Under the pieces are notes generated by a model. That model worked only from the letters and a program-made list of their open reading frames with translations. It had not been told where the DNA came from and did not search any database. From Clostridia bacterium (GTDB lineage: Bacteria > Bacillota > DSM-521 > Neomoorellales > SLTJ01): 64,000 bases of DNA. How positions within the stretch are numbered: position 1 is the stretch's first letter; every line of letters begins with the position of its first letter. The position numbers and the translations under genes are program-made. This document shows, piece after piece, positions 1 to 64,000 of this stretch. The stretch covers positions 1 to 64,000 of the forward strand of contig SLTJ01000017.1 of NCBI GenBank assembly GCA_004347685.1, in the 5' to 3' direction.

Positions 1-31
1 TCTGTGATGGCACTGATTGTACCATCATAAC

Positions 32-187
32 CTACGTAGCGCTAGTGGGGGCCGGCCCCTCCATTATGTCTAAATAGAGAGGCCTGGCCTGCGGCGCCTT
101 CAGGAGCTCAACCAGCTTTCCATCCCCGTACCGGTAATAGGGGGGCTCGAGCTGAAATACCCCGGGCCGCTGGAAAGGCGACGTCAT
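32..187 (-). CDS. short hypothetical protein, possibly a gene remnant
   Basis: This is a 51-codon frame that I do not recognise. It begins at an ATG on the reverse strand and ends in TAG. The central residues (PPYYRYGDGKLVELLKAP) have a normal protein composition, whereas the overlapping forward frames look like noise. There is no clear Shine-Dalgarno sequence before the ATG, and the frame upstream closes at once. It could be the 3' end of a decayed gene whose other part lies in the 190-650 stretch. Low confidence. Confidence 0.25.
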   Translation of the reverse strand: MTSPFQRPGVFQLEPPYYRYGDGKLVELLKAPQARPLYLDIMEGPAPTSAT

Positions 188-453
188 GCAGGGACTGCTT
201 CAGGAGATGGCCCAAATGGGCTGGCTGGAGCTCCCCACCGAGCAGATGGGGGCCTCCCAAAACCTGCTCTACGCACTCACTGATCTAGCCGAAAACCAAA
301 GCGGCTTTCGGCTAGGCTGGCGTAACACCCCTGCAAAAACGAAACCCCGGCTTGATGCCGGGTACCTTTCCGCCTCCAGATCACGCCGGGCGCGTATCTG
401 CCGACTACACCCCAGACAGTCGTGCCGCCGGGGAAAACCATGCATGCCGTCCT

Positions 454-641
454 TTATGTCACGGAGTCAACTATTACCGTTCTCAGGAAGCGCCGGGCAC
501 GCGAGGCGATCTGCTCTGCCCGCAAAGGATCCACAGGCTTGACAACTTCATAGAGTAGAGCATGGCCCCAGAGGAGGTAGCCGGAAACGGTGCCTCCTTG
601 CCCCACTTGAGGCCCTCCAGGCGGATGTAATTTTCCAGAGG
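454..641 (-). pseudogene. unrecognised open-frame remnant
   Basis: A reverse-strand frame is open from just after a TAG at about 642 to a TAA at 454, with no ATG; an internal GTG is the only candidate start. Part of it reads like real protein (VVKPVDPLRAEQIASRARRF). I cannot assign it to a family. Together with the short frame at 32-187 it suggests that the first 650 bases hold debris of one or more reverse-strand genes. The rest of this stretch shows nothing I can support. Confidence 0.2.
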
Positions 642-653
642 GCTAACTACCCG

Positions 654-2108
654 TCACTCGCCCTGTTTGCCGCCTAAGTTATACCATGAGCTGCCGTCCT
701 GCAAAATGGCCTGTGCCCTCCGGTAGTCTTCCGGCGTGTCCACGTCCAGGATGACGCCCGGGCTGTTCACTTCCACGACGCGCACCTGCTCCTGGTACTT
801 CTCTACGAGCCAGCGGCCACCCTGGTCTCCCCCTGCCTGCCATAGCTCACCCAAAAGCTCCCGGGCAAAGATCACCGGGTTGCCGCGCCGGCCGGCATAG
901 ACCGGGTAGGTGATCCAAGCCCCGGTGGCGCAGTGCACCGTAACCAGCCGGTCAATTATCGCCGGGGAGACAAAGGGCTGGTCCCCGAGGAGAAACATCA
1001 CCGCGGCCGTCCCAGGCGATACGGCCGCCAGCCCCGCCCGCAGGCTCGTGGCCTGGCCCGAGGCGTACTCTAGATTTTCCAGCAGCCGTAGCGGCCGGTC
1101 GGCCAGTGCCCGCCTTAGCTCCTCCACCCTGTAGCCGCCCACTACGATTATTTCTCCCAGGCAACTGCCCAGGGCGTTATCTACCGCGTGCTCAATAACC
1201 GTCTTTTCTCCCAAGGGGAGGAACAGCTTGCCCGGCAGCCGCGTGGACAGGCCGGCCGCCAGGATAACCCCGGCCACGGGCGGCGCACCCGCCCGGCACC
1301 CGTCCCGCCATACCTCCCGTACCGGGTCCCGGGCGGCCGCTGCTCCCAGGACTACCGGTTCTAAAAAAACGGAGATTGGAAGTTGGAGGTTAGAGGCTGA
1401 TCCGAAGGAAAGCTGGCGCGCCACCACCCGGGCTGTGGCCAGATCCCCGGGGGCCTCCACTTTATTAAGCCAAAAGACTAATCTTGCGCCCGGCGCCTGC
1501 TGTGCCGCCCGGGCCGCTATCCCGTGCAGGGTCCGAGCCATCACCCCGGCGGTTATCACCGCCTCGCGAGAAGAATAGTCCCCCTCGGCCAGCAAGATTT
1601 CCGCCCGGTGCACCCATTCGGCAGTTAACGGTTTGTCCAGCACGTTGATCCCAGCCACACAGACCACCAGCCCCGAGCTACCCGGTACGCACGGCTCGTG
1701 GGCGGCATACGCGCCCTTGAGGGGCCGGCCAGCCGCTCCGTCAGCCTCCACCAGGATGGCATCAGCCAGCCCGTCTGCCGCCAGGACATCCACCCAGGCC
1801 GGTGGGATACCGTCAACTTTGCCCCCGGGCAGGGGCGCGCGGGCCAGGAAAATTCTTTTGCCCGGAGCGACGGCAGCGCGCACCTGCTCCCGGGCCGCTT
1901 CCAGGGCGGAAGCAAAAGCCACCTGGTCCGCCTGCCAGGAGGCCGGCAGGCGCATTTTGGTGGTAGTGGTGATGAGAACGCCTTTCCCCTGATGCGCCAC
2001 CTCCCCGGCCAACCGGTAGAGGAGGGTCGTCTTGCCCCCGGCGCCGACAAAGCCGATAACCGCCGGGGAGGGAAGGTCTAAAACCGCGTCCAAAAACCCG
2101 GTCAGCAT
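654..2108 (-). CDS. YqeC-MocA fusion: selenium-dependent hydroxylase accessory / molybdenum cofactor nucleotidyltransferase
   Basis: The 484-residue protein has two domains. Residues 1 to about 260 are YqeC-like, with a P-loop (VGAGGKTT, about 21-28) and EADGAAGRPLKG near 121-132. Residues about 277-484 are a MocA-type nucleotidyltransferase with VILAAGLSTRLPGK (about 281-294) and LGDQPF. YqeC proteins accompany selenium-dependent molybdenum hydroxylases, and MocA-type enzymes attach CTP to molybdopterin; the joint role in cofactor maturation is inferred. The ATG at 2108 is chosen because GGAGGG lies eight bases upstream and the longer frame to 2423 runs over a tatC relic. The linker (about 235-248) is encoded by DNA resembling a dispersed repeat seen elsewhere in this window. 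No hydroxylase genes are nearby. Confidence 0.85.
   Translation of the reverse strand: MLTGFLDAVLDLPSPAVIGFVGAGGKTTLLYRLAGEVAHQGKGVLITTTTKMRLPASWQADQVAFASALEAAREQVRAAVAPGKRIFLARAPLPGGKVDGIPPAWVDVLAADGLADAILVEADGAAGRPLKGAYAAHEPCVPGSSGLVVCVAGINVLDKPLTAEWVHRAEILLAEGDYSSREAVITAGVMARTLHGIAARAAQQAPGARLVFWLNKVEAPGDLATARVVARQLSFGSASNLQLPISVFLEPVVLGAAAARDPVREVWRDGCRAGAPPVAGVILAAGLSTRLPGKLFLPLGEKTVIEHAVDNALGSCLGEIIVVGGYRVEELRRALADRPLRLLENLEYASGQATSLRAGLAAVSPGTAAVMFLLGDQPFVSPAIIDRLVTVHCATGAWITYPVYAGRRGNPVIFARELLGELWQAGGDQGGRWLVEKYQEQVRVVEVNSPGVILDVDTPEDYRRAQAILQDGSSWYNLGGKQGE
1366..1412 (-). repeat. dispersed repeat fragment inside the YqeC-MocA linker
   Basis: On the reverse strand this stretch reads as a run of CCTC/AACTTC words (for example CTAACCTCCAACTTCC) like the low-complexity dispersed repeat at about 32083 and 55203. 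It lies exactly between the two domains and stays in frame, so it may be an inserted repeat tolerated as a linker. The similarity was judged by eye only. Confidence 0.35.
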
Positions 2109-2399
2109 TGTCACTACCCTCCGCCCCCACCTTACTTTACGTCCTACTCCGATTATACGGGGACGAGGCAAGGTAATCAAGTTGCACAGATTTTCCGTAC
2201 CCTGGGTCCTGGCCATCCACATACCAGTACCTGCGACAGTGGCCCTGGGCCTGGGTATCGACTGGGCTTGGCCGACCTTCCCGCCACTGGCCGGCGCGTT
2301 CTTTTTGAGACAGCTCTGTGGTGCCAGGTTAAAAAGGAGACCAGCGAGCACAAGGAGGAGCCCAAGGCTCAGGCCTGAGGAAGATCCAGCCGCAACTGG

Positions 2400-2575
2400 C
2401 CGACGGGATGAGGAACGGCGCAAGGTCAGGCTGATTGTGCCCCTCTTAGTAGTGCTGTTTCTGGCCGGAGCGGCCTTTGCCTACTTTGTCGTCTTTCGCT
2501 TCGCGGCCCGCTTTCTCATCCTTGTTGCCGGACCGGACCTGCAGCCCATGATCAGCATCGTACGAGTAGACATAT
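2400..2575 (+). pseudogene. tatC: tatC fragment (twin-arginine translocase subunit)
   Basis: A forward frame encodes a stretch typical of TatC: LVVLFLAGAAFAYFVVF followed some 20 residues later by LQPMISI. TatC has about 240-250 residues and six membrane spans. Only the part around one span and the following periplasmic loop is recognisable here. Sequence before and after it in the same frame is unrelated and no start or further spans follow, so this is a relic and not a working gene. The window also holds a Tat-dependent formate dehydrogenase, but this fragment cannot serve it. Confidence 0.6.
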
Positions 2576-2609
2576 CCCATCTGCCACGCGGCCCCCGAAC
2601 GAGTCAGTT

Positions 2610-2822
2610 TTAAGGCGGCGAGCAGAACCCTCCGGATGCCACAAGCCTCTCAATCCAGCGGAGTTCTCCGTAGTGTTCCTTGAGAAACCACCAGAGGGAG
2701 CGGTCCTCCTCTTGCTTGGAAACCAGGCAGCCCTGTACCCGGCAGAGGGACATAAGCTCATTTTTGTAGAGGCTGCAAAAGAATCTCGCTGCGTTTCCCT
2801 TGCCCTTTCCACGTGGCCTCAT
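2610..2822 (-). CDS. small truncated Cys-containing protein
   Basis: This is a 70-residue product with the pattern CRVQGCLVSKQEEDRSLWWF followed by ASGGFC. The spacing of Cys pairs, acidic/aromatic residues and a terminal GGFC resembles the first repeat of DUF6062-like zinc/cysteine proteins, where GGFC is followed by RH and more sequence. Here the frame ends two residues later, so the gene is probably truncated. The ATG at 2822 is only seven bases downstream of uspA on the same strand, so it may be co-transcribed with it. Family assignment is from memory of the motif and is tentative. Confidence 0.4.
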   Translation of the reverse strand: MRPRGKGKGNAARFFCSLYKNELMSLCRVQGCLVSKQEEDRSLWWFLKEHYGELRWIERLVASGGFCSPP

Positions 2823-2829
2823 GGCAAAC

Positions 2830-3252
2830 CTATCCTTTGACCACCAGCACAGGGCAGTGGGCGTGCCGTACCACAGCCTCGGAAACGCTTCCCATCAGGT
2901 AGCGCTTGACGCCACTTAGGCCGCGAGCACCTACCACAATAAGATCGCAGTCTTCAGCTTCGGCCAGGCGCACCAAAACGTCTGCCGGGTGCCCGGGAAC
3001 TACCCTGGTTTCCAGCGCGACATCCATCTGCGCCGCTCTTTTTGCGGCTTGTTGCAGAGGGCCCCCGAAAAACTTCTCGGCGTCCTGGAGGGCTCCGTTT
3101 ATCTCATCCCTGGTGTCGGCAAAATCCGGGATGTGGGCTACGGCCACGGCGGTGACCGCGGCGGTATATCTCTGGGCTAGGTCCAGGGCCAGTTCGATGG
3201 CCTTTCGGGCATGGAGCGAGCCGTCATACCCCACGAGGATCCTCTTAAACAT
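2830..3252 (-). CDS. universal stress protein, UspA family
   Basis: The 140-residue protein starts with KRILVGYDGSLHARKAIELA and ends with the nucleotide-binding motif GARGLSGVKRYLMGSVSE, matching the G-x2-G-x9-G-S/T signature of ATP-binding Usp proteins. It is full length for a single-domain cytoplasmic Usp. The start lies two bases beyond the stop of the antiporter gene, so the two are probably co-transcribed under the fluoride riboswitch at about 4560. A role in sensing or modulating the antiporter through ATP is possible but is an inference from position. Confidence 0.9.
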   Translation of the reverse strand: MFKRILVGYDGSLHARKAIELALDLAQRYTAAVTAVAVAHIPDFADTRDEINGALQDAEKFFGGPLQQAAKRAAQMDVALETRVVPGHPADVLVRLAEAEDCDLIVVGARGLSGVKRYLMGSVSEAVVRHAHCPVLVVKG

Positions 3253-3254
3253 TG

Positions 3255-4424
3255 TTACTCCTCCTCCGCCAAGATGGTTTGTGCTTCGAGGTGTGCACTC
3301 CTAGCTTCCTCTGTATCCGGCCGAAAGAAAGCCTGCGCGATCAGGGTGGGTACCACGGCGCTCAGGATAACCACCGCCACCAGGATTGTGTACTGGCCCT
3401 GGTTAATAATTCCATGGGTTAGTCCGAATAGGGAAGAAATCGTGCCAAAGGTGAGACCCGTGGACATCAAGAGGGTGGTATACATGCCTTCTCGGGATTT
3501 GAAGCGAAAGAGGCGCGTGGCCGGCCACACCCCAATAAACTTCGTGACCATTTTTACCAAGAGCGCGACCAGAATAATCCCTGCCCCGACCACCACCGCT
3601 GGTAAGCTGACGAAAAGGCCGGCCTTGAGAAAGTAAAAGGGGGTAAATACGGCAAAGGCCATAGACCGTAGCCGGTACAGCAGATCTTTTTCCTGCAAGA
3701 AGAACCCGGCTACCGCCAGGCCGAGGAGGTAGGCCGGCAAAACGGCTTCGCTGTTGGCCTTGGTGGCCAGGCCGCCCAGGAAGAGGAGTAGCAAAAATAC
3801 GTACTTGACTTCCAACTGACTCACCCTGTTACCGTAGGTCGCGAAAAACCAGCGGGTGAAACGGCCTAGGAAGGCCAAGACCACGGCCGTTACCGCCACG
3901 AACAGGAGCATCCAGGAGTTAAAGTTGGCAAAGAGGACACCCAGAGCCACTACCGTTCCCAGGTCGTTAATGAAGCAAGCCGCTAGGATAACCTGTCCCA
4001 GCTCGGTTTCGTTAAGCCCGGTTTCCACCATCACGGCGTAGACCACGGCCACCGAGGTGGTGGAAAGGGCGATGCCGGCAATTTCCGCGGCCGGCAGGCT
4101 CCAGCCGGCCAGGTAATAGGTGTAGGCCAGGGCTCCCAGGAAGGGCAGCAGAAAGGCAACGAAGCCGATGCTGGCACATTCCTTAAACCTGGAGCGTAGG
4201 ACCCGGGGATCGACCTCGGCCCCGGCCAGGAAAGTTAAAAGGATACTGCCGAACCCGGCCAGGAAATCCACCCACTGGTTGGTCGCCAGCCCCAGGAAGT
4301 TGCCGCCAATTACCCCGACCATGATTTCTACCAGGGAAATAGAGATGCCCGTCCAGCCGGCCAAGAGACCGCCGGCCAAGGCCAGGGCCACCCACTGGGC
4401 GGCCACGAGCCAGGTGTTGTTCAT
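3255..4424 (-). CDS. cation/proton antiporter (CPA2, KefB/NapA-like), probably fluoride-linked
   Basis: The 389-residue integral membrane protein has about 12 hydrophobic segments. It carries features of the CPA2 exchanger fold, including TFLAGAEVDPRVLR near residue 65 and ALSTTSVAVVYAVMVETGLN near 140, plus a charged tail. There is no TrkA-N domain, unlike KefB. Such proteins exchange Na+ or K+ for H+. A fluoride riboswitch with its own terminator precedes the gene, and antiporters of this group are among known members of the fluoride regulon. A part in fluoride tolerance is therefore a reasonable inference. It forms an operon with the downstream uspA gene. Confidence 0.85.
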   Translation of the reverse strand: MNNTWLVAAQWVALALAGGLLAGWTGISISLVEIMVGVIGGNFLGLATNQWVDFLAGFGSILLTFLAGAEVDPRVLRSRFKECASIGFVAFLLPFLGALAYTYYLAGWSLPAAEIAGIALSTTSVAVVYAVMVETGLNETELGQVILAACFINDLGTVVALGVLFANFNSWMLLFVAVTAVVLAFLGRFTRWFFATYGNRVSQLEVKYVFLLLLFLGGLATKANSEAVLPAYLLGLAVAGFFLQEKDLLYRLRSMAFAVFTPFYFLKAGLFVSLPAVVVGAGIILVALLVKMVTKFIGVWPATRLFRFKSREGMYTTLLMSTGLTFGTISSLFGLTHGIINQGQYTILVAVVILSAVVPTLIAQAFFRPDTEEARSAHLEAQTILAEEE

Positions 4425-4490
4425 GGTTTGCTCCCTCCAGTGCCACTTTGTTTTCCGGCGGGGAATACGGAGGGGCTGGGCGCTATCCGG

Positions 4491-4540
4491 CCAAACAAAA
4501 GGCCCCTACCGGTCCCCGGTTAGGTTGACCAGTAGGAGCC
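4491..4540 (-). terminator. intrinsic terminator of the fluoride riboswitch
   Basis: On the reverse strand CCTACTGGTC pairs with GACCGGTAGG and a U-rich run (CCTTTTGTTTGG) follows. The left arm overlaps the 3' end of the fluoride aptamer, which is the arrangement expected of a switch in which ligand binding blocks terminator formation and turns the antiporter operon on. Confidence 0.75.
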
Positions 4541-4590
4541 ATCATCTCGCCGTGCGTCGCGAGCTTAGGCGGGCTCCATCGCCCTTCAGT
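4531..4590 (-). promoter_or_regulatory. fluoride riboswitch (crcB motif)
   Basis: The reverse strand reads GGCGATGGAGCCCGCC, then a short variable hairpin, then GATGATGGCTCCTACT. This matches the hallmark pairs of the crcB fluoride aptamer (GGnGATGGnG ... TGATGnCTCCTAC). It sits about 110-170 bases upstream of the antiporter gene and overlaps an intrinsic terminator. The class is recognised from its consensus; no covariance model was run. Confidence 0.9.
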
Positions 4591-4678
4591 TAGCACCTTG
4601 CCTGACACCACCCCCACTTCCAGCAACCATTGTGTTGCGGTACCGCAGGCACCTAAGATTATAGCAGAGACTGCCAGG

Positions 4679-4880
4679 TCAGGCAATACCCCCTTCGTCG
4701 CCACCCCGGATGGCTACCTGGCGGCGGACCAGGAAGATCAGGGGCAGGGAAAGCAGTTCTAGCACCACCGCCAGGGTGATGGCGTAGGACGGGCCCAGGC
4801 CATGGCCAACGATGATACCTGCGCAGGCGGCTCCGGCGTCTTTACCGCCGCTCTCCCCGGTTTTAACCATCGCCATACTT
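4679..4880 (-). pseudogene. C-terminal fragment of a membrane transporter
   Basis: The reverse-strand frame contains a hydrophobic segment (VVLELLSLPLIFLVRRQ) and a charged tail, as at the end of a major facilitator protein. The frame in front of it, overlapping the PadR gene, does not look coding and no further membrane spans are present. It lies just downstream of a PadR gene and was probably the last part of the transporter which that regulator controlled. Confidence 0.4.
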
Positions 4881-4953
4881 TCCGCACCAGCTATAAACCA
4901 GGCCGGCCAACACCACCGGTAACTGGTTGTGGCCGGCCCTGGCCCTGTGTTCC

Positions 4954-5388
4954 TTATTCGCCGCCCTTTTCTCCGGGGAAATACTTTTCGAAGGCCGTCA
5001 GAAACCCCTCCAGCGAGGCCTTCCGCTTGCGGATACTGGTGGCCCAAGCCCGCAAGAAGCTCTCTCCTTCCGGCGTGAGCGAGTAAACCTTGCGTACCGG
5101 TCCACCGCCGCCTGGTTCGAGTTGGGATGCCACCATGCCGTCTTCCTCCAGGCGGCGCAGGTGGCGGTAAACCACTCCCGGGTCGGGGATAGCCTCTAGG
5201 AAAGCCAGGTTGCCTAATTTCTCCATGAGTTCATAGCCGTGGGCCGGTTGCTCCTTTAAGAGCAGCAGGAGGCAGGGAACGATAAAGCCTTCGATGCGGA
5301 GTCCGGGCCCGTGATACTCACACTGGCTGCCAGGGTGCGGAAAATGTCCCGCAGGCCCACATGGAAAGCTTCGCCTTGGTCCATACAT
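4954..5388 (-). CDS. PadR-family transcriptional regulator
   Basis: The 144-residue protein has a PadR winged helix from about residue 35: PCLLLLLKEQPAHGYELMEKL, then PDPGVVYRHLRRLEEDGM, then GPVRKVYSLTPEGESFLRAW. A short N-terminal tail carries two cysteines (positions about 10 and 23), which may bind a metal or metalloid; that is an inference. AAGGAGG precedes the ATG at 5388. It is followed by a transporter fragment and preceded by a palindrome at 5420-5448 that could be its autoregulatory operator. Confidence 0.85.
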   Translation of the reverse strand: MYGPRRSFPCGPAGHFPHPGSQCEYHGPGLRIEGFIVPCLLLLLKEQPAHGYELMEKLGNLAFLEAIPDPGVVYRHLRRLEEDGMVASQLEPGGGGPVRKVYSLTPEGESFLRAWATSIRKRKASLEGFLTAFEKYFPGEKGGE

Positions 5389-5419
5389 GACTTAAATCCT
5401 CCTTAAATATAAGATGTAC

Positions 5420-5448
5420 GTCACTAATGATATCATACCACTAGTGAC
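5420..5448. promoter_or_regulatory. candidate PadR operator (inverted repeat)
   Basis: GTCACTA and TAGTGAC form perfect seven-base arms around an AT-rich centre that itself contains ATGATATCAT. The element lies about 30-60 bases upstream of the padR start, where its promoter should be. PadR regulators commonly bind such palindromes at their own promoters; binding here is inferred. Confidence 0.45.
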
Positions 5449-5529
5449 CTGATGTTGTCAATACGATTTTTGGCTGACTGCCCCTAACCCTGATAGCCAA
5501 GTACATCCCCTGGGATATGGCCAGCTCGC

Positions 5530-5663
5530 TACAAAACCCCAGGGGTAAAGGACAAAAGGCGGAGCTGCCGCCGAGCGTGGCGCTCCCTGAGTCGTTTTTT
5601 ACGGTAAATCGCTCTTGACCTGCTGCGCGGGAAGCTATAAACTATACTTTTGATAAACGAAAT
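5530..5663 (+). repeat. repeat unit 1: arsM 3' end, terminator and ars promoter
   Basis: This stretch is nearly identical to 17727-17858. It contains the last codons of an arsM (CACAAAACCCCAGGGGTAA is intact in the other copy), a terminator hairpin GGAGC...GCTCC followed by TTTTTT, and the start of the arsR promoter region. The shared piece implies that the arsR-acr3 cassette once followed an arsM gene, and that the cassette was copied or rearranged. Confidence 0.8.
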
Positions 5664-5679
5664 TAAATACGTCTATAAT
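5650..5679 (+). promoter_or_regulatory. promoter of arsR-acr3
   Basis: TTGATA and TATAAT are separated by 18 bases and end about 20 bases before the GTG start of arsR. An AT-rich imperfect palindrome between the boxes is a possible ArsR binding site. In the paralogous copy at 17.8 kb the -10 box is lost at a deletion junction. Confidence 0.7.
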
Positions 5680-5699
5680 AGAAAGAGGGGAGGAAACAC

Positions 5700-6071
5700 G
5701 TGAAGGCGACAGAACAAGCTTTGCCACTCGCTCCGCGTACCGACCTCCGCTGGCTGGCGGAGCTTCTCAAGGCTCTGGCCGACGAAACGCGGCTCAACAT
5801 TCTTACCATGCTACGGGAGGGGGAAATGTGCGTTTGCGAGATCATGGACGCCTTGCCCCTATCCCAGCCGGCCATTTCCCACCACCTAAAAATCCTAAGG
5901 CAGGCGGGTTTAGTGACCGACCGCCGGCAGGGAAAATGGATCTACTATGACCTCGACCCGCGGGGGCTGGAAAGGATCCTGAGCCTGCTCCAGGCCGCAG
6001 GCCTCTGGCCAGCGAACCTGCGCCAGGATGGCAGCGGCCGGCGTCGCTCCTCGCGCTGCAAGGATGATTAA
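5700..6071 (+). CDS. arsR: ArsR-family arsenic-responsive repressor
   Basis: The 123-residue protein has an ArsR winged helix: LKALADETRLNILTML near residue 22, the metalloid-sensing EGEMCVCEIMDAL near 40, and the recognition helix SQPAISHHLKILRQAGLV. The CVC pair is the classical As(III)/Sb(III) sensor site. The start is GTG with GGGAGG six bases upstream. The gene is followed by acr3 in the same direction, the standard arsenite-inducible arrangement. The C-terminal tail is rich in Arg and Ser and ends in RCKDD. Confidence 0.92.
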   Translation: MKATEQALPLAPRTDLRWLAELLKALADETRLNILTMLREGEMCVCEIMDALPLSQPAISHHLKILRQAGLVTDRRQGKWIYYDLDPRGLERILSLLQAAGLWPANLRQDGSGRRRSSRCKDD

Positions 6072-6167
6072 AAACAGGACTTTCAACTTGGCCCGGAGGG
6101 GCTTTCAGCCGTACAAAAGGCAACATCGAACACCAAGAACTTAGACAGACAAGGAGGTAGATTTTAA

Positions 6168-7259
6168 ATGGTCGAGCAAGGCACTCCCAGACTTTCTCTT
6201 TTGGACCGGCTCTTAACCGTGTGGATCATCCTGGCCATGGTGGTGGGCGTGGGGCTGGGCTACGTCTTTCCCGGCCTGGCTGACGCCCTGAACCGGTTAT
6301 CTATCGGCACCACTTCCATTCCTATCGCTATTGGCCTGATCGTCATGATGTATCCGCCTCTGGCCAAGGTCAACTACCGGGAACTGGGTAAGGTTTTTCA
6401 AAACCGGAAGGTATTGACTTTGTCCTTGATCCAGAACTGGGTGGTCGGGCCCATCCTGATGTTTATCCTGGCCATTGTTTTTCTGCATAACTATCCCGAA
6501 TACATGGTGGGCCTGATCCTTATTGGACTGGCCCGGTGCATCGCCATGGTGATTGTCTGGAACAGCCTGGCCCGTGGGGATACCGAGTACGCCGCCGCTC
6601 TGGTGGCCTTTAACTCGATCTTCCAGGTAATCTTCTACTCCATCTATGCCTATGTTTTTATCACCGTCCTGCCGGGCGTGGTTGGGTTGAAGGGTATGGG
6701 CGTGCACGTCACCATGGGCGAAGTGGCCACCAGCGTCTTGATCTACCTGGGCATTCCCTTTGCCGCCGGCTTCCTCACCCGGTTTTTTCTGGAGCCGGCC
6801 AAAGGCAAGGAGTGGTACGAGAAGGCCTTCGTGCCCAAAATCAGCCCTTTGACCCTAATCGCCCTCCTGTTTACCATTGTGGTGATGTTCTCCCTGAAGG
6901 GAGAATACATTGTCCGCTTGCCCTTGGATGTGGTGCGGGTGGCCATCCCGCTGGCGGTCTACTTCACGGTGATGTTCTTCGTTTCCTTTTTCATGAGCGT
7001 GCGACTGGGCATCAACTACCCTCAGACCACCAGCCTCTCCTTTACCGCGGCCAGCAATAACTTTGAGCTGGCCATCGCGGTGGCTGTGGCGGTTTTCGGC
7101 ATCAACTCCGGCCAGGCCTTCGCGGCGGTTATCGGTCCTCTGATCGAGGTGCCGGTGCTCTTGAGCCTGGTCAACGTGTCCCTGGCCTTCTCCCGCAAGT
7201 ACTTTGCCCCGGACGGAACTCCGCGCCGCGACCAGCCGGGACAGCGTCCACTGATCTAG
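6168..7259 (+). CDS. acr3: arsenite efflux permease, ACR3 family
   Basis: The 363-residue protein has about ten membrane spans and ACR3 landmarks: [15 protein letters not shown] near residue 60, [13 protein letters not shown] near 120 (with the conserved Cys), and [21 protein letters not shown] near 290. ACR3 exports arsenite using the proton gradient. AGGAGG precedes the ATG. With arsR upstream it forms a minimal inducible resistance operon, extended by a small Cys protein and an arsC relic downstream. Confidence 0.93.
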
Positions 7260-7372
7260 GGCGGAAGAAGGGCAAGGCGTGAAGCTTCGGCCTTTGTGCT
7301 GGCGGTGAAGCCGCAGGCCTTTGACCGTATTGAGCCCCCGGGTGAAATTCTGCCTCCGAGAGGAAGTGTCCT

Positions 7373-7600
7373 ATGACCAGGTGCGCCGAATGCGGGCTGA
7401 TGGAAAGGACGGGAGATTTCGGGGAGCGCTATTGCCTCAAGTTTCGTCGCTGTATTGGCGATGGTAAAGGGCAGATGCCTGGTGATTGCCCCTACTTTAC
7501 CCCGATACAGTATGATGGTGGGGAGCCGCTCACCCCACACCAGCACCTTATCCTCAAGGAAGGAGAACTGTTGTCGAAGAAGATGCGCGGTCCGGTTTGA
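7373..7600 (+). CDS. small Cys-rich hypothetical protein of the ars operon
   Basis: The 75-residue protein has six cysteines, including CAECG near the N-terminus and GDCPYF near residue 38, suggesting metal binding. I do not recognise the family. AGGAAG precedes the ATG. It lies 113 bases after acr3 in the same direction. A 19-base piece from within it (GGGAGATTTCGGGGAGCG) reappears at 17861, directly after the duplicated ars promoter, so that locus once had this gene too. A link to arsenic is inferred from position. Confidence 0.6.
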   Translation: MTRCAECGLMERTGDFGERYCLKFRRCIGDGKGQMPGDCPYFTPIQYDGGEPLTPHQHLILKEGELLSKKMRGPV

Positions 7601-7729
7601 GAACGGGCCGGATTCGCCCGGGGGCCATCCTACCCGGCAGCGGCCTTCTACTCGCATCTACTGCATAATTTTAGACGGAACAACTGAGCGGCCGGAGCAG
7701 AACGGCCTGGATGTGGACACTCTTTGGCC

Positions 7730-8005
7730 AGAGGCGGAGGGGCAGCGAAACCACCAGGACACAAGTCGCTTAACCTGGAGCCCGCCGGACTCAACCCCCG
7801 CGCCGTGCAGGTCATGGCCGAGGCGGGGGTGGACACCTCCCACCACACCCCCAAACCCATCGCCCCCAGGTCTTGAACAGCGTCGACTTGGTGGTGACCC
7901 TGTGCGGCGACGCCCGCGACCGCTGCCCTGTCACCCCGCCGGGGGTGTGGCACCCGCACTGGCCTCTGCCCGACCCGGCCCAGGCCCCTTTCACATGGTC
8001 TAGTT
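7730..8005 (+). pseudogene. arsC: arsenate reductase (thioredoxin-coupled, low-MW phosphatase type), decayed
   Basis: One frame encodes [15 protein letters not shown] and HTPKPI. After about 7870 the next frame continues with [16 protein letters not shown] and [16 protein letters not shown]. These are the middle and C-terminal parts of LMW-phosphatase-type ArsC. The N-terminal catalytic CxxxxxR loop is missing, there is one frameshift, and the very end is lost. The gene would have reduced arsenate to arsenite for ACR3, so this operon now lacks that step. Confidence 0.75.
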
Positions 8006-8151
8006 TCTAGGGAGAACGCCGGACTGGCTTGCGCGAGTACCTTTTCGAGCTTGAGGCAGCCTCTTGGGCGGCCCGCGGCGCCAGTTATTCGCGCCGCCCT
8101 GTGCTAAAATACCATCAGGTGATGCCCCCAAGGGAGGCAGTTGGTTGCTGG

Positions 8152-9330
8152 CTAGATCGCTGGGACCTTCCCCTCGGCCGCTGCGGGCCGCACCACCAGC
8201 CAGGCCAAGGCGGCCAAAACCACCAGGGCCAGCCCGTAGCCCCGGAAAAAGGCGGCAAACCCGGCGGCCCTGATGAAATTACCCCCGAGCGCTGTTCCGA
8301 CCCCGCCGCCCCCCATGAAACAAAAGGCCACCAGAGACATGGCCGTGCCGCGGGCGGCCCGGGCAAACTCTGTGGCGATGGTCAGGAAGGTGGAGTGGGC
8401 CAGCATGAAGCCCAGGCCCAGGAGGATAACTCCTACCAGGAGTCCAGCCAGGTGGTTGCCTGCGGCGTAAATCACCAGGTCGGCCAGGCCGGCCGAAAGA
8501 AGGCCAGCTAAAAAGACCGGTTTGCGGCCCCAGGCTGCCGCCAGATTGCCGCTTATCCGCCCGGCAATAACCGCGGCGATACCAAACCCGGTCATGATCA
8601 GCCCGATGGTAAGGAAATTGTAGTGGTAAGTTCCTGAAATATAGGCCCCCAAGTAAGAAAATGAACCCACGATGAGGATCCCCTCAAAGAGAACTACGAG
8701 GTAGGTGTACAGGCTGGAGGTGCGGCCCAGGAGACGGGCGTAGGGGGCCAGAATCTCGCTCTGTGGGTTCCTGGCGGAAGGGATCCGCTTGCCGGCGGTA
8801 AACAAGAGAACGGTGGAAACAACCGCCAGGAGGGCGTAGGCCGCGAAGACACCCCGCCAGTTCAGGAAATAGGCGATACTGCCGCCAATCGCCATGCTCA
8901 CTCCCTGTCCCAAAAAGGAAATACCCATGAAGGTACCGATGGCCGACTGCCTCTCGGCCAGCGGGAAGATGTCGCCGATGAGGGCCAAAGATATAGGCAT
9001 CACCGAGGCGGCGAAGGCCCCTGTAAGCGCGCGGTACAGGGCCAGGCTGGTAATGCTGAAGGCGGTGGCGCAAAGCGCCGTGGCCACTGTAAAGAGAAGC
9101 ATGGTCAGGCTAATCATCTGCCGCTTACCGTAACGGTCCGCCAGGGGACCGAATACCAACTGGAACACCCCGAAGGGGATCATGTAGGCGGTAATCACCA
9201 CCCCGGCCCGTACCGGATCCACGTTCAAGTTCGTAGAGATAGCCGGCAGGATGGGTGAGACCACCCAGTTATCGGCCATGGCCACAAATCCGGCCAGGCC
9301 GAGGATAAGAAGGACAGTACGTTTGGACAT
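8152..9330 (-). CDS. major facilitator superfamily transporter
   Basis: The 392-residue protein has 12 predicted membrane spans and the MFS loop motif FGPLADRYGKRQMI near residue 60. The N-terminal half resembles drug/proton antiporters (ITAYMIPFGVFQLVFG). It converges on the arsR-acr3 operon and follows permease genes on the same strand. The same gene start, with its upstream region, is present as a nine-codon stub at 20367-20393. It therefore belonged to the ancestral block that was duplicated here. The substrate is unknown; an arsenical is possible from context. Confidence 0.85.
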   Translation of the reverse strand: MSKRTVLLILGLAGFVAMADNWVVSPILPAISTNLNVDPVRAGVVITAYMIPFGVFQLVFGPLADRYGKRQMISLTMLLFTVATALCATAFSITSLALYRALTGAFAASVMPISLALIGDIFPLAERQSAIGTFMGISFLGQGVSMAIGGSIAYFLNWRGVFAAYALLAVVSTVLLFTAGKRIPSARNPQSEILAPYARLLGRTSSLYTYLVVLFEGILIVGSFSYLGAYISGTYHYNFLTIGLIMTGFGIAAVIAGRISGNLAAAWGRKPVFLAGLLSAGLADLVIYAAGNHLAGLLVGVILLGLGFMLAHSTFLTIATEFARAARGTAMSLVAFCFMGGGGVGTALGGNFIRAAGFAAFFRGYGLALVVLAALAWLVVRPAAAEGKVPAI

Positions 9331-9372
9331 TTGTTTTGGCCTCCCGCAAAATATTTTTACCTTAGGGCTTAG

Positions 9373-9560
9373 GTTGTGGCGGTCAAGAGATGCTTTTGGT
9401 AAATGGCCTCCTGCTCCGGGCGCGGGATCAAACGGTTGGTGAGGCCAGGGGGAAGGCGACGAAGCCGGGTATAAGGGTAATGGAGCCCACCACGGACGCC
9501 AGGAGCATCCCCCATATCCCGCTGGCCCTGCCCAGCACCGTGGAAATCATGCCGGGGGTG
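9373..9560 (-). pseudogene. fused remnants of the two half-permease genes
   Basis: Compared with the intact pair at 20426-21450, this stretch keeps the last 20 or so codons of the first gene (EQEAIYQKHLLTATT), then jumps into the middle of the second (PGMISTVLGRASGIWGMLLA, SITLIPGFVAFPLA). Everything between and beyond is deleted and the frames are not joined. It is a clear deletion derivative of the paralogous locus and encodes nothing functional. Confidence 0.85.
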
Positions 9561-9570
9561 CTGACGGGAA

Positions 9571-10743
9571 TTAGGGGGCAATGCTGCCGAAAACCAGGCC
9601 CGAGATGGTGGCCATGACCACCACCAAACCCACGTAGGTCAGGGTCTTCTTGGAGCCCATCACGCTGCGAATGACCAGCATGCTGGGCAGGCTCAGCGCC
9701 GGCCCGGCCAAAAACAGGGCCAGGGCTGGCCCCTTCCCCATGCCCGCCCCCAACAGTCCCTGCAAGATGGGCACTTCGGTGAGCGTGGCAAAGTACATCA
9801 AGGCCCCCGCAACGGAGGCGAAGAAGTTGGCGGCCAGGGAGTTGCCGCCCACCGCGGCGCTGATCCACGCGGCGGGAATGATCCCGGCGTTGGTGCCCGG
9901 CCGGCCCATGAGAAACCCGGCGGCCAGCACGCCGGCCAGCAACAGGGGCAGGATTTTCTGGGCAAAGCCCCAGGATTCCGCCACCCAGGCGGTGATCTCT
10001 TCACCCTTGAACCAGCGCCACAGCATGTAGGCCAGGAGCAGGAGTAACAGCACGGTGACCGGCCAGTGCACCCGGTAGACCGCATACCAGAAGCCTTCAG
10101 CCGACTGAGGCCTGGCCCAGGCGGCAAAGATCAGGATGAAGACCAGGTTGGCCAGGTAGAGCAGGTTCTGCCAGCCGCTCCTTTCTTCCTTCTGCCCGCT
10201 CCCGGTGCCAAAATCAGCGCCTTGTCTGCCGGCGTCTTCCCGGCCGTATAAAAGCTCCATGATGAGCCCGATGACCACGGCAAAGACTATCGCGCCCACG
10301 GCCCGGGCCAGTCCCAGTTGCCACCCCAGGACGCGCGCCGTGAGGATAATGGCCAGGACGTTAATGGCCGGCCCGGAATAGAGAAAGGCCACCGCCGGAC
10401 CGATACCCGCGCCCCGCATATAAATGCCGGCAAACAGGGGCAGCACGGTGCAGGAACATACCGCCAGGACGACCCCCGAGACGGAGGCCACCGAGTAGGA
10501 GAGCCACTTCTTGGCCCTGGCGCCGAAGTACTTCAGTACCGCTTCCTGAGAGACAAAAATGGCAATGGCCCCGGCGATGAACAAGGCGGGGACAAGGCAG
10601 GTCAGCACGTGCTGCCTGGCGTACTCGCCCAGCATTTGGAAGGCTTCCAGCAGGGCGGCCTGTACCTGGGGATGGGCAAAGGGCGTGAGATAGGCCGCCA
10701 GGAATACCGCCACGTAGAGCAGCAACTTCTGCCATTCCTTCAT
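9571..10743 (-). CDS. ArsP/YraQ-type permease (DUF318), arsR-controlled
   Basis: The 390-residue protein has two clusters of about four to five membrane spans. The family motif is AVCSCTVLPLFAGIYMRGAG near residue 115, followed by FLYSGPAINVLA. The matching second-half motif is FATLTEVPILQGLLGAGMG with LFLAGPALSLPSML. Members of this superfamily include ArsP, which exports trivalent organoarsenicals, but the substrate of this branch is not established. An ArsR-type operator lies about 40 bases upstream. A copy of its 3' end survives, frameshifted, at 21537-21690. Confidence 0.85.
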   Translation of the reverse strand: MKEWQKLLLYVAVFLAAYLTPFAHPQVQAALLEAFQMLGEYARQHVLTCLVPALFIAGAIAIFVSQEAVLKYFGARAKKWLSYSVASVSGVVLAVCSCTVLPLFAGIYMRGAGIGPAVAFLYSGPAINVLAIILTARVLGWQLGLARAVGAIVFAVVIGLIMELLYGREDAGRQGADFGTGSGQKEERSGWQNLLYLANLVFILIFAAWARPQSAEGFWYAVYRVHWPVTVLLLLLLAYMLWRWFKGEEITAWVAESWGFAQKILPLLLAGVLAAGFLMGRPGTNAGIIPAAWISAAVGGNSLAANFFASVAGALMYFATLTEVPILQGLLGAGMGKGPALALFLAGPALSLPSMLVIRSVMGSKKTLTYVGLVVVMATISGLVFGSIAP

Positions 10744-10780
10744 GTCAATGCGCCCTCTTTCGTGTTCTGTGGATAGGATT

Positions 10781-10803
10781 ACTATATTATCACTAGCTTA
10801 TAC
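10781..10803. promoter_or_regulatory. ArsR-type operator, copy 1 (upstream of permease)
   Basis: ACTATATTATCACTAGCTTA belongs to a set of four near-identical elements in the window (also at 15588, 23204 and 24483). Two of them lie directly upstream of arsR genes, so the set is best read as the binding site of this ArsR type, overlapping the promoter. No binding data can be seen here. Confidence 0.65.
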
Positions 10804-10812
10804 TGTGGCCGG

Positions 10813-10838
10813 TCAAAAACACCCTTCGAGGGGGTGTT
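10813..10838 (-). terminator. intrinsic terminator after the thioredoxin-like gene
   Basis: On the reverse strand AACACCC and GGGTGTT form a hairpin followed by TTTTGACC. It separates the operon that ends in the small disulfide protein from the permease unit that has its own operator. An equivalent hairpin lies at 23236-23262. Confidence 0.65.
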
Positions 10839-10896
10839 CTTGACCAGGAGCTGTCGTGTCCCAAAAACCTGGAAGCCGGGGGGTTGGGTTCTCCCG

Positions 10897-11142
10897 CTAT
10901 TTAGCCAGGGCAGAGGTAATTATCTGGGTGATTTCCGCCTTGGAGGGCACCTTCCCGGATGCCTTGACCTCCCCGTTCACCATCAGCCCCGGGGTCATGA
11001 GCACCTCGGCCCTGGCGATCTCCTTCAGTTCAGTGACCTTGTCCACCGTGGCCTCGATGCCCAGTTCCTGGATCACTTCCCTGGTCAACTGCTCCAGCTT
11101 CTGGCAGTTAACACACCCGGTTCCTAAGATCTTGATTTCCAT
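10897..11142 (-). CDS. small redox-active disulfide protein (thioredoxin fold, TM0996/MTH895 type)
   Basis: The 81-residue protein begins MEIKILGTGCVNCQKLEQ, with the CxxC pair directly after strand one, and has the cis-Pro region VLMTPGLMVNGEV. This is the full length of the small two-Cys thioredoxin-like family. The in-frame start three codons upstream (11151) is less likely. Such proteins sit next to ArsP-like permeases in many genomes and may pass electrons or bind the thiophilic substrate. It is the last gene before the terminator and is almost identical to 23309-23563. Confidence 0.85.
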   Translation of the reverse strand: MEIKILGTGCVNCQKLEQLTREVIQELGIEATVDKVTELKEIARAEVLMTPGLMVNGEVKASGKVPSKAEITQIITSALAK

Positions 11143-11224
11143 AGATACCACCCTTTCATTCGAATGTTTATCATGAAATGTTTATCATGCAGGCTGCCGT
11201 GTTTCGTGCGCCCCGGCTCCACCT

Positions 11225-11485
11225 TTAAGAACAGCAACTGCAACAGCTAGAGCCGCTCCTAGTCCCGTCGTCCCCGAAGTAGCTTATCGCCCCCTCTGGG
11301 CAGCGTTCCTGGCAGCCCCTGCAGCCTTCAATACAGTTGTCAGGCTGGATAACCACCGGCTTATCCTGGGCCTTGTCAAATACACCGTGGCTGCAAAAGC
11401 CCACGCAATCCAGGCAGTTGCTGCAGGACGCCTCATCAATTACCGGGTACCAGTTCCTCGACACTTGTCTTACCTCCCCCATCAA
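11225..11485 (-). CDS. 4Fe-4S ferredoxin-like protein with Cys tail
   Basis: The 86-residue protein has the motifs CSNCLDCVGFCSHGVF and CIEGCRGCQERCPEGAI, together able to hold two 4Fe-4S clusters. A separate C-terminal tail GSSCCSCCS could bind arsenite or another thiophilic ion. That tail echoes the CC pairs in ArsM and in the small Cys protein of this island. The gene lies between ccdA and the disulfide protein on the same strand, 12 bases after ccdA. Electron supply to a reductase is a guess from context. Confidence 0.8.
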   Translation of the reverse strand: MMGEVRQVSRNWYPVIDEASCSNCLDCVGFCSHGVFDKAQDKPVVIQPDNCIEGCRGCQERCPEGAISYFGDDGTRSGSSCCSCCS

Positions 11486-11497
11486 GATATTCTTTGC

Positions 11498-12187
11498 TTA
11501 CGCCTGCCAGATGTAATACAGGCCGAATACGAGGAGCACAAAACCAGCCGCCTTTTCGATTCCCCTGCTCCAGCGGGCCAAAGCCGGCAGACCCTTGGCC
11601 AGGCCGGTAAAGGTGCCGGCCAGGACTACCGGTACCCCCCTCCCCAAGGCATAGGTTAAGAGCAAGCTGGCGCCGTAAACAATCTGCCCCTTGGACATCA
11701 CCAGGCTAAGAATAAGAATGAGTACGGGCGTAGCACATTGGGATCCGGCCAGGCCCAGCACCAGTCCCAGGGAGAAAGCCCCCAGGGCGTTTGCCTGCTT
11801 GGGTTTTTGGACCAGTCCCTGGCCCCAAACCGGCAAGTGAAGGTGAATAAGACCCAAAAGGTGCAGTCCGACAGTGATACTTACGGCCGCGACCAGGTAA
11901 TTGAGCAACGAGCGGGCAGGGCCAAAAAGCCCTCCCACCAGGGCAATGGCCACTCCCAGGGCCATAAAGGTGACGGCGGTCCCCAGGGTGAAAAAGAGGG
12001 ATAACTGGAATCCCTGCCACCCTGCCGTATCGTGTTTCCCGCTGATATAAGCCATCAGCAGGGGGATCATGGACAGGTTACAGGGCCCCAGGCTGGTGAC
12101 CACCCCACCCAGAAACACCAGCAGGTAGACCAGGGGGGAGTGACCCGTCAACACCGCTTCCACCCACCGGGCAATGGTTATTTCCAT
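11498..12187 (-). CDS. ccdA: CcdA-type thiol-disulfide membrane transporter
   Basis: The 229-residue protein has six spans. The two Cys-containing helices of CcdA/DsbD are present: GGVVTSLGPCNLSMIPLLMA near residue 30 and LGLAGSQCATPVLILILSL near 145. CcdA moves reducing equivalents from cytoplasmic thioredoxin to extracytoplasmic thiols. The start is three bases from the stop of the upstream membrane-anchored thioredoxin-like gene, so the two are surely co-translated. In this operon it probably reduces that partner. Confidence 0.88.
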   Translation of the reverse strand: MEITIARWVEAVLTGHSPLVYLLVFLGGVVTSLGPCNLSMIPLLMAYISGKHDTAGWQGFQLSLFFTLGTAVTFMALGVAIALVGGLFGPARSLLNYLVAAVSITVGLHLLGLIHLHLPVWGQGLVQKPKQANALGAFSLGLVLGLAGSQCATPVLILILSLVMSKGQIVYGASLLLTYALGRGVPVVLAGTFTGLAKGLPALARWSRGIEKAAGFVLLVFGLYYIWQA

Positions 12188-12189
12188 GG

Positions 12190-12654
12190 CTACCGCGCCC
12201 CCGCCAGCTCAGTTAGGATCTGGCGCATTTCGTCAATGGCCACCACCCCGATCAATGGGTCAGCCACAGGCTTGCCGTCCTTGCCTAGCAGGTAGCTGGT
12301 AGGTATATACTGGATACCATACTGGCGTAGCAATTGCTCCTCGGCGGGGTTGTAAACGTCAACGTCCACAAAGGCCACTTGGCCCTTGAACTCCGGCTGC
12401 AACTGCTCAAAAATCGCCTCCATCTCCAGGCAGGAGTCACAGCTAGAGGAGTGAAACAACAGCCATACCGGCAAGCCGGCCTCCCGGGCTTCAGTTAACC
12501 TTGCCGCAGCGGAAACTGCGGCCGAAGTATCTTTTTGCGGGTCTGTGATCCAGTACTTCGTAGCCAGGAGAATGAATACGACTATGGCCATTATGCCCAG
12601 GTAAACCCAGGAAGCCTTTGCCCCTTTTCCTGTCTTGTTTTCGTTTCTTGACAA
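12190..12654 (-). CDS. membrane-anchored thioredoxin-family protein
   Basis: This is a 154-residue product if it begins at TTG 12654, chosen because AGGAGG ends ten bases upstream and longer starts run inside the previous gene. An N-terminal anchor (residues about 14-32) is followed by a thioredoxin fold with SSCDSCLEMEAIFEQL near residue 67 and the cis-Pro segment IQYIPTSYLLG. It resembles thiol proteins fused to or paired with CcdA. It likely faces outside and is kept reduced by the downstream CcdA. Confidence 0.8.
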   Translation of the reverse strand: MSRNENKTGKGAKASWVYLGIMAIVVFILLATKYWITDPQKDTSAAVSAAARLTEAREAGLPVWLLFHSSSCDSCLEMEAIFEQLQPEFKGQVAFVDVDVYNPAEEQLLRQYGIQYIPTSYLLGKDGKPVADPLIGVVAIDEMRQILTELAGAR

Positions 12655-12659
12655 CGCTC

Positions 12660-13214
12660 TCAAGCCTCCTGAGGAACGTCGTAGCCCAAGGCCCCCACCA
12701 GCTCCAGCATGGCCTCCTTCAGGTGGCGGTACTCGCCGGTAAAAAGCGGCCGGCTGCGCCCGATGCTCTGCTCGCCCAAAAGCAGCCTGGCGGCGAAGGC
12801 CAGACAGGTGACCTCTCCGCACTCCCGGCAGTTGGTGCGCGGCAGCCACTGGTAGATCTGCAGGGCGGTGGGCCGGGAGCGCGTTTCGTAGCATGGCTCG
12901 ATCTCCGCCCGCCGCCGGTAGGTGTCGTTGATCAAGTCCTTAAGCCAGTCCAGCACCTGCCGGGCGTCCGTGGTGTTCAGGGCCTTGGCCATGGTCAGGT
13001 GATCGGCGTAGAGGGTGAGCAGGCGCCCCTCCTTCATGAAGGTCAGGGTCTGGCTGTGGGGGTTATAGGTGGCGTTTGACAGCACGCTGTTCAGGTAAGG
13101 CATGATCTCCGCAATGTCCCTGGACATCTCAGCCTGTAGCCGGATCTTGGCTGCGTCAGCCCAGCAGGGAGAAACGCGGGTAATCTTGATGTCTTCCAGA
13201 TACACTTCCCTCAC
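12660..13214 (-). CDS. Fe-S protein with PF04060-like cluster domain
   Basis: The 184-residue protein has an uncharacterised N-terminal part (about 1-125). A C-terminal domain with the sequence LPRTNCRECGEVTCLAFAAR resembles the four-Cys FeS domain of corrinoid proteins and related redox enzymes. The usual fourth Cys is absent (it reads SIGRSRPLF), so cluster binding may be altered. The GTG start directly abuts the stop of the 56-residue gene upstream. A truncated copy with the same domain is at 23586-23880. In other genomes this domain pairs with membrane or methyl-transfer proteins; the role here is unknown. Confidence 0.75.
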   Translation of the reverse strand: MREVYLEDIKITRVSPCWADAAKIRLQAEMSRDIAEIMPYLNSVLSNATYNPHSQTLTFMKEGRLLTLYADHLTMAKALNTTDARQVLDWLKDLINDTYRRRAEIEPCYETRSRPTALQIYQWLPRTNCRECGEVTCLAFAARLLLGEQSIGRSRPLFTGEYRHLKEAMLELVGALGYDVPQEA

Positions 13215-13385
13215 CTACCTCTGCGGCCGCATGATCTCGGCGCCCATGCAGCGGATAACCTTCTTTATCTTGGGCGCCACGCTCTGCAAGACAAAGGCCA
13301 GGGCCTCCTGGGTGTCCTTGTCCAGGCAGATCCTTTCCACTGCTAGAAGTTCCTTTTCGTCCAGGACGATAAAGCTCTTGGCCAT
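13215..13385 (-). CDS. conserved-looking 56-residue hypothetical protein
   Basis: A short frame from ATG 13385 to TAG 13215 encodes MAKSFIVLDEKELLAVERIC, then a Lys/Arg-rich second half ending in MRPQR. It fills exactly the gap between the cysteine desulfurase stop and the start of the Fe-S protein (TAG directly followed by GTG), which strongly supports translation. I do not recognise the family. Two cysteines (about 20 and 47) could take part in sulfur or metal handling with its neighbours; this is inference. Confidence 0.7.
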   Translation of the reverse strand: MAKSFIVLDEKELLAVERICLDKDTQEALAFVLQSVAPKIKKVIRCMGAEIMRPQR

Positions 13386-13387
13386 AA

Positions 13388-14551
13388 TTAACATCCCCGG
13401 GCCTCAGTGATGATGTCCCGCAGGGCTTCTGCCAGGCAGTCTATGTCTTCCCGCGTGTTGAAGTAGCCCAGGCCGACCCGTACTGTGCCCCGCTCCAGGG
13501 TGCCGATGGTGCGGTGGGCCAGGGGGGCGCAGTGCAGGCCCACCCGCACCATGATCCCGCACATCTCGTCCAGGACGTAGCCCACTTCCTCCGGCCCGGT
13601 ATCCTCCAGGTTAAAGGAGATCACCCCCACCTGCCGGGCCGGGTCGCGGGGGCCGTAGATCGTCACCCCTTCGATCCCCAGCAAAACCTCCAGGGCGTAG
13701 GCCGTCAGTTCCTCCTCCCGCGCCCGGATGCGCTCCACCCCTTCCTGGAGGATAAACTTTACCCCAGCCTCCAGGCCGGCCAGGCCCGCCACGTTCAGGG
13801 TGCCGGCCTCGTAGCGTTCAGGTAAAGTGTCGGGCTGGCGCTCCAGGCGGGACTCGCTGCCGGTGCCGCCTTCCTTGAGGGGCCGGGGGTTGATCCCTTC
13901 GAGGATATATAGCCCGCCGGTGCCCGTGGGGCCCAGGAGGCCCTTGTGGCCGGTGAAGGCCAGGAGGTCAATGTGCTCTTCTTCCACGTCAATGGCTAAC
14001 ACCCCCGCGGTTTGGGCCGCGTCCACCAGGAGGGGGATGTCGTACCTGTAAGCTATCTCCCCGATCTCCCGCACCGGCATGATGGTGCCGGTAACGTTGG
14101 AGGCGTGGTTGACGATGATGAGGCGGGTGGACGGGCGTATGGCCTCCTCCAGCAACCCGGGGTCCAGGCTGCCGTCGGCCGCGGAGGGCACGGCGGTCAC
14201 CGCCACCCCCCTTTCTGACTCCAGGACCTTCAGGCATCGCCAGACGGCGTTGTGCTCCATGCTGGTGGTGACCACGTGATTCCCGGGCCCTAACATCCCT
14301 TTGATGGCCAGGTTCAGGGATTCCGTGGCGTTGGCGGTGAAGACGATGCGGGCGGCGTCCCGAACGTTAAAGAGACGGGCCAGGGCCACCCGCGCCCGGT
14401 ACACCACCTCGTCGGCCTCCAGGGCCCGCTGATAGCTGCCCCGGCCGGCGCTGGCGCCCACCAGGCGCATGTAGTCGTAAACCGCCTGGTACACGGCCTC
14501 CGGCTTGGGGTAGGAGGTAGCCGCGTTGTCCAGATAGACGGGCGGTGCCAT
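13388..14551 (-). CDS. cysteine desulfurase, SufS/Csd-like, in arsenic gene cluster
   Basis: The 387-residue PLP enzyme has N-terminal YLDNAATSYPKPEAVY, PLP-site HASNVTG, the Schiff-base lysine in TGHKGLLGPTG (K203) and the catalytic cysteine in RVGLHCAPLAH (C341). It removes sulfur from cysteine as a persulfide. There is no sufU, iscU or tRNA-thiolation partner nearby. Its neighbours are a small protein, Fe-S proteins, a thioredoxin and a permease, all below a CVC-type arsR, so its sulfur may serve metalloid detoxification. An N-terminal relic of a paralogue is at 23880-24090. Confidence 0.9.
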   Translation of the reverse strand: MAPPVYLDNAATSYPKPEAVYQAVYDYMRLVGASAGRGSYQRALEADEVVYRARVALARLFNVRDAARIVFTANATESLNLAIKGMLGPGNHVVTTSMEHNAVWRCLKVLESERGVAVTAVPSAADGSLDPGLLEEAIRPSTRLIIVNHASNVTGTIMPVREIGEIAYRYDIPLLVDAAQTAGVLAIDVEEEHIDLLAFTGHKGLLGPTGTGGLYILEGINPRPLKEGGTGSESRLERQPDTLPERYEAGTLNVAGLAGLEAGVKFILQEGVERIRAREEELTAYALEVLLGIEGVTIYGPRDPARQVGVISFNLEDTGPEEVGYVLDEMCGIMVRVGLHCAPLAHRTIGTLERGTVRVGLGYFNTREDIDCLAEALRDIITEARGC

Positions 14552-14588
14552 TAATCAGCCTCCTTCGGGCCGGCGCGGCCGGCCTGGA

Positions 14589-14972
14589 CTACCTTGCACC
14601 CTGGTCCGCTTGGTCCACCAAGAATTCCATGGCCGGCACGGCCGTGGCGAAGACGATGGAAGCGCTGACAAAGCGGGCCACCATGAGGGCCTCGGTAACT
14701 TCCTGCACCGTGGCGCCGCTGTGCATGGCCCGCCGGGCATAGGTGAGGGTGCAGAGCTCCGACCCGGCGGCCGCGGCCGCCGCCACGTACATCAGGGTCT
14801 TGTACTTGAGGGGAATGGTCTCTAGACCTTCCACAAACTGGCTGGAGCGTGCCTGCTCTCTCACCCCTTCCGGCAATAGCTGGACCAGGAGCTGCATGGG
14901 CAGGGGATCAGTCCCCAGCTTCTGCCGCATGTTCTCCAGGATCTGCTCAATGCTCATCTGCTGGCCGTTCAT
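14589..14972 (-). CDS. carboxymuconolactone decarboxylase / AhpD-like protein
   Basis: The 127-residue protein is of the CMD/AhpD fold: IPLKYKTLMYVAAAAAAGSE followed by LCTLTYARRAMHSGATVQEV and EALMVARFVSAS. The AhpD CxxC pair is reduced to one Cys. Its ATG overlaps the end of the decayed DUF169 gene. A paralogue (21745-22128) accompanies the second permease cluster. CMD-like proteins often accompany arsenic genes but the reaction is unknown. Confidence 0.8.
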   Translation of the reverse strand: MNGQQMSIEQILENMRQKLGTDPLPMQLLVQLLPEGVREQARSSQFVEGLETIPLKYKTLMYVAAAAAAGSELCTLTYARRAMHSGATVQEVTEALMVARFVSASIVFATAVPAMEFLVDQADQGAR

Positions 14973-15245
14973 CCCTTTTTGTCCTCCTTTAGGTAGACGT
15001 GGTAGATGCCTTTGCTGCGGGCGCGAACCATGGCTTTTTCCCCAAGGCCTTCTAGCCCTCGAACGATATTCTCTAGCTCGTCGCCCGGAAAACCAAGCAC
15101 GGTTTCCCGGGTTTCGATATCAGTTGCCCCCCGGCACCCTTGGCGATCTTTTCTGGGAGTGGGCGAAGCCCAAAGGCGGCGGCCGCAGCCGGACAGGACA
15201 GATTATCGGCGGTGAGTAGGACCTTTCTGAAGCCCCGCCCGCCCC
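14969..15245 (-). pseudogene. DUF169-family protein, frameshifted and internally deleted
   Basis: Just after arsR one frame gives LLTADNLSCPAAAAAFGL, the typical DUF169 segment around its conserved Cys. A second frame gives LGFPGDELENIVRGLEGLGE and ends VYLKEDKKG, the usual C-terminal part. The piece between is deleted and the frames differ. The TGA overlaps the ATG of the CMD gene, so it was once the second gene of the operon. DUF169 proteins are uncharacterised. Confidence 0.65.
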
Positions 15246-15248
15246 AGC

Positions 15249-15569
15249 TCACCCGCTCAGGGCGGCTACGGCGTTCTCGGCCTGCCGCTTCAAAATCCTC
15301 TTGATCAATTCCACCAGGGTGTATACCTCGGGATAATCGAGGCGGTAGATCACCCGCAGGCCGTCCTTGCGCGAACTGATCAGACCCTGGCGTTTGAGCA
15401 CGGCCAGGTGCTGAGAGACGTTGGCCTGCTCCAGCTCGAGCTCCTCCGTCACCTCGCACACGCAGCGTTCCCCCTCCCGCAGCAGGTCCTGGATGCGCAG
15501 CCGGGTGGGGTGGGCGAGGCTTTTCAGGAAATCGGCCTCCAGTTGGAAGATGTGATCACTGTCCTCCAC
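15249..15569 (-). CDS. arsR: ArsR-family metalloid-responsive repressor (locus A)
   Basis: The 106-residue protein has LKSLAHPTRLRIQDLL, the sensor EGERCVCEVTEEL near residue 32 and the recognition helix EQANVSQHLAVLKRQGLI. The CVC pair is that of As(III)/Sb(III) sensors. It heads the operon running to the disulfide protein at 10.9 kb. A matching operator lies just upstream (15588-15612), so autoregulation is likely. It is nearly identical in its first two thirds to the locus B regulator at 24134. Confidence 0.92.
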   Translation of the reverse strand: MEDSDHIFQLEADFLKSLAHPTRLRIQDLLREGERCVCEVTEELELEQANVSQHLAVLKRQGLISSRKDGLRVIYRLDYPEVYTLVELIKRILKRQAENAVAALSG

Positions 15570-15587
15570 GGCTCTTCTTCTCCATTT

Positions 15588-15612
15588 ACTATATTACGAT
15601 ACTCTTATATTA
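15588..15612. promoter_or_regulatory. ArsR-type operator, copy 2 (upstream of arsR, locus A)
   Basis: ACTATATTACGATACTCTTA lies about 20 bases upstream of arsR, inside the AT-rich promoter region. It matches the elements at 10781, 23204 and 24483. Position and repetition argue for autoregulation by ArsR. Confidence 0.7.
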
Positions 15613-15747
15613 TAAGGAGCTTAACTATAGGTGTCAAGGATTATTTTTCAGTTCCAGCACCGGGGTTAGTCCGTCCTGTCTGGTGACCTTTTCGGTTTTT
15701 CCCTAGCCACTGGCGCGGCCCAGAGTGGGTTTTGCGGCCCCCGCCTG

Positions 15748-15777
15748 TTGACAGTCTGGAAGGTGCAGAGTTATAAT
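15748..15777 (+). promoter_or_regulatory. promoter of the padR-arsM unit
   Basis: TTGACA and TATAAT are 18 bases apart, 50 bases before the TTG start of padR. It is the strongest sigma-A-like promoter in the island. Confidence 0.75.
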
Positions 15778-15826
15778 AACCTCATAAGCATTGCCCTTCT
15801 AGGTATTAAGGGGGTAAGGAGAGCCC

Positions 15827-16192
15827 TTGACCTTGGATTACACGAGCCCGGAGTACTGGAACGGGATGATCAAGATGAGCCTTTCCAGGTTCTTTATACT
15901 CCGGGTACTCTACACCCAGCCCATGCACGGGTATGAGATCGCCCGCACCGTGGCCGAGGTAACGCGGGGCTGCTGCACGCCCACGGAGGGGACCATCTAC
16001 CCGGTATTGCGGGAGTTTGAGGAGTGCGGCTGCGTTACCGCGAGCACCCAGGTGGTCAACGGCCGCGAACGCAAGATCTATACCCTTACGGACAAGGGGC
16101 GAAAGGCCTTTGAAGTGGCCGTGGAGGCCTGGCAGGAAGTGACACGGTATATCCTGCAAGCGGTAGAGGTACGGCAGGAAGAAGGAGCCTAA
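15827..16192 (+). CDS. PadR-family regulator with Cys pair, ars-linked
   Basis: The 121-residue protein has a PadR winged helix: FFILRVLYTQPMHGYEIART, PTEGTIYPVLREFEECGCV and RKIYTLTDKGRKAFEVAVEA. The loop TRGCCTP (about 46-52) and EECGCV supply four closely set cysteines, a plausible trivalent metalloid sensor analogous to ArsR CVC. TTG is chosen as start because AAGGAG lies five bases upstream. It precedes a decayed permease/Cys-protein fusion and arsM in the same direction, so it probably controls them. Confidence 0.85.
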   Translation: MTLDYTSPEYWNGMIKMSLSRFFILRVLYTQPMHGYEIARTVAEVTRGCCTPTEGTIYPVLREFEECGCVTASTQVVNGRERKIYTLTDKGRKAFEVAVEAWQEVTRYILQAVEVRQEEGA

Positions 16193-16250
16193 ATTTTTTA
16201 TGCTCATACCTTACACACCTATGCATTAGCCGCATAAGAAAGGGGACTTG

Positions 16251-16651
16251 ATGGTGGGTGTCAATTTTTTGAGCCAGACCCTCTACTTTTTCTTCACCAT
16301 TATGGCGGAGCTGGCGTTGTTCTCCAGGCTCTTCGGCAAGCAGGGGAGCAGTTGCTGTGATGTCCGGATTGAGGAGATCCCCCAAGAAGAAGACCGGGAG
16401 CAGGTTGCGGGGGGAAATCCCGGCGGCAGTAGTTGCTGCGGAGGCCCTATGCCTGACGTCCAAATCATTGATGTCGGTGGGGATCAAGTAGGTATCATTG
16501 GCCTCCGGGAGTACATAGCCGAGGTTATAAAGTTGGGACTGGCTAGCCAGGAGCAAGTCAAGGATGAACTTATCCACCGGGTACGGCAAAGGAATTATAT
16601 CGCCCCGGGCTCGGAGGGCTTACCGGAAGGCGCTGTGGCGGGAATACCAGA
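16251..16651 (+). pseudogene. chimera of permease N-terminus and small CC-motif protein
   Basis: The first 18 or so codons (LSQTLYFFFTIMAELALF) look like the beginning of an ArsP-type permease. They run directly into a different protein with KQGSSCCDVRIEEI, GGSSCCGGPMPDVQIIDV and EVIKLGLASQEQVKDELI. After a frameshift near 16620 the expected end YRKALWREYQKHV and a stop appear in another frame. An internal deletion thus fused two genes, and one more change broke the second. The intact Cys protein is a small companion of arsenic methylation and permease genes; its function is unknown. Confidence 0.65.
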
Positions 16652-16917
16652 AGCATGTATAAGGAAGCAGCCGCAACCGGAGTTGAGAAGCCATGTTCAC
16701 GGATTTAGTGGGCGAACTGGTGTGAGGTGGTTGCTAGTTTGGTTTAGACCCGGGCAGCCAAGATTCAAGGGAGTACTCTATACGGGGGCCCATACAACGA
16801 ACTTGGTGAAATGCGCTGCCCGCCATGCCTTAGCAGGGCGCGATGGCAGGCGGCGAGGCTTATGAAGGGGTATAAGAAATAATAAATATTGGAATTCAGG
16901 AGGGGGAGTTAGAGCGA

Positions 16918-17739
16918 ATGGCCAAAGAGCAAGAAATTGAGCGGATAGTGCGCGAGCGTTACCAGAAGGCTGCCAGGCAAATGCAAAGTGCAGGGGCAGC
17001 CTCCTGCTGCGGTCCGGCCACCTGTTGCGGCACCCCAAATGGCGGCGCCTTTGGGAGAACAGTTTACCTTACCGGGCAGGAGGATATACCAACAGACGCC
17101 CTTCAGGCCTCCCTGGGCTGCGGCAACCCCACCGCCCTGGCCGGCCTTGCACCAGGGGAAGTTGTTTTGGACCTGGGGTGCGGCGGAGGGCTGGACGTCC
17201 TCCTGGCCGCCCGCCGGGTGGGACCAAAGGGTCGAGTTTATGGCCTGGACTTTACGCCAGAAATGCTGGCTTTGGCCCGGCGCAACGCCGCCGCGGCCGG
17301 TGTAGATAACGTGGAGTTCCTGGAGGGCGAAATGGAGAACGTCCCCCTGGCGGACGCCACGGTAGACGTGATTATTTCCAATTGCGTCATCAACCTGAGT
17401 GTGGATAAAGAAAGGGTCTTGCGGGAGGCGTGGCGAGTGCTGCGCCCAGGGGGGCGCCTGGCCATCAGCGATATCGTCCTGCTGGGTGCCCTGCCCTCCA
17501 GGTTGAAGCAAAACCTGGAACTGTGGGCCGGTTGCGTGGCCGGGGCCCTGGGAAGGGACGAATACCTGAACCTCCTGCAGCAGGTGGGCTTCAGCGGTGC
17601 CGAGGTAGTGGTAACCAATACCTATTCTCGGGAGAATCTCTCACAGCGCGAGGGGTTGGCCCTTGCCCCGGAGGAAGTAGCGGCGGCGGAAGGAAAAATC
17701 GCCTCCGCCTTCGTGCGGGCCACAAAACCCCAGGGGTAA
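16918..17739 (+). CDS. arsM: arsenite S-adenosylmethionine methyltransferase
   Basis: The 273-residue protein has the SAM motif [20 protein letters not shown] near residues 82-101 and the post-I acidic YGLD. Three conserved arsenic-binding cysteines are present: C68 (SLGCGNP), C156 (SNCVINL) and C206 (WAGCVAG). The N-terminus adds [10 protein letters not shown] (29-38). It methylates As(III) to mono- and dimethylarsenicals, which ArsP-type permeases can export. AGGAGGGGG precedes the ATG. The 266 bases upstream hold only debris, including the first codons of a permease. A terminator follows. A deletion copy is at 24546. Confidence 0.95.
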
Positions 17740-17880
17740 CGGACAAAAGGGGGAGCTGCCGCCGAGCGTGGCGCTCCCTGAGTCGTTTTTTACGGTAAAT
17801 CCTCTTGACCTGCTGCGCGGGTAGCTATACTTTGGATAAACGAAATTTAATACGTCTAACGGGAGATTTCGGGGAGCGTT
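17727..17880 (+). repeat. repeat unit 2: arsM end, terminator and truncated ars promoter
   Basis: Bases 17727-17858 match 5530-5663 closely. At 17859 the match stops just before the -10 box and continues with a 19-base piece of the small Cys gene found at 7409 downstream of acr3. So the arsR-acr3 genes were removed here between the promoter and that gene. Confidence 0.8.
17750..17793 (+). terminator. terminator of arsM
   Basis: GGGAGC and GCTCCC enclose a GC-rich loop and are followed by TGAGTCGTTTTTT, ten bases after the arsM stop. The same hairpin stands at 5560-5600, upstream of arsR. Confidence 0.7.
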
Positions 17881-17896
17881 GATTTGGGTGGGAACA

Positions 17897-18667
17897 TTAG
17901 GTAAAGTGACCTTTGAAAAGGTTGGTTGCCAGTACCGCGGCAACTGCTGCTGCCAATGTAAGCACCACCACCCCTTGGACGATAGAAATGGCATTCCAAC
18001 CGTGCAGAAACAATTCACGCATGGGGTCTATCGCATAAGTGAGGGGGTTCCAGCGAGCTAACCTGCTCAGCCAGTGCGGCATCATCTCCAGCGGCATCAT
18101 GGCGCTGCTCGTAAACATGAGCGGCATGGTGAAAAAGTTGGTTACTGCTATCATGGCCTCGTGGCTGGTTAACACTGCCCCAAGGGCCAGAGAAAGACCG
18201 GCAAATACCATGCTCAGCAAGGTTACCAAGAGGATCAGAGGAAATACTCCTACAGGACCAGCAGAGAAGTTTGCTCCCATGGCCAGCGCGAGGCCAAAGA
18301 TCAGCAGGGCCTGCAACCCGTTTTGAACAGCGATTGAAAGCATTTTCCCGGCTACAATACTAGAACGGCTCACAGGGGAGGCCAGCATCTTCTGGAGAAA
18401 GCCCAGGCGACGGTCCCATACGACGGACATGCCGCCAAAAACTCCCCCGAAGAGGGTTACCATGATGACGATGCCCGGTGCCATGTAATCCAGGTAAGTG
18501 GGAGCAGGAAATCCTGGAATTGTCGCGATGCGTTGATAGAGGTTTCCCATCAGTGCGAGCCAGACAATGGGCTGTGCCAGGCTCAGCATGATGCGGATCT
18601 TTTGGCGTTGAAGGTGCTTCAGCTCCCGCCAGCAAACCCACCAGGTATCGGCGATGAATACCTTCAT
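17897..18667 (-). CDS. ABC-2 type exporter permease (DrrB-like)
   Basis: The 256-residue protein has six spans, starts MKVFIADTWWVCWRELKHLQ and has the ABC-2 signature MFTSSAMMPLEMMPHWLSRL with NPLTYAIDPMRELFL near residue 205. It is the membrane partner of the ATPase encoded just upstream (its ATG overlaps that gene's TGA). Such pairs export drugs or lipids. The C-terminus converges on the arsM unit. Confidence 0.9.
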   Translation of the reverse strand: MKVFIADTWWVCWRELKHLQRQKIRIMLSLAQPIVWLALMGNLYQRIATIPGFPAPTYLDYMAPGIVIMVTLFGGVFGGMSVVWDRRLGFLQKMLASPVSRSSIVAGKMLSIAVQNGLQALLIFGLALAMGANFSAGPVGVFPLILLVTLLSMVFAGLSLALGAVLTSHEAMIAVTNFFTMPLMFTSSAMMPLEMMPHWLSRLARWNPLTYAIDPMRELFLHGWNAISIVQGVVVLTLAAAVAAVLATNLFKGHFT

Positions 18668-19674
18668 TGGCTCCTAGCCCTCCTTAAAGCGATATTCGTG
18701 CGGTGGAAGTTATCCGCGCCCTCGTCCCTGAGTTCACGGCCGGTAAAGTATAAAAAAACGTCGTCCAGACTCGGGCGTTTTAGAGAAATGCTCTGGATCT
18801 CCAAACCCATTTCTCCCAGGGCGGCAAGGATCCCCGGGGCTGCGGATTCCCCCTTTTGCACTATCAAGCTAAAGGAACCATCTGGCCCCGGCGAGACCTT
18901 TTCGACACCGGGTAGAGAGGCTATGTCCCGCTGCAAAGCATTTTCATCCCAACGTCCTGGGACCAGCTTAATGGACAACAGGTCGCCGCCTATACATTCT
19001 TTTAGATTACCTGGGGGACCCAGCGCAACGATTTGGCCATGATCAATGATGGCGATGCGGTCGCACAGTGAGTCTGCTTCATCCATGTAGTGGGTAGTTA
19101 AAAAGATGGTAATTCCCTGCTCCTCACGCAATTTCTTCACATACTCCCAAATGCGATGGCGGGTCTGAATGTCCAGCCCCAGGGTAGGCTCGTCTAGGAA
19201 GAGAACAGAAGGCCGGTGGATAAGGCCTTCGGCGATGTCTAGCCGTTTACGCATTCCTCCGGAATAGGTGGACACCAAGTGATCTGCCCGGTCGGTCAGG
19301 TCTACCAACGCCAACAGCTCCTGGACGCGGTGCAAGATTACATCTGTCCTAAGGTGGTAGAACCGGCCCTGCAGAGCAAGATTCTCACGGCCGGTAAGTG
19401 CCTCGTCCACCGCGATGTCCTGGGAGACAAAACCGACATTTTTACGAACCAGGTGTGGCTCTCGGATTGCCTCAAACCCGCATACTCGTGCTTTCCCTCC
19501 GGTAGGCCTGATTATAGTAGTGAGCATGTGGATGGTAGTGGACTTCCCTGCTCCATTAGGGCCCAGAAAGCCAAAAATCTCTCCTTTATACACTTCGAAG
19601 GATACCCGGTTCACTGCCAGGATGTGGCCGCGGTAACTCTTGCTCAGGTGTTCGGTAACTATAATGGGCTCCAT
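18664..19674 (-). CDS. ABC exporter ATPase (DrrA-like)
   Basis: The 336-residue protein has Walker A FLGPNGAGKSTTIHML near residue 35, signature YSGGMRKRLDIAEGL near 138 and Walker B VLFLDEPTLGLD near 158. A C-terminal extension of about 110 residues (DUF4162-like) follows. It powers the adjacent ABC-2 permease. Together with the MarR gene upstream it is a typical regulated multidrug exporter. Confidence 0.93.
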   Translation of the reverse strand: MEPIIVTEHLSKSYRGHILAVNRVSFEVYKGEIFGFLGPNGAGKSTTIHMLTTIIRPTGGKARVCGFEAIREPHLVRKNVGFVSQDIAVDEALTGRENLALQGRFYHLRTDVILHRVQELLALVDLTDRADHLVSTYSGGMRKRLDIAEGLIHRPSVLFLDEPTLGLDIQTRHRIWEYVKKLREEQGITIFLTTHYMDEADSLCDRIAIIDHGQIVALGPPGNLKECIGGDLLSIKLVPGRWDENALQRDIASLPGVEKVSPGPDGSFSLIVQKGESAAPGILAALGEMGLEIQSISLKRPSLDDVFLYFTGRELRDEGADNFHRTNIALRRARSQ

Positions 19675-19710
19675 TACTTCACTTCCTCCCGCTCACGTAT
19701 CTACTCTTCA

Positions 19711-20184
19711 TCATCCGCTAGGCGTGTCGGGGCCGAGTTCCTCCTGTGCTGCCCGATGTAAGGCTAGCAACCCCCTGAGCAAAGCCTCACGGTCTTGTGG
19801 CTCCATGCGATTAAACAATCGCCGCATCAAATCTTCTCGTAACTCATGAATCTCCTGAAGCTTACGGTGGCCCGCTTCGGTGATGACCACCTGAACCACC
19901 CTCCGGTCGGTCGCGTCAGTCTGACGTCGCGCCAGGCCATGCTTCTCCAACCTGTCCACCACACCTGTTACTGTGGGAGCCGATACTCCCAGCCTTTCGG
20001 CCAGAAACCCTATGGTGCGTCCACCTGTGTGGTGAAGCAGCCACAAAAGTTTTAACTGAGACATTGTGACCCCGCTTTCCACCCATGCTGGCTCATGAAA
20101 GCGGTGGAGGGTGTGCATTAACCGCTTATGGGCGGCCCAAATCTCCTCGGATGATGGGGGGGCCTTATTGTCTATTCCTTTCAT
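19711..20184 (-). CDS. MarR-family transcriptional regulator
   Basis: The 157-residue protein has the MarR winged helix: LKLLWLLHHTGGRTIGFLAE, LGVSAPTVTGVVDRLEKHGL and the wing RRQTDATDRRVVQVVIT. It lies 36 bases upstream of the ABC ATPase on the same strand and is likely its repressor. A perfect hairpin-like palindrome lies just before its start. Confidence 0.92.
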   Translation of the reverse strand: MKGIDNKAPPSSEEIWAAHKRLMHTLHRFHEPAWVESGVTMSQLKLLWLLHHTGGRTIGFLAERLGVSAPTVTGVVDRLEKHGLARRQTDATDRRVVQVVITEAGHRKLQEIHELREDLMRRLFNRMEPQDREALLRGLLALHRAAQEELGPDTPSG

Positions 20185-20194
20185 TAAATAACCT

Positions 20195-20209
20195 CGCTAA
20201 CCCTTAGCG
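20195..20209. promoter_or_regulatory. candidate MarR operator
   Basis: CGCTAACCCTTAGCG is a perfect inverted repeat with a three-base centre, 11 bases before the marR start and downstream of AT-rich promoter sequence. Position suits autorepression. Confidence 0.6.
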
Positions 20210-20366
20210 TTTAATTAACAATTAGGACCAAGTAAAATATTAGTTTAGAGCAAACAAAATGTCAAGCTGCGTTTTAATTTTTTTAGCTGCACTACGTACT
20301 GTCCAGGCAATATTTTTCGGTTCCTTGTCATTTCGTGAAGGTACAGTCCATACTTCCTGCAAAGAC

Positions 20367-20393
20367 GATGAGAAGGACGGTGCGCTTAGACAT
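20367..20393 (-). pseudogene. nine-codon stub of the MFS transporter gene
   Basis: The reverse strand gives the start MSKRTVLLI with the same upstream sequence (TTGTTTTGGCCTCCCGC on the forward strand) as the intact MFS gene at 9330. Sequence beyond the ninth codon is unrelated. About 150 bases between this stub and the marR promoter show nothing else. Confidence 0.7.
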
Positions 20394-20425
20394 TTGTTTT
20401 GGCCTCCCGCAAAATGCCTTAGGGC

Positions 20426-20968
20426 TCAGGTTGTTGTAGTCAGGAGATGTTTTTGGTAAATGGCCTCCTGCTCCGCGTACGGGATCAAACGGCTGGTGAG
20501 CCAGGCCATAACGATAACACCTGGAATATTAATGAGCATCCTGGTTACTGAGAATTGCGCCCCAAGGGCCGAGGTTTCAAACAGGAACATGGGCAACTTG
20601 AGAGTGGACCATGAGTACAGGAGAACCATCACGTTGGAGAACTTGGCTCCCTTCCTAAGCATGGTAGCCGCCACCGGGAAGGCGCCGTAAAGGGGGCCGG
20701 CCGCCGCGGCGCCCAGGAACAGGGATAGCACTATTCCCACCAGTCCAGAGCCTTCACCCACAAAGCGTATGATGGCCTCACGGGGCACCCACACCTCCAG
20801 AAGGCCCAGCAGAATAAAGATGGGGGGTAGGACGCTCAGCATTTGCAAAAAGTTGGAGGCGGTTTTTCGGAAAACGGTAACCCCGGCCTGCGGGTAGAGG
20901 GCAAGAACCACCAGGTCGAAGGCCATCAGGGCCAGAAAATAACGGTAGGTTCTAAGTACCTGTTTCAC
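20426..20968 (-). CDS. half-size permease, second member of a pair
   Basis: The 180-residue membrane protein has about five spans, including VLPPIFILLGLLEVWVPREA and SLFLGAAAAGPLYGAFPVAA, then FSNVMVLLYSWSTLKLPMFL. These motifs are those of the second half of ArsP/DUF318-like or nucleoside-recognition-type permeases. Its ATG overlaps the TGA of the other half gene, so the two probably form one complex. The C-terminal EQEAIYQKHLLTTTT is shared with the relic at 9373. Substrate unknown. Confidence 0.75.
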   Translation of the reverse strand: MKQVLRTYRYFLALMAFDLVVLALYPQAGVTVFRKTASNFLQMLSVLPPIFILLGLLEVWVPREAIIRFVGEGSGLVGIVLSLFLGAAAAGPLYGAFPVAATMLRKGAKFSNVMVLLYSWSTLKLPMFLFETSALGAQFSVTRMLINIPGVIVMAWLTSRLIPYAEQEAIYQKHLLTTTT

Positions 20969-21450
20969 CGGATCACCATTCCCATGACGGCCGCCACCAG
21001 GAATGAAAAGGCGAAACTCAGTCCGTTTCTAATTATGGTTTCCCTCCTGTTAAAAAACTTAATCTCCATGGGGGCGGTGACGAAGCCCACCATCATCAGG
21101 GTGGAAATGAAAACCGCGATCTGGGGCACTCCTGCCCCGTAGTCCAGCAGGGACTTGGCCAGGGGGAAGGCGACGAAGCCGGGTATAAGGGTAATGGAGC
21201 CCACCACGGACGCCAGGAGCATCCCCCATATCCCGCTGGCCCTGCCCAGCACCGTGGAAATCATGCCGGGGGTGAGGAAAGTAAGCATGATCCCCACCAG
21301 GGCCAGGACTACGCTGAAGTCGGGCAGGATGTTGGAAAAAGACTTCCAGGCGATGCGCAAAGCCTTCTTGGTTTTGGTTTTATCCCGCGCCGCCGAGTAC
21401 ACCAGGCCGGCGGCGGCGACGATATACAGGGCTAAAGTGAAGACATCCAC
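20965..21450 (-). CDS. half-size permease, first member of a pair
   Basis: The 161-residue protein has about four spans: an N-terminal anchor, FSVVLALVGIMLTFLTPGM, SVVGSITLIPGFVAFPLAK and QIAVFISTLMMVGFVTAPME. The last two resemble the two halves of the gate motif in DUF318-type permeases. It pairs with the gene overlapping its stop. A fragment survives in locus A at 9455-9560. Confidence 0.75.
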   Translation of the reverse strand: MDVFTLALYIVAAAGLVYSAARDKTKTKKALRIAWKSFSNILPDFSVVLALVGIMLTFLTPGMISTVLGRASGIWGMLLASVVGSITLIPGFVAFPLAKSLLDYGAGVPQIAVFISTLMMVGFVTAPMEIKFFNRRETIIRNGLSFAFSFLVAAVMGMVIR

Positions 21451-21536
21451 TCAGCAGGGCCTCCTTTCCTGCAGCGCGGTAGTCCGGGGTGCGCTCCTCC
21501 CACCCCGGACCACCAAGCCGGCGGGGAATTCTAGTG

Positions 21537-21690
21537 GACAAAGCTGCCGAAAATCAGGCCCGAGATGGTGGCCATGACCACCACCAGGCCCACGTAGGTT
21601 AGCATTTTTTTGGTGCCCATGATGCCGCGGAGGACGAGCATGGGGCAGGCTCAAGGCTGGCCCGGCCAAGAGCAGGGCTGGCCCCTTTCC
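21537..21690 (-). pseudogene. 3' relic of the 390-residue permease gene
   Basis: Reading in the reverse direction, GPALLLAGPALSLP in one frame is followed by MLVLRGIMGTKKMLTYVGLV and VVMATISGLIFGSF in another. This equals the end of the permease at 9571 with a small frameshifting deletion. The front of the gene is gone. Confidence 0.85.
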
Positions 21691-21744
21691 CCTTCCACTT
21701 TACGGCTCAGGGTCTCCAACCGCTGGCAGCTCGCTCTTTGCCCC

Positions 21745-22128
21745 TTAATCGGCTCCCGCGCCGAGCAGCGCCAGGGCGTCTTCCGCCGTGGAGAAAATCG
21801 TGGAGGACTTCACAAAGCGCGCCGCGATGAGGGCCTCCACAATCTCCTGGCCTGTGGCCCCCTGACCCAAGGCAATTCGGGTCTGGTTCACGATACATTC
21901 CCGAGAGCCCAGGGCCGCGGCCACCGCCACGTTGATAAGGGCCTTGTACTTGGCAGGGATCGCCTCCCCGGAGAAGGCAAATTGCTTGCTGCGGGCGTGT
22001 TCAAAAACCATCTCCGGTTTCAGGGTGGCCAACTGCTTCATGGGACCTGGCATCGCTCCCAGTTCCTTGGTCATCCTTTCCAGGAGCTGTTCCACCGACA
22101 GCCCCTCCATGGGATTACCGTCTGTCAT
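21745..22128 (-). CDS. carboxymuconolactone decarboxylase / AhpD-like protein (locus B)
   Basis: The 127-residue paralogue of the protein at 14589 has the same fold landmarks: AIPAKYKALINVAVAAALGS, CIVNQTRIALGQGATGQEIV and EALIAARFVKSS. One Cys is left of the AhpD CxxC. It follows the ArsP-type permease on the same strand after 70 bases. It is more diverged from its paralogue than the flanking repeats are, which suggests an older duplication. Confidence 0.8.
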   Translation of the reverse strand: MTDGNPMEGLSVEQLLERMTKELGAMPGPMKQLATLKPEMVFEHARSKQFAFSGEAIPAKYKALINVAVAAALGSRECIVNQTRIALGQGATGQEIVEALIAARFVKSSTIFSTAEDALALLGAGAD

Positions 22129-22201
22129 CTTACTTCCCTCCTGTTACGTATGTCACGTATAAATTTCCTGTCGGGGCCGGGTACCCGGCCCCGGTTACAG
22201 G

Positions 22202-23152
22202 CTACAAGACCGCGTTAAACAGGTACCCGATAAAGATGATGGTCACCGTCATGATCCCCACAAAGATCCCGATCAGCTTGGGCTTCAGCACCCTCCGGAG
22301 GATGATCATCTCCGGCAGAGACAGGGCGGTAACGGCCATCATGAAGGCCAGCACGGTGCCCACGGCCATTCCCTTTTCCATGAGGGCCTGGACAATGGGG
22401 ATGGTTCCCGCGGCGTTAGAGTAAAGCGGCACCCCGATGGCCACGACCACCGGCACGGCGAAAAGGTTTCCCGGGCCGGCGTAGCGGACGAGAAAGTCCT
22501 GGGGTGCGTAGCCGTGGATAAACCCGCCGATGGCGATGCCGATGACCACAAACAACCAGACCCGCCGCAGGATGTCCCGCACGTAATTCCAGGCGTAATC
22601 CACCCGGTCGTGCCAGGTGAGTTCCGCTGTGGCCGCCGATTCCCCCACCTTCAACTGGTACACAAAATCCTCCACCTCGCCCTCCAGGTGCAGCCGCCCG
22701 ATCACCAGCCCCCCAATAATGGCCACCGTGACGCCGGTGGCGATGTAGAGAAGGGCGATCTTCCAGCCGAACATCCCCCAGAGGAGAACAATGGCCACCT
22801 CGTTCACCATGGGGGAAGAGATAAGGAAGGAAAAGGTTACCCCCAGGGGCACCCCGGATTCCACGAAACCGATGAACACCGGCACCGCCGAGCAGGAGCA
22901 GAAAGGCGTCACAATCCCCAACAGCGCCGCCAGGATATTCCCCACGTACTGGTGCCGGCGGCTCAACAGCACCCGGGTCTTTTCCGGGGGGAAGAAACTC
23001 CGGATCAAGGAAACGATAAATATGATCACGGCCAGCATGAAGAGAATCTTGAGGGTGTCGTAAATGAAAAAGTGCAGCGCGTCCGCCAGGTGGGTACCCG
23101 GCAGGAGTCCCAGCAGGCGATAGACCACCGTATCCGCAACCCAGGTGAGCAC
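22202..23152 (-). CDS. arsP: ArsP-type organoarsenical permease
   Basis: The 316-residue protein is canonical for the DUF318/ArsP family: VTPFCSCSAVPVFIGFVESG near residue 85, FSFLISSPMVNEVAIVLLWG, and second-half GVPLYSNAAGTIPIVQALME with TALSLPEMIILRRVL. About eight to nine spans with a central soluble loop (about 165-190). ArsP members export trivalent methyl- and aromatic arsenicals. An ArsR-type operator lies 50 bases upstream and a methyltransferase arsM is in the same island, so export of methylarsenite is a sensible hypothesis. Confidence 0.88.
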   Translation of the reverse strand: MLTWVADTVVYRLLGLLPGTHLADALHFFIYDTLKILFMLAVIIFIVSLIRSFFPPEKTRVLLSRRHQYVGNILAALLGIVTPFCSCSAVPVFIGFVESGVPLGVTFSFLISSPMVNEVAIVLLWGMFGWKIALLYIATGVTVAIIGGLVIGRLHLEGEVEDFVYQLKVGESAATAELTWHDRVDYAWNYVRDILRRVWLFVVIGIAIGGFIHGYAPQDFLVRYAGPGNLFAVPVVVAIGVPLYSNAAGTIPIVQALMEKGMAVGTVLAFMMAVTALSLPEMIILRRVLKPKLIGIFVGIMTVTIIFIGYLFNAVL

Positions 23153-23203
23153 GGGTAAATCACGACCTCTCTTCCCAGCTACTCTTTATTTAGTCCTTGA
23201 ATT

Positions 23204-23228
23204 AGTATATTATCACTAACTTATATTA
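23204..23228. promoter_or_regulatory. ArsR-type operator, copy 3 (upstream of arsP)
   Basis: AGTATATTATCACTAACTTA is closest to the copy at 10781, with the same neighbouring terminator. It precedes arsP by about 50 bases. Confidence 0.65.
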
Positions 23229-23235
23229 TGGCCGG

Positions 23236-23262
23236 TCAAAAACACCCTCCGAGGGGGTGTTC
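23236..23262 (-). terminator. terminator between disulfide protein and arsP
   Basis: AACACCC and GGGTGTT form the same hairpin as at 10813-10838, followed on the reverse strand by TTTTTGACC. It ends the short locus B operon. Confidence 0.6.
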
Positions 23263-23308
23263 TTGGCCAGGAGCTGCCGGTGCCCCAACCGGGAAGTCGG
23301 TTCTCCCA

Positions 23309-23554
23309 CTATTTGGCCAGGGCGGAGGTAATTATCTGGGTGATTTCCGCCTTCGAGGGCACCCTCCCGGAGGCCTTGACCTCCCCGTCCACCACCAGCC
23401 CCGGGGTCATGAGCACCCCGGCCCTGGCGATCTCCTTGAGGTCAGTGACCTTGTCCACCGTGGCCTCGATGCCCAGTTCCTGGATCACCTCCTTGGTCAA
23501 GCGCTCCAGCTTCTGGCAGTTGGCACACCCGGTTCCGAGGATCTTGATTTCCAT
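23309..23554 (-). CDS. small redox-active disulfide protein (locus B)
   Basis: The 81-residue protein (MEIKILGTGCANCQKLERLT and LMTPGLVVDGEV) differs from the locus A copy at only a few positions. It is intact although the genes before it are truncated, hinting at selection to keep it beside arsP. The in-frame start three codons upstream is less likely. Confidence 0.85.
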   Translation of the reverse strand: MEIKILGTGCANCQKLERLTKEVIQELGIEATVDKVTDLKEIARAGVLMTPGLVVDGEVKASGRVPSKAEITQIITSALAK

Positions 23555-23585
23555 ACATACCACCCTTTCAACTAATTTAGGCAGG

Positions 23586-23880
23586 TCAAGTCTCTTCGGG
23601 AATGGCGTAGCCCAGGGCGGCCACCAGCTCCAGCATGGCCTCCTTCAGGTGGCGGTACTCGCCGGTAAAAAGCGGCCGGCTGCGCCCGATGCTCTGCTCG
23701 CCCAAAAGCAGCCTGGCGGCGAAGGCCAGACAGGTGACCTCTCCGCACTCCCGGCAGTTGGTGCGCGGCAGCCACTGGTAGATCTGCAGGGCGGTGGGCC
23801 GGGAGCGCGTTTCGTAGCAGGGCTCGATCTCCGCCCGCCGCCGGTAGGTGTCGTTGATCAAGTCCTTAAGCTGGTGCCGG
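23586..23880 (-). pseudogene. truncated Fe-S protein gene (locus B)
   Basis: This is the last 90 or so codons of the paralogue of the gene at 12660, nearly identical and with the same cluster motif LPRTNCRECGEVTCLAFAAR. The first half is deleted and the sequence joins, at about 23877, a piece of a cysteine desulfurase gene. The remaining frame could only be translated from an internal start. Confidence 0.8.
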
Positions 23881-24105
23881 TGACGTTGGAGGCGTGGTTG
23901 ACGACGATGAGGCGGGTGGACGGGCGTATGGCCTGGTACACCACCTCGTCGGCCTCCAGGGCCCGCTGATAGCTGCCCCGGCCGGCGCTGGCGCCCACCA
24001 GGCGCATGTAGTCGTAAACCGCCTGGTACACGGCCTCCGGCTTGGGGTAGGAGGTGGCCGCGTTGTCCAGATAGATGGGCGAAGCCATGGGTTGCTCTCC
24101 TCTCT
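23880..24105 (-). pseudogene. cysteine desulfurase fragments (locus B)
   Basis: The N-terminal part (YLDNAATSYPKPEAVY to LEADEVVYQA) is joined to the segment RPSTRLIVVNHASNVTGT from about 90 codons further on. This second piece then joins the truncated Fe-S gene. Both the Schiff-base lysine and the catalytic cysteine regions are gone. Two separate deletions relative to the intact gene at 13388 explain the structure. Confidence 0.85.
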
Positions 24106-24133
24106 CCGGCCAGGTCACCCGGAGCTTCTCATA

Positions 24134-24466
24134 CTATTTTCGTTCCTTCGTTTCCAGGGCGGCTACGGTGTCGTGGGCCTGCCTTTTCAGGATGCCCCGC
24201 ATGGTCTCCATAATGTTCCAGACTTCGGGGTAGTTGACCCGGTAAATCACCCGTAGGCCGTCCTTGCGTGAACTGATGAGGCCCTGGCGCTTCAACACGG
24301 CTAGATGCTGGGAGACGTTGGCCTGTTCCAGGTCCAATTCTTCGGTGACCTCACATACGCAACGTTCCCCCTGCCGGAGGAACTCCAGGATGCGTAGCCG
24401 TGTGGGGTGGGCGAGGGCTTTCAGAAAGTCGGCCTCCAGTTGCAAGATGTGATCACTGTCCTCCAC
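24134..24466 (-). CDS. arsR: ArsR-family metalloid-responsive repressor (locus B)
   Basis: The 110-residue protein has the sensor QGERCVCEVTEEL and the helix EQANVSQHLAVLKRQGLI, as in locus A. The C-terminal helix is different (METMRGILKRQAHDTVAALE). It has its own operator at 24483-24508. As the genes directly behind it are relics, its useful targets would be the small disulfide protein and, in trans, the permease promoters. Confidence 0.92.
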   Translation of the reverse strand: MEDSDHILQLEADFLKALAHPTRLRILEFLRQGERCVCEVTEELDLEQANVSQHLAVLKRQGLISSRKDGLRVIYRVNYPEVWNIMETMRGILKRQAHDTVAALETKERK

Positions 24467-24482
24467 GGCTCTTCTCCTCCAT

Positions 24483-24508
24483 ACTATATTATGATCATCT
24501 TATATTAT
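24483..24508. promoter_or_regulatory. ArsR-type operator, copy 4 (upstream of arsR, locus B)
   Basis: ACTATATTATGATCATCTTA is in the same position relative to arsR as the copy at 15588. The neighbouring 30 bases are also shared with locus A, up to the junction with arsM sequence at 24545. Confidence 0.7.
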
Positions 24509-24545
24509 AGAAAGCTTAACTATAGGTGTCAAGGATTATTTTTTA

Positions 24546-25124
24546 GTGCGCGAGCGTTACCAGAAGGCTGCCAGGCAAATGCAAAGTGCAGGGGCAGCCT
24601 CCTGCTGCGGTCCGGCCACCTGTTGCGGCACCCCAAATAGCGGTACCTTTGGGAAAGCGGCTTACTCTGCCGGGCAGGAGGATATGCCCACAGACGCCCT
24701 TCAGGCCTCCCTGGGCTGCGGCAACCCCACCGCCCTGGCCGACCTTGCTCCTGGGAAGGTTGTTTTGGACCTGGGGTGTGGCGGGGGTCTGGACGTGATC
24801 CTGGCCGCCCGCCGGGTGGGACCGGAAGCCAAGGTATACGGCTTGGACGTCAGCGATATCGTCCTCCTGGGTACCCTGCCGCCGGAGTTAAAGCGAAATC
24901 TGGAACTGTGGGCCGGTTGCATTGCCGGAGCCCTGGAAAGGGGCGAATACCTGGACCTCCTGCAGCAGGTGGGCTTCAGCGGTGCCGAAGTGGTGATAAC
25001 CCACACCTATTCCCGGGAAAACCTCCTGCAACGAGAGATGCTGGCCCTCACCCCAGGAGAAGTAGCGGCACCAGACGGGAAAATCGCCTCCGCCTTCGTG
25101 CGGGCGGTGAAACCACAGATATAA
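24546..25124 (+). pseudogene. arsM: arsM with internal in-frame deletion
   Basis: The frame encodes a copy of the methyltransferase at 16918 from about its residue 11 onward, but about 71 residues are missing between YGLD and SDIVLLG. The lost part holds the end of the SAM fold and the conserved arsenic-binding Cys of SNCVINL, so activity is very unlikely. The frame stays open, with GTG as possible start, and begins exactly where the upstream region of a divergent arsR has been joined to arsM codons. Confidence 0.85.
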
Positions 25125-25179
25125 CGGACATTAGGCCGAGGTATCACCAACCTGGTTATTCCTGATGAAGATGCAGACA

Positions 25180-25941
25180 TCACCAATTATCCATAGCAGG
25201 CGATACCATGCTGGCCCTTACTACCAACCGCTGCCTGCTGCTGTAGAGCGGGTTACAAGTGGTGAGGGTAAGGACTGGGTTCGCCGTAGGGGCCACCACA
25301 CTCCAGTCGGTCGGTTCCGTCACCCAGACCTTTTCCACTCGGTAACAATATGTTCTTCCTGAACTTACCAGATAAATGGTGTCACCTGCTTCCAACTTGT
25401 CAAGGTGCCGGAACCAGGCGCCATAGGTGGTTCGGTGGCCGGCAATGGCCACATTACCGGTTTCAGGGGGCCAGGCACTGTCGGGGTAATGGCCTGGCCC
25501 CCGGCGCAGATCCTTGGGGCTGACGCCATGTACTACGGCAGCCCAAAGGTCCAACTTAGGCACAACAACAATCGTAGGCGGCCAGGCATCTGGCGCCCCA
25601 GCGCCGTCGGGGGCCACCGATTCTTGGCGCTGTTCGACAGGAACTGAAGGGAGAACTTCCCGCGAGCTCTGAGCCTCTGGCATATCTGTGTCCGGCTGCG
25701 GGGAAGGCAAGGTGTCCCTAGCGTCACGGGAAATACTTGTTGCCCCCTCTCCCCCGTCTACCTGTCCTTCTGCCTCCTTGCGCCCGGCCGCCATTACCGG
25801 GTCTTCAGCAAAACTGCTGGCCCGCACGTGCAAATACTCCTGCCAGTACTCGGCATATGCCTCCATCAGAAGCGGCACAAATAGCAAAAACGCGCCGCCT
25901 ACGATAAGGCCGGCGCGCAAGAAAAATTTAAAACGACTCAC
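25180..25941 (-). CDS. sortase (class D/E-like) dedicated to the cytochrome
   Basis: The 253-residue protein has an N-terminal membrane anchor (about 9-29), a long Pro/Ser/Glu-rich spacer (about 45-120) and a C-terminal sortase domain. The domain has AIAGHRTTYG (H169), the catalytic LTLTTCNP (C229) and SSRQRLVVRA (R236 or R238). Sortases cut LPXTG-type signals and link proteins to the cell wall. Its ATG overlaps the stop of the LPKTG cytochrome gene by four bases, so that protein is its obvious substrate. It is the last gene of the formate dehydrogenase cluster. Confidence 0.9.
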   Translation of the reverse strand: MSRFKFFLRAGLIVGGAFLLFVPLLMEAYAEYWQEYLHVRASSFAEDPVMAAGRKEAEGQVDGGEGATSISRDARDTLPSPQPDTDMPEAQSSREVLPSVPVEQRQESVAPDGAGAPDAWPPTIVVVPKLDLWAAVVHGVSPKDLRRGPGHYPDSAWPPETGNVAIAGHRTTYGAWFRHLDKLEAGDTIYLVSSGRTYCYRVEKVWVTEPTDWSVVAPTANPVLTLTTCNPLYSSRQRLVVRASMVSPAMDNW

Positions 25942-26345
25942 TCACTATGGGCCCTCCTTTTGCCCATAAACAGCCCGGCCATTACCATGGCGGCCCCAAC
26001 AACTATATAGAGGTAGGGGTTGCCGCCTGTCTTGGGCAGCTCTTTCTCAGCCTTCTTCTCGACGGCTGCCGCCGGCTGGGCCGCTGGCTGCTCTTTGGCT
26101 GCCTCCGGTTTAGACTCAGCCTTGGTAAAGACGGCCCAGTCCTTCCCGGCCTTTACCCACGCCTGGCCACCGGCATTGAGCTCTGGATAGTTGGCCGTAT
26201 GGCAAAGGGTGCAGGTCTTGTTCTCCACCTCGGCCGGGATCTGTCCTATGTACTGGCTGCTGGCCAGGGCCACTGAAGCCACCCCAAAGATCAGAACAAC
26301 CGTGACGGCCAGAGAAACCAACAGGTAAATTCGCCCGCCTTTCAT
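25938..26345 (-). CDS. LPXTG-anchored monoheme c-type cytochrome
   Basis: The 135-residue protein has a signal peptide (to about residue 29), one heme-binding CTLCH (45-49), and an Ala/Lys/Glu-rich spacer. It then shows a complete sorting signal: LPKTG (103-107), a hydrophobic stretch (about 111-126) and KRRAHSE. It should be an exported cytochrome covalently fixed to the wall by the overlapping downstream sortase. It follows the FeS subunit of an exported formate dehydrogenase by 300 bases. A role as wall-bound electron acceptor is inferred. No haem lyase gene is in the window, although a ccdA is at 11.5 kb. Confidence 0.9.
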   Translation of the reverse strand: MKGGRIYLLVSLAVTVVLIFGVASVALASSQYIGQIPAEVENKTCTLCHTANYPELNAGGQAWVKAGKDWAVFTKAESKPEAAKEQPAAQPAAAVEKKAEKELPKTGGNPYLYIVVGAAMVMAGLFMGKRRAHSE

Positions 26346-26649
26346 GATCTCACCTCCTGTAGTCAGGTTTTAAAAGATGGCCTTGAAGGCTCTCGGCAAT
26401 TCCAGTACCGCCAGGCAACGGACTGGAGCGCAGTAGCCGCAGCCCGCTACTGCCTAAGCAATGAAGCTCGGAGGCACGGGGCCGGCGAACTGATCTCCGG
26501 CTTTGTGCCGGTAGCCCCATTCCCTACACCGGACCGGGCTTCAGGTACCGGTTACGGGCGCCTGGCTTAAAAAGTGGCCTCTTGGGCTCGCATAACACCT
26601 GTGAACCCTGCCACGGACCAGGTGCGGCAGGCAACCCTACATAAAATCA
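26346..26649 (-). other. structured intergenic region, possible cis-acting RNA
   Basis: No gene is seen between fdhB and the cytochrome gene. On the reverse strand the region folds on paper into nested helices: GGCAC...GTGCC around GCCGG...CCGGC, then CAGTAGC...GCTACTG, then CCAGT...ACTGG. Parts recall the GEMM (cyclic dinucleotide) aptamer (AGGG, GCAAAGCC-like CACAAAGCC, a final GTAGCGGGCTGCGGCTAC) but its GAAA tetraloop is absent, so I do not assign a class. Confidence 0.35.
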
Positions 26650-27411
26650 TTAGCTGTAAGTCCTCTTCCCTCTCCCGGCTCCCTCCGCCCACTGGAAGAC
26701 CGCGCTGGCAGCGACCAGACTTTGGAAGGGACGAAGCAACTCGGCCACCACGGAGGCCGAAACGCTCACCTTAGGCTCCTCTGGTAGCCCGTACTGAGAT
26801 GGGCGGGCAGTGAGGACATAAATGATGTGCAGTCCGCCCATTTCCTTTTCACCGTAAACCTGGGCCTGGGGATAACCCTGCTGTTTTAGCCGGCCGGCCC
26901 TCTCCCTGGCCCGGGCCAGTATTTCCTCCCGCGACCCAAAGCTCAGCGCCCCGCTGGGACAGGCCTGCACGCAGGCCGGCAGGAGCCCGTTCGTTATACG
27001 GTCAAAGCAAAGCCGGCACTTGCGGGACTTGCCAGCAGCCTTATCCACCTTCGGCACCTGGAAGGGGCAGTAAGTCTGGCAGATCCCGCAGCCAATACAC
27101 TTGCCAGTGTCTATGTCCACCGTTCCCAGGGCCGTACGGTGGGCCGCCTGCACCGGGCACATATTCACGCAGACGGCATCCCGGCAGTGCATGCACTGCT
27201 GCTTGCCAAAGTACCACCTCACCCCCTGGCCGTCCGCCTCGCGAAAAACCACGCGCGTCCAGGTGGTGGGGGTAAAGGCCGGCGGGTTCTCATAGCTGCC
27301 GCCAAAGACCGTCTTCTCAGCCGGCAGCTCGTTCCAGCTCTTGCAGGCCACCTGGCAGCCCCGGCAGGCGGTGCAAAGGGAAGTGTCAATTAGAACCGTG
27401 TTTCCTGCCAT
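26650..27411 (-). CDS. fdhB: formate dehydrogenase FeS subunit
   Basis: The 253-residue protein has four 4Fe-4S motifs: CTACRGCQVACK, CMHCRDAVCVNMCP, CIGCGICQTYCP and CRLCFDRITNGLLPACVQACP. This is the layout of FdnH/FdoH-type electron-transfer subunits. It passes electrons from the catalytic subunit to a membrane or extracytoplasmic acceptor. The C-terminus has a stretch (about 222-243) that could be an amphipathic helix but no clear membrane anchor. No cytochrome b (gamma) gene follows; the LPKTG cytochrome takes that place. The gene begins one base after the catalytic-subunit stop. Confidence 0.92.
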   Translation of the reverse strand: MAGNTVLIDTSLCTACRGCQVACKSWNELPAEKTVFGGSYENPPAFTPTTWTRVVFREADGQGVRWYFGKQQCMHCRDAVCVNMCPVQAAHRTALGTVDIDTGKCIGCGICQTYCPFQVPKVDKAAGKSRKCRLCFDRITNGLLPACVQACPSGALSFGSREEILARARERAGRLKQQGYPQAQVYGEKEMGGLHIIYVLTARPSQYGLPEEPKVSVSASVVAELLRPFQSLVAASAVFQWAEGAGRGKRTYS

Positions 27412-27412
27412 C

Positions 27413-30400
27413 TCACGCCCTCCTTATGGCGCACAGGAACGCCTTGTACTCGGGGATGTTGGTATTGGCGTCGCCCACGTGGGGGGTAAGCTCGTTGGCG
27501 CTGGGCCCGGCCGATAGGCCCTGGTAGCCCCAGTGCCAGGGCATCCCCACCACCTCTACCTCCTGCCCCCCGATTACCAATGGCTGCAGGCGAGGAGTGA
27601 CGCAAGCCTTGGCTATAATGGCCGAGCGGCGGTTGTAAACTACCACTTTGTCGCCGCTGGCGATGCCCAGCTTTCGTGCTAGGCCGGGGCTGATCTCCAC
27701 GAACATCTCCGGCATCAACTCGTTGAGCCAAGGAGAGTTTCTGGTCATGATGCCGCTCTGCCAGTGCTCGGACAGGCGGTAAGTGGTGGCTACCAGGGGG
27801 AACTCTCCCACGGCGGCAGCCGTCCATTTCCTTGCCGAGGGCAAGAATACCACCACCGGATTGTTCTGCTGCCTGGAAAGCAAATTGGCCACCGGGCTTT
27901 CCACCGGCTCGTAGTGCTCCGGGAAGGGCCCGTCGGCCATGGCGGCGGCAAAGAGGCGGCCCTGCCCCTCGGGCAGCATGATGAAGGGATTGGCCGCTGA
28001 TTTTTCCGGCGGGATCATGCTGCCGTCGGCAGCCTTCCAGCCAAAGTCCGGCACGTCATTCCGCTTCCACTCCCCGTTCTCCCACCAGATAACCGGAGCT
28101 GCTGCGTTCCACGGCTTACCAGCCGGGTCACTGGAGCAACGGTTATACAGGATGCGGCGGTTGAGGGGCCAGGCATAGGCCCAGTTGGGGTGAGTGCCGA
28201 TCCCGGCCTCCTCCTTTTGCCGCTTCTTGCAGGGCGGGTTGTTGAGGTCATTGTAGTAGCCCGAATAGATCCAACATCCGCAGGCTGTGCTGCCATCGTC
28301 CTTCAAGGCAGGGAAATTCGCCAAGGGTGATCCGGTAGCCGTATCGTAACCATTGATTTCCAGGGCTACCCTGGAAGTATCGGGCTCGCCTTCGCCGGCA
28401 CCGCCGTAATCCCAGGTGAGGTTGAGGATAGGATCGGGGAAAACACCGCCCTTCTCATACTCGGCCCGGATGGCCTTATAGAGCCTGTCGGCAATCCACA
28501 GGTCCGAGCGAGCTTCTCCTGGCGGATCGCATGCCTTGTACCGCCACTGGATCCAGCGGCCGCTGTTGGCAACGCTGCCCTCCTTTTCGTAGGAGATGGC
28601 GGCTGGCAGGAGGAAGACCTCGGTCTTAATACTTTGCGGATTGGCGCCGGGCCGTTTCCAGAAGGCCGCTGTCTCCGTCTCGAAGATGTCTACCACCACC
28701 ATCCAGTCCAGCTTCTCCAGGGCGCTGCGCTCAAACATGGCCTGCGGCCCGCCCACGGCCGGGTTCTGGCCCCAGGCAAAGAAGCCCTTGATTTCCCCGG
28801 CTGCCATATGCTCAAAGATGGAGATATGGGAGTGATCCCTGGCATCGAGCTTAGGCAGGTAATCATAGGCAAAATCGTTATCTGCTGTGGCCGCTTGGCC
28901 GTACCAGGCCTTGAGCAGGCTGACCAGGAACTTGGGCTTATTGCTCCAGTAGCTGGTCTTGGGGGTTTCCTTTTCAATGTAATCTTTCAGGGTGGGGTGC
29001 AGGGCAGCCTTAGGATGGCCTAGATACCCGGGCAGGTAGTGGTAGAGGAGGGCCATATCCGTGGAACCCTGCACGTTAGCCTCACCCCGCTGGGCATTCA
29101 CCCCGCCGCCGGCAATGCCGATGTTGCCGAGCAGCAACTGCAGGATAGCGATGGCCCGCACGTTCTGTGATCCGTACGTATGCTGGGTGATGCCCATGGC
29201 GTAGAGGATGTTACCGGCCTTATCGGGCCTGCCGGTAGAGCAGAAAAGCTCCGCCGCCTTTAAGAAGGTTTCCACCGGGCAACCAGTGATCTGGGAGACC
29301 TTTTCTGGGGTGTAGCGCGCATAATGTTTCTTGAGCAACTGGAAGACGCACTGCGGGTCCTGCAGGGTGGGATCCTTGCGCACTGCCCCATCAGGCCCGG
29401 TCTGGTAGGCCCACGAAGCTTTGTCGTACTTGTTGGTGTCCAGACCGCTGAAAACGCCGTCGTGGAAGGCAAAATCGGGATGAATTAAGTAGGAGGCATT
29501 AGTATAGTTCCTGACATATTCTTCCTGAATAAGATTATTTTGCAAAGCATAATTGATCAGGCCGCCGAGGAAGGCAATGTCGGTCCCAGGGCGGATGGGC
29601 ACGTGCAGATCGGCTGCGGCCGCGGTGCGGGTAAAACGGGGATCAACGGCTATAAGCTTGGCTCCCCTTGCCCGCGCCCGGTTGATCCACTTCATGGAAA
29701 CAGGGTGGTTTTCGGCCGTATTCACACCGATGGCCATGATCACGTCAGAGTTCTGGTAGTCAATCCAGTGGTTGGTCATCGCTCCCCTACCGAACGAGTT
29801 GGCCAGACCGGCCACGGTAGAGGAGTGTCAGAGGCGGGCATGGTGATCAATGTTTATCAGGCCCAGGGAGCGCTGCAATTTCACCAGCACGTAATTTTCC
29901 TCGTTGTCCAGGGCTGCGCTACCTAAGTGAGCCATGGCCGTGGTGCGATTGACCGTTACCCCGTTCTCGTCCTTGCTGACAAAGGTGGCATCCCGCGTCT
30001 GCTTCACCCTCCTGGCTATCTCCGCCAGGGCCCAGTCCCAGGATTTCACTTCCCAGCGGCCGGAATAGGGAGCGCGGTACAGTACCTTGGTCAGGCGCTG
30101 CGGATTGAGCTTCCGCTCCTTCGTGCTGGCATCGTAGATGCTGCGCAGGTTGAGCAGGGAGCTCCCTTTACTGCACAGGCTGCCCTCGTTAATGGGATGA
30201 TCTGGGTCGCCGCCAACAGCAGTCACCTCACCCTCCTCCACATAACAGATGGCGCCGCATCCCACACTGCAGTAGGGGCAGATGGTAGGGACTTCCTGGG
30301 CGTGGCGTATCCTTAACTTTTCCTGCGCCGGGGCTGGCACGGCCGCGCCATACCGGGGGAAGAAACCCCAACCCGTCAGGCCGGCCGCGGCCCCGGCCAC

Positions 30401-30439
30401 GCCCGAAAGCTTAAGAAAGCCGCGCCGCGAGATCTTCAT
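27413..30439 (-). CDS. fdhA: formate dehydrogenase catalytic subunit, selenoprotein, Tat-exported
   Basis: The 1008-residue product is obtained by reading TGA 29828-29830 as selenocysteine (residue 204). The context ARL-U-HSSTVAGLANSFGRG is the active site of FdnG-type enzymes. A Tat signal (SRRGFLKL, residues 4-11) and CPYCSVGCGAICYVEEGEV with SLCSKG for a 4Fe-4S cluster precede it. The molybdopterin domains fill the rest and end in GDANTNIPEYKAF. It oxidises formate to CO2 outside the membrane. ATG 30439 is chosen for its position at the Tat motif and the GAGGTGAAGG ribosome site. Annotation that stops at TGA would split it in two. Confidence 0.95.
29792..29830 (-). promoter_or_regulatory. 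UGA selenocysteine codon and bacterial SECIS hairpin
   Basis: Right after the in-frame TGA (29828-29830), TGGCC and GGCCA (29800-29814) enclose the loop GGTCT. This is the same apical G-G-U-C-U found in the E. coli fdhF SECIS, at the same distance of about 16-18 bases. It is where SelB would bind to insert selenocysteine. Confidence 0.85.
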
Positions 30440-30453
30440 ACCTTCACCTCGCT

Positions 30454-31350
30454 TTAATATCTTGGAAACCCCGGAAGCACGGCACAACCGGCTCCCGGGA
30501 GGTATCCCCTACCCTGGACGGCCAAATCCAGTTGCCAGGTGGCCAGGTTTTCCAAAGCCAGTATTGCTTCTCCGTTTCTGGCTTCTGCATCCAATACCTT
30601 GAGGTAGCGATTACAAACCTTGCAGTAAGCGGCCCGCACATCCGGATCATCTTCCAGATACCACTGGCCCAACTCGTAGGGCCGGTCGTTACCGCAGAAG
30701 GGGCACTTCAGGCGCGGAAATACCCATTGCGTAGCGCAAAACCAGCATTCCAAAACCCTTTTCCCTTCTGGGGCTACGATTTTGGCCATGGCCGGGGCCA
30801 GACCGCATACCGGGCAGTATCCATTTCTCCACCCATCCAGATTGAAACGCCGGGAAACAGCCTGTCCGTATTGAACATAAAGCGGAGCCAGTGCTGCCAG
30901 GGCTACGAACCACTCCGCCTTGACGCCGGCATCTTGAAGGTTGTGAGCCGGAACCCTGGCCGGGTCCAGATCGTAATGCTCCAAAAGCTCCTGCAGACAG
31001 GCATAACTTTTCTCTGCCAGGACCGGCTCCGGCATCTCCACGCCTATCCCGGCACCCTGGAGAAAGAAGACGTGTTTTCCCAGTACCATGGCCAGTTGGC
31101 AAATATTGGCGCGGGCGGCCCTGACCACGTTTGCCTTGACTTCTGCCGGGAAGCCCATACTTGCCAAGGCCCGGCCTTGCCGCCAGCAACTCTCTACCCT
31201 GGCAGCAGGGGGTAAAATTAAGAATCCTTCTTCCGGTAACAACTCTATCTGGGCGGTAAAAATATCAGCGTAAAACTGGCGCAGATCCGCAGGCAGGCTC
31301 TGAAGCCTGTTTACATGCCACTTTAATGCCTCATTTGTCAGAACTGGCAT
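30454..31350 (-). CDS. fdhE: formate dehydrogenase accessory protein FdhE
   Basis: The 298-residue protein has an N-terminal helical part and a C-terminal rubredoxin-like portion with four CxxC pairs: GYCPVCGLAP, LECWFCATQW, LKCPFCGNDRP and AYCKVCNRYL. FdhE is needed for activity of exported formate dehydrogenases in E. coli. ATG 31350 is preferred, with AGGGGTG upstream; an extension to TTG 31368 is possible. It lies 14 bases upstream of the catalytic subunit and heads the operon. Confidence 0.9.
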   Translation of the reverse strand: MPVLTNEALKWHVNRLQSLPADLRQFYADIFTAQIELLPEEGFLILPPAARVESCWRQGRALASMGFPAEVKANVVRAARANICQLAMVLGKHVFFLQGAGIGVEMPEPVLAEKSYACLQELLEHYDLDPARVPAHNLQDAGVKAEWFVALAALAPLYVQYGQAVSRRFNLDGWRNGYCPVCGLAPAMAKIVAPEGKRVLECWFCATQWVFPRLKCPFCGNDRPYELGQWYLEDDPDVRAAYCKVCNRYLKVLDAEARNGEAILALENLATWQLDLAVQGRGYLPGAGCAVLPGFPRY

Positions 31351-31635
31351 TTTAAGCACCCCTGGCAATTATTTGTTTGACCAGGTAACTGTTCGAACAC
31401 CACAAATCTTTTTCCGATTTCTTTGCCGCAGTGAAGCCTGCCTGACCTCCGCTCTTAAGACGCTAGCAACGCAAATGAAAAAGCGGCGCCGAAGCGCCGC
31501 TGGGATAGGAATCCTCCTTGGCTAGTCCCGAATAACCCTCAATGTCTTGGTGTCAATACTAACCAGTGCTAGTACATATGTATTAACACTCTATTCTGCT
31601 GCCGATAATTCTGCTACCTGCCTTCGCTAGCTCAA
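31351..31635. other. intergenic region upstream of fdhE
   Basis: No gene seen. It holds the terminator at 31477-31501. On the reverse strand TTGACA near 31550 may be a -35 box for the fdh operon. A partial palindrome around CCAGTGCTAGTACATATG (about 31562-31580) could be a regulator site. A related CACTAGTGCT stands at about 36190 before the response regulator gene. Confidence 0.3.
31477..31501 (-). terminator. strong intrinsic terminator upstream of the fdh operon
   Basis: AGCGGCG and CGCCGCT form a hairpin with a short loop, followed on the reverse strand by TTTTTCATT. It insulates the formate dehydrogenase operon from reverse-strand transcription of the decayed genes to the right. Confidence 0.8.
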
Positions 31636-31998
31636 TTATACTACCCCACCTCGATTAGCGCAATAGTTTACATGAAAATTTCTTGGTTCGGCATCTATAG
31701 CATCTACCGGGATTCCCAAGTCATGCCCTAACCGTTTATAATAGACAGCCTTGTTCCCCGCTCTCGCTAGTCGGGTGGGCACGGCGTTTTCCAGCGAGCA
31801 GATGAAGATCTTGCTGTAGGGTGTGCAAAACCCGGTGTCGGTATCGCTGGCGCCAGTTCGTACCTCCAGGGAGCGCCAGAGGAGGAGCCCCCAGCCGAAG
31901 ACAGGGCGCCGGGTGAGCAGTTCCAGCCCCAGGGAAACCAGGATCAGGTTGAACCTCCCTTTGAGCGCCGGGTATAGCCCGGCCGCCGGTATTTGTTA
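31636..31998 (-). pseudogene. unrecognised open frame without start codon
   Basis: About 118 codons are open on the reverse strand from about 31998 to a TAA at 31636, with no usable ATG. The content is protein-like (FNLILVSLGLELLTRRPVFG, then SKIFICSLENAV and LARAGNKAVYYKRLGHDLGI). A neighbouring frame holds the likely upstream continuation (AGIVGVCLEDNKYRRPGY). I read it as a frameshifted gene remnant of unknown family. Confidence 0.3.
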
Positions 31999-32082
31999 TC
32001 CTCCAGGCAGACCCCCACGATGCCTGCAGCATCACCAGCAGAAGCATGAAAACGGAGGGGGAGCAAGAGGCCCCAGACTTCA

Positions 32083-32160
32083 ATCTGGAACTTGCGCAGC
32101 AAGTTCCACGAGATCTGACCTCCTGCCTCCGACCTCTATTTTTAGGGCCGGCTGCCGGGC
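32083..32160 (+). repeat. dispersed low-complexity repeat
   Basis: AACTTGCGCAGCAAGTTCC, then a run of CTGACCTCCTGCCTCCGACC words and TATTTTTAGGGC. The same order (AACTTGC-CAGCAAGTTCC, CACCTCTCAC runs, CTATTTTCAGGGC) is found at 55208-55290 and, in part, 55385-55420. Nothing in it looks coding. Confidence 0.65.
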
Positions 32161-32190
32161 CACCGTCCCGGCACCCAAGAACTGCCGCGT

Positions 32191-33120
32191 TCACGGTGTC
32201 GTGGCCTGGCTTTCCAACCGGTCTACCATCTCCTCCAGCTCCCGCAGCCTGGTCCTGATTTGCCGGAAGAGGGCCTGTTGCTCCGTTGCCGTCCCGGCCG
32301 GGATTGCGGCTGCCGCGGGCCGGACCTCCCCGCGGACGAAGGCAGACACTTCGGCGTCCGTCTCTGCGGCAAAGACGTTATTATTACGGCTATCCACAAA
32401 GGCCTGGTAGGCGATGCCGGCCGCATCCTTTGGGATGACGGCCACCTTCCAGTGCAGGGTGTTATCCCGGACAAAGGGTAGAGGCTCCACCAGGTTAAAG
32501 CGGCTCCAGTCCACCACCGGGTTGGCCCGCCGCACGTAGTCCATGGCCCGCACCGGCCCGGTAAGGGTCTCGGCCCCCGGCAACTCGTAGAGGTCAATGG
32601 CCCCGGTGACGGAGTCCACCAGGAAAATCTTGAAGATACCGTGGCTCTCTCCGTATGGCTCGGCGCTAACAAACCATTTCAAGCCCTCCGCCGTCTGCAT
32701 CAGGAAGGGCTGCTGGTTAACCTCGCTCTCCATCTCTTCGTCTTCCAGCTCCACGTCCTGGATCTGGATCTGGTCCTGGTGCATGAAGAGCTTGTTGGCC
32801 ACCCCCAGGTGGTACTGGTAGGCGTTGACGTAGGTGCGGGCCAGCCCTTCCGGGAACAGCCGGTTGCCGCTCAGGAGGGGATGGGCCGCTGCCTCGCCAG
32901 GGGTGAGGAAAACCATGCTGCCATCGGCCTGCACCAAGAAAACCCCGGCGAAGTGGGGCACGGAGTAGGGTACGCCATAGCCGAAGTGAAAAGAGTAGGA
33001 GATCGCCGGCACCAAGGTGTAGATTTCCCGGCGGTCGGTGACGTAAAAGGGCGGCTCGGTGTTGACAAAATAGCGGTGGTCGCCGGGTCAGGCCGAAAAT
33101 CCAGTGGTCCAACGAGGAAC
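32191..33120 (-). pseudogene. 5'-truncated hypothetical protein gene
   Basis: About 300 codons encode an acidic protein I do not recognise. Landmarks are FVNTEPPFYVTDRREIYTLV, then SFHFGYGVPYSVPHFAGVFL, a repeat-like EDEEMESEVNQQ, and a C-terminal coiled coil (RTRLRELEEMVDRLESQ). The frame extends upstream of any good start to a TGA at 33088, and the adjacent frame supplies a fitting continuation (LDHWIFGLTR), so there is a frameshift. Just beyond lies a transposase fragment. The N-terminal part, probably including membrane spans, was lost to that insertion. Confidence 0.55.
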
Positions 33121-33126
33121 GGGAGA

Positions 33127-33312
33127 TGTTAAAGCAACTTGCCAACTCAAGAACCGAGCCTCGCCAAAGTTGTGCGGGCCAAGGTATTGCTCGGTTATGC
33201 CGATGGAGTATCTGTGTCCAACCTGGCCCGCCAACTGCGATTGAGTAGCCCAACGGTGGAGCGTTGCCTCGATAAAGCTTTGGATTTTGAGAGAACACCA
33301 TGGGCGTCTTGA
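33127..33312 (+). mobile_element. IS630-type transposase N-terminal fragment
   Basis: MLKQLANSRTEP in one frame continues, after a one-base shift, as LAKVVRAKVLLGYADGVSVS and NLARQLRLSSPTVERCLDKA. This is the helix-turn-helix start of IS630-family transposases. Only about 60 of some 350 codons remain, with no DDE domain or clear terminal repeats. It marks an old insertion or rearrangement point. Confidence 0.65.
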
Positions 33313-33417
33313 GTTCATTTTCACCCCCAAACATGCTTCTTGGTTTATGCACCGTAAGAAGTGAGGCAGCTATTCGTGATGTCCAGATGTCCACGGTCTA
33401 GCACAGGACCAAGGGAG

Positions 33418-35373
33418 TTAGTCGGACGGTACTTCCAAGACTACCCTTGTCCCCGAGCCCGGCCTGGAACAAATACTAAGCTTCCCCCTGAGAAGATTTG
33501 CCCGCTCTTGCATCCCTGCAAGTCCTGTTTTTCCTGACCGGATAAAATCCGAAGTCTCATTGAAGGTAAAGCCTTTGCCATTGTCATTGACCGTTACCGT
33601 AATCTTGTCAGTACTAAACTCAATGGCCACTCTAGACTTCGTAGCTCCAGAATGTTTCCAGACGTTTCTTATGGCTTCTTGGACCACCCGGTAGATCAGT
33701 AGCTCATCCTCTGGAGCAAGATGCCGCTCAACACCACTCACGCATACTTCTGAGTCAATACAAGCCTCTTCTTTTAGTTGAGAGCTTAACTCCCTCAATG
33801 CCGGAAGCAGCCCGAGAAACTCAAGGGTGGGCGGGCGAAGGTCTCTAATGAAGCGCCGCATCCCAGCGATGATCTTATCAATCTTTTCCTGGATTCCTTC
33901 CAGGCAAGTCTGCGCTTCAGGCAGCTCAACATTGTTAGAAATAATTCCCTCAATCTGCCTGGACAAGGCAATTAAAGATTGGATCGAATCATCGTGCAGT
34001 TCTCTGGCAATTCGTTTACGCTCTTCCTCATGTGCCTGGGTAATCTGGCGTACATACAGGCGAAGATCTTCCTGGAGCTGCCGCTCCCTGGTAACATCAC
34101 GAGCAATATTCTGGAAGGCAATTGGTTTCCCTTGCTCTGTAAGCAGGGACGTGGTCATTGTAACGATGGCCACCGCCCCATCCTTCCTCAGAAAAACCTG
34201 CTCATAGGGTTGCTCAATCTCATCGCCCGAGAGCAACTTCTGCCGCACTTCCTTTGCTAACTCGACCCCTTGGGGCGTTAGAAATCTGGAAACTTTTTCA
34301 CCAATCAGTTCGTCGAGTTCATACCCGATAAGTTCCGAAGTCGCCCGATTCGCGGTCAGGATTCTGCCTTCGAAGTCGTGGACCCAAATGGCGTCATGCG
34401 CCTTCTCAAATAGCTCTCTAAGACTTGCCCTGGCCTTTTCCGATTCATCATAAAATGCCGCCTTCTGAACGGCTACTCCAAGTTCAGCACCGATGAGAGT
34501 TAAGAGGTCTCTTTCCTCGCTGGTAAAGTATCTAACGCCGCGAGCTGCAGCGCAAAGCGTGCCAACCACCTTGTTCTGCGAATTTAGAGGTACAATGAAC
34601 TGGGAACCTATGCCTTCCCTTTTCACTACTTCTCTGGAAAGCCGCCTGTCTGCGGTAGAATCCTCAATTAGGCAAGGCTTTCCCGTTTCAGCCACCCAAC
34701 CATTGAATCCCTCTCCTACCTTCAGACCGTCTACCTGGTGGGCAAATTCCTCTGAGACGCCATGATAGACTTTGAGCTGGAGCTTCCTCTCCTGCTCGTC
34801 CAGCAGGAAGATCAATACCCCGTCTATGCCCACCGCTTCTTTTATCTTACCGGCTACGGCGCTGAGGATCTCCTCCAGAGTGAATGACTCGTTTATTGTT
34901 TTGGTTATGGAATGAAGGATGGAAAGACGCTTCTCGTTCTCAGTGATAATTTTGATATACGAATGAAGTTCCCGGCGCAAGATATCAAGCTTGAGGAGAG
35001 CTTGTTCTCGACGGCCTGTCTCCCGGCGCCGTGATTCAAGCCACCAGTTGGCCAGGATACCGATGGCGGCAACCGTAAAGGTTTCAGATAGAACCTCTAC
35101 GCGATATGGCGACAGCCACAAGGCCTTTAGCAGCATGACCGCCAGGGCTGTTCCTAGACAGACAATCCCTCCCCTCAATCGGAAAACTGCACCGCTGAGG
35201 GCGATAAGGAAAAGAAACAGTATCCGCTCTATAGAGTGACTCCTAAAACCCAAGAAGGGGCTTACTTTTACAACAGGGAACTGCTCCGGATAATAAAGCA
35301 AAATACAAATGAACAGGAGCACCACAATGATCCAAGAGTGCCAGTTATGAAGGAGCGAGAGAAGGCCCTTCAT
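33418..35373 (-). CDS. sensor histidine kinase (GAF-PAS-HisKA_3), NarX/NreB-like
   Basis: The 651-residue protein has about four N-terminal membrane spans (to about residue 115) and a coiled-coil linker. A GAF domain (about 165-310) and a PAS domain (about 325-440, VHDFEGRILTANRATSELIG) follow. The HisKA_3 dimerisation helix has RKRIARELHDDSIQSL and the ATPase domain VVQEAIRNVWKHSGA, DNGKGF and GLAGMQERANLL. It would phosphorylate the LuxR-type regulator whose stop codon overlaps its start. The signal is unknown; redox or gas sensing by GAF/PAS is possible. Its position upstream of the fdh genes suggests control of them. Confidence 0.93.
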   Translation of the reverse strand: MKGLLSLLHNWHSWIIVVLLFICILLYYPEQFPVVKVSPFLGFRSHSIERILFLFLIALSGAVFRLRGGIVCLGTALAVMLLKALWLSPYRVEVLSETFTVAAIGILANWWLESRRRETGRREQALLKLDILRRELHSYIKIITENEKRLSILHSITKTINESFTLEEILSAVAGKIKEAVGIDGVLIFLLDEQERKLQLKVYHGVSEEFAHQVDGLKVGEGFNGWVAETGKPCLIEDSTADRRLSREVVKREGIGSQFIVPLNSQNKVVGTLCAAARGVRYFTSEERDLLTLIGAELGVAVQKAAFYDESEKARASLRELFEKAHDAIWVHDFEGRILTANRATSELIGYELDELIGEKVSRFLTPQGVELAKEVRQKLLSGDEIEQPYEQVFLRKDGAVAIVTMTTSLLTEQGKPIAFQNIARDVTRERQLQEDLRLYVRQITQAHEEERKRIARELHDDSIQSLIALSRQIEGIISNNVELPEAQTCLEGIQEKIDKIIAGMRRFIRDLRPPTLEFLGLLPALRELSSQLKEEACIDSEVCVSGVERHLAPEDELLIYRVVQEAIRNVWKHSGATKSRVAIEFSTDKITVTVNDNGKGFTFNETSDFIRSGKTGLAGMQERANLLRGKLSICSRPGSGTRVVLEVPSD

Positions 35374-36044
35374 GTTCTCCCCTCGCTCCTATCCTTTAAG
35401 GTAAGCCAGCCTTTTCTCAGGCAAAAGACTATCGCCTCTGTCCGGGAATAAACCCCCAGCTTGTTGAAAATGTTTCTCCAGTGGCTCTGAACTGTACGGT
35501 AACCAAGAGAAAGGGCAGCTGCAATCTCCTTGTTTGCCAGCCCCTCCACCGCCAGGCGAAGTACTTCAAATTCTCTTTCAGTAAGCACTTCGCCCTTCTC
35601 CCGCCCGGGCCTGCTCTCCGGAGCCACCAGGTGGGCAAACACGTTCGGAGCCACAGCGGGGTGGAGCACGGACTCTCCGTCGTAAACGGTACGGATGGCG
35701 TTGATTACTTCCTTTCCCTTGGCGTTTTTCAATAGATAGCCTGCCGCCCCCGCTTTGATGACAGCAAAGATGAATTCAACATTATCGTAAGCGGTAAGTA
35801 CGAGCACACACGTATGCGGTGAGCATTCCTTTATCTGCCGGGTGGCTTCAATACCGTTTAGCTCGGGCATGGCGATGTCCATCAGGACAACAGCAGGCCT
35901 CGTCTCTCTTACCAGGCGCACCGCCTGTTCTCCGTTTTCCGCTTCGCCAACCACCTCCATGTCACCCTGCCGGCGAATAAGCTCCCCCAACCCTTCTCTC
36001 ACCACTGCGTGATCATCTGCCAAAAGGACCTTTATCTTTTCCAT
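35370..36044 (-). CDS. response regulator, NarL/LuxR family
   Basis: The 224-residue protein has a receiver domain (LLADDHAVVREGL near residue 6, phospho-acceptor in AVVLMDIAMPELNG) and a C-terminal LuxR helix-turn-helix (LTEREFEVLRLAVEGLANKE, TVQSHWRNIFNKLGV). Start ATG 36044 matches the usual beginning of the receiver; a longer frame to 36212 is unlikely. It is translationally coupled to the histidine kinase. Confidence 0.93.
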   Translation of the reverse strand: MEKIKVLLADDHAVVREGLGELIRRQGDMEVVGEAENGEQAVRLVRETRPAVVLMDIAMPELNGIEATRQIKECSPHTCVLVLTAYDNVEFIFAVIKAGAAGYLLKNAKGKEVINAIRTVYDGESVLHPAVAPNVFAHLVAPESRPGREKGEVLTEREFEVLRLAVEGLANKEIAAALSLGYRTVQSHWRNIFNKLGVYSRTEAIVFCLRKGWLTLKDRSEGRT

Positions 36045-36277
36045 TTTGATGCCACCCTTACGCCATCCTTTTCCTGGCAAGAAGCAGCGAGTTATGGATG
36101 CTGTGAAGGTATCTTTAGACCGGCCGGCGTAAGCGATAAGGATCTGTAGGTGAGGTAAGTTTGCTTGTTGGGCTCTCACTCTTATAATAGCACTAGTGCT
36201 CACAAGCATCAACTAAATTAAATAAAAAGGGCCTTCTATGCAGACTCCAGCCACTTCGCAAATAAGACCGGTTGCTA

Positions 36278-38251
36278 CTAACTTGCAGACTTCGTCTTAA
36301 TGATCTTGGTTGCATGATCCCGGCCAAAGTAGAAATTGAGCCACGAAGAGGTCCTCCATAATTCCCAATTGCACGGGGGCACTATATAACCCCCAATTTC
36401 CTCCGCTTTGTTATGACCATTTAGCCTTTCGTAGGCCTTTACCCACATACATCTCTTCTGGTTAGGGTATACCTCGCACCACCCCATATAACTCCCCCCA
36501 CATGGCCCGTTCCTCTGATTCTTGGGGCATTGGGACATGGGGCACAGATATGCTATATCAAACAAGGCGCAATCTCCACAACTCATACACCCGTACAAAG
36601 CTGCCTTCCCCAGGTGTTCGAAAGAGCTAAAAACCCTTCTCAGCGTCGGCCTGGAATCTATAACTGTGGCAATGGGCTTCAGCATCTTGAAGACGGGATT
36701 CTTTGGCTCAAAAAACAGGGCGTGAGCCAGCTTAGAGATGCCGTACATGGGCTGGAGCGATGGTCTCCTTACTCTCAAGGCAGGCTTTTCGAGGTTCAAC
36801 CCGCTCTCCAGATCTTTTTGAAAGAAATAGAAGCCATTGTTTTGCGGGTAGTCAAATTCAGGGACTAGATCCCTCCAGTTCTTCGACAGTTCTTCTCCCT
36901 TTTCAATGATATACTCAACCATATCGTACCTTATACCTTGACCACCAATATGGGCTCCAGCATATCCCATACCCTTGGCAACGGCATACATTTTAGCTGC
37001 CCTGTTCAGCCTGGCTGATACCCCCTTGTCCTTGGCCTTTGCTTCCTCGGCCAATTCTGCCAAAAGTTTGCCAGTAACTACACACCCGGGGATCTGGTTG
37101 GCATTCATTGCTCTTGCCGCTCCATATGACAGGACATAGATATTGGCCAGTACCGGTATGTTGTATTTGTTCATCTTCAACCACTGTAAAAGCTCGTGGA
37201 ACTTCCTGGCATCATACCCGACCTGGGTGATTAGAAACCCCGCCCCTGCCTGTATCTTCTTATCTAGCTTGTAGTATTGCCCCATGAGTTCGGACTCCAA
37301 TTGTTTAAAGGGCGAAACAGAAGCACCGGCAAAGAAATCCGTGGGGGCAAGGGTCTTCTTTTTCCCCATGACTTCGTGTTCCAGGCCATTGTTTACCGTT
37401 TTCACTAGCTGCAAAACATGCACCGGGTCCAAATCAAATACAGGTTTGGGTCTTCCGTTAAACGCATCGCTTGAAGGAAAATCCCCGGTCAGGACCAGAA
37501 TATTCCTTACCCCTTCCGCAGCCAGGCCGTAAAGTATACTTTCAATCTCGTTTCTGTTTTTGTCCCTGCAGGCAAGATGGACCAGGGGCTCCATTCCCAA
37601 TCTCTTGAGCTCAGCACACAACATCTCAGTAGAAAGGGCCGGGTTTCCACCAGGATTATCGGTTACACTCATAGCATGAATTCTACTGCCCCGGGCAGCC
37701 CTTTCAGCGTTGTCGATGATCTCCGCCTGCTGCAGTTCAAAAGCACCCCTCCCCGGAATTTGCTCCCAGGTGACACAAAAGATATCAGGGCTGAGAATTA
37801 CCTCTTTAAATGTGTTTGCTTTTTGTTCTAGCTTCTCCTTAACCCTTTCTTTCAGGCCAAGTGACTCAACCATCCGGAAAATAGAAGAATAGTCGTTGGC
37901 GGAGATGGAAATATAGTCTTCCGCATCAAGCTGCATCCCTTCCTCCCTGGTCCACCCTTTAGGAGCTTGCCCGTTAAAGCGGACATCTACCACGAGCAAG
38001 GGTATGTCTTTGGTTATCCACCCGCTGCGAAGCCGCTTATGAAGCGCGAAGGAGGTGCCCCGGGGCTCAAGGTACCCTAAAACAATGGCATCAGGCCGCT
38101 CTCTCCTGGCCCTCTCCAGGCCATCCTGCTCACTCTTGGCGTAGCTCACCTGAAAGGATTCTTCCAGGGCCTTTCCGGCCATCTCCAGAAAACTGGGCTC
38201 GCTACCAACCACAAGAATCCTGTGACTTCCATCTACATCTACTTTCTGCAT
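36278..38251 (-). CDS. metF: MetF-type methylenetetrahydrofolate reductase fused to receiver-like domain and MetV-like Cys domain
   Basis: The 657-residue protein has three parts. Residues about 8-135 form a receiver-like fold (HRILVVGSEPSFLEMAGKAL, IVLGYLEPRGTSF) where the phospho-acceptor Asp is replaced by Gly. Residues about 150-460 are a MetF TIM barrel (VLTGDFPSSDA, AGAGFLITQVGYDARKFHEL). The C-terminal part is a Cys-rich domain (YGCMSCGDCALFDIAYLCPM, QCPKNQRNGPCGGSY) as in MetV/MetF C-terminal partners. It should reduce methylene-THF to methyl-THF in the Wood-Ljungdahl pathway, with electrons entering through the Cys domain. Start ATG 38251 is chosen as the family-like beginning. Confidence 0.88.
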   Translation of the reverse strand: MQKVDVDGSHRILVVGSEPSFLEMAGKALEESFQVSYAKSEQDGLERARRERPDAIVLGYLEPRGTSFALHKRLRSGWITKDIPLLVVDVRFNGQAPKGWTREEGMQLDAEDYISISANDYSSIFRMVESLGLKERVKEKLEQKANTFKEVILSPDIFCVTWEQIPGRGAFELQQAEIIDNAERAARGSRIHAMSVTDNPGGNPALSTEMLCAELKRLGMEPLVHLACRDKNRNEIESILYGLAAEGVRNILVLTGDFPSSDAFNGRPKPVFDLDPVHVLQLVKTVNNGLEHEVMGKKKTLAPTDFFAGASVSPFKQLESELMGQYYKLDKKIQAGAGFLITQVGYDARKFHELLQWLKMNKYNIPVLANIYVLSYGAARAMNANQIPGCVVTGKLLAELAEEAKAKDKGVSARLNRAAKMYAVAKGMGYAGAHIGGQGIRYDMVEYIIEKGEELSKNWRDLVPEFDYPQNNGFYFFQKDLESGLNLEKPALRVRRPSLQPMYGISKLAHALFFEPKNPVFKMLKPIATVIDSRPTLRRVFSSFEHLGKAALYGCMSCGDCALFDIAYLCPMSQCPKNQRNGPCGGSYMGWCEVYPNQKRCMWVKAYERLNGHNKAEEIGGYIVPPCNWELWRTSSWLNFYFGRDHATKIIKTKSAS

Positions 38252-38345
38252 TCCTTGCCTCCTCCTTTCTACAGGAAACTGCCTCCGCCTCAAAAGAGCG
38301 GCCTTTGCCCCTTCAGGACGCACTCCTTTCCTCGGGGCATAATCT

Positions 38346-38825
38346 TTACCTGGTGAGCATGAGTTCAATCCTGTCTATTTCCTTGAGCACGTCCTCCATC
38401 CGGTTTGCAACTTCCTTGAGATCTGCAGGCTCCTGCTTGGCCGTTCTTCGCAGAATTCCTCCCACGATTTCCCAAAGGTCAGATGGCTCCAGCGGACGAG
38501 AAACGTAATCCTCAGCTTCCATCTGTAGCCCTTCGTACCTTCTCCACCCCTTCCGGTGGTATTCCTCGGCGCAGACATCTACTACTACCAACGGGGTATT
38601 CTTCGTTGTCAAGTTCTCGCGTAGTTCATTATGGACCTGGAATGAAGTGCCCCGGGGCTCCAGATACCCAAGAATAATCAGGATGGGGGCTTTCTTCTTC
38701 GCTTGCTCCATTCCCTCGTTTCTGTTCAGTGCAGATACCACCTCGAAATACGGCTCAAAAGTCATCTTTACCATCTCGACAAAATCCGTATCCACATCAA
38801 TCACCAAAATCCTTGGCCTTTGCAT
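38346..38825 (-). CDS. stand-alone receiver-like protein lacking the phospho-Asp
   Basis: The 159-residue protein (PRILVIDVDTDFVEMVKMTF, then ILIILGYLEPRGTSFQVHNE, then a Tyr/Glu-rich AEDYVSRPLEPSDLW) is homologous to the N-terminal domain of the adjacent MetF fusion. The Asp that receivers phosphorylate is Gly in both, within the shared GYLEPRGTSF. A C-terminal helix (EPADLKEVANRMEDVLKEID) suits dimerisation. It lies 95 bases upstream of metF. It is probably a protein-interaction module for an Wood-Ljungdahl enzyme complex and not a phosphorelay protein. Confidence 0.8.
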   Translation of the reverse strand: MQRPRILVIDVDTDFVEMVKMTFEPYFEVVSALNRNEGMEQAKKKAPILIILGYLEPRGTSFQVHNELRENLTTKNTPLVVVDVCAEEYHRKGWRRYEGLQMEAEDYVSRPLEPSDLWEIVGGILRRTAKQEPADLKEVANRMEDVLKEIDRIELMLTR

Positions 38826-39049
38826 GTCATTACCTCCTCCCGGATCTCTTCTGGTACCAGTTTACCCCCGTTCCTCTTATGACGTAAGCGCCGGGAGGCG
38901 TAGAGAGTTTCAATAACCTGTAAGCCTAAAGGCGTAAGCCATTTTGCTGGCGTATTTGTCTATGTTACCACCAATGCTACTTGACGGTTCTTTTGCAACG
39001 GTCATTGTCAGTAAGTTTTCATGATGGCTTCCGACAATGTCGTTAGCAG

Positions 39050-39078
39050 AAAAAAATAGCCCCGGGGCGGCCGGGACT
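39050..39078 (-). terminator. terminator downstream of cooF
   Basis: On the reverse strand CCCGG and CCGGG enclose a GC loop and are followed by GCTATTTTTTT. It is a compact intrinsic terminator. Confidence 0.55.
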
Positions 39079-39143
39079 TGTCGGTGATTATGTGCGAATG
39101 CGAAATGTGAGCTGTAAATAGGCATCCATACTTCGATCAGCAC

Positions 39144-39178
39144 CGGCCCTCGCCCCCGTAGCTTTGGGGCAAGGGCCG
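39144..39178 (-). terminator. strong hairpin directly after cooF
   Basis: GGCCCTTGCCCC and GGGGGCGAGGGCC pair to a long GC stem 15 bases beyond the cooF stop, without a U run. It may slow RNA polymerase or protect the 3' end, with the T-rich terminator at 39050 doing the release. Confidence 0.45.
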
Positions 39179-39192
39179 CCCCTGACTTTACC

Positions 39193-39702
39193 CTAACCCG
39201 CTTGCAGGCCGGGCAGGATGTGGTCCTGCCCGTATTCCCGCCGCCTATCTTGCGCGAATTCGTCTACCGTGGTGTAGACCAGGGCGCCCATGGGGCAGGC
39301 GGCCACGCAGGCCGGGGTGCCGCTGGCCGTAAGACATTCCCGGTCACACTTGAGGGCTTCGCGTTTCTGGTAGTCGGCCTGGATTACCCCGTAGGGGCAG
39401 GCCATGACGCACATCCAGCAGCCGACACAGGAGTGCAGGCCGCCTTCGTTGGTGACGGTGCCGTCCGGGCGGCGGTGCATGGCGCCGCTGATACAGGCGT
39501 CTACACAGTAAGCCTCCTCGCAGTGGCGGCAGACAAAAGGAAGCCGGTGGCCATCGCCCTGCTCCACGAACAGCCGCTTTCGCGGCGGGGGGGCGGCGGC
39601 CAGGGCAGCGATAAGCGTCTTCCCCGGCGTGTGGGCCACGGCGCAGGCCAGCTCGCACGAATGACAACCCAGGCAGCGCTCGTAGCGGATGAGGATCTCC
39701 AC
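39193..39702 (-). CDS. cooF: CooF-like 4Fe-4S electron carrier of CO dehydrogenase
   Basis: The 169-residue protein has four cluster motifs: RCLGCHSCELACAV, VCRHCEEAYCVDACISGAMH, CVGCWMCVMACPYGVIQ and CDRECLTASGTPACVAACPMGA. This is the CooF layout. It passes electrons from CooS to a partner, here probably the flavoprotein encoded upstream. Its start is one base from the cooS stop. Confidence 0.93.
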   Translation of the reverse strand: MEILIRYERCLGCHSCELACAVAHTPGKTLIAALAAAPPPRKRLFVEQGDGHRLPFVCRHCEEAYCVDACISGAMHRRPDGTVTNEGGLHSCVGCWMCVMACPYGVIQADYQKREALKCDRECLTASGTPACVAACPMGALVYTTVDEFAQDRRREYGQDHILPGLQAG

Positions 39703-41628
39703 CTAACCCACCTCCGCGAAGGCCCGGGTGGCCAGGCCCAACCCGGCGCGCCGCTGCTGGATGGCTTCGTAAACCCTGGCGGCAGCCTGCAACGGGTCGG
39801 TCTCCACGATGAAGTACCCGCCGGTCAGCTCCTTCAGACCGGCGGTCAGAGTCTCGGCCACGACCCGGCTTCCCAGCACCGGCGGCACCACCCCCAGGTG
39901 CACCGGCAGCCCGGCGGCTACGGCCCAGGTACCAATGGACACCGCCTTTTCGGTCGTGTACTCGGGGGCCGAGGCCACCACCGGCAGCCTGTCCAGGTCT
40001 ACTCCCAGCTTGTTGGCTAGGGCCACCGCCACGTCTACGGCCCGGGAATTGTCCACGCACGAGCCCATGTGCAGAACCGGAGGGAGGGGACCGGACAGGC
40101 CATTGGCTTCGCCTATGGCGGTCAACACTGCCATCAACCCTGGACCGGCATAGCGCAGGGTGGCTGCAGGGTCCAGAAAGCCGTGCCTGGCAAAGGCGCC
40201 GGCACCACACCCGGTGGCGAGCAGGAGAACATCACGTTTAAGTAGCTCTGCAGCCATGGTGATGAAATTGCGGTCCTGCGGTACCTTGACGTTGGCACAG
40301 CCGGCAAAAAGGACTACCCCCTGGATGTTGCCGTTCACAATGTTGTCCAGAAGAGGCTTAAGCGGGTCTTCGGAACTAAGCTTACCCAAGGCGGCTACGA
40401 TAGCCTCGGTGGAAAAACCGGCCACCACTTTGGTCTTGACTGCCGGGATCTCCACCGGCCGGCCCTGCCGCGCCTGGAAGGCGACTATTGCCAGCCGCAG
40501 GATTTCTTTGGACTGCTCCAGGGCCTTTTCTTCTTCCACCTCCAGGTGGGTTGCCCCGGGTATTTTCGCTATGCCCATGGTGGTTACCACCCTGGTGCCG
40601 TAACATTCGGCCACCTGCACCAGGGAGGGATAGATGCACTGGTAGTCTACTATAATGGCGTCCAACGCGCCGGTGAGGATAGGAAGTTCCTGGGAGATGG
40701 CGTGGGTGAGGGGTGGGACCCCGTGCCGCATGAGGACTTCGTTGCCGGTACAGCAAATGCCTACCAGGTTAATCCCTTCCTCAGCCCCGGCCGCCCGAGC
40801 CTCCTGTTGCACCTCCCCGGCTGCCGTGACCACTAGGTCGGAAAGGACCGGGTTATGGCCGTGGAGGGCCACGTTCACAGCCCGCTCCTTTAAAACCCCC
40901 AGGTTGGCCTCGCTCACCACCGGCTGCGGTGTGCCAAAGAGGATGTCAGCCAGGTCGGTGGCCAGGTGGCAGCCGGCATAGTCGGCCACGGCGCATTTCA
41001 AGCCTCCGGCCAGCAGGTTGAGGGGATCGGCGTCCACCCCCATGGTGGTGCGGTGCATTACCTCGCTGATGGCGGCGTCAATACCGCCGGGCACGGCGCC
41101 CAGCCGGCCCAGGGCTTCCTGCCTGCCATGGGTCAGCGTGGAAACGGCCCACGCCTGAGGTGATTCCTTCTCGCTGAATTCTGCCAGGGCCGCCTGGCTG
41201 ACCGCCCGGGCCAGTTCGAGGGTATCCTTACCCTCCCCGTCCACGCCCAGCCGCGCCGCCACGGCCCTTAACTTGGCGTCATCCTTAACTGCATAATCTT
41301 TTGCCGACCCTCCGGCCACCTTTGCCAGGACGTGGGCCAGGTGCTTGGCGTGGCCGGAATGGGCCGCCGTGCCGGCGGCAATGGCCCGCAGGAGCCCGCG
41401 GGCTACCATGGTGTCGGCCGTAGCCCCGCAGACTCCCCGCTGCGGCCCGTCGCCGAAGGGGTCAATGCGGCACGGCCCCTGGACGCAGTGACGGCAGCAG
41501 AGGCCCAGGTCACCAAAGCCGCACTGAGGCTGTTGCCTCTCCAGGCGGTCCCAGACAGTTTCAACACCCCGCCCGGCAGCTACCCGCAGCATTTGCAGGC
41601 TGGCAGCGTCTAGAGAACGTTCAGACAC
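39703..41628 (-). CDS. cooS: anaerobic carbon monoxide dehydrogenase, Ni-Fe catalytic subunit
   Basis: The 641-residue protein is of usual CooS length. The N-terminal Cys cluster CCRHCVQGPCRIDPFG with GVCGA holds the B/D clusters. Further conserved features are VALHGHNPVLSD, NLVGICCTGNEVLMRHGVPP, VLFAGCANVKVPQD, LLATGCGAGAFARHGFLD and LHMGSCVDNSRAVDV, which supply C-cluster ligands. It interconverts CO and CO2. GTG at 41628 with AAGGAG ten bases before is the start and overlaps the preceding gene by 19 bases. No cooC nickel-insertion gene is in the window. Confidence 0.95.
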   Translation of the reverse strand: MSERSLDAASLQMLRVAAGRGVETVWDRLERQQPQCGFGDLGLCCRHCVQGPCRIDPFGDGPQRGVCGATADTMVARGLLRAIAAGTAAHSGHAKHLAHVLAKVAGGSAKDYAVKDDAKLRAVAARLGVDGEGKDTLELARAVSQAALAEFSEKESPQAWAVSTLTHGRQEALGRLGAVPGGIDAAISEVMHRTTMGVDADPLNLLAGGLKCAVADYAGCHLATDLADILFGTPQPVVSEANLGVLKERAVNVALHGHNPVLSDLVVTAAGEVQQEARAAGAEEGINLVGICCTGNEVLMRHGVPPLTHAISQELPILTGALDAIIVDYQCIYPSLVQVAECYGTRVVTTMGIAKIPGATHLEVEEEKALEQSKEILRLAIVAFQARQGRPVEIPAVKTKVVAGFSTEAIVAALGKLSSEDPLKPLLDNIVNGNIQGVVLFAGCANVKVPQDRNFITMAAELLKRDVLLLATGCGAGAFARHGFLDPAATLRYAGPGLMAVLTAIGEANGLSGPLPPVLHMGSCVDNSRAVDVAVALANKLGVDLDRLPVVASAPEYTTEKAVSIGTWAVAAGLPVHLGVVPPVLGSRVVAETLTAGLKELTGGYFIVETDPLQAAARVYEAIQQRRAGLGLATRAFAEVG

Positions 41629-42911
41629 CGGTTATGCACTCCTTTCCGTAAGTCCCCAGATATCAATGGCAATGAGAGGGGCAAGACCGCCCGCCCGTGG
41701 AGCAGGTCATCCCGGTCCCCGGCGCTAACTCGATATTTCCTCGCCACATAGGCCTGGTAGACCCCGGCCCGGGATACGTCGCCCACCAGCAGGGCGCCCA
41801 CCAATCTCCCGTCCTTCAGGACCAGGCGGCGGTAAACCGGCGGTTCGGCGCGGTACATGGTATGTACCTCAAAGGCGCCCTCCTCCGGCACGTTGGCCTG
41901 ACCGACAACTGCAAAGGCCAACCCGGCTATCTGCCCGGCGTGCATGGCCGTCAGGCACGGGCGGTAAGAGGCGGGCACGCCGGCCATATTCCTGCCGGCT
42001 ACCCGGCCCTGGGCCACGGCCACATTCCAGGTGCCGGGCACAACATTCTTTTCCAGCACGGGATCGTAGACCTCGGCTACGTCCCCGGCCGCGTAAACAT
42101 CCGACAGGCTGGTCTGCATATGCTCGTCCACTATTACTCCCTGCCGTATTTCAGCGCCAGCGCCAGCCGCCAGCTCGATAACAGGCCGTACCCCGGTGGC
42201 CAGCACCACCAGTCCTGCGGTCAGGGAGCCTCCTCCCGCCAGCTCCACTGCCAACCCCCGGCCGCCTGCTCCGGGGACAAAGGAGGCAACGGCCGCTCCA
42301 CACCGCACCTCTACTCCCAGGGCCTTCAGGCTGGCCGCCAGCATTTCCCCGGCCCTGGCGTCGAGTTGCTCGGGCATCAGGTGCTCCCGCGCCTCCACCA
42401 CGGTTACGGCTACACCCCGGGAGGCGAAGGCCTCGGCCGCCTCCAGGCCCACCAGCCCGCCGCCGACCACTACCGCCTCCCGGGCCGTATCTGCCGCCCG
42501 GCCGATGGCCATGGCGTCGGCGCCGGTGCGCAGGGTATGAATACCAGGCAGTTCCGCTCCCGGCACTGCCGGCCGTACGGGTGACGCCCCGGTGGCCAGC
42601 AAAAGGGCCCGGTACTCAAGCCATTGCCCGCCGGCCAACTCCACCCGGCGCGCCCGGGGGTCTATCCGCACAGCCCTTTCCTCCCAAATGGCTTCTACCC
42701 CCATATCCCGATAAAAACTCTCAGGCCGCCAGCCCATCTCGCCAACCGCCATCTCGCCAGACACCACCCGGCTCAGGAGACAGCGGCAGTTGACCGGTCC
42801 GGCCTCGTCGCTGACCAGGACGACAGGATCCCGGCACCCGGCCTCCATAATGGCCTCCACGGCGGCTGTGGCTGCCGGGCCGCCACCAATAAGCACGATA
42901 TTCTTCGCCAA
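41610..42911 (-). CDS. FAD-dependent NAD(P)H oxidoreductase linked to CooS
   Basis: The 433-residue protein has an N-terminal FAD site (IVLIGGGPAATAAVEAIMEA), a second nucleotide site (AVVVGGGLVGLEAAEAFASR near 145) and the C-terminal FAD motif DVYAAGDVAE. It belongs to the NADH oxidase/rubredoxin-reductase-like group. Genes of this kind follow cooS-cooF in several carboxydotrophs and are thought to reduce NAD(P) with CO-derived electrons or to handle oxygen. TTG with a GGGGGTGAG ribosome site is the likely start. It overlaps cooS. Confidence 0.85.
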   Translation of the reverse strand: MAKNIVLIGGGPAATAAVEAIMEAGCRDPVVLVSDEAGPVNCRCLLSRVVSGEMAVGEMGWRPESFYRDMGVEAIWEERAVRIDPRARRVELAGGQWLEYRALLLATGASPVRPAVPGAELPGIHTLRTGADAMAIGRAADTAREAVVVGGGLVGLEAAEAFASRGVAVTVVEAREHLMPEQLDARAGEMLAASLKALGVEVRCGAAVASFVPGAGGRGLAVELAGGGSLTAGLVVLATGVRPVIELAAGAGAEIRQGVIVDEHMQTSLSDVYAAGDVAEVYDPVLEKNVVPGTWNVAVAQGRVAGRNMAGVPASYRPCLTAMHAGQIAGLAFAVVGQANVPEEGAFEVHTMYRAEPPVYRRLVLKDGRLVGALLVGDVSRAGVYQAYVARKYRVSAGDRDDLLHGRAVLPLSLPLISGDLRKGVHNRCLNVL

Positions 42912-43093
42912 AAGATCTCACCCCCTCGCTATACTGGGGTATCGCCCAGTTTTTATTAGGCTCGGCCGCCTGGCCCCGGCCAATTTCCGGTTTTCGCTGG
43001 CTCGTACGCTGGCCTCCTTTCTGGTCGTTACAAAAATTCCCCTTCATCCCTCCGCTGGCGCCGGAACACCGGTCCCGACATTGGCAGGGCGCC

Positions 43094-44528
43094 TTACCCT
43101 GACCCCGGTTCGAGGGCCACCATCACCAGCCGGTAACAGCGCAGGCAACGGTCGGCCTCCGCCCTCGCCTGGTCCGGGGTAAGCCCCTGCCGCACCTCCT
43201 CCCAGGTACCGGCCCGCTCTGCTCCCGGGAGCCCGGGCTCCTGCACGCGGGGATTTCGTTGTTCCGGTGTGGTGAAGACGACGTCGCCGTCACCACCTGC
43301 TGCCAGCACGGCCAGAAACTTTCCTGCCTGGTCTTCCCCCTCCTGCCGCCCTTGAAGACAGGCATGGACTCGCAGGGCAGCCCCCTTACCGCTTGCCACT
43401 GCGTGCACCACTGTGCCCCCCTGCCCTGTCAGATCACCGGCAACGAAAATGCCTGCCCTGCCGACAGCCACGCTGGCATCTTCCGGCAACGCGCCACCCG
43501 GCGACAAAGATAGGCCCCGATCCCACAGTTCTTTTCCGGCTTCCTGCCCGACGGCTATGATGACCGTATCTGCCGGAGAAAAAAAGTCGCTCCCCGAAAC
43601 CGGGGGTACCGGCTCCCCCCTGGCAGCCTCCCGTACTTGCTGCCAGTGGACCCCCGTCACCTTCCCGGCCTCTCCGTCCAGGGCCACCGGGGCCACGCAA
43701 AAGCGAAACTCCACCCCTTCGTCCCTGGCTTCCTCCACCTCCTCTCGGGCCGCCGGCATGACTGACTCGGAACGGCGATAATAGACAGTAACCCGCCCCG
43801 CTCCCAGGCGCCGGGCCGTGCGGGCGCAGTCAACGGCGGCGTCACCGCCGCCGATAACAGCCACCCGTTCTCCAATCGCCATCTCCTCTCCACCGCTAAC
43901 CCGGCCCAGGAACTCCAATGCCTGATATACTCCGTGATACCCGGCTTCTTCCCCTGGTATGCCCAGGGGCCTCGACTGCCCCAGACCGCAGGCCAGCACC
44001 ACTGCTGCGTTCTCTTGCCTCACTTGCTCCCAGGACACATCCATCCCCACGCGCACGTTCAAGCGGAGGGCAAAGGGAGCCTGCTGCAATTCTCCCAACT
44101 GTTGCCGCAGCACTTCTCGCGGCAGCCGGTAGGGAGGAATGACCGTGGCCAGGAGCCCGCCTATTTGCGAACTGCCCCAGCGCGCACATAGAACCCTCAG
44201 TCACCATACGGCTCAGCCGCTCTAACTGCTCCAGGTCTGCCGGGCGCCCCCGGCTGGCCTCCAGTCGAGCCAGAATGCGGGCAATATTGTGGTTACCGCT
44301 CTTACAGGGAACGCAACGGCCGCACAGGTAGCCGAGCAAGGCTTCGAAATAGGTCCGCAAGAGACTTACCAGCGGCACCCCGGCCTGGTAGATTATTAAC
44401 CCGCCCCAGCCGGCAACAGCCGCAACTCGCTGACCGCCAAGTTCTTGCGGCCATTTCCCCCGGTAGCCGGCAGTTGTACCGGCATCGCGCTCATCGTATA
44501 TCTCTCCTTGCCAGGCAGCGAAATACAC
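43094..44528 (-). pseudogene. broken NuoF/GltD-like NAD(P)H oxidoreductase subunit
   Basis: The first part (frame from about 44528) has VSLLRTYFEALLGYLCGRCV with PCKSGNHNIARIL and GSMCALGQ, the NuoF-type FeS domain. A second frame then continues from LLATVIPPYRLPREVLRQQL to the end with VAVIGGGDAAVDCARTARRL, SVMPAAREEV and AGIFVAGDLTGQGGTVVHAV, a GltD-like flavoprotein. The linking region that should contain the first FAD GxGxxG motif is missing and the frame changes at about 44170. The upstream enzyme of the CO operon thus seems inactive, unless the break is a sequencing or assembly error. Confidence 0.75.
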
Positions 44529-44689
44529 GGCCTGCCATCCTTCCAGCCAGTTGTTCTAAATACTATTATTAATTGCTATTATGGAAACTCGGCCTCTCTA
44601 AGACGCCTGTCTCGAGCTCAAAATACAGTTCGCCACCTGGTCACTTTTTCCTGCCAGGAATATGCAAAAACTTGACCGGCGACTCCTTA

Positions 44690-44743
44690 ACGGCAAAAGA
44701 AAACCGCGCCTGGAACACCAAGGAGGTGAAAACCAGACGCGGA
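44690..44743 (-). terminator. terminator of glnK (minus-strand copy)
   Basis: On the reverse strand CCGCGTCTGG and CCAGGCGCGG pair across a 20-base loop and are followed by TTTTCTTTTGCC. It lies 15 bases after the glnK stop. Confidence 0.8.
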
Positions 44744-44756
44744 TATTGAGGATATA

Positions 44757-45405
<649 letters not shown>

Positions 45406-45542
45406 CTTTCAGCCCTCCCCTCGAAACTTCCGCGTTCTCGACCCGGGGTATTCTCAGGCAAGTTGCCTAGAGCTTCTTACACAGGTGGCTGGACCTGACC
45501 CGGAGCGCAGGTTAAGTATACAGGATACCCGCCGTAAACTCC

Positions 45543-45571
45543 TTGACTGCTGGGCCAGACGGGCATATAAT
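45543..45571 (+). promoter_or_regulatory. promoter of amt-glnK
   Basis: TTGACT and TATAAT are separated by 17 bases. The transcript would begin near 45578 and carry a leader of about 260 bases with two hairpins. Confidence 0.75.
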
Positions 45572-45608
45572 GCAACTAAAAGCAACAAAGTGGTTGCCAA
45601 GGACGACG

Positions 45609-45652
45609 ATGTCCTCAAGAAATGGGATTGATATTTCTTGAGGACATTTTTC
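45609..45652 (+). terminator. leader terminator 1 of amt-glnK
   Basis: ATGTCCTCAAGAAAT and ATTTCTTGAGGACAT are perfect 15-base arms with a nine-base loop, followed by TTTTTCG. It stands only 30 bases downstream of the predicted start site, so it may be an attenuator or the end of a small RNA. Confidence 0.8.
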
Positions 45653-45663
45653 GTTCTAGCCAG

Positions 45664-45746
45664 CCTGCTAGGGAAGCAGGCAATATGCGGGCACAGGCGC
45701 CCTCCGTGACGGCATGAAGCCGTTTGGCGAAGGGCGCTTTGTTTTC
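45664..45746 (+). promoter_or_regulatory. leader hairpins of amt-glnK, second attenuator
   Basis: GCCTGC...GCAGGC is followed by a hairpin with outer arms AGGCGCCCT/AGGGCGCTTT and inner ACGGC-ATGAA-GCCGT, then TTTGTTTTCC. The outer stem and its tail resemble the leader hairpin of the other intact amt at 52233-52279. Shared structure at two amt genes suggests nitrogen-dependent attenuation. Confidence 0.5.
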
Positions 45747-45840
45747 CAGCGGAGGAGGTGGGAGGTGACGAAGTGGTAACAAACCTGGGGAAAAGTGGTG
45801 ACGCGGCAAAGTGAGAGCACGAAAGGGGAGAAGAGAACTA

Positions 45841-47752
<1,912 letters not shown>

Positions 47753-47922
47753 CAACTAAATGCCTGTTGGCGCGAGCCGTCCTTTTCGTAAGTTGGTTGT
47801 TAACCTGTCCCGTGCGGGTGCGCTACGGGGTGTGTGAACCAGAGTTGGGCAGGAAATCCGGATGCGCTCCCGAAATCCGCTGGTGGCTTGCAGGCAGTAT
47901 CTGCCATAGAGGTTATTCAAGT

Positions 47923-47951
47923 TTGACGGAGCAGGCCACTCGTTCTATACT
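47923..47951 (+). promoter_or_regulatory. promoter of the c-di-AMP riboswitch operon
   Basis: TTGACG and TATACT are 17 bases apart, immediately upstream of the aptamer at about 47960. Between the glnK stop and this promoter, about 170 bases show nothing else. Confidence 0.75.
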
Positions 47952-47959
47952 CGAAACGT

Positions 47960-48196
47960 TGACAACGAAAGGCCGAATCTCCACCAGGAGAATGGGGGAA
48001 CCAGTTCCGGAGGCCGTGAGGGAGTGAATCAGGTACCAGGAGGGCCTTTTCGGGCACCAGGAAGGCCCCCCTGGGTACCCAAAGGATGCTCGCACGGTTT
48101 GCTCCAGGGGTGAAGCCGCGTCTAGTGGCCGGGCCTGTCGCTCCCGCCCGAACCCGTCAGCTAACCTCGTAGGCCGGAGGGAGGTTTTTTATGCCT
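47960..48196 (+). promoter_or_regulatory. cyclic di-AMP riboswitch (ydaO/yuaA class)
   Basis: The leader contains GGCCGAATCTCCACCAGG, GAATGGGGGAACCAG, a variable GGGCC-rich arm, GGGGTGAAGCCG and the class hallmark CCGAACCCGTCAGCTAACCT. AACCTC near the end can pair with GAGGTT before TTTTTAT, forming a terminator that ligand binding would favour. In this class c-di-AMP turns off potassium and osmolyte uptake genes. No covariance model was run. Confidence 0.92.
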
Positions 48197-48269
48197 GGCC
48201 GGAAAGAATAGGACTAGTCACGTCTGTCATCCAGGCACCGATATCAAGCGGATCACGCAGAAGGAAGAG

Positions 48270-49841
48270 ATGAATTTGGCCACCAGCGCAGCCGAGAAGC
48301 TGGAACTCCGGCGGGACGTCACCGTCTGGGGCTCGTTTATGTGGGGTTACGCCGATGTGGGGGCGGACATCTACGCTGCCCTGGGCCTGGTCATGGCTGC
48401 GGCCCAGGGAGCCACCCACCTGGCCTTCGCCCTGGCTGGTCTGGTTTACATCATGATCGGTCTGGCCTATACCGAGCTGGCCGCCACCTACCCGGTGGCC
48501 GGCGGCGGCCAGTACTTCACCCTACGGGGCCTGGGCGACTTCTGGGGCTTCATCGCCGGCGCCGCCCTGCTCCTGGACTACACCATTGACATCGCTCTCT
48601 TTGCCACCGCTTCAGCCGGTTATGTAAATTTTTTCCTTCCAGTTCTGTTCGGTGTGGACGTGAGCCAGTTGGCCGTTAGTCTCGGACCGCTGCACCACGT
48701 CAACCTGTTCTGGATGGGCGAGTCCCTGCTCCTGGTGCTGTTCTTAATCTGGCTCAACATCCGCGGCATCCGGGAATCCTCCCTCTTCAACGAGATCCTG
48801 GGAGCTCTGGACATTATCACTGAGTCTACCATTATTGTCTTTGGTTTCTTGTTCGCCTGGCACCCGGAACTCCTGGCTCACCAGTGGAACACCCAGTTCC
48901 CCACCCTACGCCAGTTCATGTACGGTTCCTCATTGGCCATCATCTCTTTTGTGGGGCTGGAGTCCATCTCCCAGGCCGCCCAGGAAACCAAGCGCCCGGC
49001 GACCATCGTGCCGCGGACCTCGCTGACCCTGATCTTTACCGTCCTGATCTTCGCCACCGCCTTCCCCACCATGAGCCTGGGCGTGCTGCCCTGGCAGGAC
49101 ATCGCCCGCTCCGTGGGTGACCCGGTGGCCCGGCTGGCCCACAGCATCCCTCTAATCGGCGTGATTGCCGGCCCCTTTGCCGCCCTCCTGGGCGCCACCA
49201 TCCTGCTGATCTCGGCCAACTCCGGGGTGATGAGCGCCTCTCGTCTGACTTACGCCATGAGCCAGTTTCAGTTTATCAGCGAGTGGTTCAACTCGGTGCA
49301 CCCGCGCTACCGCACGCCGCACCGCACCATTCTGGTGTTCACGGGCATCGGGGTCATCCAGTTGGTCCTCTCGTTCCTCACCCCCAATGCCATGGACACC
49401 CTGAGCAACATGTACGCCTTTGGGGCCACCACCGGCTACATCCTGGTACTTATCTCCCTGATCAAGCTGCGCTTTAGCGATCCCTTCGCTCCGCGGCCTT
49501 ACAAGGTTCCGCTCAACCTGAAGCTCAAGCACAACGGGCAGAGGGTGCAGTTCCCGTTGCTGGCAGTGGTGGGCCTGCTGGGGGTAAGTTCCATCCTCTT
49601 TGAGGTCATCCTCACCCACGCCATCGGCCGCATCGCCGGTCCGGCCTGGCTGGTGCTAGCCTTTGCCTACTATGCCTGGTACCGCCGCCGTCATGGCCTT
49701 CCGGTGATGGGCAGCCTGCCGCGGGACTGGGAAACCCAGCAGATGCAGGTGCTGGAGGCGGCGGAAGAATACGCCCTCCTAGAGCAGTACCGGGCGGCTC
49801 TGGCCAGACGGGAAGGCCGGAAGGGGGGAGTCAGCCCGTGA
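48270..49841 (+). CDS. APC-superfamily permease, KimA-like, probable potassium importer
   Basis: The 523-residue protein has about 12 spans: SFMWGYADVGADIYAALGLV near residue 20, ELAATYPVAGGGQYFTLRGL near 70 and LAIISFVGLESISQAAQETK near 220. A C-terminal cytoplasmic tail follows (about 480-523). It is annotated as an amino acid permease by fold. The c-di-AMP riboswitch in front and the TrkA and Usp genes behind argue for K+ transport, as for KimA of Bacillus, the best-known target of this riboswitch. That specificity is an inference. Confidence 0.8.
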   Translation: MNLATSAAEKLELRRDVTVWGSFMWGYADVGADIYAALGLVMAAAQGATHLAFALAGLVYIMIGLAYTELAATYPVAGGGQYFTLRGLGDFWGFIAGAALLLDYTIDIALFATASAGYVNFFLPVLFGVDVSQLAVSLGPLHHVNLFWMGESLLLVLFLIWLNIRGIRESSLFNEILGALDIITESTIIVFGFLFAWHPELLAHQWNTQFPTLRQFMYGSSLAIISFVGLESISQAAQETKRPATIVPRTSLTLIFTVLIFATAFPTMSLGVLPWQDIARSVGDPVARLAHSIPLIGVIAGPFAALLGATILLISANSGVMSASRLTYAMSQFQFISEWFNSVHPRYRTPHRTILVFTGIGVIQLVLSFLTPNAMDTLSNMYAFGATTGYILVLISLIKLRFSDPFAPRPYKVPLNLKLKHNGQRVQFPLLAVVGLLGVSSILFEVILTHAIGRIAGPAWLVLAFAYYAWYRRRHGLPVMGSLPRDWETQQMQVLEAAEEYALLEQYRAALARREGRKGGVSP

Positions 49842-50038
49842 GTTGGCGCGATTACTACCAGGCCAGTACCACCCTGCTCATGTTTCCGGTTGGCCTGGCT
49901 ATCTGGTGGCGTTCCCTGGCCCACCTGACGGCCATGAGCTTGGCCGTCGGCGGCCTGTTCCTGGCCCTCGCCACTTACCGGGCCTACTTCTTCGTAGTGT
50001 ACTGGCGGCGGATGAAAGGGGAGAGGCAGCATGGGTGA
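49838..50038 (+). CDS. small membrane protein of the potassium operon
   Basis: The 66-residue protein has two hydrophobic segments (about 13-25 and 32-55, LAVGGLFLALATYRAYFFVV) and a basic end. Its start overlaps the permease stop and its end overlaps the next gene, so it is translationally coupled at both sides. I do not recognise a family; a small permease subunit is likely. Confidence 0.75.
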   Translation: MSWRDYYQASTTLLMFPVGLAIWWRSLAHLTAMSLAVGGLFLALATYRAYFFVVYWRRMKGERQHG

Positions 50039-50588
50039 GCTTGCAATATCACCCTTAGGAGCCGTGCTGGCCACGCTTTTTGTCGTGGCCCTGGGGGGAC
50101 TGTTACTGTGGATGTTTCGGGTCCCGCCCCCCTTGCCCTACGAGGTGGCTCGGATCACCCAGGCCTTCAGCAGCATCCGGCGCATCGTGGTGCCGGTGGT
50201 TGATACCGAGTATTCCCAGCGGGGTATCGAGCTGGCAGCCCGCCTGGGAGCCGAACAACAGGCCGAACTGGTGCTGGTGTATGTCCTGGAAGTGCCCATG
50301 ACCTTACCCCTGGGGGCCGCCCTCCCGGCCACGGAAGACCGGGCTGCGGAAGCCCTGCGGGAGGCTGGTGAGATCGCTACTTTTCACCACCAGCCCTACC
50401 GCGCCCGCACGGTACGGGCGCGCAGCGCCGGGGCCGGCATCCTCCAGGCGGTAGAGGACGAGCAGGCCGACCTGGTGGTTCTGAGCATCCGGTCACGCCT
50501 GGCGGGCTACAACCCTCTGGGCCGGACCGCGGACTGGCTGGTTCGCCACAGTCCAATGGAAGTGGTAATCGACAAGTTACCCGATTAA
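50031..50588 (+). CDS. membrane-tethered universal stress protein
   Basis: The 185-residue protein has an N-terminal membrane anchor (about 8-28) followed by a Usp fold (IRRIVVPVVDTEYSQRGIEL, ADLVVLSIRSRLAGYNPLGR and TADWLVRHSPMEVVI). The ATP-binding glycines are partly changed (SIRSRLAGYNPLGRT). Usp-like domains regulate several K+ transporters. Here it would sit at the membrane beside the permease. Confidence 0.8.
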   Translation: MGELAISPLGAVLATLFVVALGGLLLWMFRVPPPLPYEVARITQAFSSIRRIVVPVVDTEYSQRGIELAARLGAEQQAELVLVYVLEVPMTLPLGAALPATEDRAAEALREAGEIATFHHQPYRARTVRARSAGAGILQAVEDEQADLVVLSIRSRLAGYNPLGRTADWLVRHSPMEVVIDKLPD

Positions 50589-50602
50589 GGGAGGGGCTAC
50601 TC

Positions 50603-51022
50603 TTGCAGATAGTCATCGTCGGCGCCAGCCGTCTGGGATGCCGCCTGGCGCAGCAACTGGCGACCGCCGGCCACAAGGTGGCGGTGGTCGACCCCCGGCC
50701 GGAAGCCCTGGACCAACTGGCCGACGACTTCCCGGGGCAGCGGGTGGTAGGGGTGGGTATTGACCTGGATACCCTGGCGCGGGCCGGGGCGGCTTCTGCC
50801 GATGTGCTGATCGCTGTCACCAACCGCGACAGCGCCAACATCGTTTCCGCCCAGGTGGCCCGTCAGAAGTTCAATGTACCACAGGTAATCGCCCGTATTT
50901 ACGACCCGGAGGCCGCTCAGGCCTACCGGCAAATGGGGATCAGCGTCTTCTGTCCTACGGCCGCCGGCCTGGAATACATCCTGAGTCTGGTACAGGGAGA
51001 GACTGGCGAAGGGGAGGTATGA
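50603..51022 (+). CDS. TrkA-N (RCK) domain protein
   Basis: The 139-residue protein is a single Rossmann RCK domain: IVIVGASRLGCRLAQQLATA, VAVVDPRPEALDQLADDF, DVLIAVTNRDSANIVSAQVA. It starts at TTG with GGGAGGGGC upstream. It likely binds a nucleotide and gates the permease. It lacks the TrkA-C domain that its neighbour has. Confidence 0.88.
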   Translation: MQIVIVGASRLGCRLAQQLATAGHKVAVVDPRPEALDQLADDFPGQRVVGVGIDLDTLARAGAASADVLIAVTNRDSANIVSAQVARQKFNVPQVIARIYDPEAAQAYRQMGISVFCPTAAGLEYILSLVQGETGEGEV

Positions 51023-51023
51023 C

Positions 51024-51683
51024 ATGTACGTGATCGTGGCGGGGGGCGGAAAAATCGGCTACAACCTGGCCCGCACCCTGTTGGCGGCGGGCCACGAGGT
51101 CCTGGTAGTGGAAAAGGACCCTGGGCATGTGCGCTGGCTGGAAGACCGCCTGGGCCAGGTGGTACTATGGGGCGATGCTACCGAGGTGAGGGTGTTGGAA
51201 AGGGCCGGGGCAGGGCGGGCTGATGTGGCGGCTGCCGTCACCGGGCTCGACGAAGACAACATTATGATCTGCCGCCTGGCTGAGCGCGTTTTTAAATGCT
51301 CACGGGTGATAGGTCGGGTCAACAACCCGCAGAATGAGGAGGCTTTTCGGCTGCTTGGCCTCACCTACTTGATCAACAGTACCAAGCTGATCTACCAGCT
51401 CGTAGAGCAGGAAATCGACACGGCCGGCCTGATCCCCATCCTTACCGCCGCCGGTGGCAGTTTGGAGTTCGTGCAGGAAGTGCTACCTGCCACTGCCCCG
51501 GCGGTCAGCAGGGCGGTGAAAGACCTCCGGCTACCGGAGCGTTCCGTGCTGGTGGCCGTGCTGCGCGGGCAGGATATGATTTTCCCACGTGGCGACCTGA
51601 TCCTGGAGGGGGGCGATACCATCATCGCCGCCGCCGCCAGCGAGGCCGTACCAGCTCTCCGGGCCGCTCTGCTATCTGGGTAA
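51024..51683 (+). CDS. TrkA-type potassium regulatory protein (RCK N plus C domain)
   Basis: The 219-residue protein has a Rossmann domain (VIVAGGGKIGYNLARTLLAA, EVLVVEKDPGHVRWLEDRLG) and a TrkA-C domain (about 135-219, VLVAVLRGQDMIFPRGDLIL). TrkA-C domains are known c-di-AMP and nucleotide sensors. It starts one base after the previous gene, so the two form a heteromeric gating pair with the APC permease, a role usually seen with TrkH/KtrB channels, which are absent here. Confidence 0.9.
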   Translation: MYVIVAGGGKIGYNLARTLLAAGHEVLVVEKDPGHVRWLEDRLGQVVLWGDATEVRVLERAGAGRADVAAAVTGLDEDNIMICRLAERVFKCSRVIGRVNNPQNEEAFRLLGLTYLINSTKLIYQLVEQEIDTAGLIPILTAAGGSLEFVQEVLPATAPAVSRAVKDLRLPERSVLVAVLRGQDMIFPRGDLILEGGDTIIAAAASEAVPALRAALLSG

Positions 51684-52108
51684 GGGCCGGGATTGTGTGG
51701 CCATCTGGACGGCCGGTGAGCGGCGGCCTGGATCCGGATAGCTGTGTCGTTTCCAGATCAGGAATATGGTGAGAAGGGGCAGCCAGAGGGTAGATTTCCG
51801 ATGAGCGTGAGAAGAAGCAATTCAGCACAAGCGGCAGATATGAACCACGACTTCGCGCTGGACGGATGGGGCGGAGACTGCGCATGTGCCTCTGGAAACA
51901 GTAGAAACGGGTGCGGACCCGGTACCGTGAGTTGCGTGCCCTGGACTTGCTAAAAGAAATGGTACACCACCTCGCCAACGTCCGTAAGGGGCCGTGGCGG
52001 ATGGCCCCGGCTAACCGTTGTGGATTTCCACGGACAAGTTGCGGCCGGCATTGTTATCCCAGTTACCCCGGCCATCGTGGAAACAGAAGTGCAACTATAA
52101 AAATATCC

Positions 52109-52137
52109 TTGACGGCGGCCTCCCCCCAGGTTAAAAT
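52109..52137 (+). promoter_or_regulatory. promoter of amt (third copy)
   Basis: TTGACG and TAAAAT are separated by 17 bases. The leader would be about 245 bases long. Confidence 0.6.
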
Positions 52138-52232
52138 AGCAGTGGTGGAACAATGGTGTTCTGCCATACCGGGACAAAGGTGCCCTCGCGTGTAGCTTGC
52201 GCTCAGCGGGGGCCTTTTATTCCTTGGGGCAA

Positions 52233-52279
52233 GGGCGCCCTGGTCGGAGTTACTGCGTGCCAGGGCGCTTTCTGTTTTA
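52233..52279 (+). terminator. leader terminator/attenuator of amt
   Basis: GCGCCCTGG and CCAGGGCGC pair across a 16-base loop and lead into TTTCTGTTTTATC. It stands 110 bases before the amt start and repeats the arms and tail of the hairpin in the amt-glnK leader (45697-45746). Confidence 0.65.
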
Positions 52280-52389
52280 TCTACCCGGTTTGGCGCCGAA
52301 CTTCGGCCATAGGTGCGGGGCCACGGCCCTACGAGCGGGGTTTGGGAATTGAGAAGGCAAACACATTAGGATAGGAGGAGACAGGCCAG

Positions 52390-53721
52390 ATGCCCATTGA
52401 TGCCGGAGATACCGCCTTTATCATCTTCTCCACCGCCCTGGTGATGTTGATGACACCCGGGCTCAGCCTCTTTTACGGCGGCATGGTGCGGCAGAAGAAC
52501 GTCCTCAGCATTATCGCCCAGAGTTTCGTTGCTATCGCGCTGATTTCCATCCAGTGGGTATTATTCGGTTATTCCCTGGCCTTCGGGCCGGACCATGCCC
52601 ACCTGATCGGCGGCCTGGACTGGCTCGGTTTTGCCGGGGTAGGCATGGGGCCCAACCCGAACTATGCCCCGACCATTCCCCATGCCGCCTTTGCCATGTT
52701 CCAACTCATGTTCGCCATCATTACGCCAGCCCTGATCACCGGCTCCTTCGCCGAAAGGATGCGCTTCCCGGCCTTCCTGCTCTTTACTCTCCTGTGGACC
52801 ACCCTGGTTTATGACCCGCTGGCCCACTGGGTGTGGGGTACCGGCGGCTGGCTGCGCAACCTGGGGGCCCTGGACTTTGCCGGCGGCACTGTGGTCCACA
52901 TCAGCTCAGGCATCTCCGGGCTGGTGGCAGCCCTGGTCCTCGGCCGGCGCCAGAACTACGGATCAGCGGCCATCGTGCCCCACAACATCCCCATGACCGT
53001 GCTGGGCGCCGGGCTCCTGTGGTTCGGCTGGTTCGGCTTTAATGCCGGCAGCGCCCTGGCCGCCAATGGCCTGGCCGTTCACGCCCTTGTTACCACCGAT
53101 ACCTCGGCCGCCGCGGCTACCTTCGGCTGGATGATGGTAGAATGGCTCCGCCACCGCCGGCCCACGGTGCTGGGGGCTGCCAGCGGCGCCGTAGCCGGAC
53201 TAGTCGCCATTACCCCGGCAGCCGGGTTTGTCACACCCCTGGCCGCAGTAGTGATCGGGCTGGTGGGAGGAATAATCTGCTGCCTGGCCGTATCAGTGCT
53301 TAAAGCTAAGCTGGGTTACGACGACTCCCTGGATGCCTTCGGCTGCCACGGCATCGGTGGCACCTGGGGCGCCCTGGCCACCGGCCTCTTCGCTACCCAG
53401 GCGGTAAACCCGGCCGGAGCCAATGGCCTCTTATATGGGAACCCGGGCCTCCTGGGAACCCAGGCCGTGGCGGCCTTGGTGGCCATAGGCTTCGCCGCCG
53501 TGGGCAGCCTGGTGCTCCTGAAGGCGGTCCAAGCCCTAGTCGGCGTGCGGGTTAGCCCCGAAGACGAGGAAGCCGGCCTGGACCTGACCCAACACGGCGA
53601 GAGCGCCTACCCACAACCGGAATACTTCGGCTCTCCCGGCGCCGCAACCGCCAGTTTCGGGACGACCTCCCAAAAAGCGCAGACCGGCCGGCAGGAAACC
53701 TTATACCTGGGTGAAACCTGA
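52390..53721 (+). CDS. amt: ammonium transporter, standard length
   Basis: The 443-residue protein has no signal peptide and has the Amt core: MLMTPGLSLFYGGMVRQKNV, PALITGSFAERMRFPAFLLF, DFAGGTVVHISSGISGLVAA, FGFNAGSALAANG and CHGIGGTWGALATGLFATQA. AGGAGGAGAC lies before the ATG. The C-terminal tail is long (about 45 residues). It has no glnK of its own. Confidence 0.95.
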   Translation: MPIDAGDTAFIIFSTALVMLMTPGLSLFYGGMVRQKNVLSIIAQSFVAIALISIQWVLFGYSLAFGPDHAHLIGGLDWLGFAGVGMGPNPNYAPTIPHAAFAMFQLMFAIITPALITGSFAERMRFPAFLLFTLLWTTLVYDPLAHWVWGTGGWLRNLGALDFAGGTVVHISSGISGLVAALVLGRRQNYGSAAIVPHNIPMTVLGAGLLWFGWFGFNAGSALAANGLAVHALVTTDTSAAAATFGWMMVEWLRHRRPTVLGAASGAVAGLVAITPAAGFVTPLAAVVIGLVGGIICCLAVSVLKAKLGYDDSLDAFGCHGIGGTWGALATGLFATQAVNPAGANGLLYGNPGLLGTQAVAALVAIGFAAVGSLVLLKAVQALVGVRVSPEDEEAGLDLTQHGESAYPQPEYFGSPGAATASFGTTSQKAQTGRQETLYLGET

Positions 53722-53768
53722 CCCGCACCTGGGTAAAGTTATTATCCTGACCAGCAAAAAAGTAGTAC

Positions 53769-53786
53769 TTGTGATACAGGTCACAG
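53769..53786 (+). promoter_or_regulatory. HcpR/FNR-family operator of hcp
   Basis: TTGTGA-TACAGG-TCACAG is an almost perfect inverted repeat with a six-base spacer, matching the CRP/FNR-type HcpR consensus TTGTGA-N6-TCACAA. A -10-like TATACT follows at 53818. It suggests induction by nitric oxide or nitrosative stress through an HcpR regulator encoded elsewhere. Confidence 0.7.
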
Positions 53787-53864
53787 AATCTTAACCGCGC
53801 CTTCCCCTATACTATGAACCAGATACTAAGAAGCAACCAGAACCACATGGAAAGGGGCGAGGAG

Positions 53865-55148
53865 ATGTTTTGTTACCAGTGCGAGCAGACTTCGGGTGGG
53901 ACAGGCTGTACCAAGGTGGGTGTTTGCAATAAGACCGAAGACATCGCCAGCTTGCAAGATACACTCATTATCAGCCTCAAGGGCATCGCAGCCTACGCCT
54001 TCCACGCCAGAGAACTGGGCTCCGTGGACGAGGAAGTGGACGCCTTCATGCAAAAGGCCTTGTTTGCCACCCTCACCAACGTAGATTTTGACCTGAACCG
54101 GTACCTGGAGCTGGTCCTACGCGCCGGCGAGATGAACCTGCGCACCATGGAACTGCTGGACCAGGCCCACGTAGAGCGCTTCGGCGCGCCGGTGCCCACC
54201 CCGGTTTCTACTGGCACCAAGTCTGGCCCGGGTATCGTGGTTACCGGTCACGACCTCCTGGACCTGCATGAACTGCTGGAGCAGACCAAAGACACAGGGG
54301 TAAACGTATATACCCACGGAGAAATGCTGCCGGCCCACGCCTACCCGGAGCTAAAGAAATTCCCCCACCTGGCCGGGCACTACGGCACGGCCTGGCAGAA
54401 CCAGCGCACGGAGTTCGCCGATTTCCCGGGGGCCATCCTCGGCACCACCAACTGCGTGCAGATCCCCCGGGAGACCTACGCGGACCGCATTTTCACCTGC
54501 GGCATAGCCGGACTGCCGGATGTACCCCATATCAAGAACCGGGATTTCACCCCGGTCATAGAGAAGGCCAAATCCTTGCCGCCGCTACCGGAGAAGGCAG
54601 GCCAGATCCTCACCACCGGCTTCCACCACACGGCAGTGCTGGGGTTGGCCGATAAGATCATCGCTGCGGTCAAAGAAGGCAAGATTCGCCACTTCTTCCT
54701 GGTGGGCGGCTGCGATGGAGGCAAAAAGACAAGGAACTATTATACCGAGTTTGTGGAGAAGGTGCCGCGGGACTGCGTGGTCCTCACCCTGGGCTGCGGC
54801 AAGTACCGGTTCAACTATATGGACCTGGGCGACATTGAGGGGATCCCGCGCCTCCTGGACATGGGGCAGTGTAACAACGCCTATTCGGCCATCCAGGTGG
54901 CGGTGGCCCTGGCCGGGGCCTTCAACTGCGGCGTAAACGACCTGCCTCTCAGCCTGGTCCTCTCCTGGTTCGAGCAGAAGGCGGTGGCCATCCTCCTCAC
55001 CCTTTTCCACCTCGGGGTGCAGAACATCCGCCTGGGGCCGACCCTGCCGGCCTTCCTCACGCCCAACGTCCTGGCAGTATTGCAGGAGAAGTACAATATC
55101 AAGCCGGTAACGACGCCGGACGAGGACCTGCAGGCGATCCTCGGGTAA
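53865..55148 (+). CDS. hcp: hybrid cluster protein, short form
   Basis: The 427-residue protein starts MFCYQCEQTSGGTGCTKVGV with CNK, the Cys pattern of the N-terminal 4Fe-4S cluster. Hybrid-cluster ligands appear in GTTNCVQIPRE, VLTLGCGKYRFNYMDLGD and related segments. It is shorter than the 550-residue E. coli enzyme. Hcp reduces nitric oxide and reverses protein nitrosylation, and has hydroxylamine reductase activity in vitro. ATG 53865 follows GAGGAG closely. Confidence 0.93.
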   Translation: MFCYQCEQTSGGTGCTKVGVCNKTEDIASLQDTLIISLKGIAAYAFHARELGSVDEEVDAFMQKALFATLTNVDFDLNRYLELVLRAGEMNLRTMELLDQAHVERFGAPVPTPVSTGTKSGPGIVVTGHDLLDLHELLEQTKDTGVNVYTHGEMLPAHAYPELKKFPHLAGHYGTAWQNQRTEFADFPGAILGTTNCVQIPRETYADRIFTCGIAGLPDVPHIKNRDFTPVIEKAKSLPPLPEKAGQILTTGFHHTAVLGLADKIIAAVKEGKIRHFFLVGGCDGGKKTRNYYTEFVEKVPRDCVVLTLGCGKYRFNYMDLGDIEGIPRLLDMGQCNNAYSAIQVAVALAGAFNCGVNDLPLSLVLSWFEQKAVAILLTLFHLGVQNIRLGPTLPAFLTPNVLAVLQEKYNIKPVTTPDEDLQAILG

Positions 55149-55202
55149 GCCTCCCCTGCCCCACCGGGCAAAACCATATGAAAACGGCAGCAGAGGTAGA
55201 GG

Positions 55203-55420
55203 TGGAACTTCAATCCGCAACTTGCACAGCAAGTTCCTACGAGTTCTCACCTCTCACTTCCCACCTCTCACCTCTATTTTCAGGGCAGACCCCCATGCCA
55301 CCATCGGTGGCACCAACAGTGGATGAAAAAGGAGCGGTGGCAGAGACGGGAGTTAAGATCAGGAATCGGCGCAGCCGGTTCCTACAAGTATCTCACCTCT
55401 CACCTCTATTTTCAGGGCAG
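55203..55420 (+). repeat. dispersed low-complexity repeat, two tandem partial copies
   Basis: AACTTGCACAGCAAGTTCC, then CACCTCTCACTTCCCACCTC runs and CTATTTTCAGGGCAG. A second copy of the CTCACCTCTCACCTCTATTT block ends at 55420. Between them (55290-55385) no gene is seen. The element matches that at 32083. Confidence 0.65.
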
Positions 55421-55460
55421 GCGGCCACACCTTCTCGTGAGAACGGTGTGGCCGCTTTTT
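55421..55460 (+). terminator. terminator downstream of hcp
   Basis: GCGGCCACACC and GGTGTGGCCGC are perfect 11-base arms followed by TTTTTAT. As it lies between converging genes, it probably ends hcp transcription after the repeat. Confidence 0.85.
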
Positions 55461-55525
55461 ATGCACCCCGTTCACTCCAATGGTATCAGAAGTGGGGACG
55501 CTCCAGGAAAGTGTTCAGGAAAGGG

Positions 55526-56299
55526 TTAGGGCGCCACAAAGATCTCGGTCACCATCACCCCGCCGCTGCGGGTGCGCACCACTCCTACCCCCACCTGGCT
55601 ATATTTCCCGCTCAGGATGGCCGCCCGGTGCGGGCCGCTGCCCATCATCATGGCGTGCACGGTGGCCACGCTGCTGCCCCGGCCGATGTTTTCAGCAGCC
55701 AGGCGGTACTTCACCCCCGCGGCCTTGAGCATGTCCCCTACTTTGCCGTAAGTAGGGGACTCGTGGCCGAAGTAATTGTTGTCCACCATATCTTGGCTCT
55801 TTTGCCGGGCCAGCCGGACCAGGGTCGGATCTAATGTAAGTAACGGCAGCCCTTTCTGGGACCTTTCCCGGTTAATCAGGTCGAGCAACTGGCTCTCCTC
55901 CCTGGTGAGGCCGGAGAGCAGAGAAGGCGAGCCAGGGTTACCTGCCGGCGGCTCCGGGGCCGGATTTGGGGTGCTGCCGAATTGGGCAAACCACGCCGGT
56001 TGCGGCCAGCGCGGGGCCGGCGCGGTCGAGGCTACAGCCGGCGGGGGCGATGGCGCCGTGGCCGGAGTGACTTCCGGCGGTGCGGGTACGGCAGGAGGGG
56101 CCGCAGCATCCGGGACCGGCTGGTAAGGATTAATGCCAAACTGAGCGAACCAGCCCGGGGAAGGCCAGCGGGGCACGGCGGCCTGCGCCGCGGTTCCGGC
56201 CAGCATTAGGCCAAAAACAAGGATACCAAGAAATAACAGGGGGACAACGACTTTTCTGCGTCTGCAGGGCACACTCCCAGCTCCTTTTCTGGTTCTCAC
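55526..56299 (-). CDS. exported CAP/SCP-domain protein (YkwD-like)
   Basis: The 257-residue protein has a basic N-terminus and signal peptide (to about residue 40). Two copies of a short repeat follow (PRWPSPGWFAQFG at about 43 and PRWPQPAWFAQFG at about 96) separated by a Pro/Ala-rich linker. The CAP domain covers about 130-257 (LLDLINRERSQKGLPLLTLD, YFGHESPTYGKVGDML, AAENIGRGSS, HRAAILSGKYSQVGVGVV). YkwD-like proteins sit in the envelope or spore coat. The Trp-rich repeat may bind the wall; that is a guess. Confidence 0.88.
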   Translation of the reverse strand: MRTRKGAGSVPCRRRKVVVPLLFLGILVFGLMLAGTAAQAAVPRWPSPGWFAQFGINPYQPVPDAAAPPAVPAPPEVTPATAPSPPPAVASTAPAPRWPQPAWFAQFGSTPNPAPEPPAGNPGSPSLLSGLTREESQLLDLINRERSQKGLPLLTLDPTLVRLARQKSQDMVDNNYFGHESPTYGKVGDMLKAAGVKYRLAAENIGRGSSVATVHAMMMGSGPHRAAILSGKYSQVGVGVVRTRSGGVMVTEIFVAP

Positions 56300-56484
56300 C
56301 GGGATATTCCCGGCGGTATGTTAATTATATCACGAAGCCGGGACAGGCCCAAAACGCCTGCGATTTAAGAGAGGAGAAAGAACGAGATAGTAGAAGCATG
56401 TACCGCCAAGCGCTGCATTTTTCTTTTGAACGACCCAATTCGGCTTTAAATGCTGCTTATTGGCCAATTATGGTTATAAACCTA

Positions 56485-57807
56485 CTATATGCCCTGCCGG
56501 ATTATGGAAATGAGCCTGCACGTTTCGGCCCGTAAGAATTCCTCCAGATGCTCCTCGTGCTCCTGCAAGGCAGCCAGTTCTGCCTCGCACCAAAGCCGTC
56601 TGGCTTCCAGCCGTTCCTGCCTGCGGCGCAAGCGCTCAAGCTGCCAGGCTGTTTCCTGTAGGACACGGCGCCAGCGCCGCAGTTCACCCGACAGTTCCCT
56701 GGCCTGCTGCAGGCCGGCAAGATCCACCCGGGACGGCAGGGAAGCGATCTCATGCACCAGCTCGGCTCCGGCAGCTTCCGGCCAGGCAAGAAGCGCCCCT
56801 GACTGTAAATCGTTCGCACTCCCCTCCCCCGGCGTGCCTGGCAAAGCTACCGGCTGCAGGGGTGAACCCCTGCCCGGGAGGAAATTCGTCCAGACCAATG
56901 AGGAGCCACCCCATCCCTGACGCATTAATTGCGGCTTTTCCCCCGGCCAGGGCTGAGGTTCAGCCCTCTCCCCGGCAAGAGGCTTATACCACCACGTTCC
57001 CCCGGCCTCCCAGGCGGCGATCATTTCTCCCTGCCGCTCCGCAAGCAATACTCCCCGGCACGGGCCACCAGGGCGGTGAACCTCCCGAGGCGGCTCCCAC
57101 TGGCCGCCCGGCCAGCCGCCCGGGGTACGATAACGGTAGACGAGACGCATACCTTCCCATGTCCCCTCCGTCCAGAGCACATGCAGGCCGCGCCGGGTAT
57201 CCAGCAGAACGGCCGGTTCCCCGCAGTCTTCCCCAGGATTACCCAGCAGGCCGGCTGGACTCCATGCATAGGCCGGGGGAACGGCCACGCGGTAGATAAG
57301 CCGGTATCTGGCCCCCTGGGGCGGAATATGGAACAGGTGGAGCCAGCGGGCTGGGCCGGCCACGACAACTAAAATACTGCCGGAACCCGGCAGGTCCCCC
57401 TTGCCTGCATCTATCAGGTTTCTGGCCAGTTCCCGGCCCTCCAGGCTCAGGCGCCAGTGCCACAGGCTCCAGCCTCCCAGCCCTGCAGCCTGGACCAGCA
57501 CGTGCACTTCCTCCCCGGCCGGCACCAGGGCCAAGCAGCCAGGGCTCATGCCCCGCTCCAGCTCCAGTTCCTGCTGCCGCCAGCTTTCTCTACGTCCCCG
57601 AACCAGATCAATACGTCCTGGTCCGGGCACAGTGACCCAGAGTTCCCCACCCACCAGAGCCGCCGCCACCTGCCCGGCGGGACGCGCGGGTAGGGACCAG
57701 CAGGCAACTGCCGCCCCGTTTTCCAGAAACCAGCAGCGCAGGCCGCCACCCGCGAGGGCGAGGAAATAGCCCCTGCCCTCCTCCAGGGCGATCCAGACTG
57801 GGTCCAC
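56485..57807 (-). CDS. hypothetical protein, propeller-like with C-terminal coiled coil
   Basis: This is a 440-residue product if it starts at GTG 57807, chosen because GGGAGG lies eight bases before and longer frames run into the divergent gene. I do not recognise a family. Repeated Trp-containing strands (GGLRCWFLENGAAVACW, WSLWHWRLSLEG, RGLHVLWTEGTWEG) suggest a beta-propeller over about 1-350. A Leu/Arg/Glu-rich C-terminus (about 375-440) looks like a coiled coil. No signal peptide is visible. It is divergent from a coat-like gene and may be a sporulation protein. Confidence 0.6.
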   Translation of the reverse strand: MDPVWIALEEGRGYFLALAGGGLRCWFLENGAAVACWSLPARPAGQVAAALVGGELWVTVPGPGRIDLVRGRRESWRQQELELERGMSPGCLALVPAGEEVHVLVQAAGLGGWSLWHWRLSLEGRELARNLIDAGKGDLPGSGSILVVVAGPARWLHLFHIPPQGARYRLIYRVAVPPAYAWSPAGLLGNPGEDCGEPAVLLDTRRGLHVLWTEGTWEGMRLVYRYRTPGGWPGGQWEPPREVHRPGGPCRGVLLAERQGEMIAAWEAGGTWWYKPLAGERAEPQPWPGEKPQLMRQGWGGSSLVWTNFLPGRGSPLQPVALPGTPGEGSANDLQSGALLAWPEAAGAELVHEIASLPSRVDLAGLQQARELSGELRRWRRVLQETAWQLERLRRRQERLEARRLWCEAELAALQEHEEHLEEFLRAETCRLISIIRQGI

Positions 57808-57971
57808 TTTCTCTGCCTCCCGCTCTTTTAATACCAGGCTATTAACCGTGGAGGCAGAAGGTGCAGGTGGAAATTCATGGGCGCGGCTGTAACACCTCCC
57901 TAGATCGCCACATAGGATAAACCAGGAAAATGGCCGCAAGGCCAATACTCCACAAGGAGGTTGTTCTGGGA

Positions 57972-58619
57972 ATGGCTGACGAAATGGAAACCAGGTGTTA
58001 TCCCAATCACGGGCCCCAGACGCGCCAAGAGCAAATTGTCCCCGGCCCCTGCGACCCGGTCGTCGGTTGCCCGCCCCCAACTGAAATAGCCTGTATCAAG
58101 GTAGACAAGGTTTACGAGTCCTGCAAACACACCCAGGTGAATGTGGAGACGGTTGATCTATTAACAATCATCCCGCCGGCCGTCCCCCCTATCACGGATG
58201 TAGAATGTGTTTCGGCCGACCTGGTGCCGGGCAGCCAGACCTGTCAGATCCTACCGGGCGGGCGGGTAAGGGCAAGCTTCTCGTACACTTACACCATCCG
58301 CTTTACCGACGCCACAGGTACGCGTACCTTCACGTCCGCCCCCATTGCCGTGGAAAAGACAGTGGTTATGGCCCGGGCCGGCGAGCCGGGCCTGTCGCCC
58401 CAGTGCGAGGTCTTCCTGGAGTGCGTGGAGGCGTTCCTCATTGACGAAACGGTAGTACAGGTCTGTATCGGCAAGATGGTGCTCTTCAAGCTCTTTGCCC
58501 ACGTGCAACTGATGGTACCCTCTTACGGGTTCTGCCCGCAGCCGGAAGAGTGCCGGGTGGCCGGCGAATGCCCGACCTTCGAGCCTACCTGGCCGCCCTA
58601 CCCGCCGCAGACTGCTTAG
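57972..58619 (+). CDS. Cys-rich hypothetical protein, spore-coat-like
   Basis: The 215-residue protein has 15 or so cysteines (CYPNHGP, CDPVVGCPPP, CVSADLVPGSQTC, CEVFLECVEAF, CPQPEECRVAGECP) and two beta-rich repeats. The pattern recalls DUF3794/coat-type proteins of spore-formers. ATG 57972 lies 11 bases after AGGAGG. No signal peptide. The function is unassigned; a structural coat role is a guess. Confidence 0.6.
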   Translation: MADEMETRCYPNHGPQTRQEQIVPGPCDPVVGCPPPTEIACIKVDKVYESCKHTQVNVETVDLLTIIPPAVPPITDVECVSADLVPGSQTCQILPGGRVRASFSYTYTIRFTDATGTRTFTSAPIAVEKTVVMARAGEPGLSPQCEVFLECVEAFLIDETVVQVCIGKMVLFKLFAHVQLMVPSYGFCPQPEECRVAGECPTFEPTWPPYPPQTA

Positions 58620-58651
58620 GCAGGTCGAGGCATCAGAAGTTCAGTTTATAC

Positions 58652-58692
58652 AGCCTGCAGCCGCTGCTCCTGGTCACAGCAGCGGCTGCCGG
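58652..58692 (+). terminator. strong hairpin after the coat-like gene
   Basis: GCAGCCGCTGCT and AGCAGCGGCTGC are perfect 12-base arms with a nine-base loop, 35 bases after the stop. There is no U run, so termination may be factor-aided. Confidence 0.5.
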
Positions 58693-58813
58693 TCAAGCAA
58701 GAAAGTAGGGAGCGGGAAGTTTCAGGGGCATGAAAAACACTCGCGGCGCCAACAACGTAAACGTTTCCCTGTATCACCCGGTCAGCATCAATATTAAAAG
58801 GGAGGCAACCCGG

Positions 58814-59002
58814 ATGACTGCCGCCGACACCCTCCTCTGGCAGGCCCTCCGGCAGGAGCAAAACCTGGCCCAAAGGTACCAGGGCTGGGCCCGCGGGACG
58901 ACCAACAGCAGGGCCCGCCAGCTCTTCCTGGAAATGGCCGAGGCCCATACCGGCCACGTAAACAAAATCCGCCAGCAACTGACCTCCGGATTCTCGCCTT
59001 GA
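58814..59002 (+). CDS. small ferritin-like (coat/rubrerythrin-type) protein
   Basis: The 62-residue protein is two helices with TAADTLLWQALRQEQNLAQR and ARQLFLEMAEAHTGHVNKIR, the ExxH-type helix of ferritin-like or CotF-like domains. It is half the normal length. ATG 58814 is preferred over an upstream ATG because GGGAGG lies eight bases before it. A related ferritin-like gene begins at 63594. Confidence 0.65.
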   Translation: MTAADTLLWQALRQEQNLAQRYQGWARGTTNSRARQLFLEMAEAHTGHVNKIRQQLTSGFSP

Positions 59003-59207
59003 AAGTAGCCCTTGCCCGCGGGCCGGGCAGAGGGGCCGCCTGTATACTGATCCCGGGACCCGGTTTGTTGAAAAACCTGGCAAACCGAAGCAGGTCTGCC
59101 GGCTAACAGCCGGGCCAACCATGTCAACCCAATATCGGCAACGGCGGGCCGCTTGGTCGCGAAATCCGTAACTACAACCGCTAGATCAGATTGTGTGGCC
59201 TGCACAC

Positions 59208-59238
59208 CAAAGAAATGGGGACCTTTTGCAGGTCCCCA
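59208..59238 (-). terminator. terminator of the DUF2680-like gene
   Basis: GGGGACCT and AGGTCCCC form an eight-base stem, followed on the reverse strand by ATTTCTTT. It lies about 45 bases beyond the stop at 59282. The stretch 59003-59207 shows nothing else. Confidence 0.6.
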
Positions 59239-59261
59239 AAGGTTCTGTGGGCAGGTGGGAG

Positions 59262-59286
59262 AACGATAACCTAACAATAACCTAGT
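59262..59286. promoter_or_regulatory. direct repeat ATAACCTAA/ATAACCTAG, possible OmpR-type site
   Basis: Two nine-base units start at 59266 and 59277, exactly 11 bases apart, one helical turn. They overlap the stop of the DUF2680-like gene. The same word pair, spaced 22 bases, occurs upstream of htrA (61075-61110), so it may be bound by the response regulator at 62736. Confidence 0.35.
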
Positions 59287-59707
59287 TTTGCTGTTGTGGC
59301 GCTGGTGACTGGTTCCCGTAGTTCCAGCATGGTGGGGTAAAGCCGTTGTTGTTGCCGCCCCGGAAACCCCAGCCGGGACCCATCATGCCCCAGCCACGGC
59401 CCCAGCCCATGCCGCCCCAGAAGGGTGTCCCTCCTTCCTGGATGCGGCTTTTGATTTGGTCAGCCTGGTCCTGGGTGATTGTTCCTTGAGCCTGGGCCGC
59501 ATCCACCGTACTGGTGCTGGCTTCCTGGATGGCTTTGTCCAGCGCGCCCCGGTCAATACCAAGGGCCGCCGCCAGCTTATCCAGGAAAACCTGCGGCAGG
59601 GCTGTAGGCGCCGCGGGTTTTTCCTCAGCCAGGGCCGTGCCGGCCAAGGCTAGAATCCCCAATACGGCCAAAGTAACCACCAGCCACTTTACCTTTTTGT
59701 TGTGCAT
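59282..59707 (-). CDS. secreted DUF2680/YckD-like protein
   Basis: The 141-residue protein has a signal peptide (to about residue 27), a helical domain (QVFLDKLAAALGIDRGALDK, ITQDQADQIKSRIQEG) and a Gly/Trp/Met-rich tail (WGGMGWGRGWGMMGPGWGF) ending in Gln/Asn. Such exported proteins are common in clostridia. The Met-rich tail might bind copper or silver; this is a guess. It lies 90 bases behind htrA on the same strand. Confidence 0.75.
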   Translation of the reverse strand: MHNKKVKWLVVTLAVLGILALAGTALAEEKPAAPTALPQVFLDKLAAALGIDRGALDKAIQEASTSTVDAAQAQGTITQDQADQIKSRIQEGGTPFWGGMGWGRGWGMMGPGWGFRGGNNNGFTPPCWNYGNQSPAPQQQN

Positions 59708-59798
59708 TATCTCACCTCCTCCCGAACAGGGTTATCTATGTGGCAGGAGGCTTCGCCCCCGGTCCACCATGATCTAAACTCTTGCCACCGACACCTTC

Positions 59799-61025
59799 TC
59801 AGGGTAATTCATCCGGCCACGCGGCCAAGGTCGCCTTGATTTCTACGCTCTTGCCGCCACGGTTTACGGTCAGAGCAACGGTATTGCCAACTGATCGTGA
59901 GCCGAGATAGGCGGTAAGCTCGTCGCCGGTGCTGACGGCCCGGCCGTCCACCGCCACGATTACATCCGGCGTCTGCCCCCGGGCTTCTGCCCCTACCAAG
60001 CCGGCCGTGGCCGCCGGGCTCGTCGGCATTACCTGGGCCACCATGGCCCCCTTATTTACTGACAGGCTGTACTGTCTGGCCACCTGGTCGGTAACCGAGA
60101 TTATCCCTATCCCCAGCCAGGCGTGCTCTACCTTTTCCCCGGCCATCAACCTGTCCAGCACTTGCCGGGCCGTGTTGATGGGGATGGCGAAGCCGATGCC
60201 GTTTGCTCCCTGCTCAACGGCTGTGTTGATGCCGATAACTTCGCCTTGGCTGTTTACCAGCGGCCCGCCTGAATTGCCGGGGTTAATGGCGGCGTCGGTC
60301 TGGATAAGATCGCCCATGGTGCGGCCATTGGTGGCGGGCATGGCCCGGCCTTTGCCGCTGATTATCCCGGCCGTGACCGTCCGGTCCAGGCCGTAAGGAT
60401 TACCGATGGCAATAGCGGCCTCGCCAATCTCCACCGTATCCGAGTTCCCCAAGGTAAGCGGATGGAGTTTCGCCGCCGGCACCTTGACCTGTACCACTGC
60501 CAGGTCGTTGCCCGCGTCGCTCCCCAGGACCTGACCTTCGACTTGGGTGCCGTCGGGCATGGAGACCGTCAACTGGGCGGCTCCCTTAACTACGTGGTAG
60601 TTAGTTAGGATATGCCCCTCCCGGTCCAGCACAATTCCTGAGCCGCTGCCCTGGGGAACCGGGCCCAGGCCGGCATGGAAAGGAGTATTTACCCGGGTGC
60701 TGATCCCAACTACGCCTGGAGCCACACTCTTGTAAACCGGCCGTACGTCCGGCATCAGCGGCATTGATGTGGTTTGAGCCGCCGGCTTTAACTCGCCGGC
60801 AACCTCGGCCTGGGCTGCTGAGCCCTGAAGCCAGTACCAGGTGAGAACCACCCCGAGCAGCAAACCCATAGCCAGGAAAATGGTGGCCAGCCCGAGTGAA
60901 AGGCTGGTGTGTCTGGCCCTGCCTCCGGCCAATCCTTCGCTACTTTCCGGCGGTGGCGCCACCTCCGCCTCACCTGGCAGAGTACCTCCACCCTGCTCCC
61001 GTTCATACTGATCCTTATCTTCCAT
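59799..61025 (-). CDS. htrA: membrane-anchored HtrA/DegP serine protease with PDZ domain
   Basis: The 408-residue protein has a cytoplasmic N-tail, one membrane anchor (about 42-67), a trypsin-like domain with H144 (LTNYHVVKG), D174 (GNDLAVV) and S252 (NPGNSGGP), and a PDZ domain (about 300-400, GLVGAEARGQTPDVIVAVDG). It degrades or refolds damaged exported proteins. It follows the two-component genes on the same strand, and a repeat that may be their operator lies in its leader. Confidence 0.93.
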   Translation of the reverse strand: MEDKDQYEREQGGGTLPGEAEVAPPPESSEGLAGGRARHTSLSLGLATIFLAMGLLLGVVLTWYWLQGSAAQAEVAGELKPAAQTTSMPLMPDVRPVYKSVAPGVVGISTRVNTPFHAGLGPVPQGSGSGIVLDREGHILTNYHVVKGAAQLTVSMPDGTQVEGQVLGSDAGNDLAVVQVKVPAAKLHPLTLGNSDTVEIGEAAIAIGNPYGLDRTVTAGIISGKGRAMPATNGRTMGDLIQTDAAINPGNSGGPLVNSQGEVIGINTAVEQGANGIGFAIPINTARQVLDRLMAGEKVEHAWLGIGIISVTDQVARQYSLSVNKGAMVAQVMPTSPAATAGLVGAEARGQTPDVIVAVDGRAVSTGDELTAYLGSRSVGNTVALTVNRGGKSVEIKATLAAWPDELP

Positions 61026-61074
61026 CGTCGGCTCACCCTCCCTTTGTCATGGTCATCATACCACCGCATTCTTA

Positions 61075-61110
61075 AACTAACCTGAGAACAAGATAAGAAT
61101 AACCTAAGAA
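61075..61110. promoter_or_regulatory. candidate response-regulator operator upstream of htrA
   Basis: CTAACCTGAGAAC and ATAACCTAAGAA are direct repeats 22 bases (two helical turns) apart, 50-85 bases before the htrA start, with AT-rich sequence between them. Spacing suits an OmpR-family dimer. The same word occurs at 59266. Confidence 0.5.
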
Positions 61111-61274
61111 ATTCATGGCAAAAATTAACAGCCACCTTCTGGAGGCTGCCTTCTTGGGTCCACCTCATATCAGTCTGGAATCCGTCTGGCTCTGCCTGCT
61201 GGCGAAGCTGAAAAAGAACCTGGCCGCGGTAGGTCTCTGGTCCACCGCGCTCTGCGCCAGACAGCGCCAGAAAC

Positions 61275-62696
61275 TTATATCACCTCCTCCTCTAAACTAG
61301 GCGGTACGCCCCGCGGCAGCCAGACGGTAAAGGTGCTTCCCTCCCCAAGCCGGCTGCTCACCTCGATGCGTCCCAGATGCTCCTCGGCTATCCACTTGGC
61401 AATAGCCAGTCCCAGGCCGGTACCCCCGCGGCCCCGGGCCGGGTCGGCCCGGTAGAAGCGCTCAAAGATATGGGGCAAATCCTTTTCGCTGATGCCATGC
61501 CCCGTATCCTTTACGGCCAGGCCCCAGTATCCTTCGCTTTCACCCGCTTCCAGGGTGACCGCTCCTTCCGCGGGTGTGTACTTAAAGGCGTTCTCCAGGA
61601 GAATGAGCAGAAGCTGCTTGAGGTAATCGGGATCGCCCTGGACTACCGCCTCATTCAGGCCGGCGAGGCTCGCCGTGAAGCGACTCTTCCCGAGATGAGG
61701 CGCCTGGCGGGCCACGTCGGCCGCCATCTTTCCCAGATCTACCGGCTCCTTCCGCAGGTGCCGGCCGGCATCGGCCCGCGCCAGGGTTAAAAGCTCGTTG
61801 ACCAGGCGGGTCATTCGCTCGGCCTCGTCAGCCATGTCGGCCAGGATAGCCGCATCACCCTGTCCCATGCGCTGCAGCAGCTCAACATTGCCCCGAATGG
61901 TGGTCAGGGGGGTGCGGAGTTCGTGGGAAGCGTCGGCCACGAAACGGCGTTCGGCGGCATAGGCCTCTTCGAGGTTGCGATAAGCAGCCTCCAGCCGCTC
62001 CAGCATGGAATTAAAGGTCGCGGCCAGTTGCCCGACTTCGTCCGCCGGGCCGCCATCCGGCACCCTCCGGGCCAGGTCCGGCCCGGCACCTATGGCTGCC
62101 GCTACCCGGGTCAGGTGGATGATAGGCCGCAAGGCCGCCCTGGCCAACTGATAGCCTAACGTGGCGGCCAGGACCAGGGCAAGGAAACTGCCGGCCAGCA
62201 GCACCAGGCGCAAATAGGCCAGGGCGCTCGTCATGGGCCGCAGGGATCTCCCCACCTGCAGCACGCCCAGCACCTGGTCACGAACCGCCAGTGGCCGGTT
62301 GTACAGGCGTAGCTTTTCTCCCTGCACCTCCACCGTCTCGTAATACCCGCTGCCGGCGGTAGTCCGCTGAATGGTGTCCTGGCTAAAGGGTAAATCCTGC
62401 AGCCCCAGGTTCTCAGACCGCCCGACAATGCTGCCCTCCAGGTCCACCACCTGGAGGTAGGTGCCCGGACTGCTGAAGGCGTCCACATTGGGCAAGATGA
62501 TGCGCTGAAAGCGCATCATCGGCATGTGCATCACTGTAACGGAGCGGATTACTTCGTCCGCCTTGGCCGTAATGGCCCGATCCGCCTCCAGGAGCAGCAT
62601 CCGGCCCATGACCAGGTAGGTAACCAAGCCGAAAACCAGCAAGGTAAGGGCCAGCACGCCCGTATAGTATAGGGTTAACCTTGTCCTTAAACCCAT
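61275..62696 (-). CDS. sensor histidine kinase (envelope stress type)
   Basis: The 473-residue protein has two membrane spans (about 10-30 and 160-185) around an extracytoplasmic domain. HAMP follows (about 190-245), then HisKA with FVADASHELRTPLTTIRGN (His about 254), and ATPase motifs ENAFKYTPAEG, DTGHGISEKDLPHIFERFYR and GGTGLGLAIAKWI. It pairs with the OmpR-type regulator encoded just upstream. The 250 bases between it and htrA contain no gene. Confidence 0.94.
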   Translation of the reverse strand: MGLRTRLTLYYTGVLALTLLVFGLVTYLVMGRMLLLEADRAITAKADEVIRSVTVMHMPMMRFQRIILPNVDAFSSPGTYLQVVDLEGSIVGRSENLGLQDLPFSQDTIQRTTAGSGYYETVEVQGEKLRLYNRPLAVRDQVLGVLQVGRSLRPMTSALAYLRLVLLAGSFLALVLAATLGYQLARAALRPIIHLTRVAAAIGAGPDLARRVPDGGPADEVGQLAATFNSMLERLEAAYRNLEEAYAAERRFVADASHELRTPLTTIRGNVELLQRMGQGDAAILADMADEAERMTRLVNELLTLARADAGRHLRKEPVDLGKMAADVARQAPHLGKSRFTASLAGLNEAVVQGDPDYLKQLLLILLENAFKYTPAEGAVTLEAGESEGYWGLAVKDTGHGISEKDLPHIFERFYRADPARGRGGTGLGLAIAKWIAEEHLGRIEVSSRLGEGSTFTVWLPRGVPPSLEEEVI

Positions 62697-62735
62697 CGGT
62701 ACCCTCCGTGGCAGCCTGTGTCCCGGCTGCCTGGC

Positions 62736-63410
62736 TTATTCTCGCATCACGTAACCGGCCCCGCGCACCGTGTGGATCAGGCGCTTCTCACCATCTGCCT
62801 CCAGCTTGTTACGCAGGTAACCGATATATACTTCCAGGACATTAGACTCCCCAGCAAAATCGTAGCCCCAGATACGGTCCATCAACTCCTCCCGGGAAAT
62901 CACCCGGCGGGGCTGGCGCAAAAAGTAATGCAGCAACTCGTATTCCTTGGTAGTGAGCGGGATCTGCCGGTCGCCCCGCCTGGCTTCCCGCAGGGAAGTA
63001 TCCAATTCCAGGTCGGCAAACCGCAGTTGCTGGTCGCCACCTGGCTGCGTCCGCCGTAACAGGGCCCTGACCCGGGCCAGCAATTCTTCCAGGGCAAATG
63101 GTTTGACCAGGTAGTCGTCCGCTCCGCTGTCTAGCCCTTGCACCCGGTCGGTAATTTCATCTCTGGCCGTAAGCATCAGAACCGGCACCCTGTCACCTCT
63201 CTCCCGGAGGCGACGGCAAACTTCAATTCCGCTTATTCCCGGGAGCATCACATCGAGAATCACCAGTTCAGGCTCTGTTTCTTCAGCCAGTTCCAGGGCC
63301 TGATGGCCTTCCCCTGCCTCCACCACCCGGTAACCTTCATAGGTGAGACTGCGGCGCAGCAGGGCGGTAATCTTCGCATCGTCATCAACAATCATGATGG
63401 TGGTAGCCAC
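62736..63410 (-). CDS. response regulator, OmpR/PhoB family
   Basis: The 224-residue protein has a receiver domain (IMIVDDDAKITALLRRSL, phospho-acceptor in LVILDVMLPGISGIEVCRRL, ADDYLVKPFALEELLARV) and a winged-helix output domain (IPLTTKEYELLHYFLRQPRR, VISREELMDRIWGYDFAGES, LRNKLEADGEKRLIHTVRGA). GTG 63410 gives the usual ATTIMIVDDD beginning; an ATG two codons upstream is also possible. It lies 40 bases before the kinase gene. Confidence 0.94.
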   Translation of the reverse strand: MATTIMIVDDDAKITALLRRSLTYEGYRVVEAGEGHQALELAEETEPELVILDVMLPGISGIEVCRRLRERGDRVPVLMLTARDEITDRVQGLDSGADDYLVKPFALEELLARVRALLRRTQPGGDQQLRFADLELDTSLREARRGDRQIPLTTKEYELLHYFLRQPRRVISREELMDRIWGYDFAGESNVLEVYIGYLRNKLEADGEKRLIHTVRGAGYVMRE

Positions 63411-63593
63411 TAGCATCCCCCAAAAACTGCCAGGGTCAATATCTAACCAGCCTTCCGCGTCTGTGACCCCGGAGGCCACTTGTTCCTACTTATTGTACCA
63501 CAAAGCAAAGAGTTGGGGAATAAACCGGTGATAGCCGGGCATATTCAGGTTAGGCCCAATACTGCTATCAGCGGAACGGAGAGGAAGCCGCCA

Positions 63594-64000
63594 TTGACCA
63601 GCGAAGAAATGATCTCCAAGCTCAACTGGTTTTACAGCCTGGAGATGAACCAGGTGGACCTTTATACGGCCCAGAGCAAGCGCCAGGAAGATATCTATAC
63701 TTCCCGGACACTGGAACGCGTGGCCGCCATTGAGCAGCAGCACGTAGATAACATCGCCGCCATGATCAAAAAGCTGGGGGCCAACCCCACCCGGCTCGGC
63801 GACGTGATAGCCCCCCTTACCGGCCAGATAGCGGGTAAACTTCTGGGACTGGCCGGAACCGTTGTCACCCTTAAAGCCGATATCAAATTAGAAGAAAAAG
63901 CCATGCAGGACTACAAGACCTTCCTGCTGCATGCCGGCGGCCACGAAGAACTCTTCAAGCTCCTCTGGAATAACTTGATTGATGAGGACCTGCACACCGC
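63594..64000 (+). CDS. ferritin-like protein (DUF2383/COQ7-like), cut by the window end
   Basis: At least 135 codons run off the end. The frame begins at TTG with GAGAGGAAG in front and encodes MISKLNWFYSLEMNQVDLYT, then ERVAAIEQQHVDNIAAMIKK and a hydrophobic GQIAGKLLGLAGTVVTLKAD. E-x28-30-ExxH spacing is that of a four-helix di-iron carrier with a second helix pair to come (KADIKLEEKAMQDYKTFL). It may be a peroxide or iron-handling protein of vegetative cells or spores. Confidence 0.75.
   Translation, partial: MTSEEMISKLNWFYSLEMNQVDLYTAQSKRQEDIYTSRTLERVAAIEQQHVDNIAAMIKKLGANPTRLGDVIAPLTGQIAGKLLGLAGTVVTLKADIKLEEKAMQDYKTFLLHAGGHEELFKLLWNNLIDEDLHT

Follow-up and report, generated by a model that had tools for sequence, protein, structure and literature searches.

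On a contig from a Clostridia bacterium we found a standard exported formate dehydrogenase (FDH) lying beside a candidate acceptor of a type undescribed within the data and literature searched: a small exported protein with a single heme motif and an LPXTG sorting signal, with a sortase encoded next to it. We judge it evenly balanced whether this heme protein acts as a wall-tethered electron acceptor of the FDH, taking the place of a quinone-reducing membrane subunit.

The source genome (3.1 Mb, 99% complete, 0.16% contamination) carries the locus on a contig of 129.7 kb, the first 64,000 nucleotides of which were analysed (the window). Five genes, all on the minus strand, run in the order fdhE, fdhA, fdhB, a 304-bp gap, the heme protein gene and the sortase gene; GC content is 0.51–0.63 per kb across the locus part of the window, without a sharp break. 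The first gene, fdhE (30454..31368), is an addition to the original prediction and encodes an FDH assembly protein that scores just over the cut-off for PF24859/PF24860 and under that for TIGR01562 (59.8 bits). Genes for CO dehydrogenase and methylenetetrahydrofolate reductase lie ~6–11 kb from the locus, inside the window.

The enzyme had been predicted to be an exported seleno-FDH with a four-cluster iron–sulfur subunit, and this proved correct. The fdhA gene (27413..30439, minus strand) encodes a Tat-exported catalytic subunit of 1008 residues when the in-frame TGA at 29828..29830 is read through as selenocysteine, the frame being continuous on both sides; one TGA is also found in the genes of most FdhA relatives. 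Directly after the TGA, on the same strand, a match to the bacterial SECIS element (RF01989, 29775..29833) scores 38.2 bits (E 5.3e-6), short of the gathering score of 63, and the RNA hairpin at this site is stronger than those of shuffled sequences (z -2.8). FdhA falls within the FDH-N alpha family (TIGR01553, 1216 bits against a cut-off of 814) and has a Tat signal (PF10518). The product of fdhB (26650..27411, minus strand) has four [4Fe-4S] cluster motifs and is homologous to the TIGR01582 family despite scoring below its cut-off (211 against 334.7 bits). Its C-terminal hydrophobic segment, which in FdnH is the membrane helix, is weaker than most, its hydropathy being 1.38 where 45 relatives have a median of 1.67. 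The nearest solved structures are Desulfovibrio FdhAB (9qm0/6sdr) and E. coli FdnG (1kqf) for FdhA, and E. coli FdnH (1kqf_B) and Desulfovibrio FdhB (6sdr_B) for FdhB.

Between fdhB and the heme gene lies a gene-free gap of 304 bp (26346..26649, minus strand), which also adds to the original prediction. A good ribosome site, AGGAGGTGAG, precedes the heme gene within it; we looked in this gap for a clear terminator or promoter and saw neither. A gene remnant in the gap was not supported: stop codons interrupt the frame that was read. Nor is there any conspicuous repeat structure.

The heme gene (25938..26345, minus strand) encodes 135 residues comprising a signal peptide, a compact segment bearing CTLCH, a 30-residue linker that is disordered and rich in A, K, E and P, the LPKTG motif, a hydrophobic helix and a KRRAHSE tail. 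The protein scores over the cut-offs of two sortase-substrate families, PF00746 (27.6 bits against 20) and TIGR01167, and a predicted model with a signal helix, a small module, a disordered linker and a transmembrane helix agrees with these sequence features; the small exported CTLCH protein with a full sorting signal was thus rightly called. Its first ~75 residues form a heme module with the pattern CxxCH...P.LN..G that is common to 4-, 6- and 9-heme cytochromes and, in this genome, to a membrane-anchored monoheme protein whose gene follows NrfD; it also occurs in proteins of other Firmicutes. Elsewhere it forms the N-terminus of multiheme cytochromes or lies beside NrfD complexes. Since such proteins share the module, its CxxCH is conserved as part of a redox unit, and CTLCH is no chance occurrence. 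A fold search with the model of the heme protein gave no match, and a profile of the module matched solved structures only weakly, at 'Multiheme cytochrome cf' (6qvm, E 0.008), which we treat as a lead only.

Export, a CxxCH motif and maturation genes, the features expected of a c-type cytochrome, are all present, the maturation genes in the genome being CcmF, CcmC and CcmH; given CxxCH and these Ccm genes, covalent attachment of heme is to be expected. ResB was sought in the genome and not found; the notion that heme could not be attached without it was rejected, because the genome has System I (Ccm) genes. The mature protein contains no His or Met besides the CxxCH histidine, as is the case in most modules of the family, so that there is no obvious sixth heme ligand; this position could be taken by lysine, by another residue or by a ligand that a partner supplies.

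The sortase gene (25180..25941, minus strand) overlaps the heme gene by the four bases GTGA (25941-25938), as first described. Its product has an N-terminal membrane anchor and the PF04203 fold (115 bits); in an alignment (n=25), the catalytic His169 and Cys229 do not vary and Arg238 hardly does. We call it class E-like: class E (SrtE) structures (5CUW, 9IOK) come out best in both sequence and fold searches, although the protein scores below the NCBIfam class E cut-off NF033747 (125 against 160 bits). Genome-wide, the only sortase detected with PF04203 and the only LPXTG protein to pass the PF00746 cut-off are the two members of this adjacent pair. That the sole detected sortase adjoins the sole such substrate indicates a pairing beyond chance.

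We wondered how unusual this arrangement is among related enzymes. FdhA relatives occur in 95 of the 398 genomes of our phylum sample, and we read 80 named FDH loci. The partners of FdhAB vary, and include NrfD (PF03916), cytochrome b561 (PF01292), RnfC/RnfD, a NiFe hydrogenase small subunit, tetra- and heptaheme cytochromes, or none; NrfD lies beside FDH in a genome of the same order (G009) and in at least 10 relatives. Downstream of the window's FDH there is no gene for NrfD, cytochrome b561 or Rnf, which are the usual partners in many relatives. In a quick-mode tree of 79 FdhA sequences, partner types cluster yet have been repeatedly exchanged, and the window's FdhA, the exact sister of which is not well supported, lies nearest to partnerless sequences. 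An apparent cytochrome b beside FDH in some close relatives (L062, L102) was rejected; the protein resembles an ABC-transporter permease. The original prediction had stressed that no cytochrome b follows the FDH: this is true at the locus, but it is not special, since the closest FdhA relatives likewise have no membrane subunit beside FDH. The unusual part of the locus is the sortase-anchored heme protein.

The heme–LPXTG–sortase set was found near FDH in none of the 80 named loci or of the FDH loci fetched from the phylum sample. Nor did it turn up in any other genome sampled, whether among the 398 from the phylum or the full set of 22 from the order. When 2.38 Mb of fetched DNA was scanned in all six frames, no second frame combined CxxCH with LPXTG. 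A sortase search of the phylum sample gave 32 genomes; in the surroundings of 29 of these sortases, the LPXTG neighbours carry no heme, and several of these sortases adjoin ordinary LPXTG proteins. The cytochrome–sortase pair near FDH, for which the original prediction had looked to relatives, thus has no counterpart in the relatives sampled, and only one genome ties it to FDH.

Periplasmic FdhAB of Desulfovibrio has soluble periplasmic cytochrome c3 as its acceptor. This enzyme (6SDR, 9QM0) provides the closest solved FdhA and likewise lacks a membrane subunit, being a soluble enzyme of A and B subunits, whereas the locus described here encodes a wall-tagged monoheme protein in a Gram-positive-type cell. 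E. coli FdnGHI (1KQF) is alike in that FdhA exceeds the TIGR01553 cut-off and FdhB matches FdnH best, but the FdnI cytochrome b is missing here and the heme protein and sortase occupy that place. No cytochrome b561-type gamma subunit (PF01292) lies beside fdhAB, the genome's copies being on other contigs, one of them beside a heptaheme cytochrome, and the genome has no FdnI-type gene pairing with this FDH, a case that the original prediction had raised against itself. The NrfD-type formate:quinone oxidoreductase FqoABC, a tentative comparison (PMC8076601), has homologous A and B subunits, and the set in G009 has this form; its NrfD-like third subunit, in contrast, is absent around fdhAB of the window. 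As the third subunits of both systems were sought beside the FDH and not found, the locus is not to be filed under either.

Gram-positive surface c-type cytochromes at or in the wall are known from the thermophilic Firmicute Thermincola (OcwA, CwcA and ImdcA; PMC6703420, PMC7911101). These are multiheme proteins with no link to FDH, and sortase or LPXTG goes unmentioned in the two papers; our genome also has multiheme cytochromes. Carboxydocella CFE_2239 is a cytochrome whose wall anchoring was predicted by CW-PRED (PMC6085454); it differs in having 17 hemes and no FDH, and its anchoring is a prediction only. It is nonetheless the nearest case, as we found no description of a sortase-anchored c-type cytochrome in the literature searched, in keeping with the original statement that no such system had been described.

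Two parallel gene sets support the general plan of an exported molybdenum-enzyme pair with a surface heme protein and no quinone-reducing membrane subunit. In another genome (G129, contig C90, locus L159), a gene for a heme module fused to SLH domains lies 33 bp upstream of an FeS subunit gene; after a further gap of 19 bp comes a gene for a Mo-oxidoreductase with a Tat signal, followed by a TorD-type chaperone, and there is no membrane subunit. This set shares with ours the heme module, a wall anchor, and the Tat Mo-enzyme with its FeS subunit, but its anchor is SLH and its enzyme is of the PhsA/DMSO-reductase type rather than an FDH. The second set, in our own genome (contig C28, locus L168), comprises a Tat Mo-oxidoreductase, an FeS subunit and then a diheme protein, overlapping by 4 bases, that bears a copper-amine-oxidase N-terminal domain (CuAO_N); a chaperone is in the set and a membrane subunit is absent.

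In the mechanism that we propose, FdhAB would be exported folded via Tat, and FdhA would oxidise formate on the outer face of the membrane, the electrons reaching the monoheme c-type protein by way of the FeS clusters in FdhB. The dedicated adjacent sortase would cleave LPKTG between T and G and join the heme protein to peptidoglycan, positioning the heme on a tether of ~30 residues in the wall beside the FDH. Onward electrons might pass to multiheme cytochromes, encoded on contigs C4, C12 and C17, or back to quinone through modules on C6 (NrfD with a transmembrane monoheme protein) and C20 (cytochrome b561 with a heptaheme cytochrome). We infer heme binding, electron uptake from FdhB, wall linkage and this onward route from the genes and their signals.

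A partnership between the FDH and the heme protein is favoured by their single strand, the GTGA overlap, the sole sortase–LPXTG pair, the lack of the usual membrane partner and the redox-type heme module, together with the parallel sets in G129 and on C28 and the Ccm genes. Against it stand the 304 bp between fdhB and the heme gene, the absence of His or Met beyond the CxxCH histidine, and the occurrence in a single genome, from which conservation of the FDH link cannot be shown. Moreover, the FDH may not need the heme protein, because an FdhAB pair without any known acceptor is often found among the nearest relatives. In the main rival explanation, the heme protein and sortase form a separate two-gene unit that serves other surface cytochromes and neighbours the FDH by chance, while the enzyme uses another route to reduce quinone or a soluble carrier. 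We take this explanation seriously, although we lean against it: the gap, the partnerless nearest FdhAB sets, the failure of the pair to appear near FDH in any relative and the quinone-linked modules on C6 and C20 all suit it, whereas the shared strand and the lack of a clear terminator in the gap do not, and in the G129 and C28 operons an enzyme of this type is likewise accompanied by a surface heme protein.

If the heme protein does partner the FDH, it might instead carry electrons from the surface to CO2, forming formate in an organism that bears CO dehydrogenase. The neighbouring CO dehydrogenase and methylenetetrahydrofolate reductase genes would fit such reverse flow, and the closest solved relative, Desulfovibrio FdhAB, is reversible; yet there is no direct evidence for it and an exported enzyme would release its formate extracellularly, making this direction improbable. 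Wall-anchored heme proteins also take part in iron uptake in the Isd system, a precedent, along with the missing distal His or Met ligand, for a protein that binds heme for uptake, sensing or stress and carries no electrons. We find this very improbable here, as CxxCH together with the Ccm genes leads one to expect covalent heme, the same module heads multiheme respiratory cytochromes and Pfam detects no NEAT domain in the protein.

The Gram-positive wall is 20–80 nm thick (PMC7911101), and a single tethered heme cannot by itself carry electrons through it, which counts against our preferred reading of the heme protein as wall-tethered acceptor. At the level of gene content the genome has candidate multiheme surface cytochromes and quinol-oxidising entry complexes. 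Because some of its multiheme cytochromes have surface-type domains, it is plausible that electrons from formate reach the cell outside by extracellular electron transfer. A bolder version, which we think somewhat unlikely, is that the sortase-anchored cytochrome is a dedicated FDH acceptor, formate being oxidised at the cell surface and its electrons entering a pathway of wall-bound heme with quinone not reduced first. The locus would then be an instance of a wider scheme in Firmicutes whereby LPXTG- or SLH-anchored heme proteins replace the membrane subunits of exported Mo-oxidoreductases. Electron movement through the thick Gram-positive wall is poorly understood, and a heme bonded to the wall, with a sortase of its own and a well-studied enzyme next to it, would offer a small, testable model. 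If true, it would mean that a wall anchor, rather than a quinone-reducing membrane subunit, can wire exported molybdenum enzymes to the cell surface.

In G129, one of the other sampled genomes, a single operon (locus L159 on contig C90, 9415-4636) encodes a wall-anchored monoheme protein of the heme-SLH type, an FeS subunit, a Tat Mo-oxidoreductase and a TorD-type chaperone, with no membrane subunit among its genes. At 16136-12288 of the same locus, another SLH protein, carrying a CX4CH motif (CYKSGCH), adjoins a second Tat Mo-oxidoreductase. The window's own genome holds, on contig C28 (L168, 5443-10566), a Tat Mo-oxidoreductase, an FeS subunit, a diheme protein with a Cu_amine_oxidN1 domain and a chaperone, a set that contains no NrfD; on its contig C20 (L240, 9600-11310), a cytochrome b561-type protein adjoins a heptaheme cytochrome c, and this pair may oxidise quinol and pass the electrons on to surface cytochromes.

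Within the window, a group comprising thioredoxin_3, partial desulfurase-like genes, arsR and a shortened arsM-like methyltransferase (23309-25124) stops just short of the sortase gene and appears to duplicate, with some parts deleted, the group at 12660-17739, 6-11 kb upstream. Elsewhere in the window, methylenetetrahydrofolate reductase (36278-38368) has an additional N-terminal region resembling a response-regulator receiver; a stand-alone protein similar to this region adjoins it (38346-38825), and a CO dehydrogenase (39703-41628) is encoded near both.

Formate dehydrogenases (FDHs) of the window's family also have other neighbours. In L142, from genome G189, a Tat NiFe hydrogenase small subunit lies 3' of the FDH genes on the same strand (5099-11132). 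RnfC/RnfD-type genes follow the FDH in seven loci (L059, L082, L087, L093, L095, L096 and L129; Pfam-confirmed in L059 and L082 only), which suggests that the exported FDH is directly coupled to Rnf.
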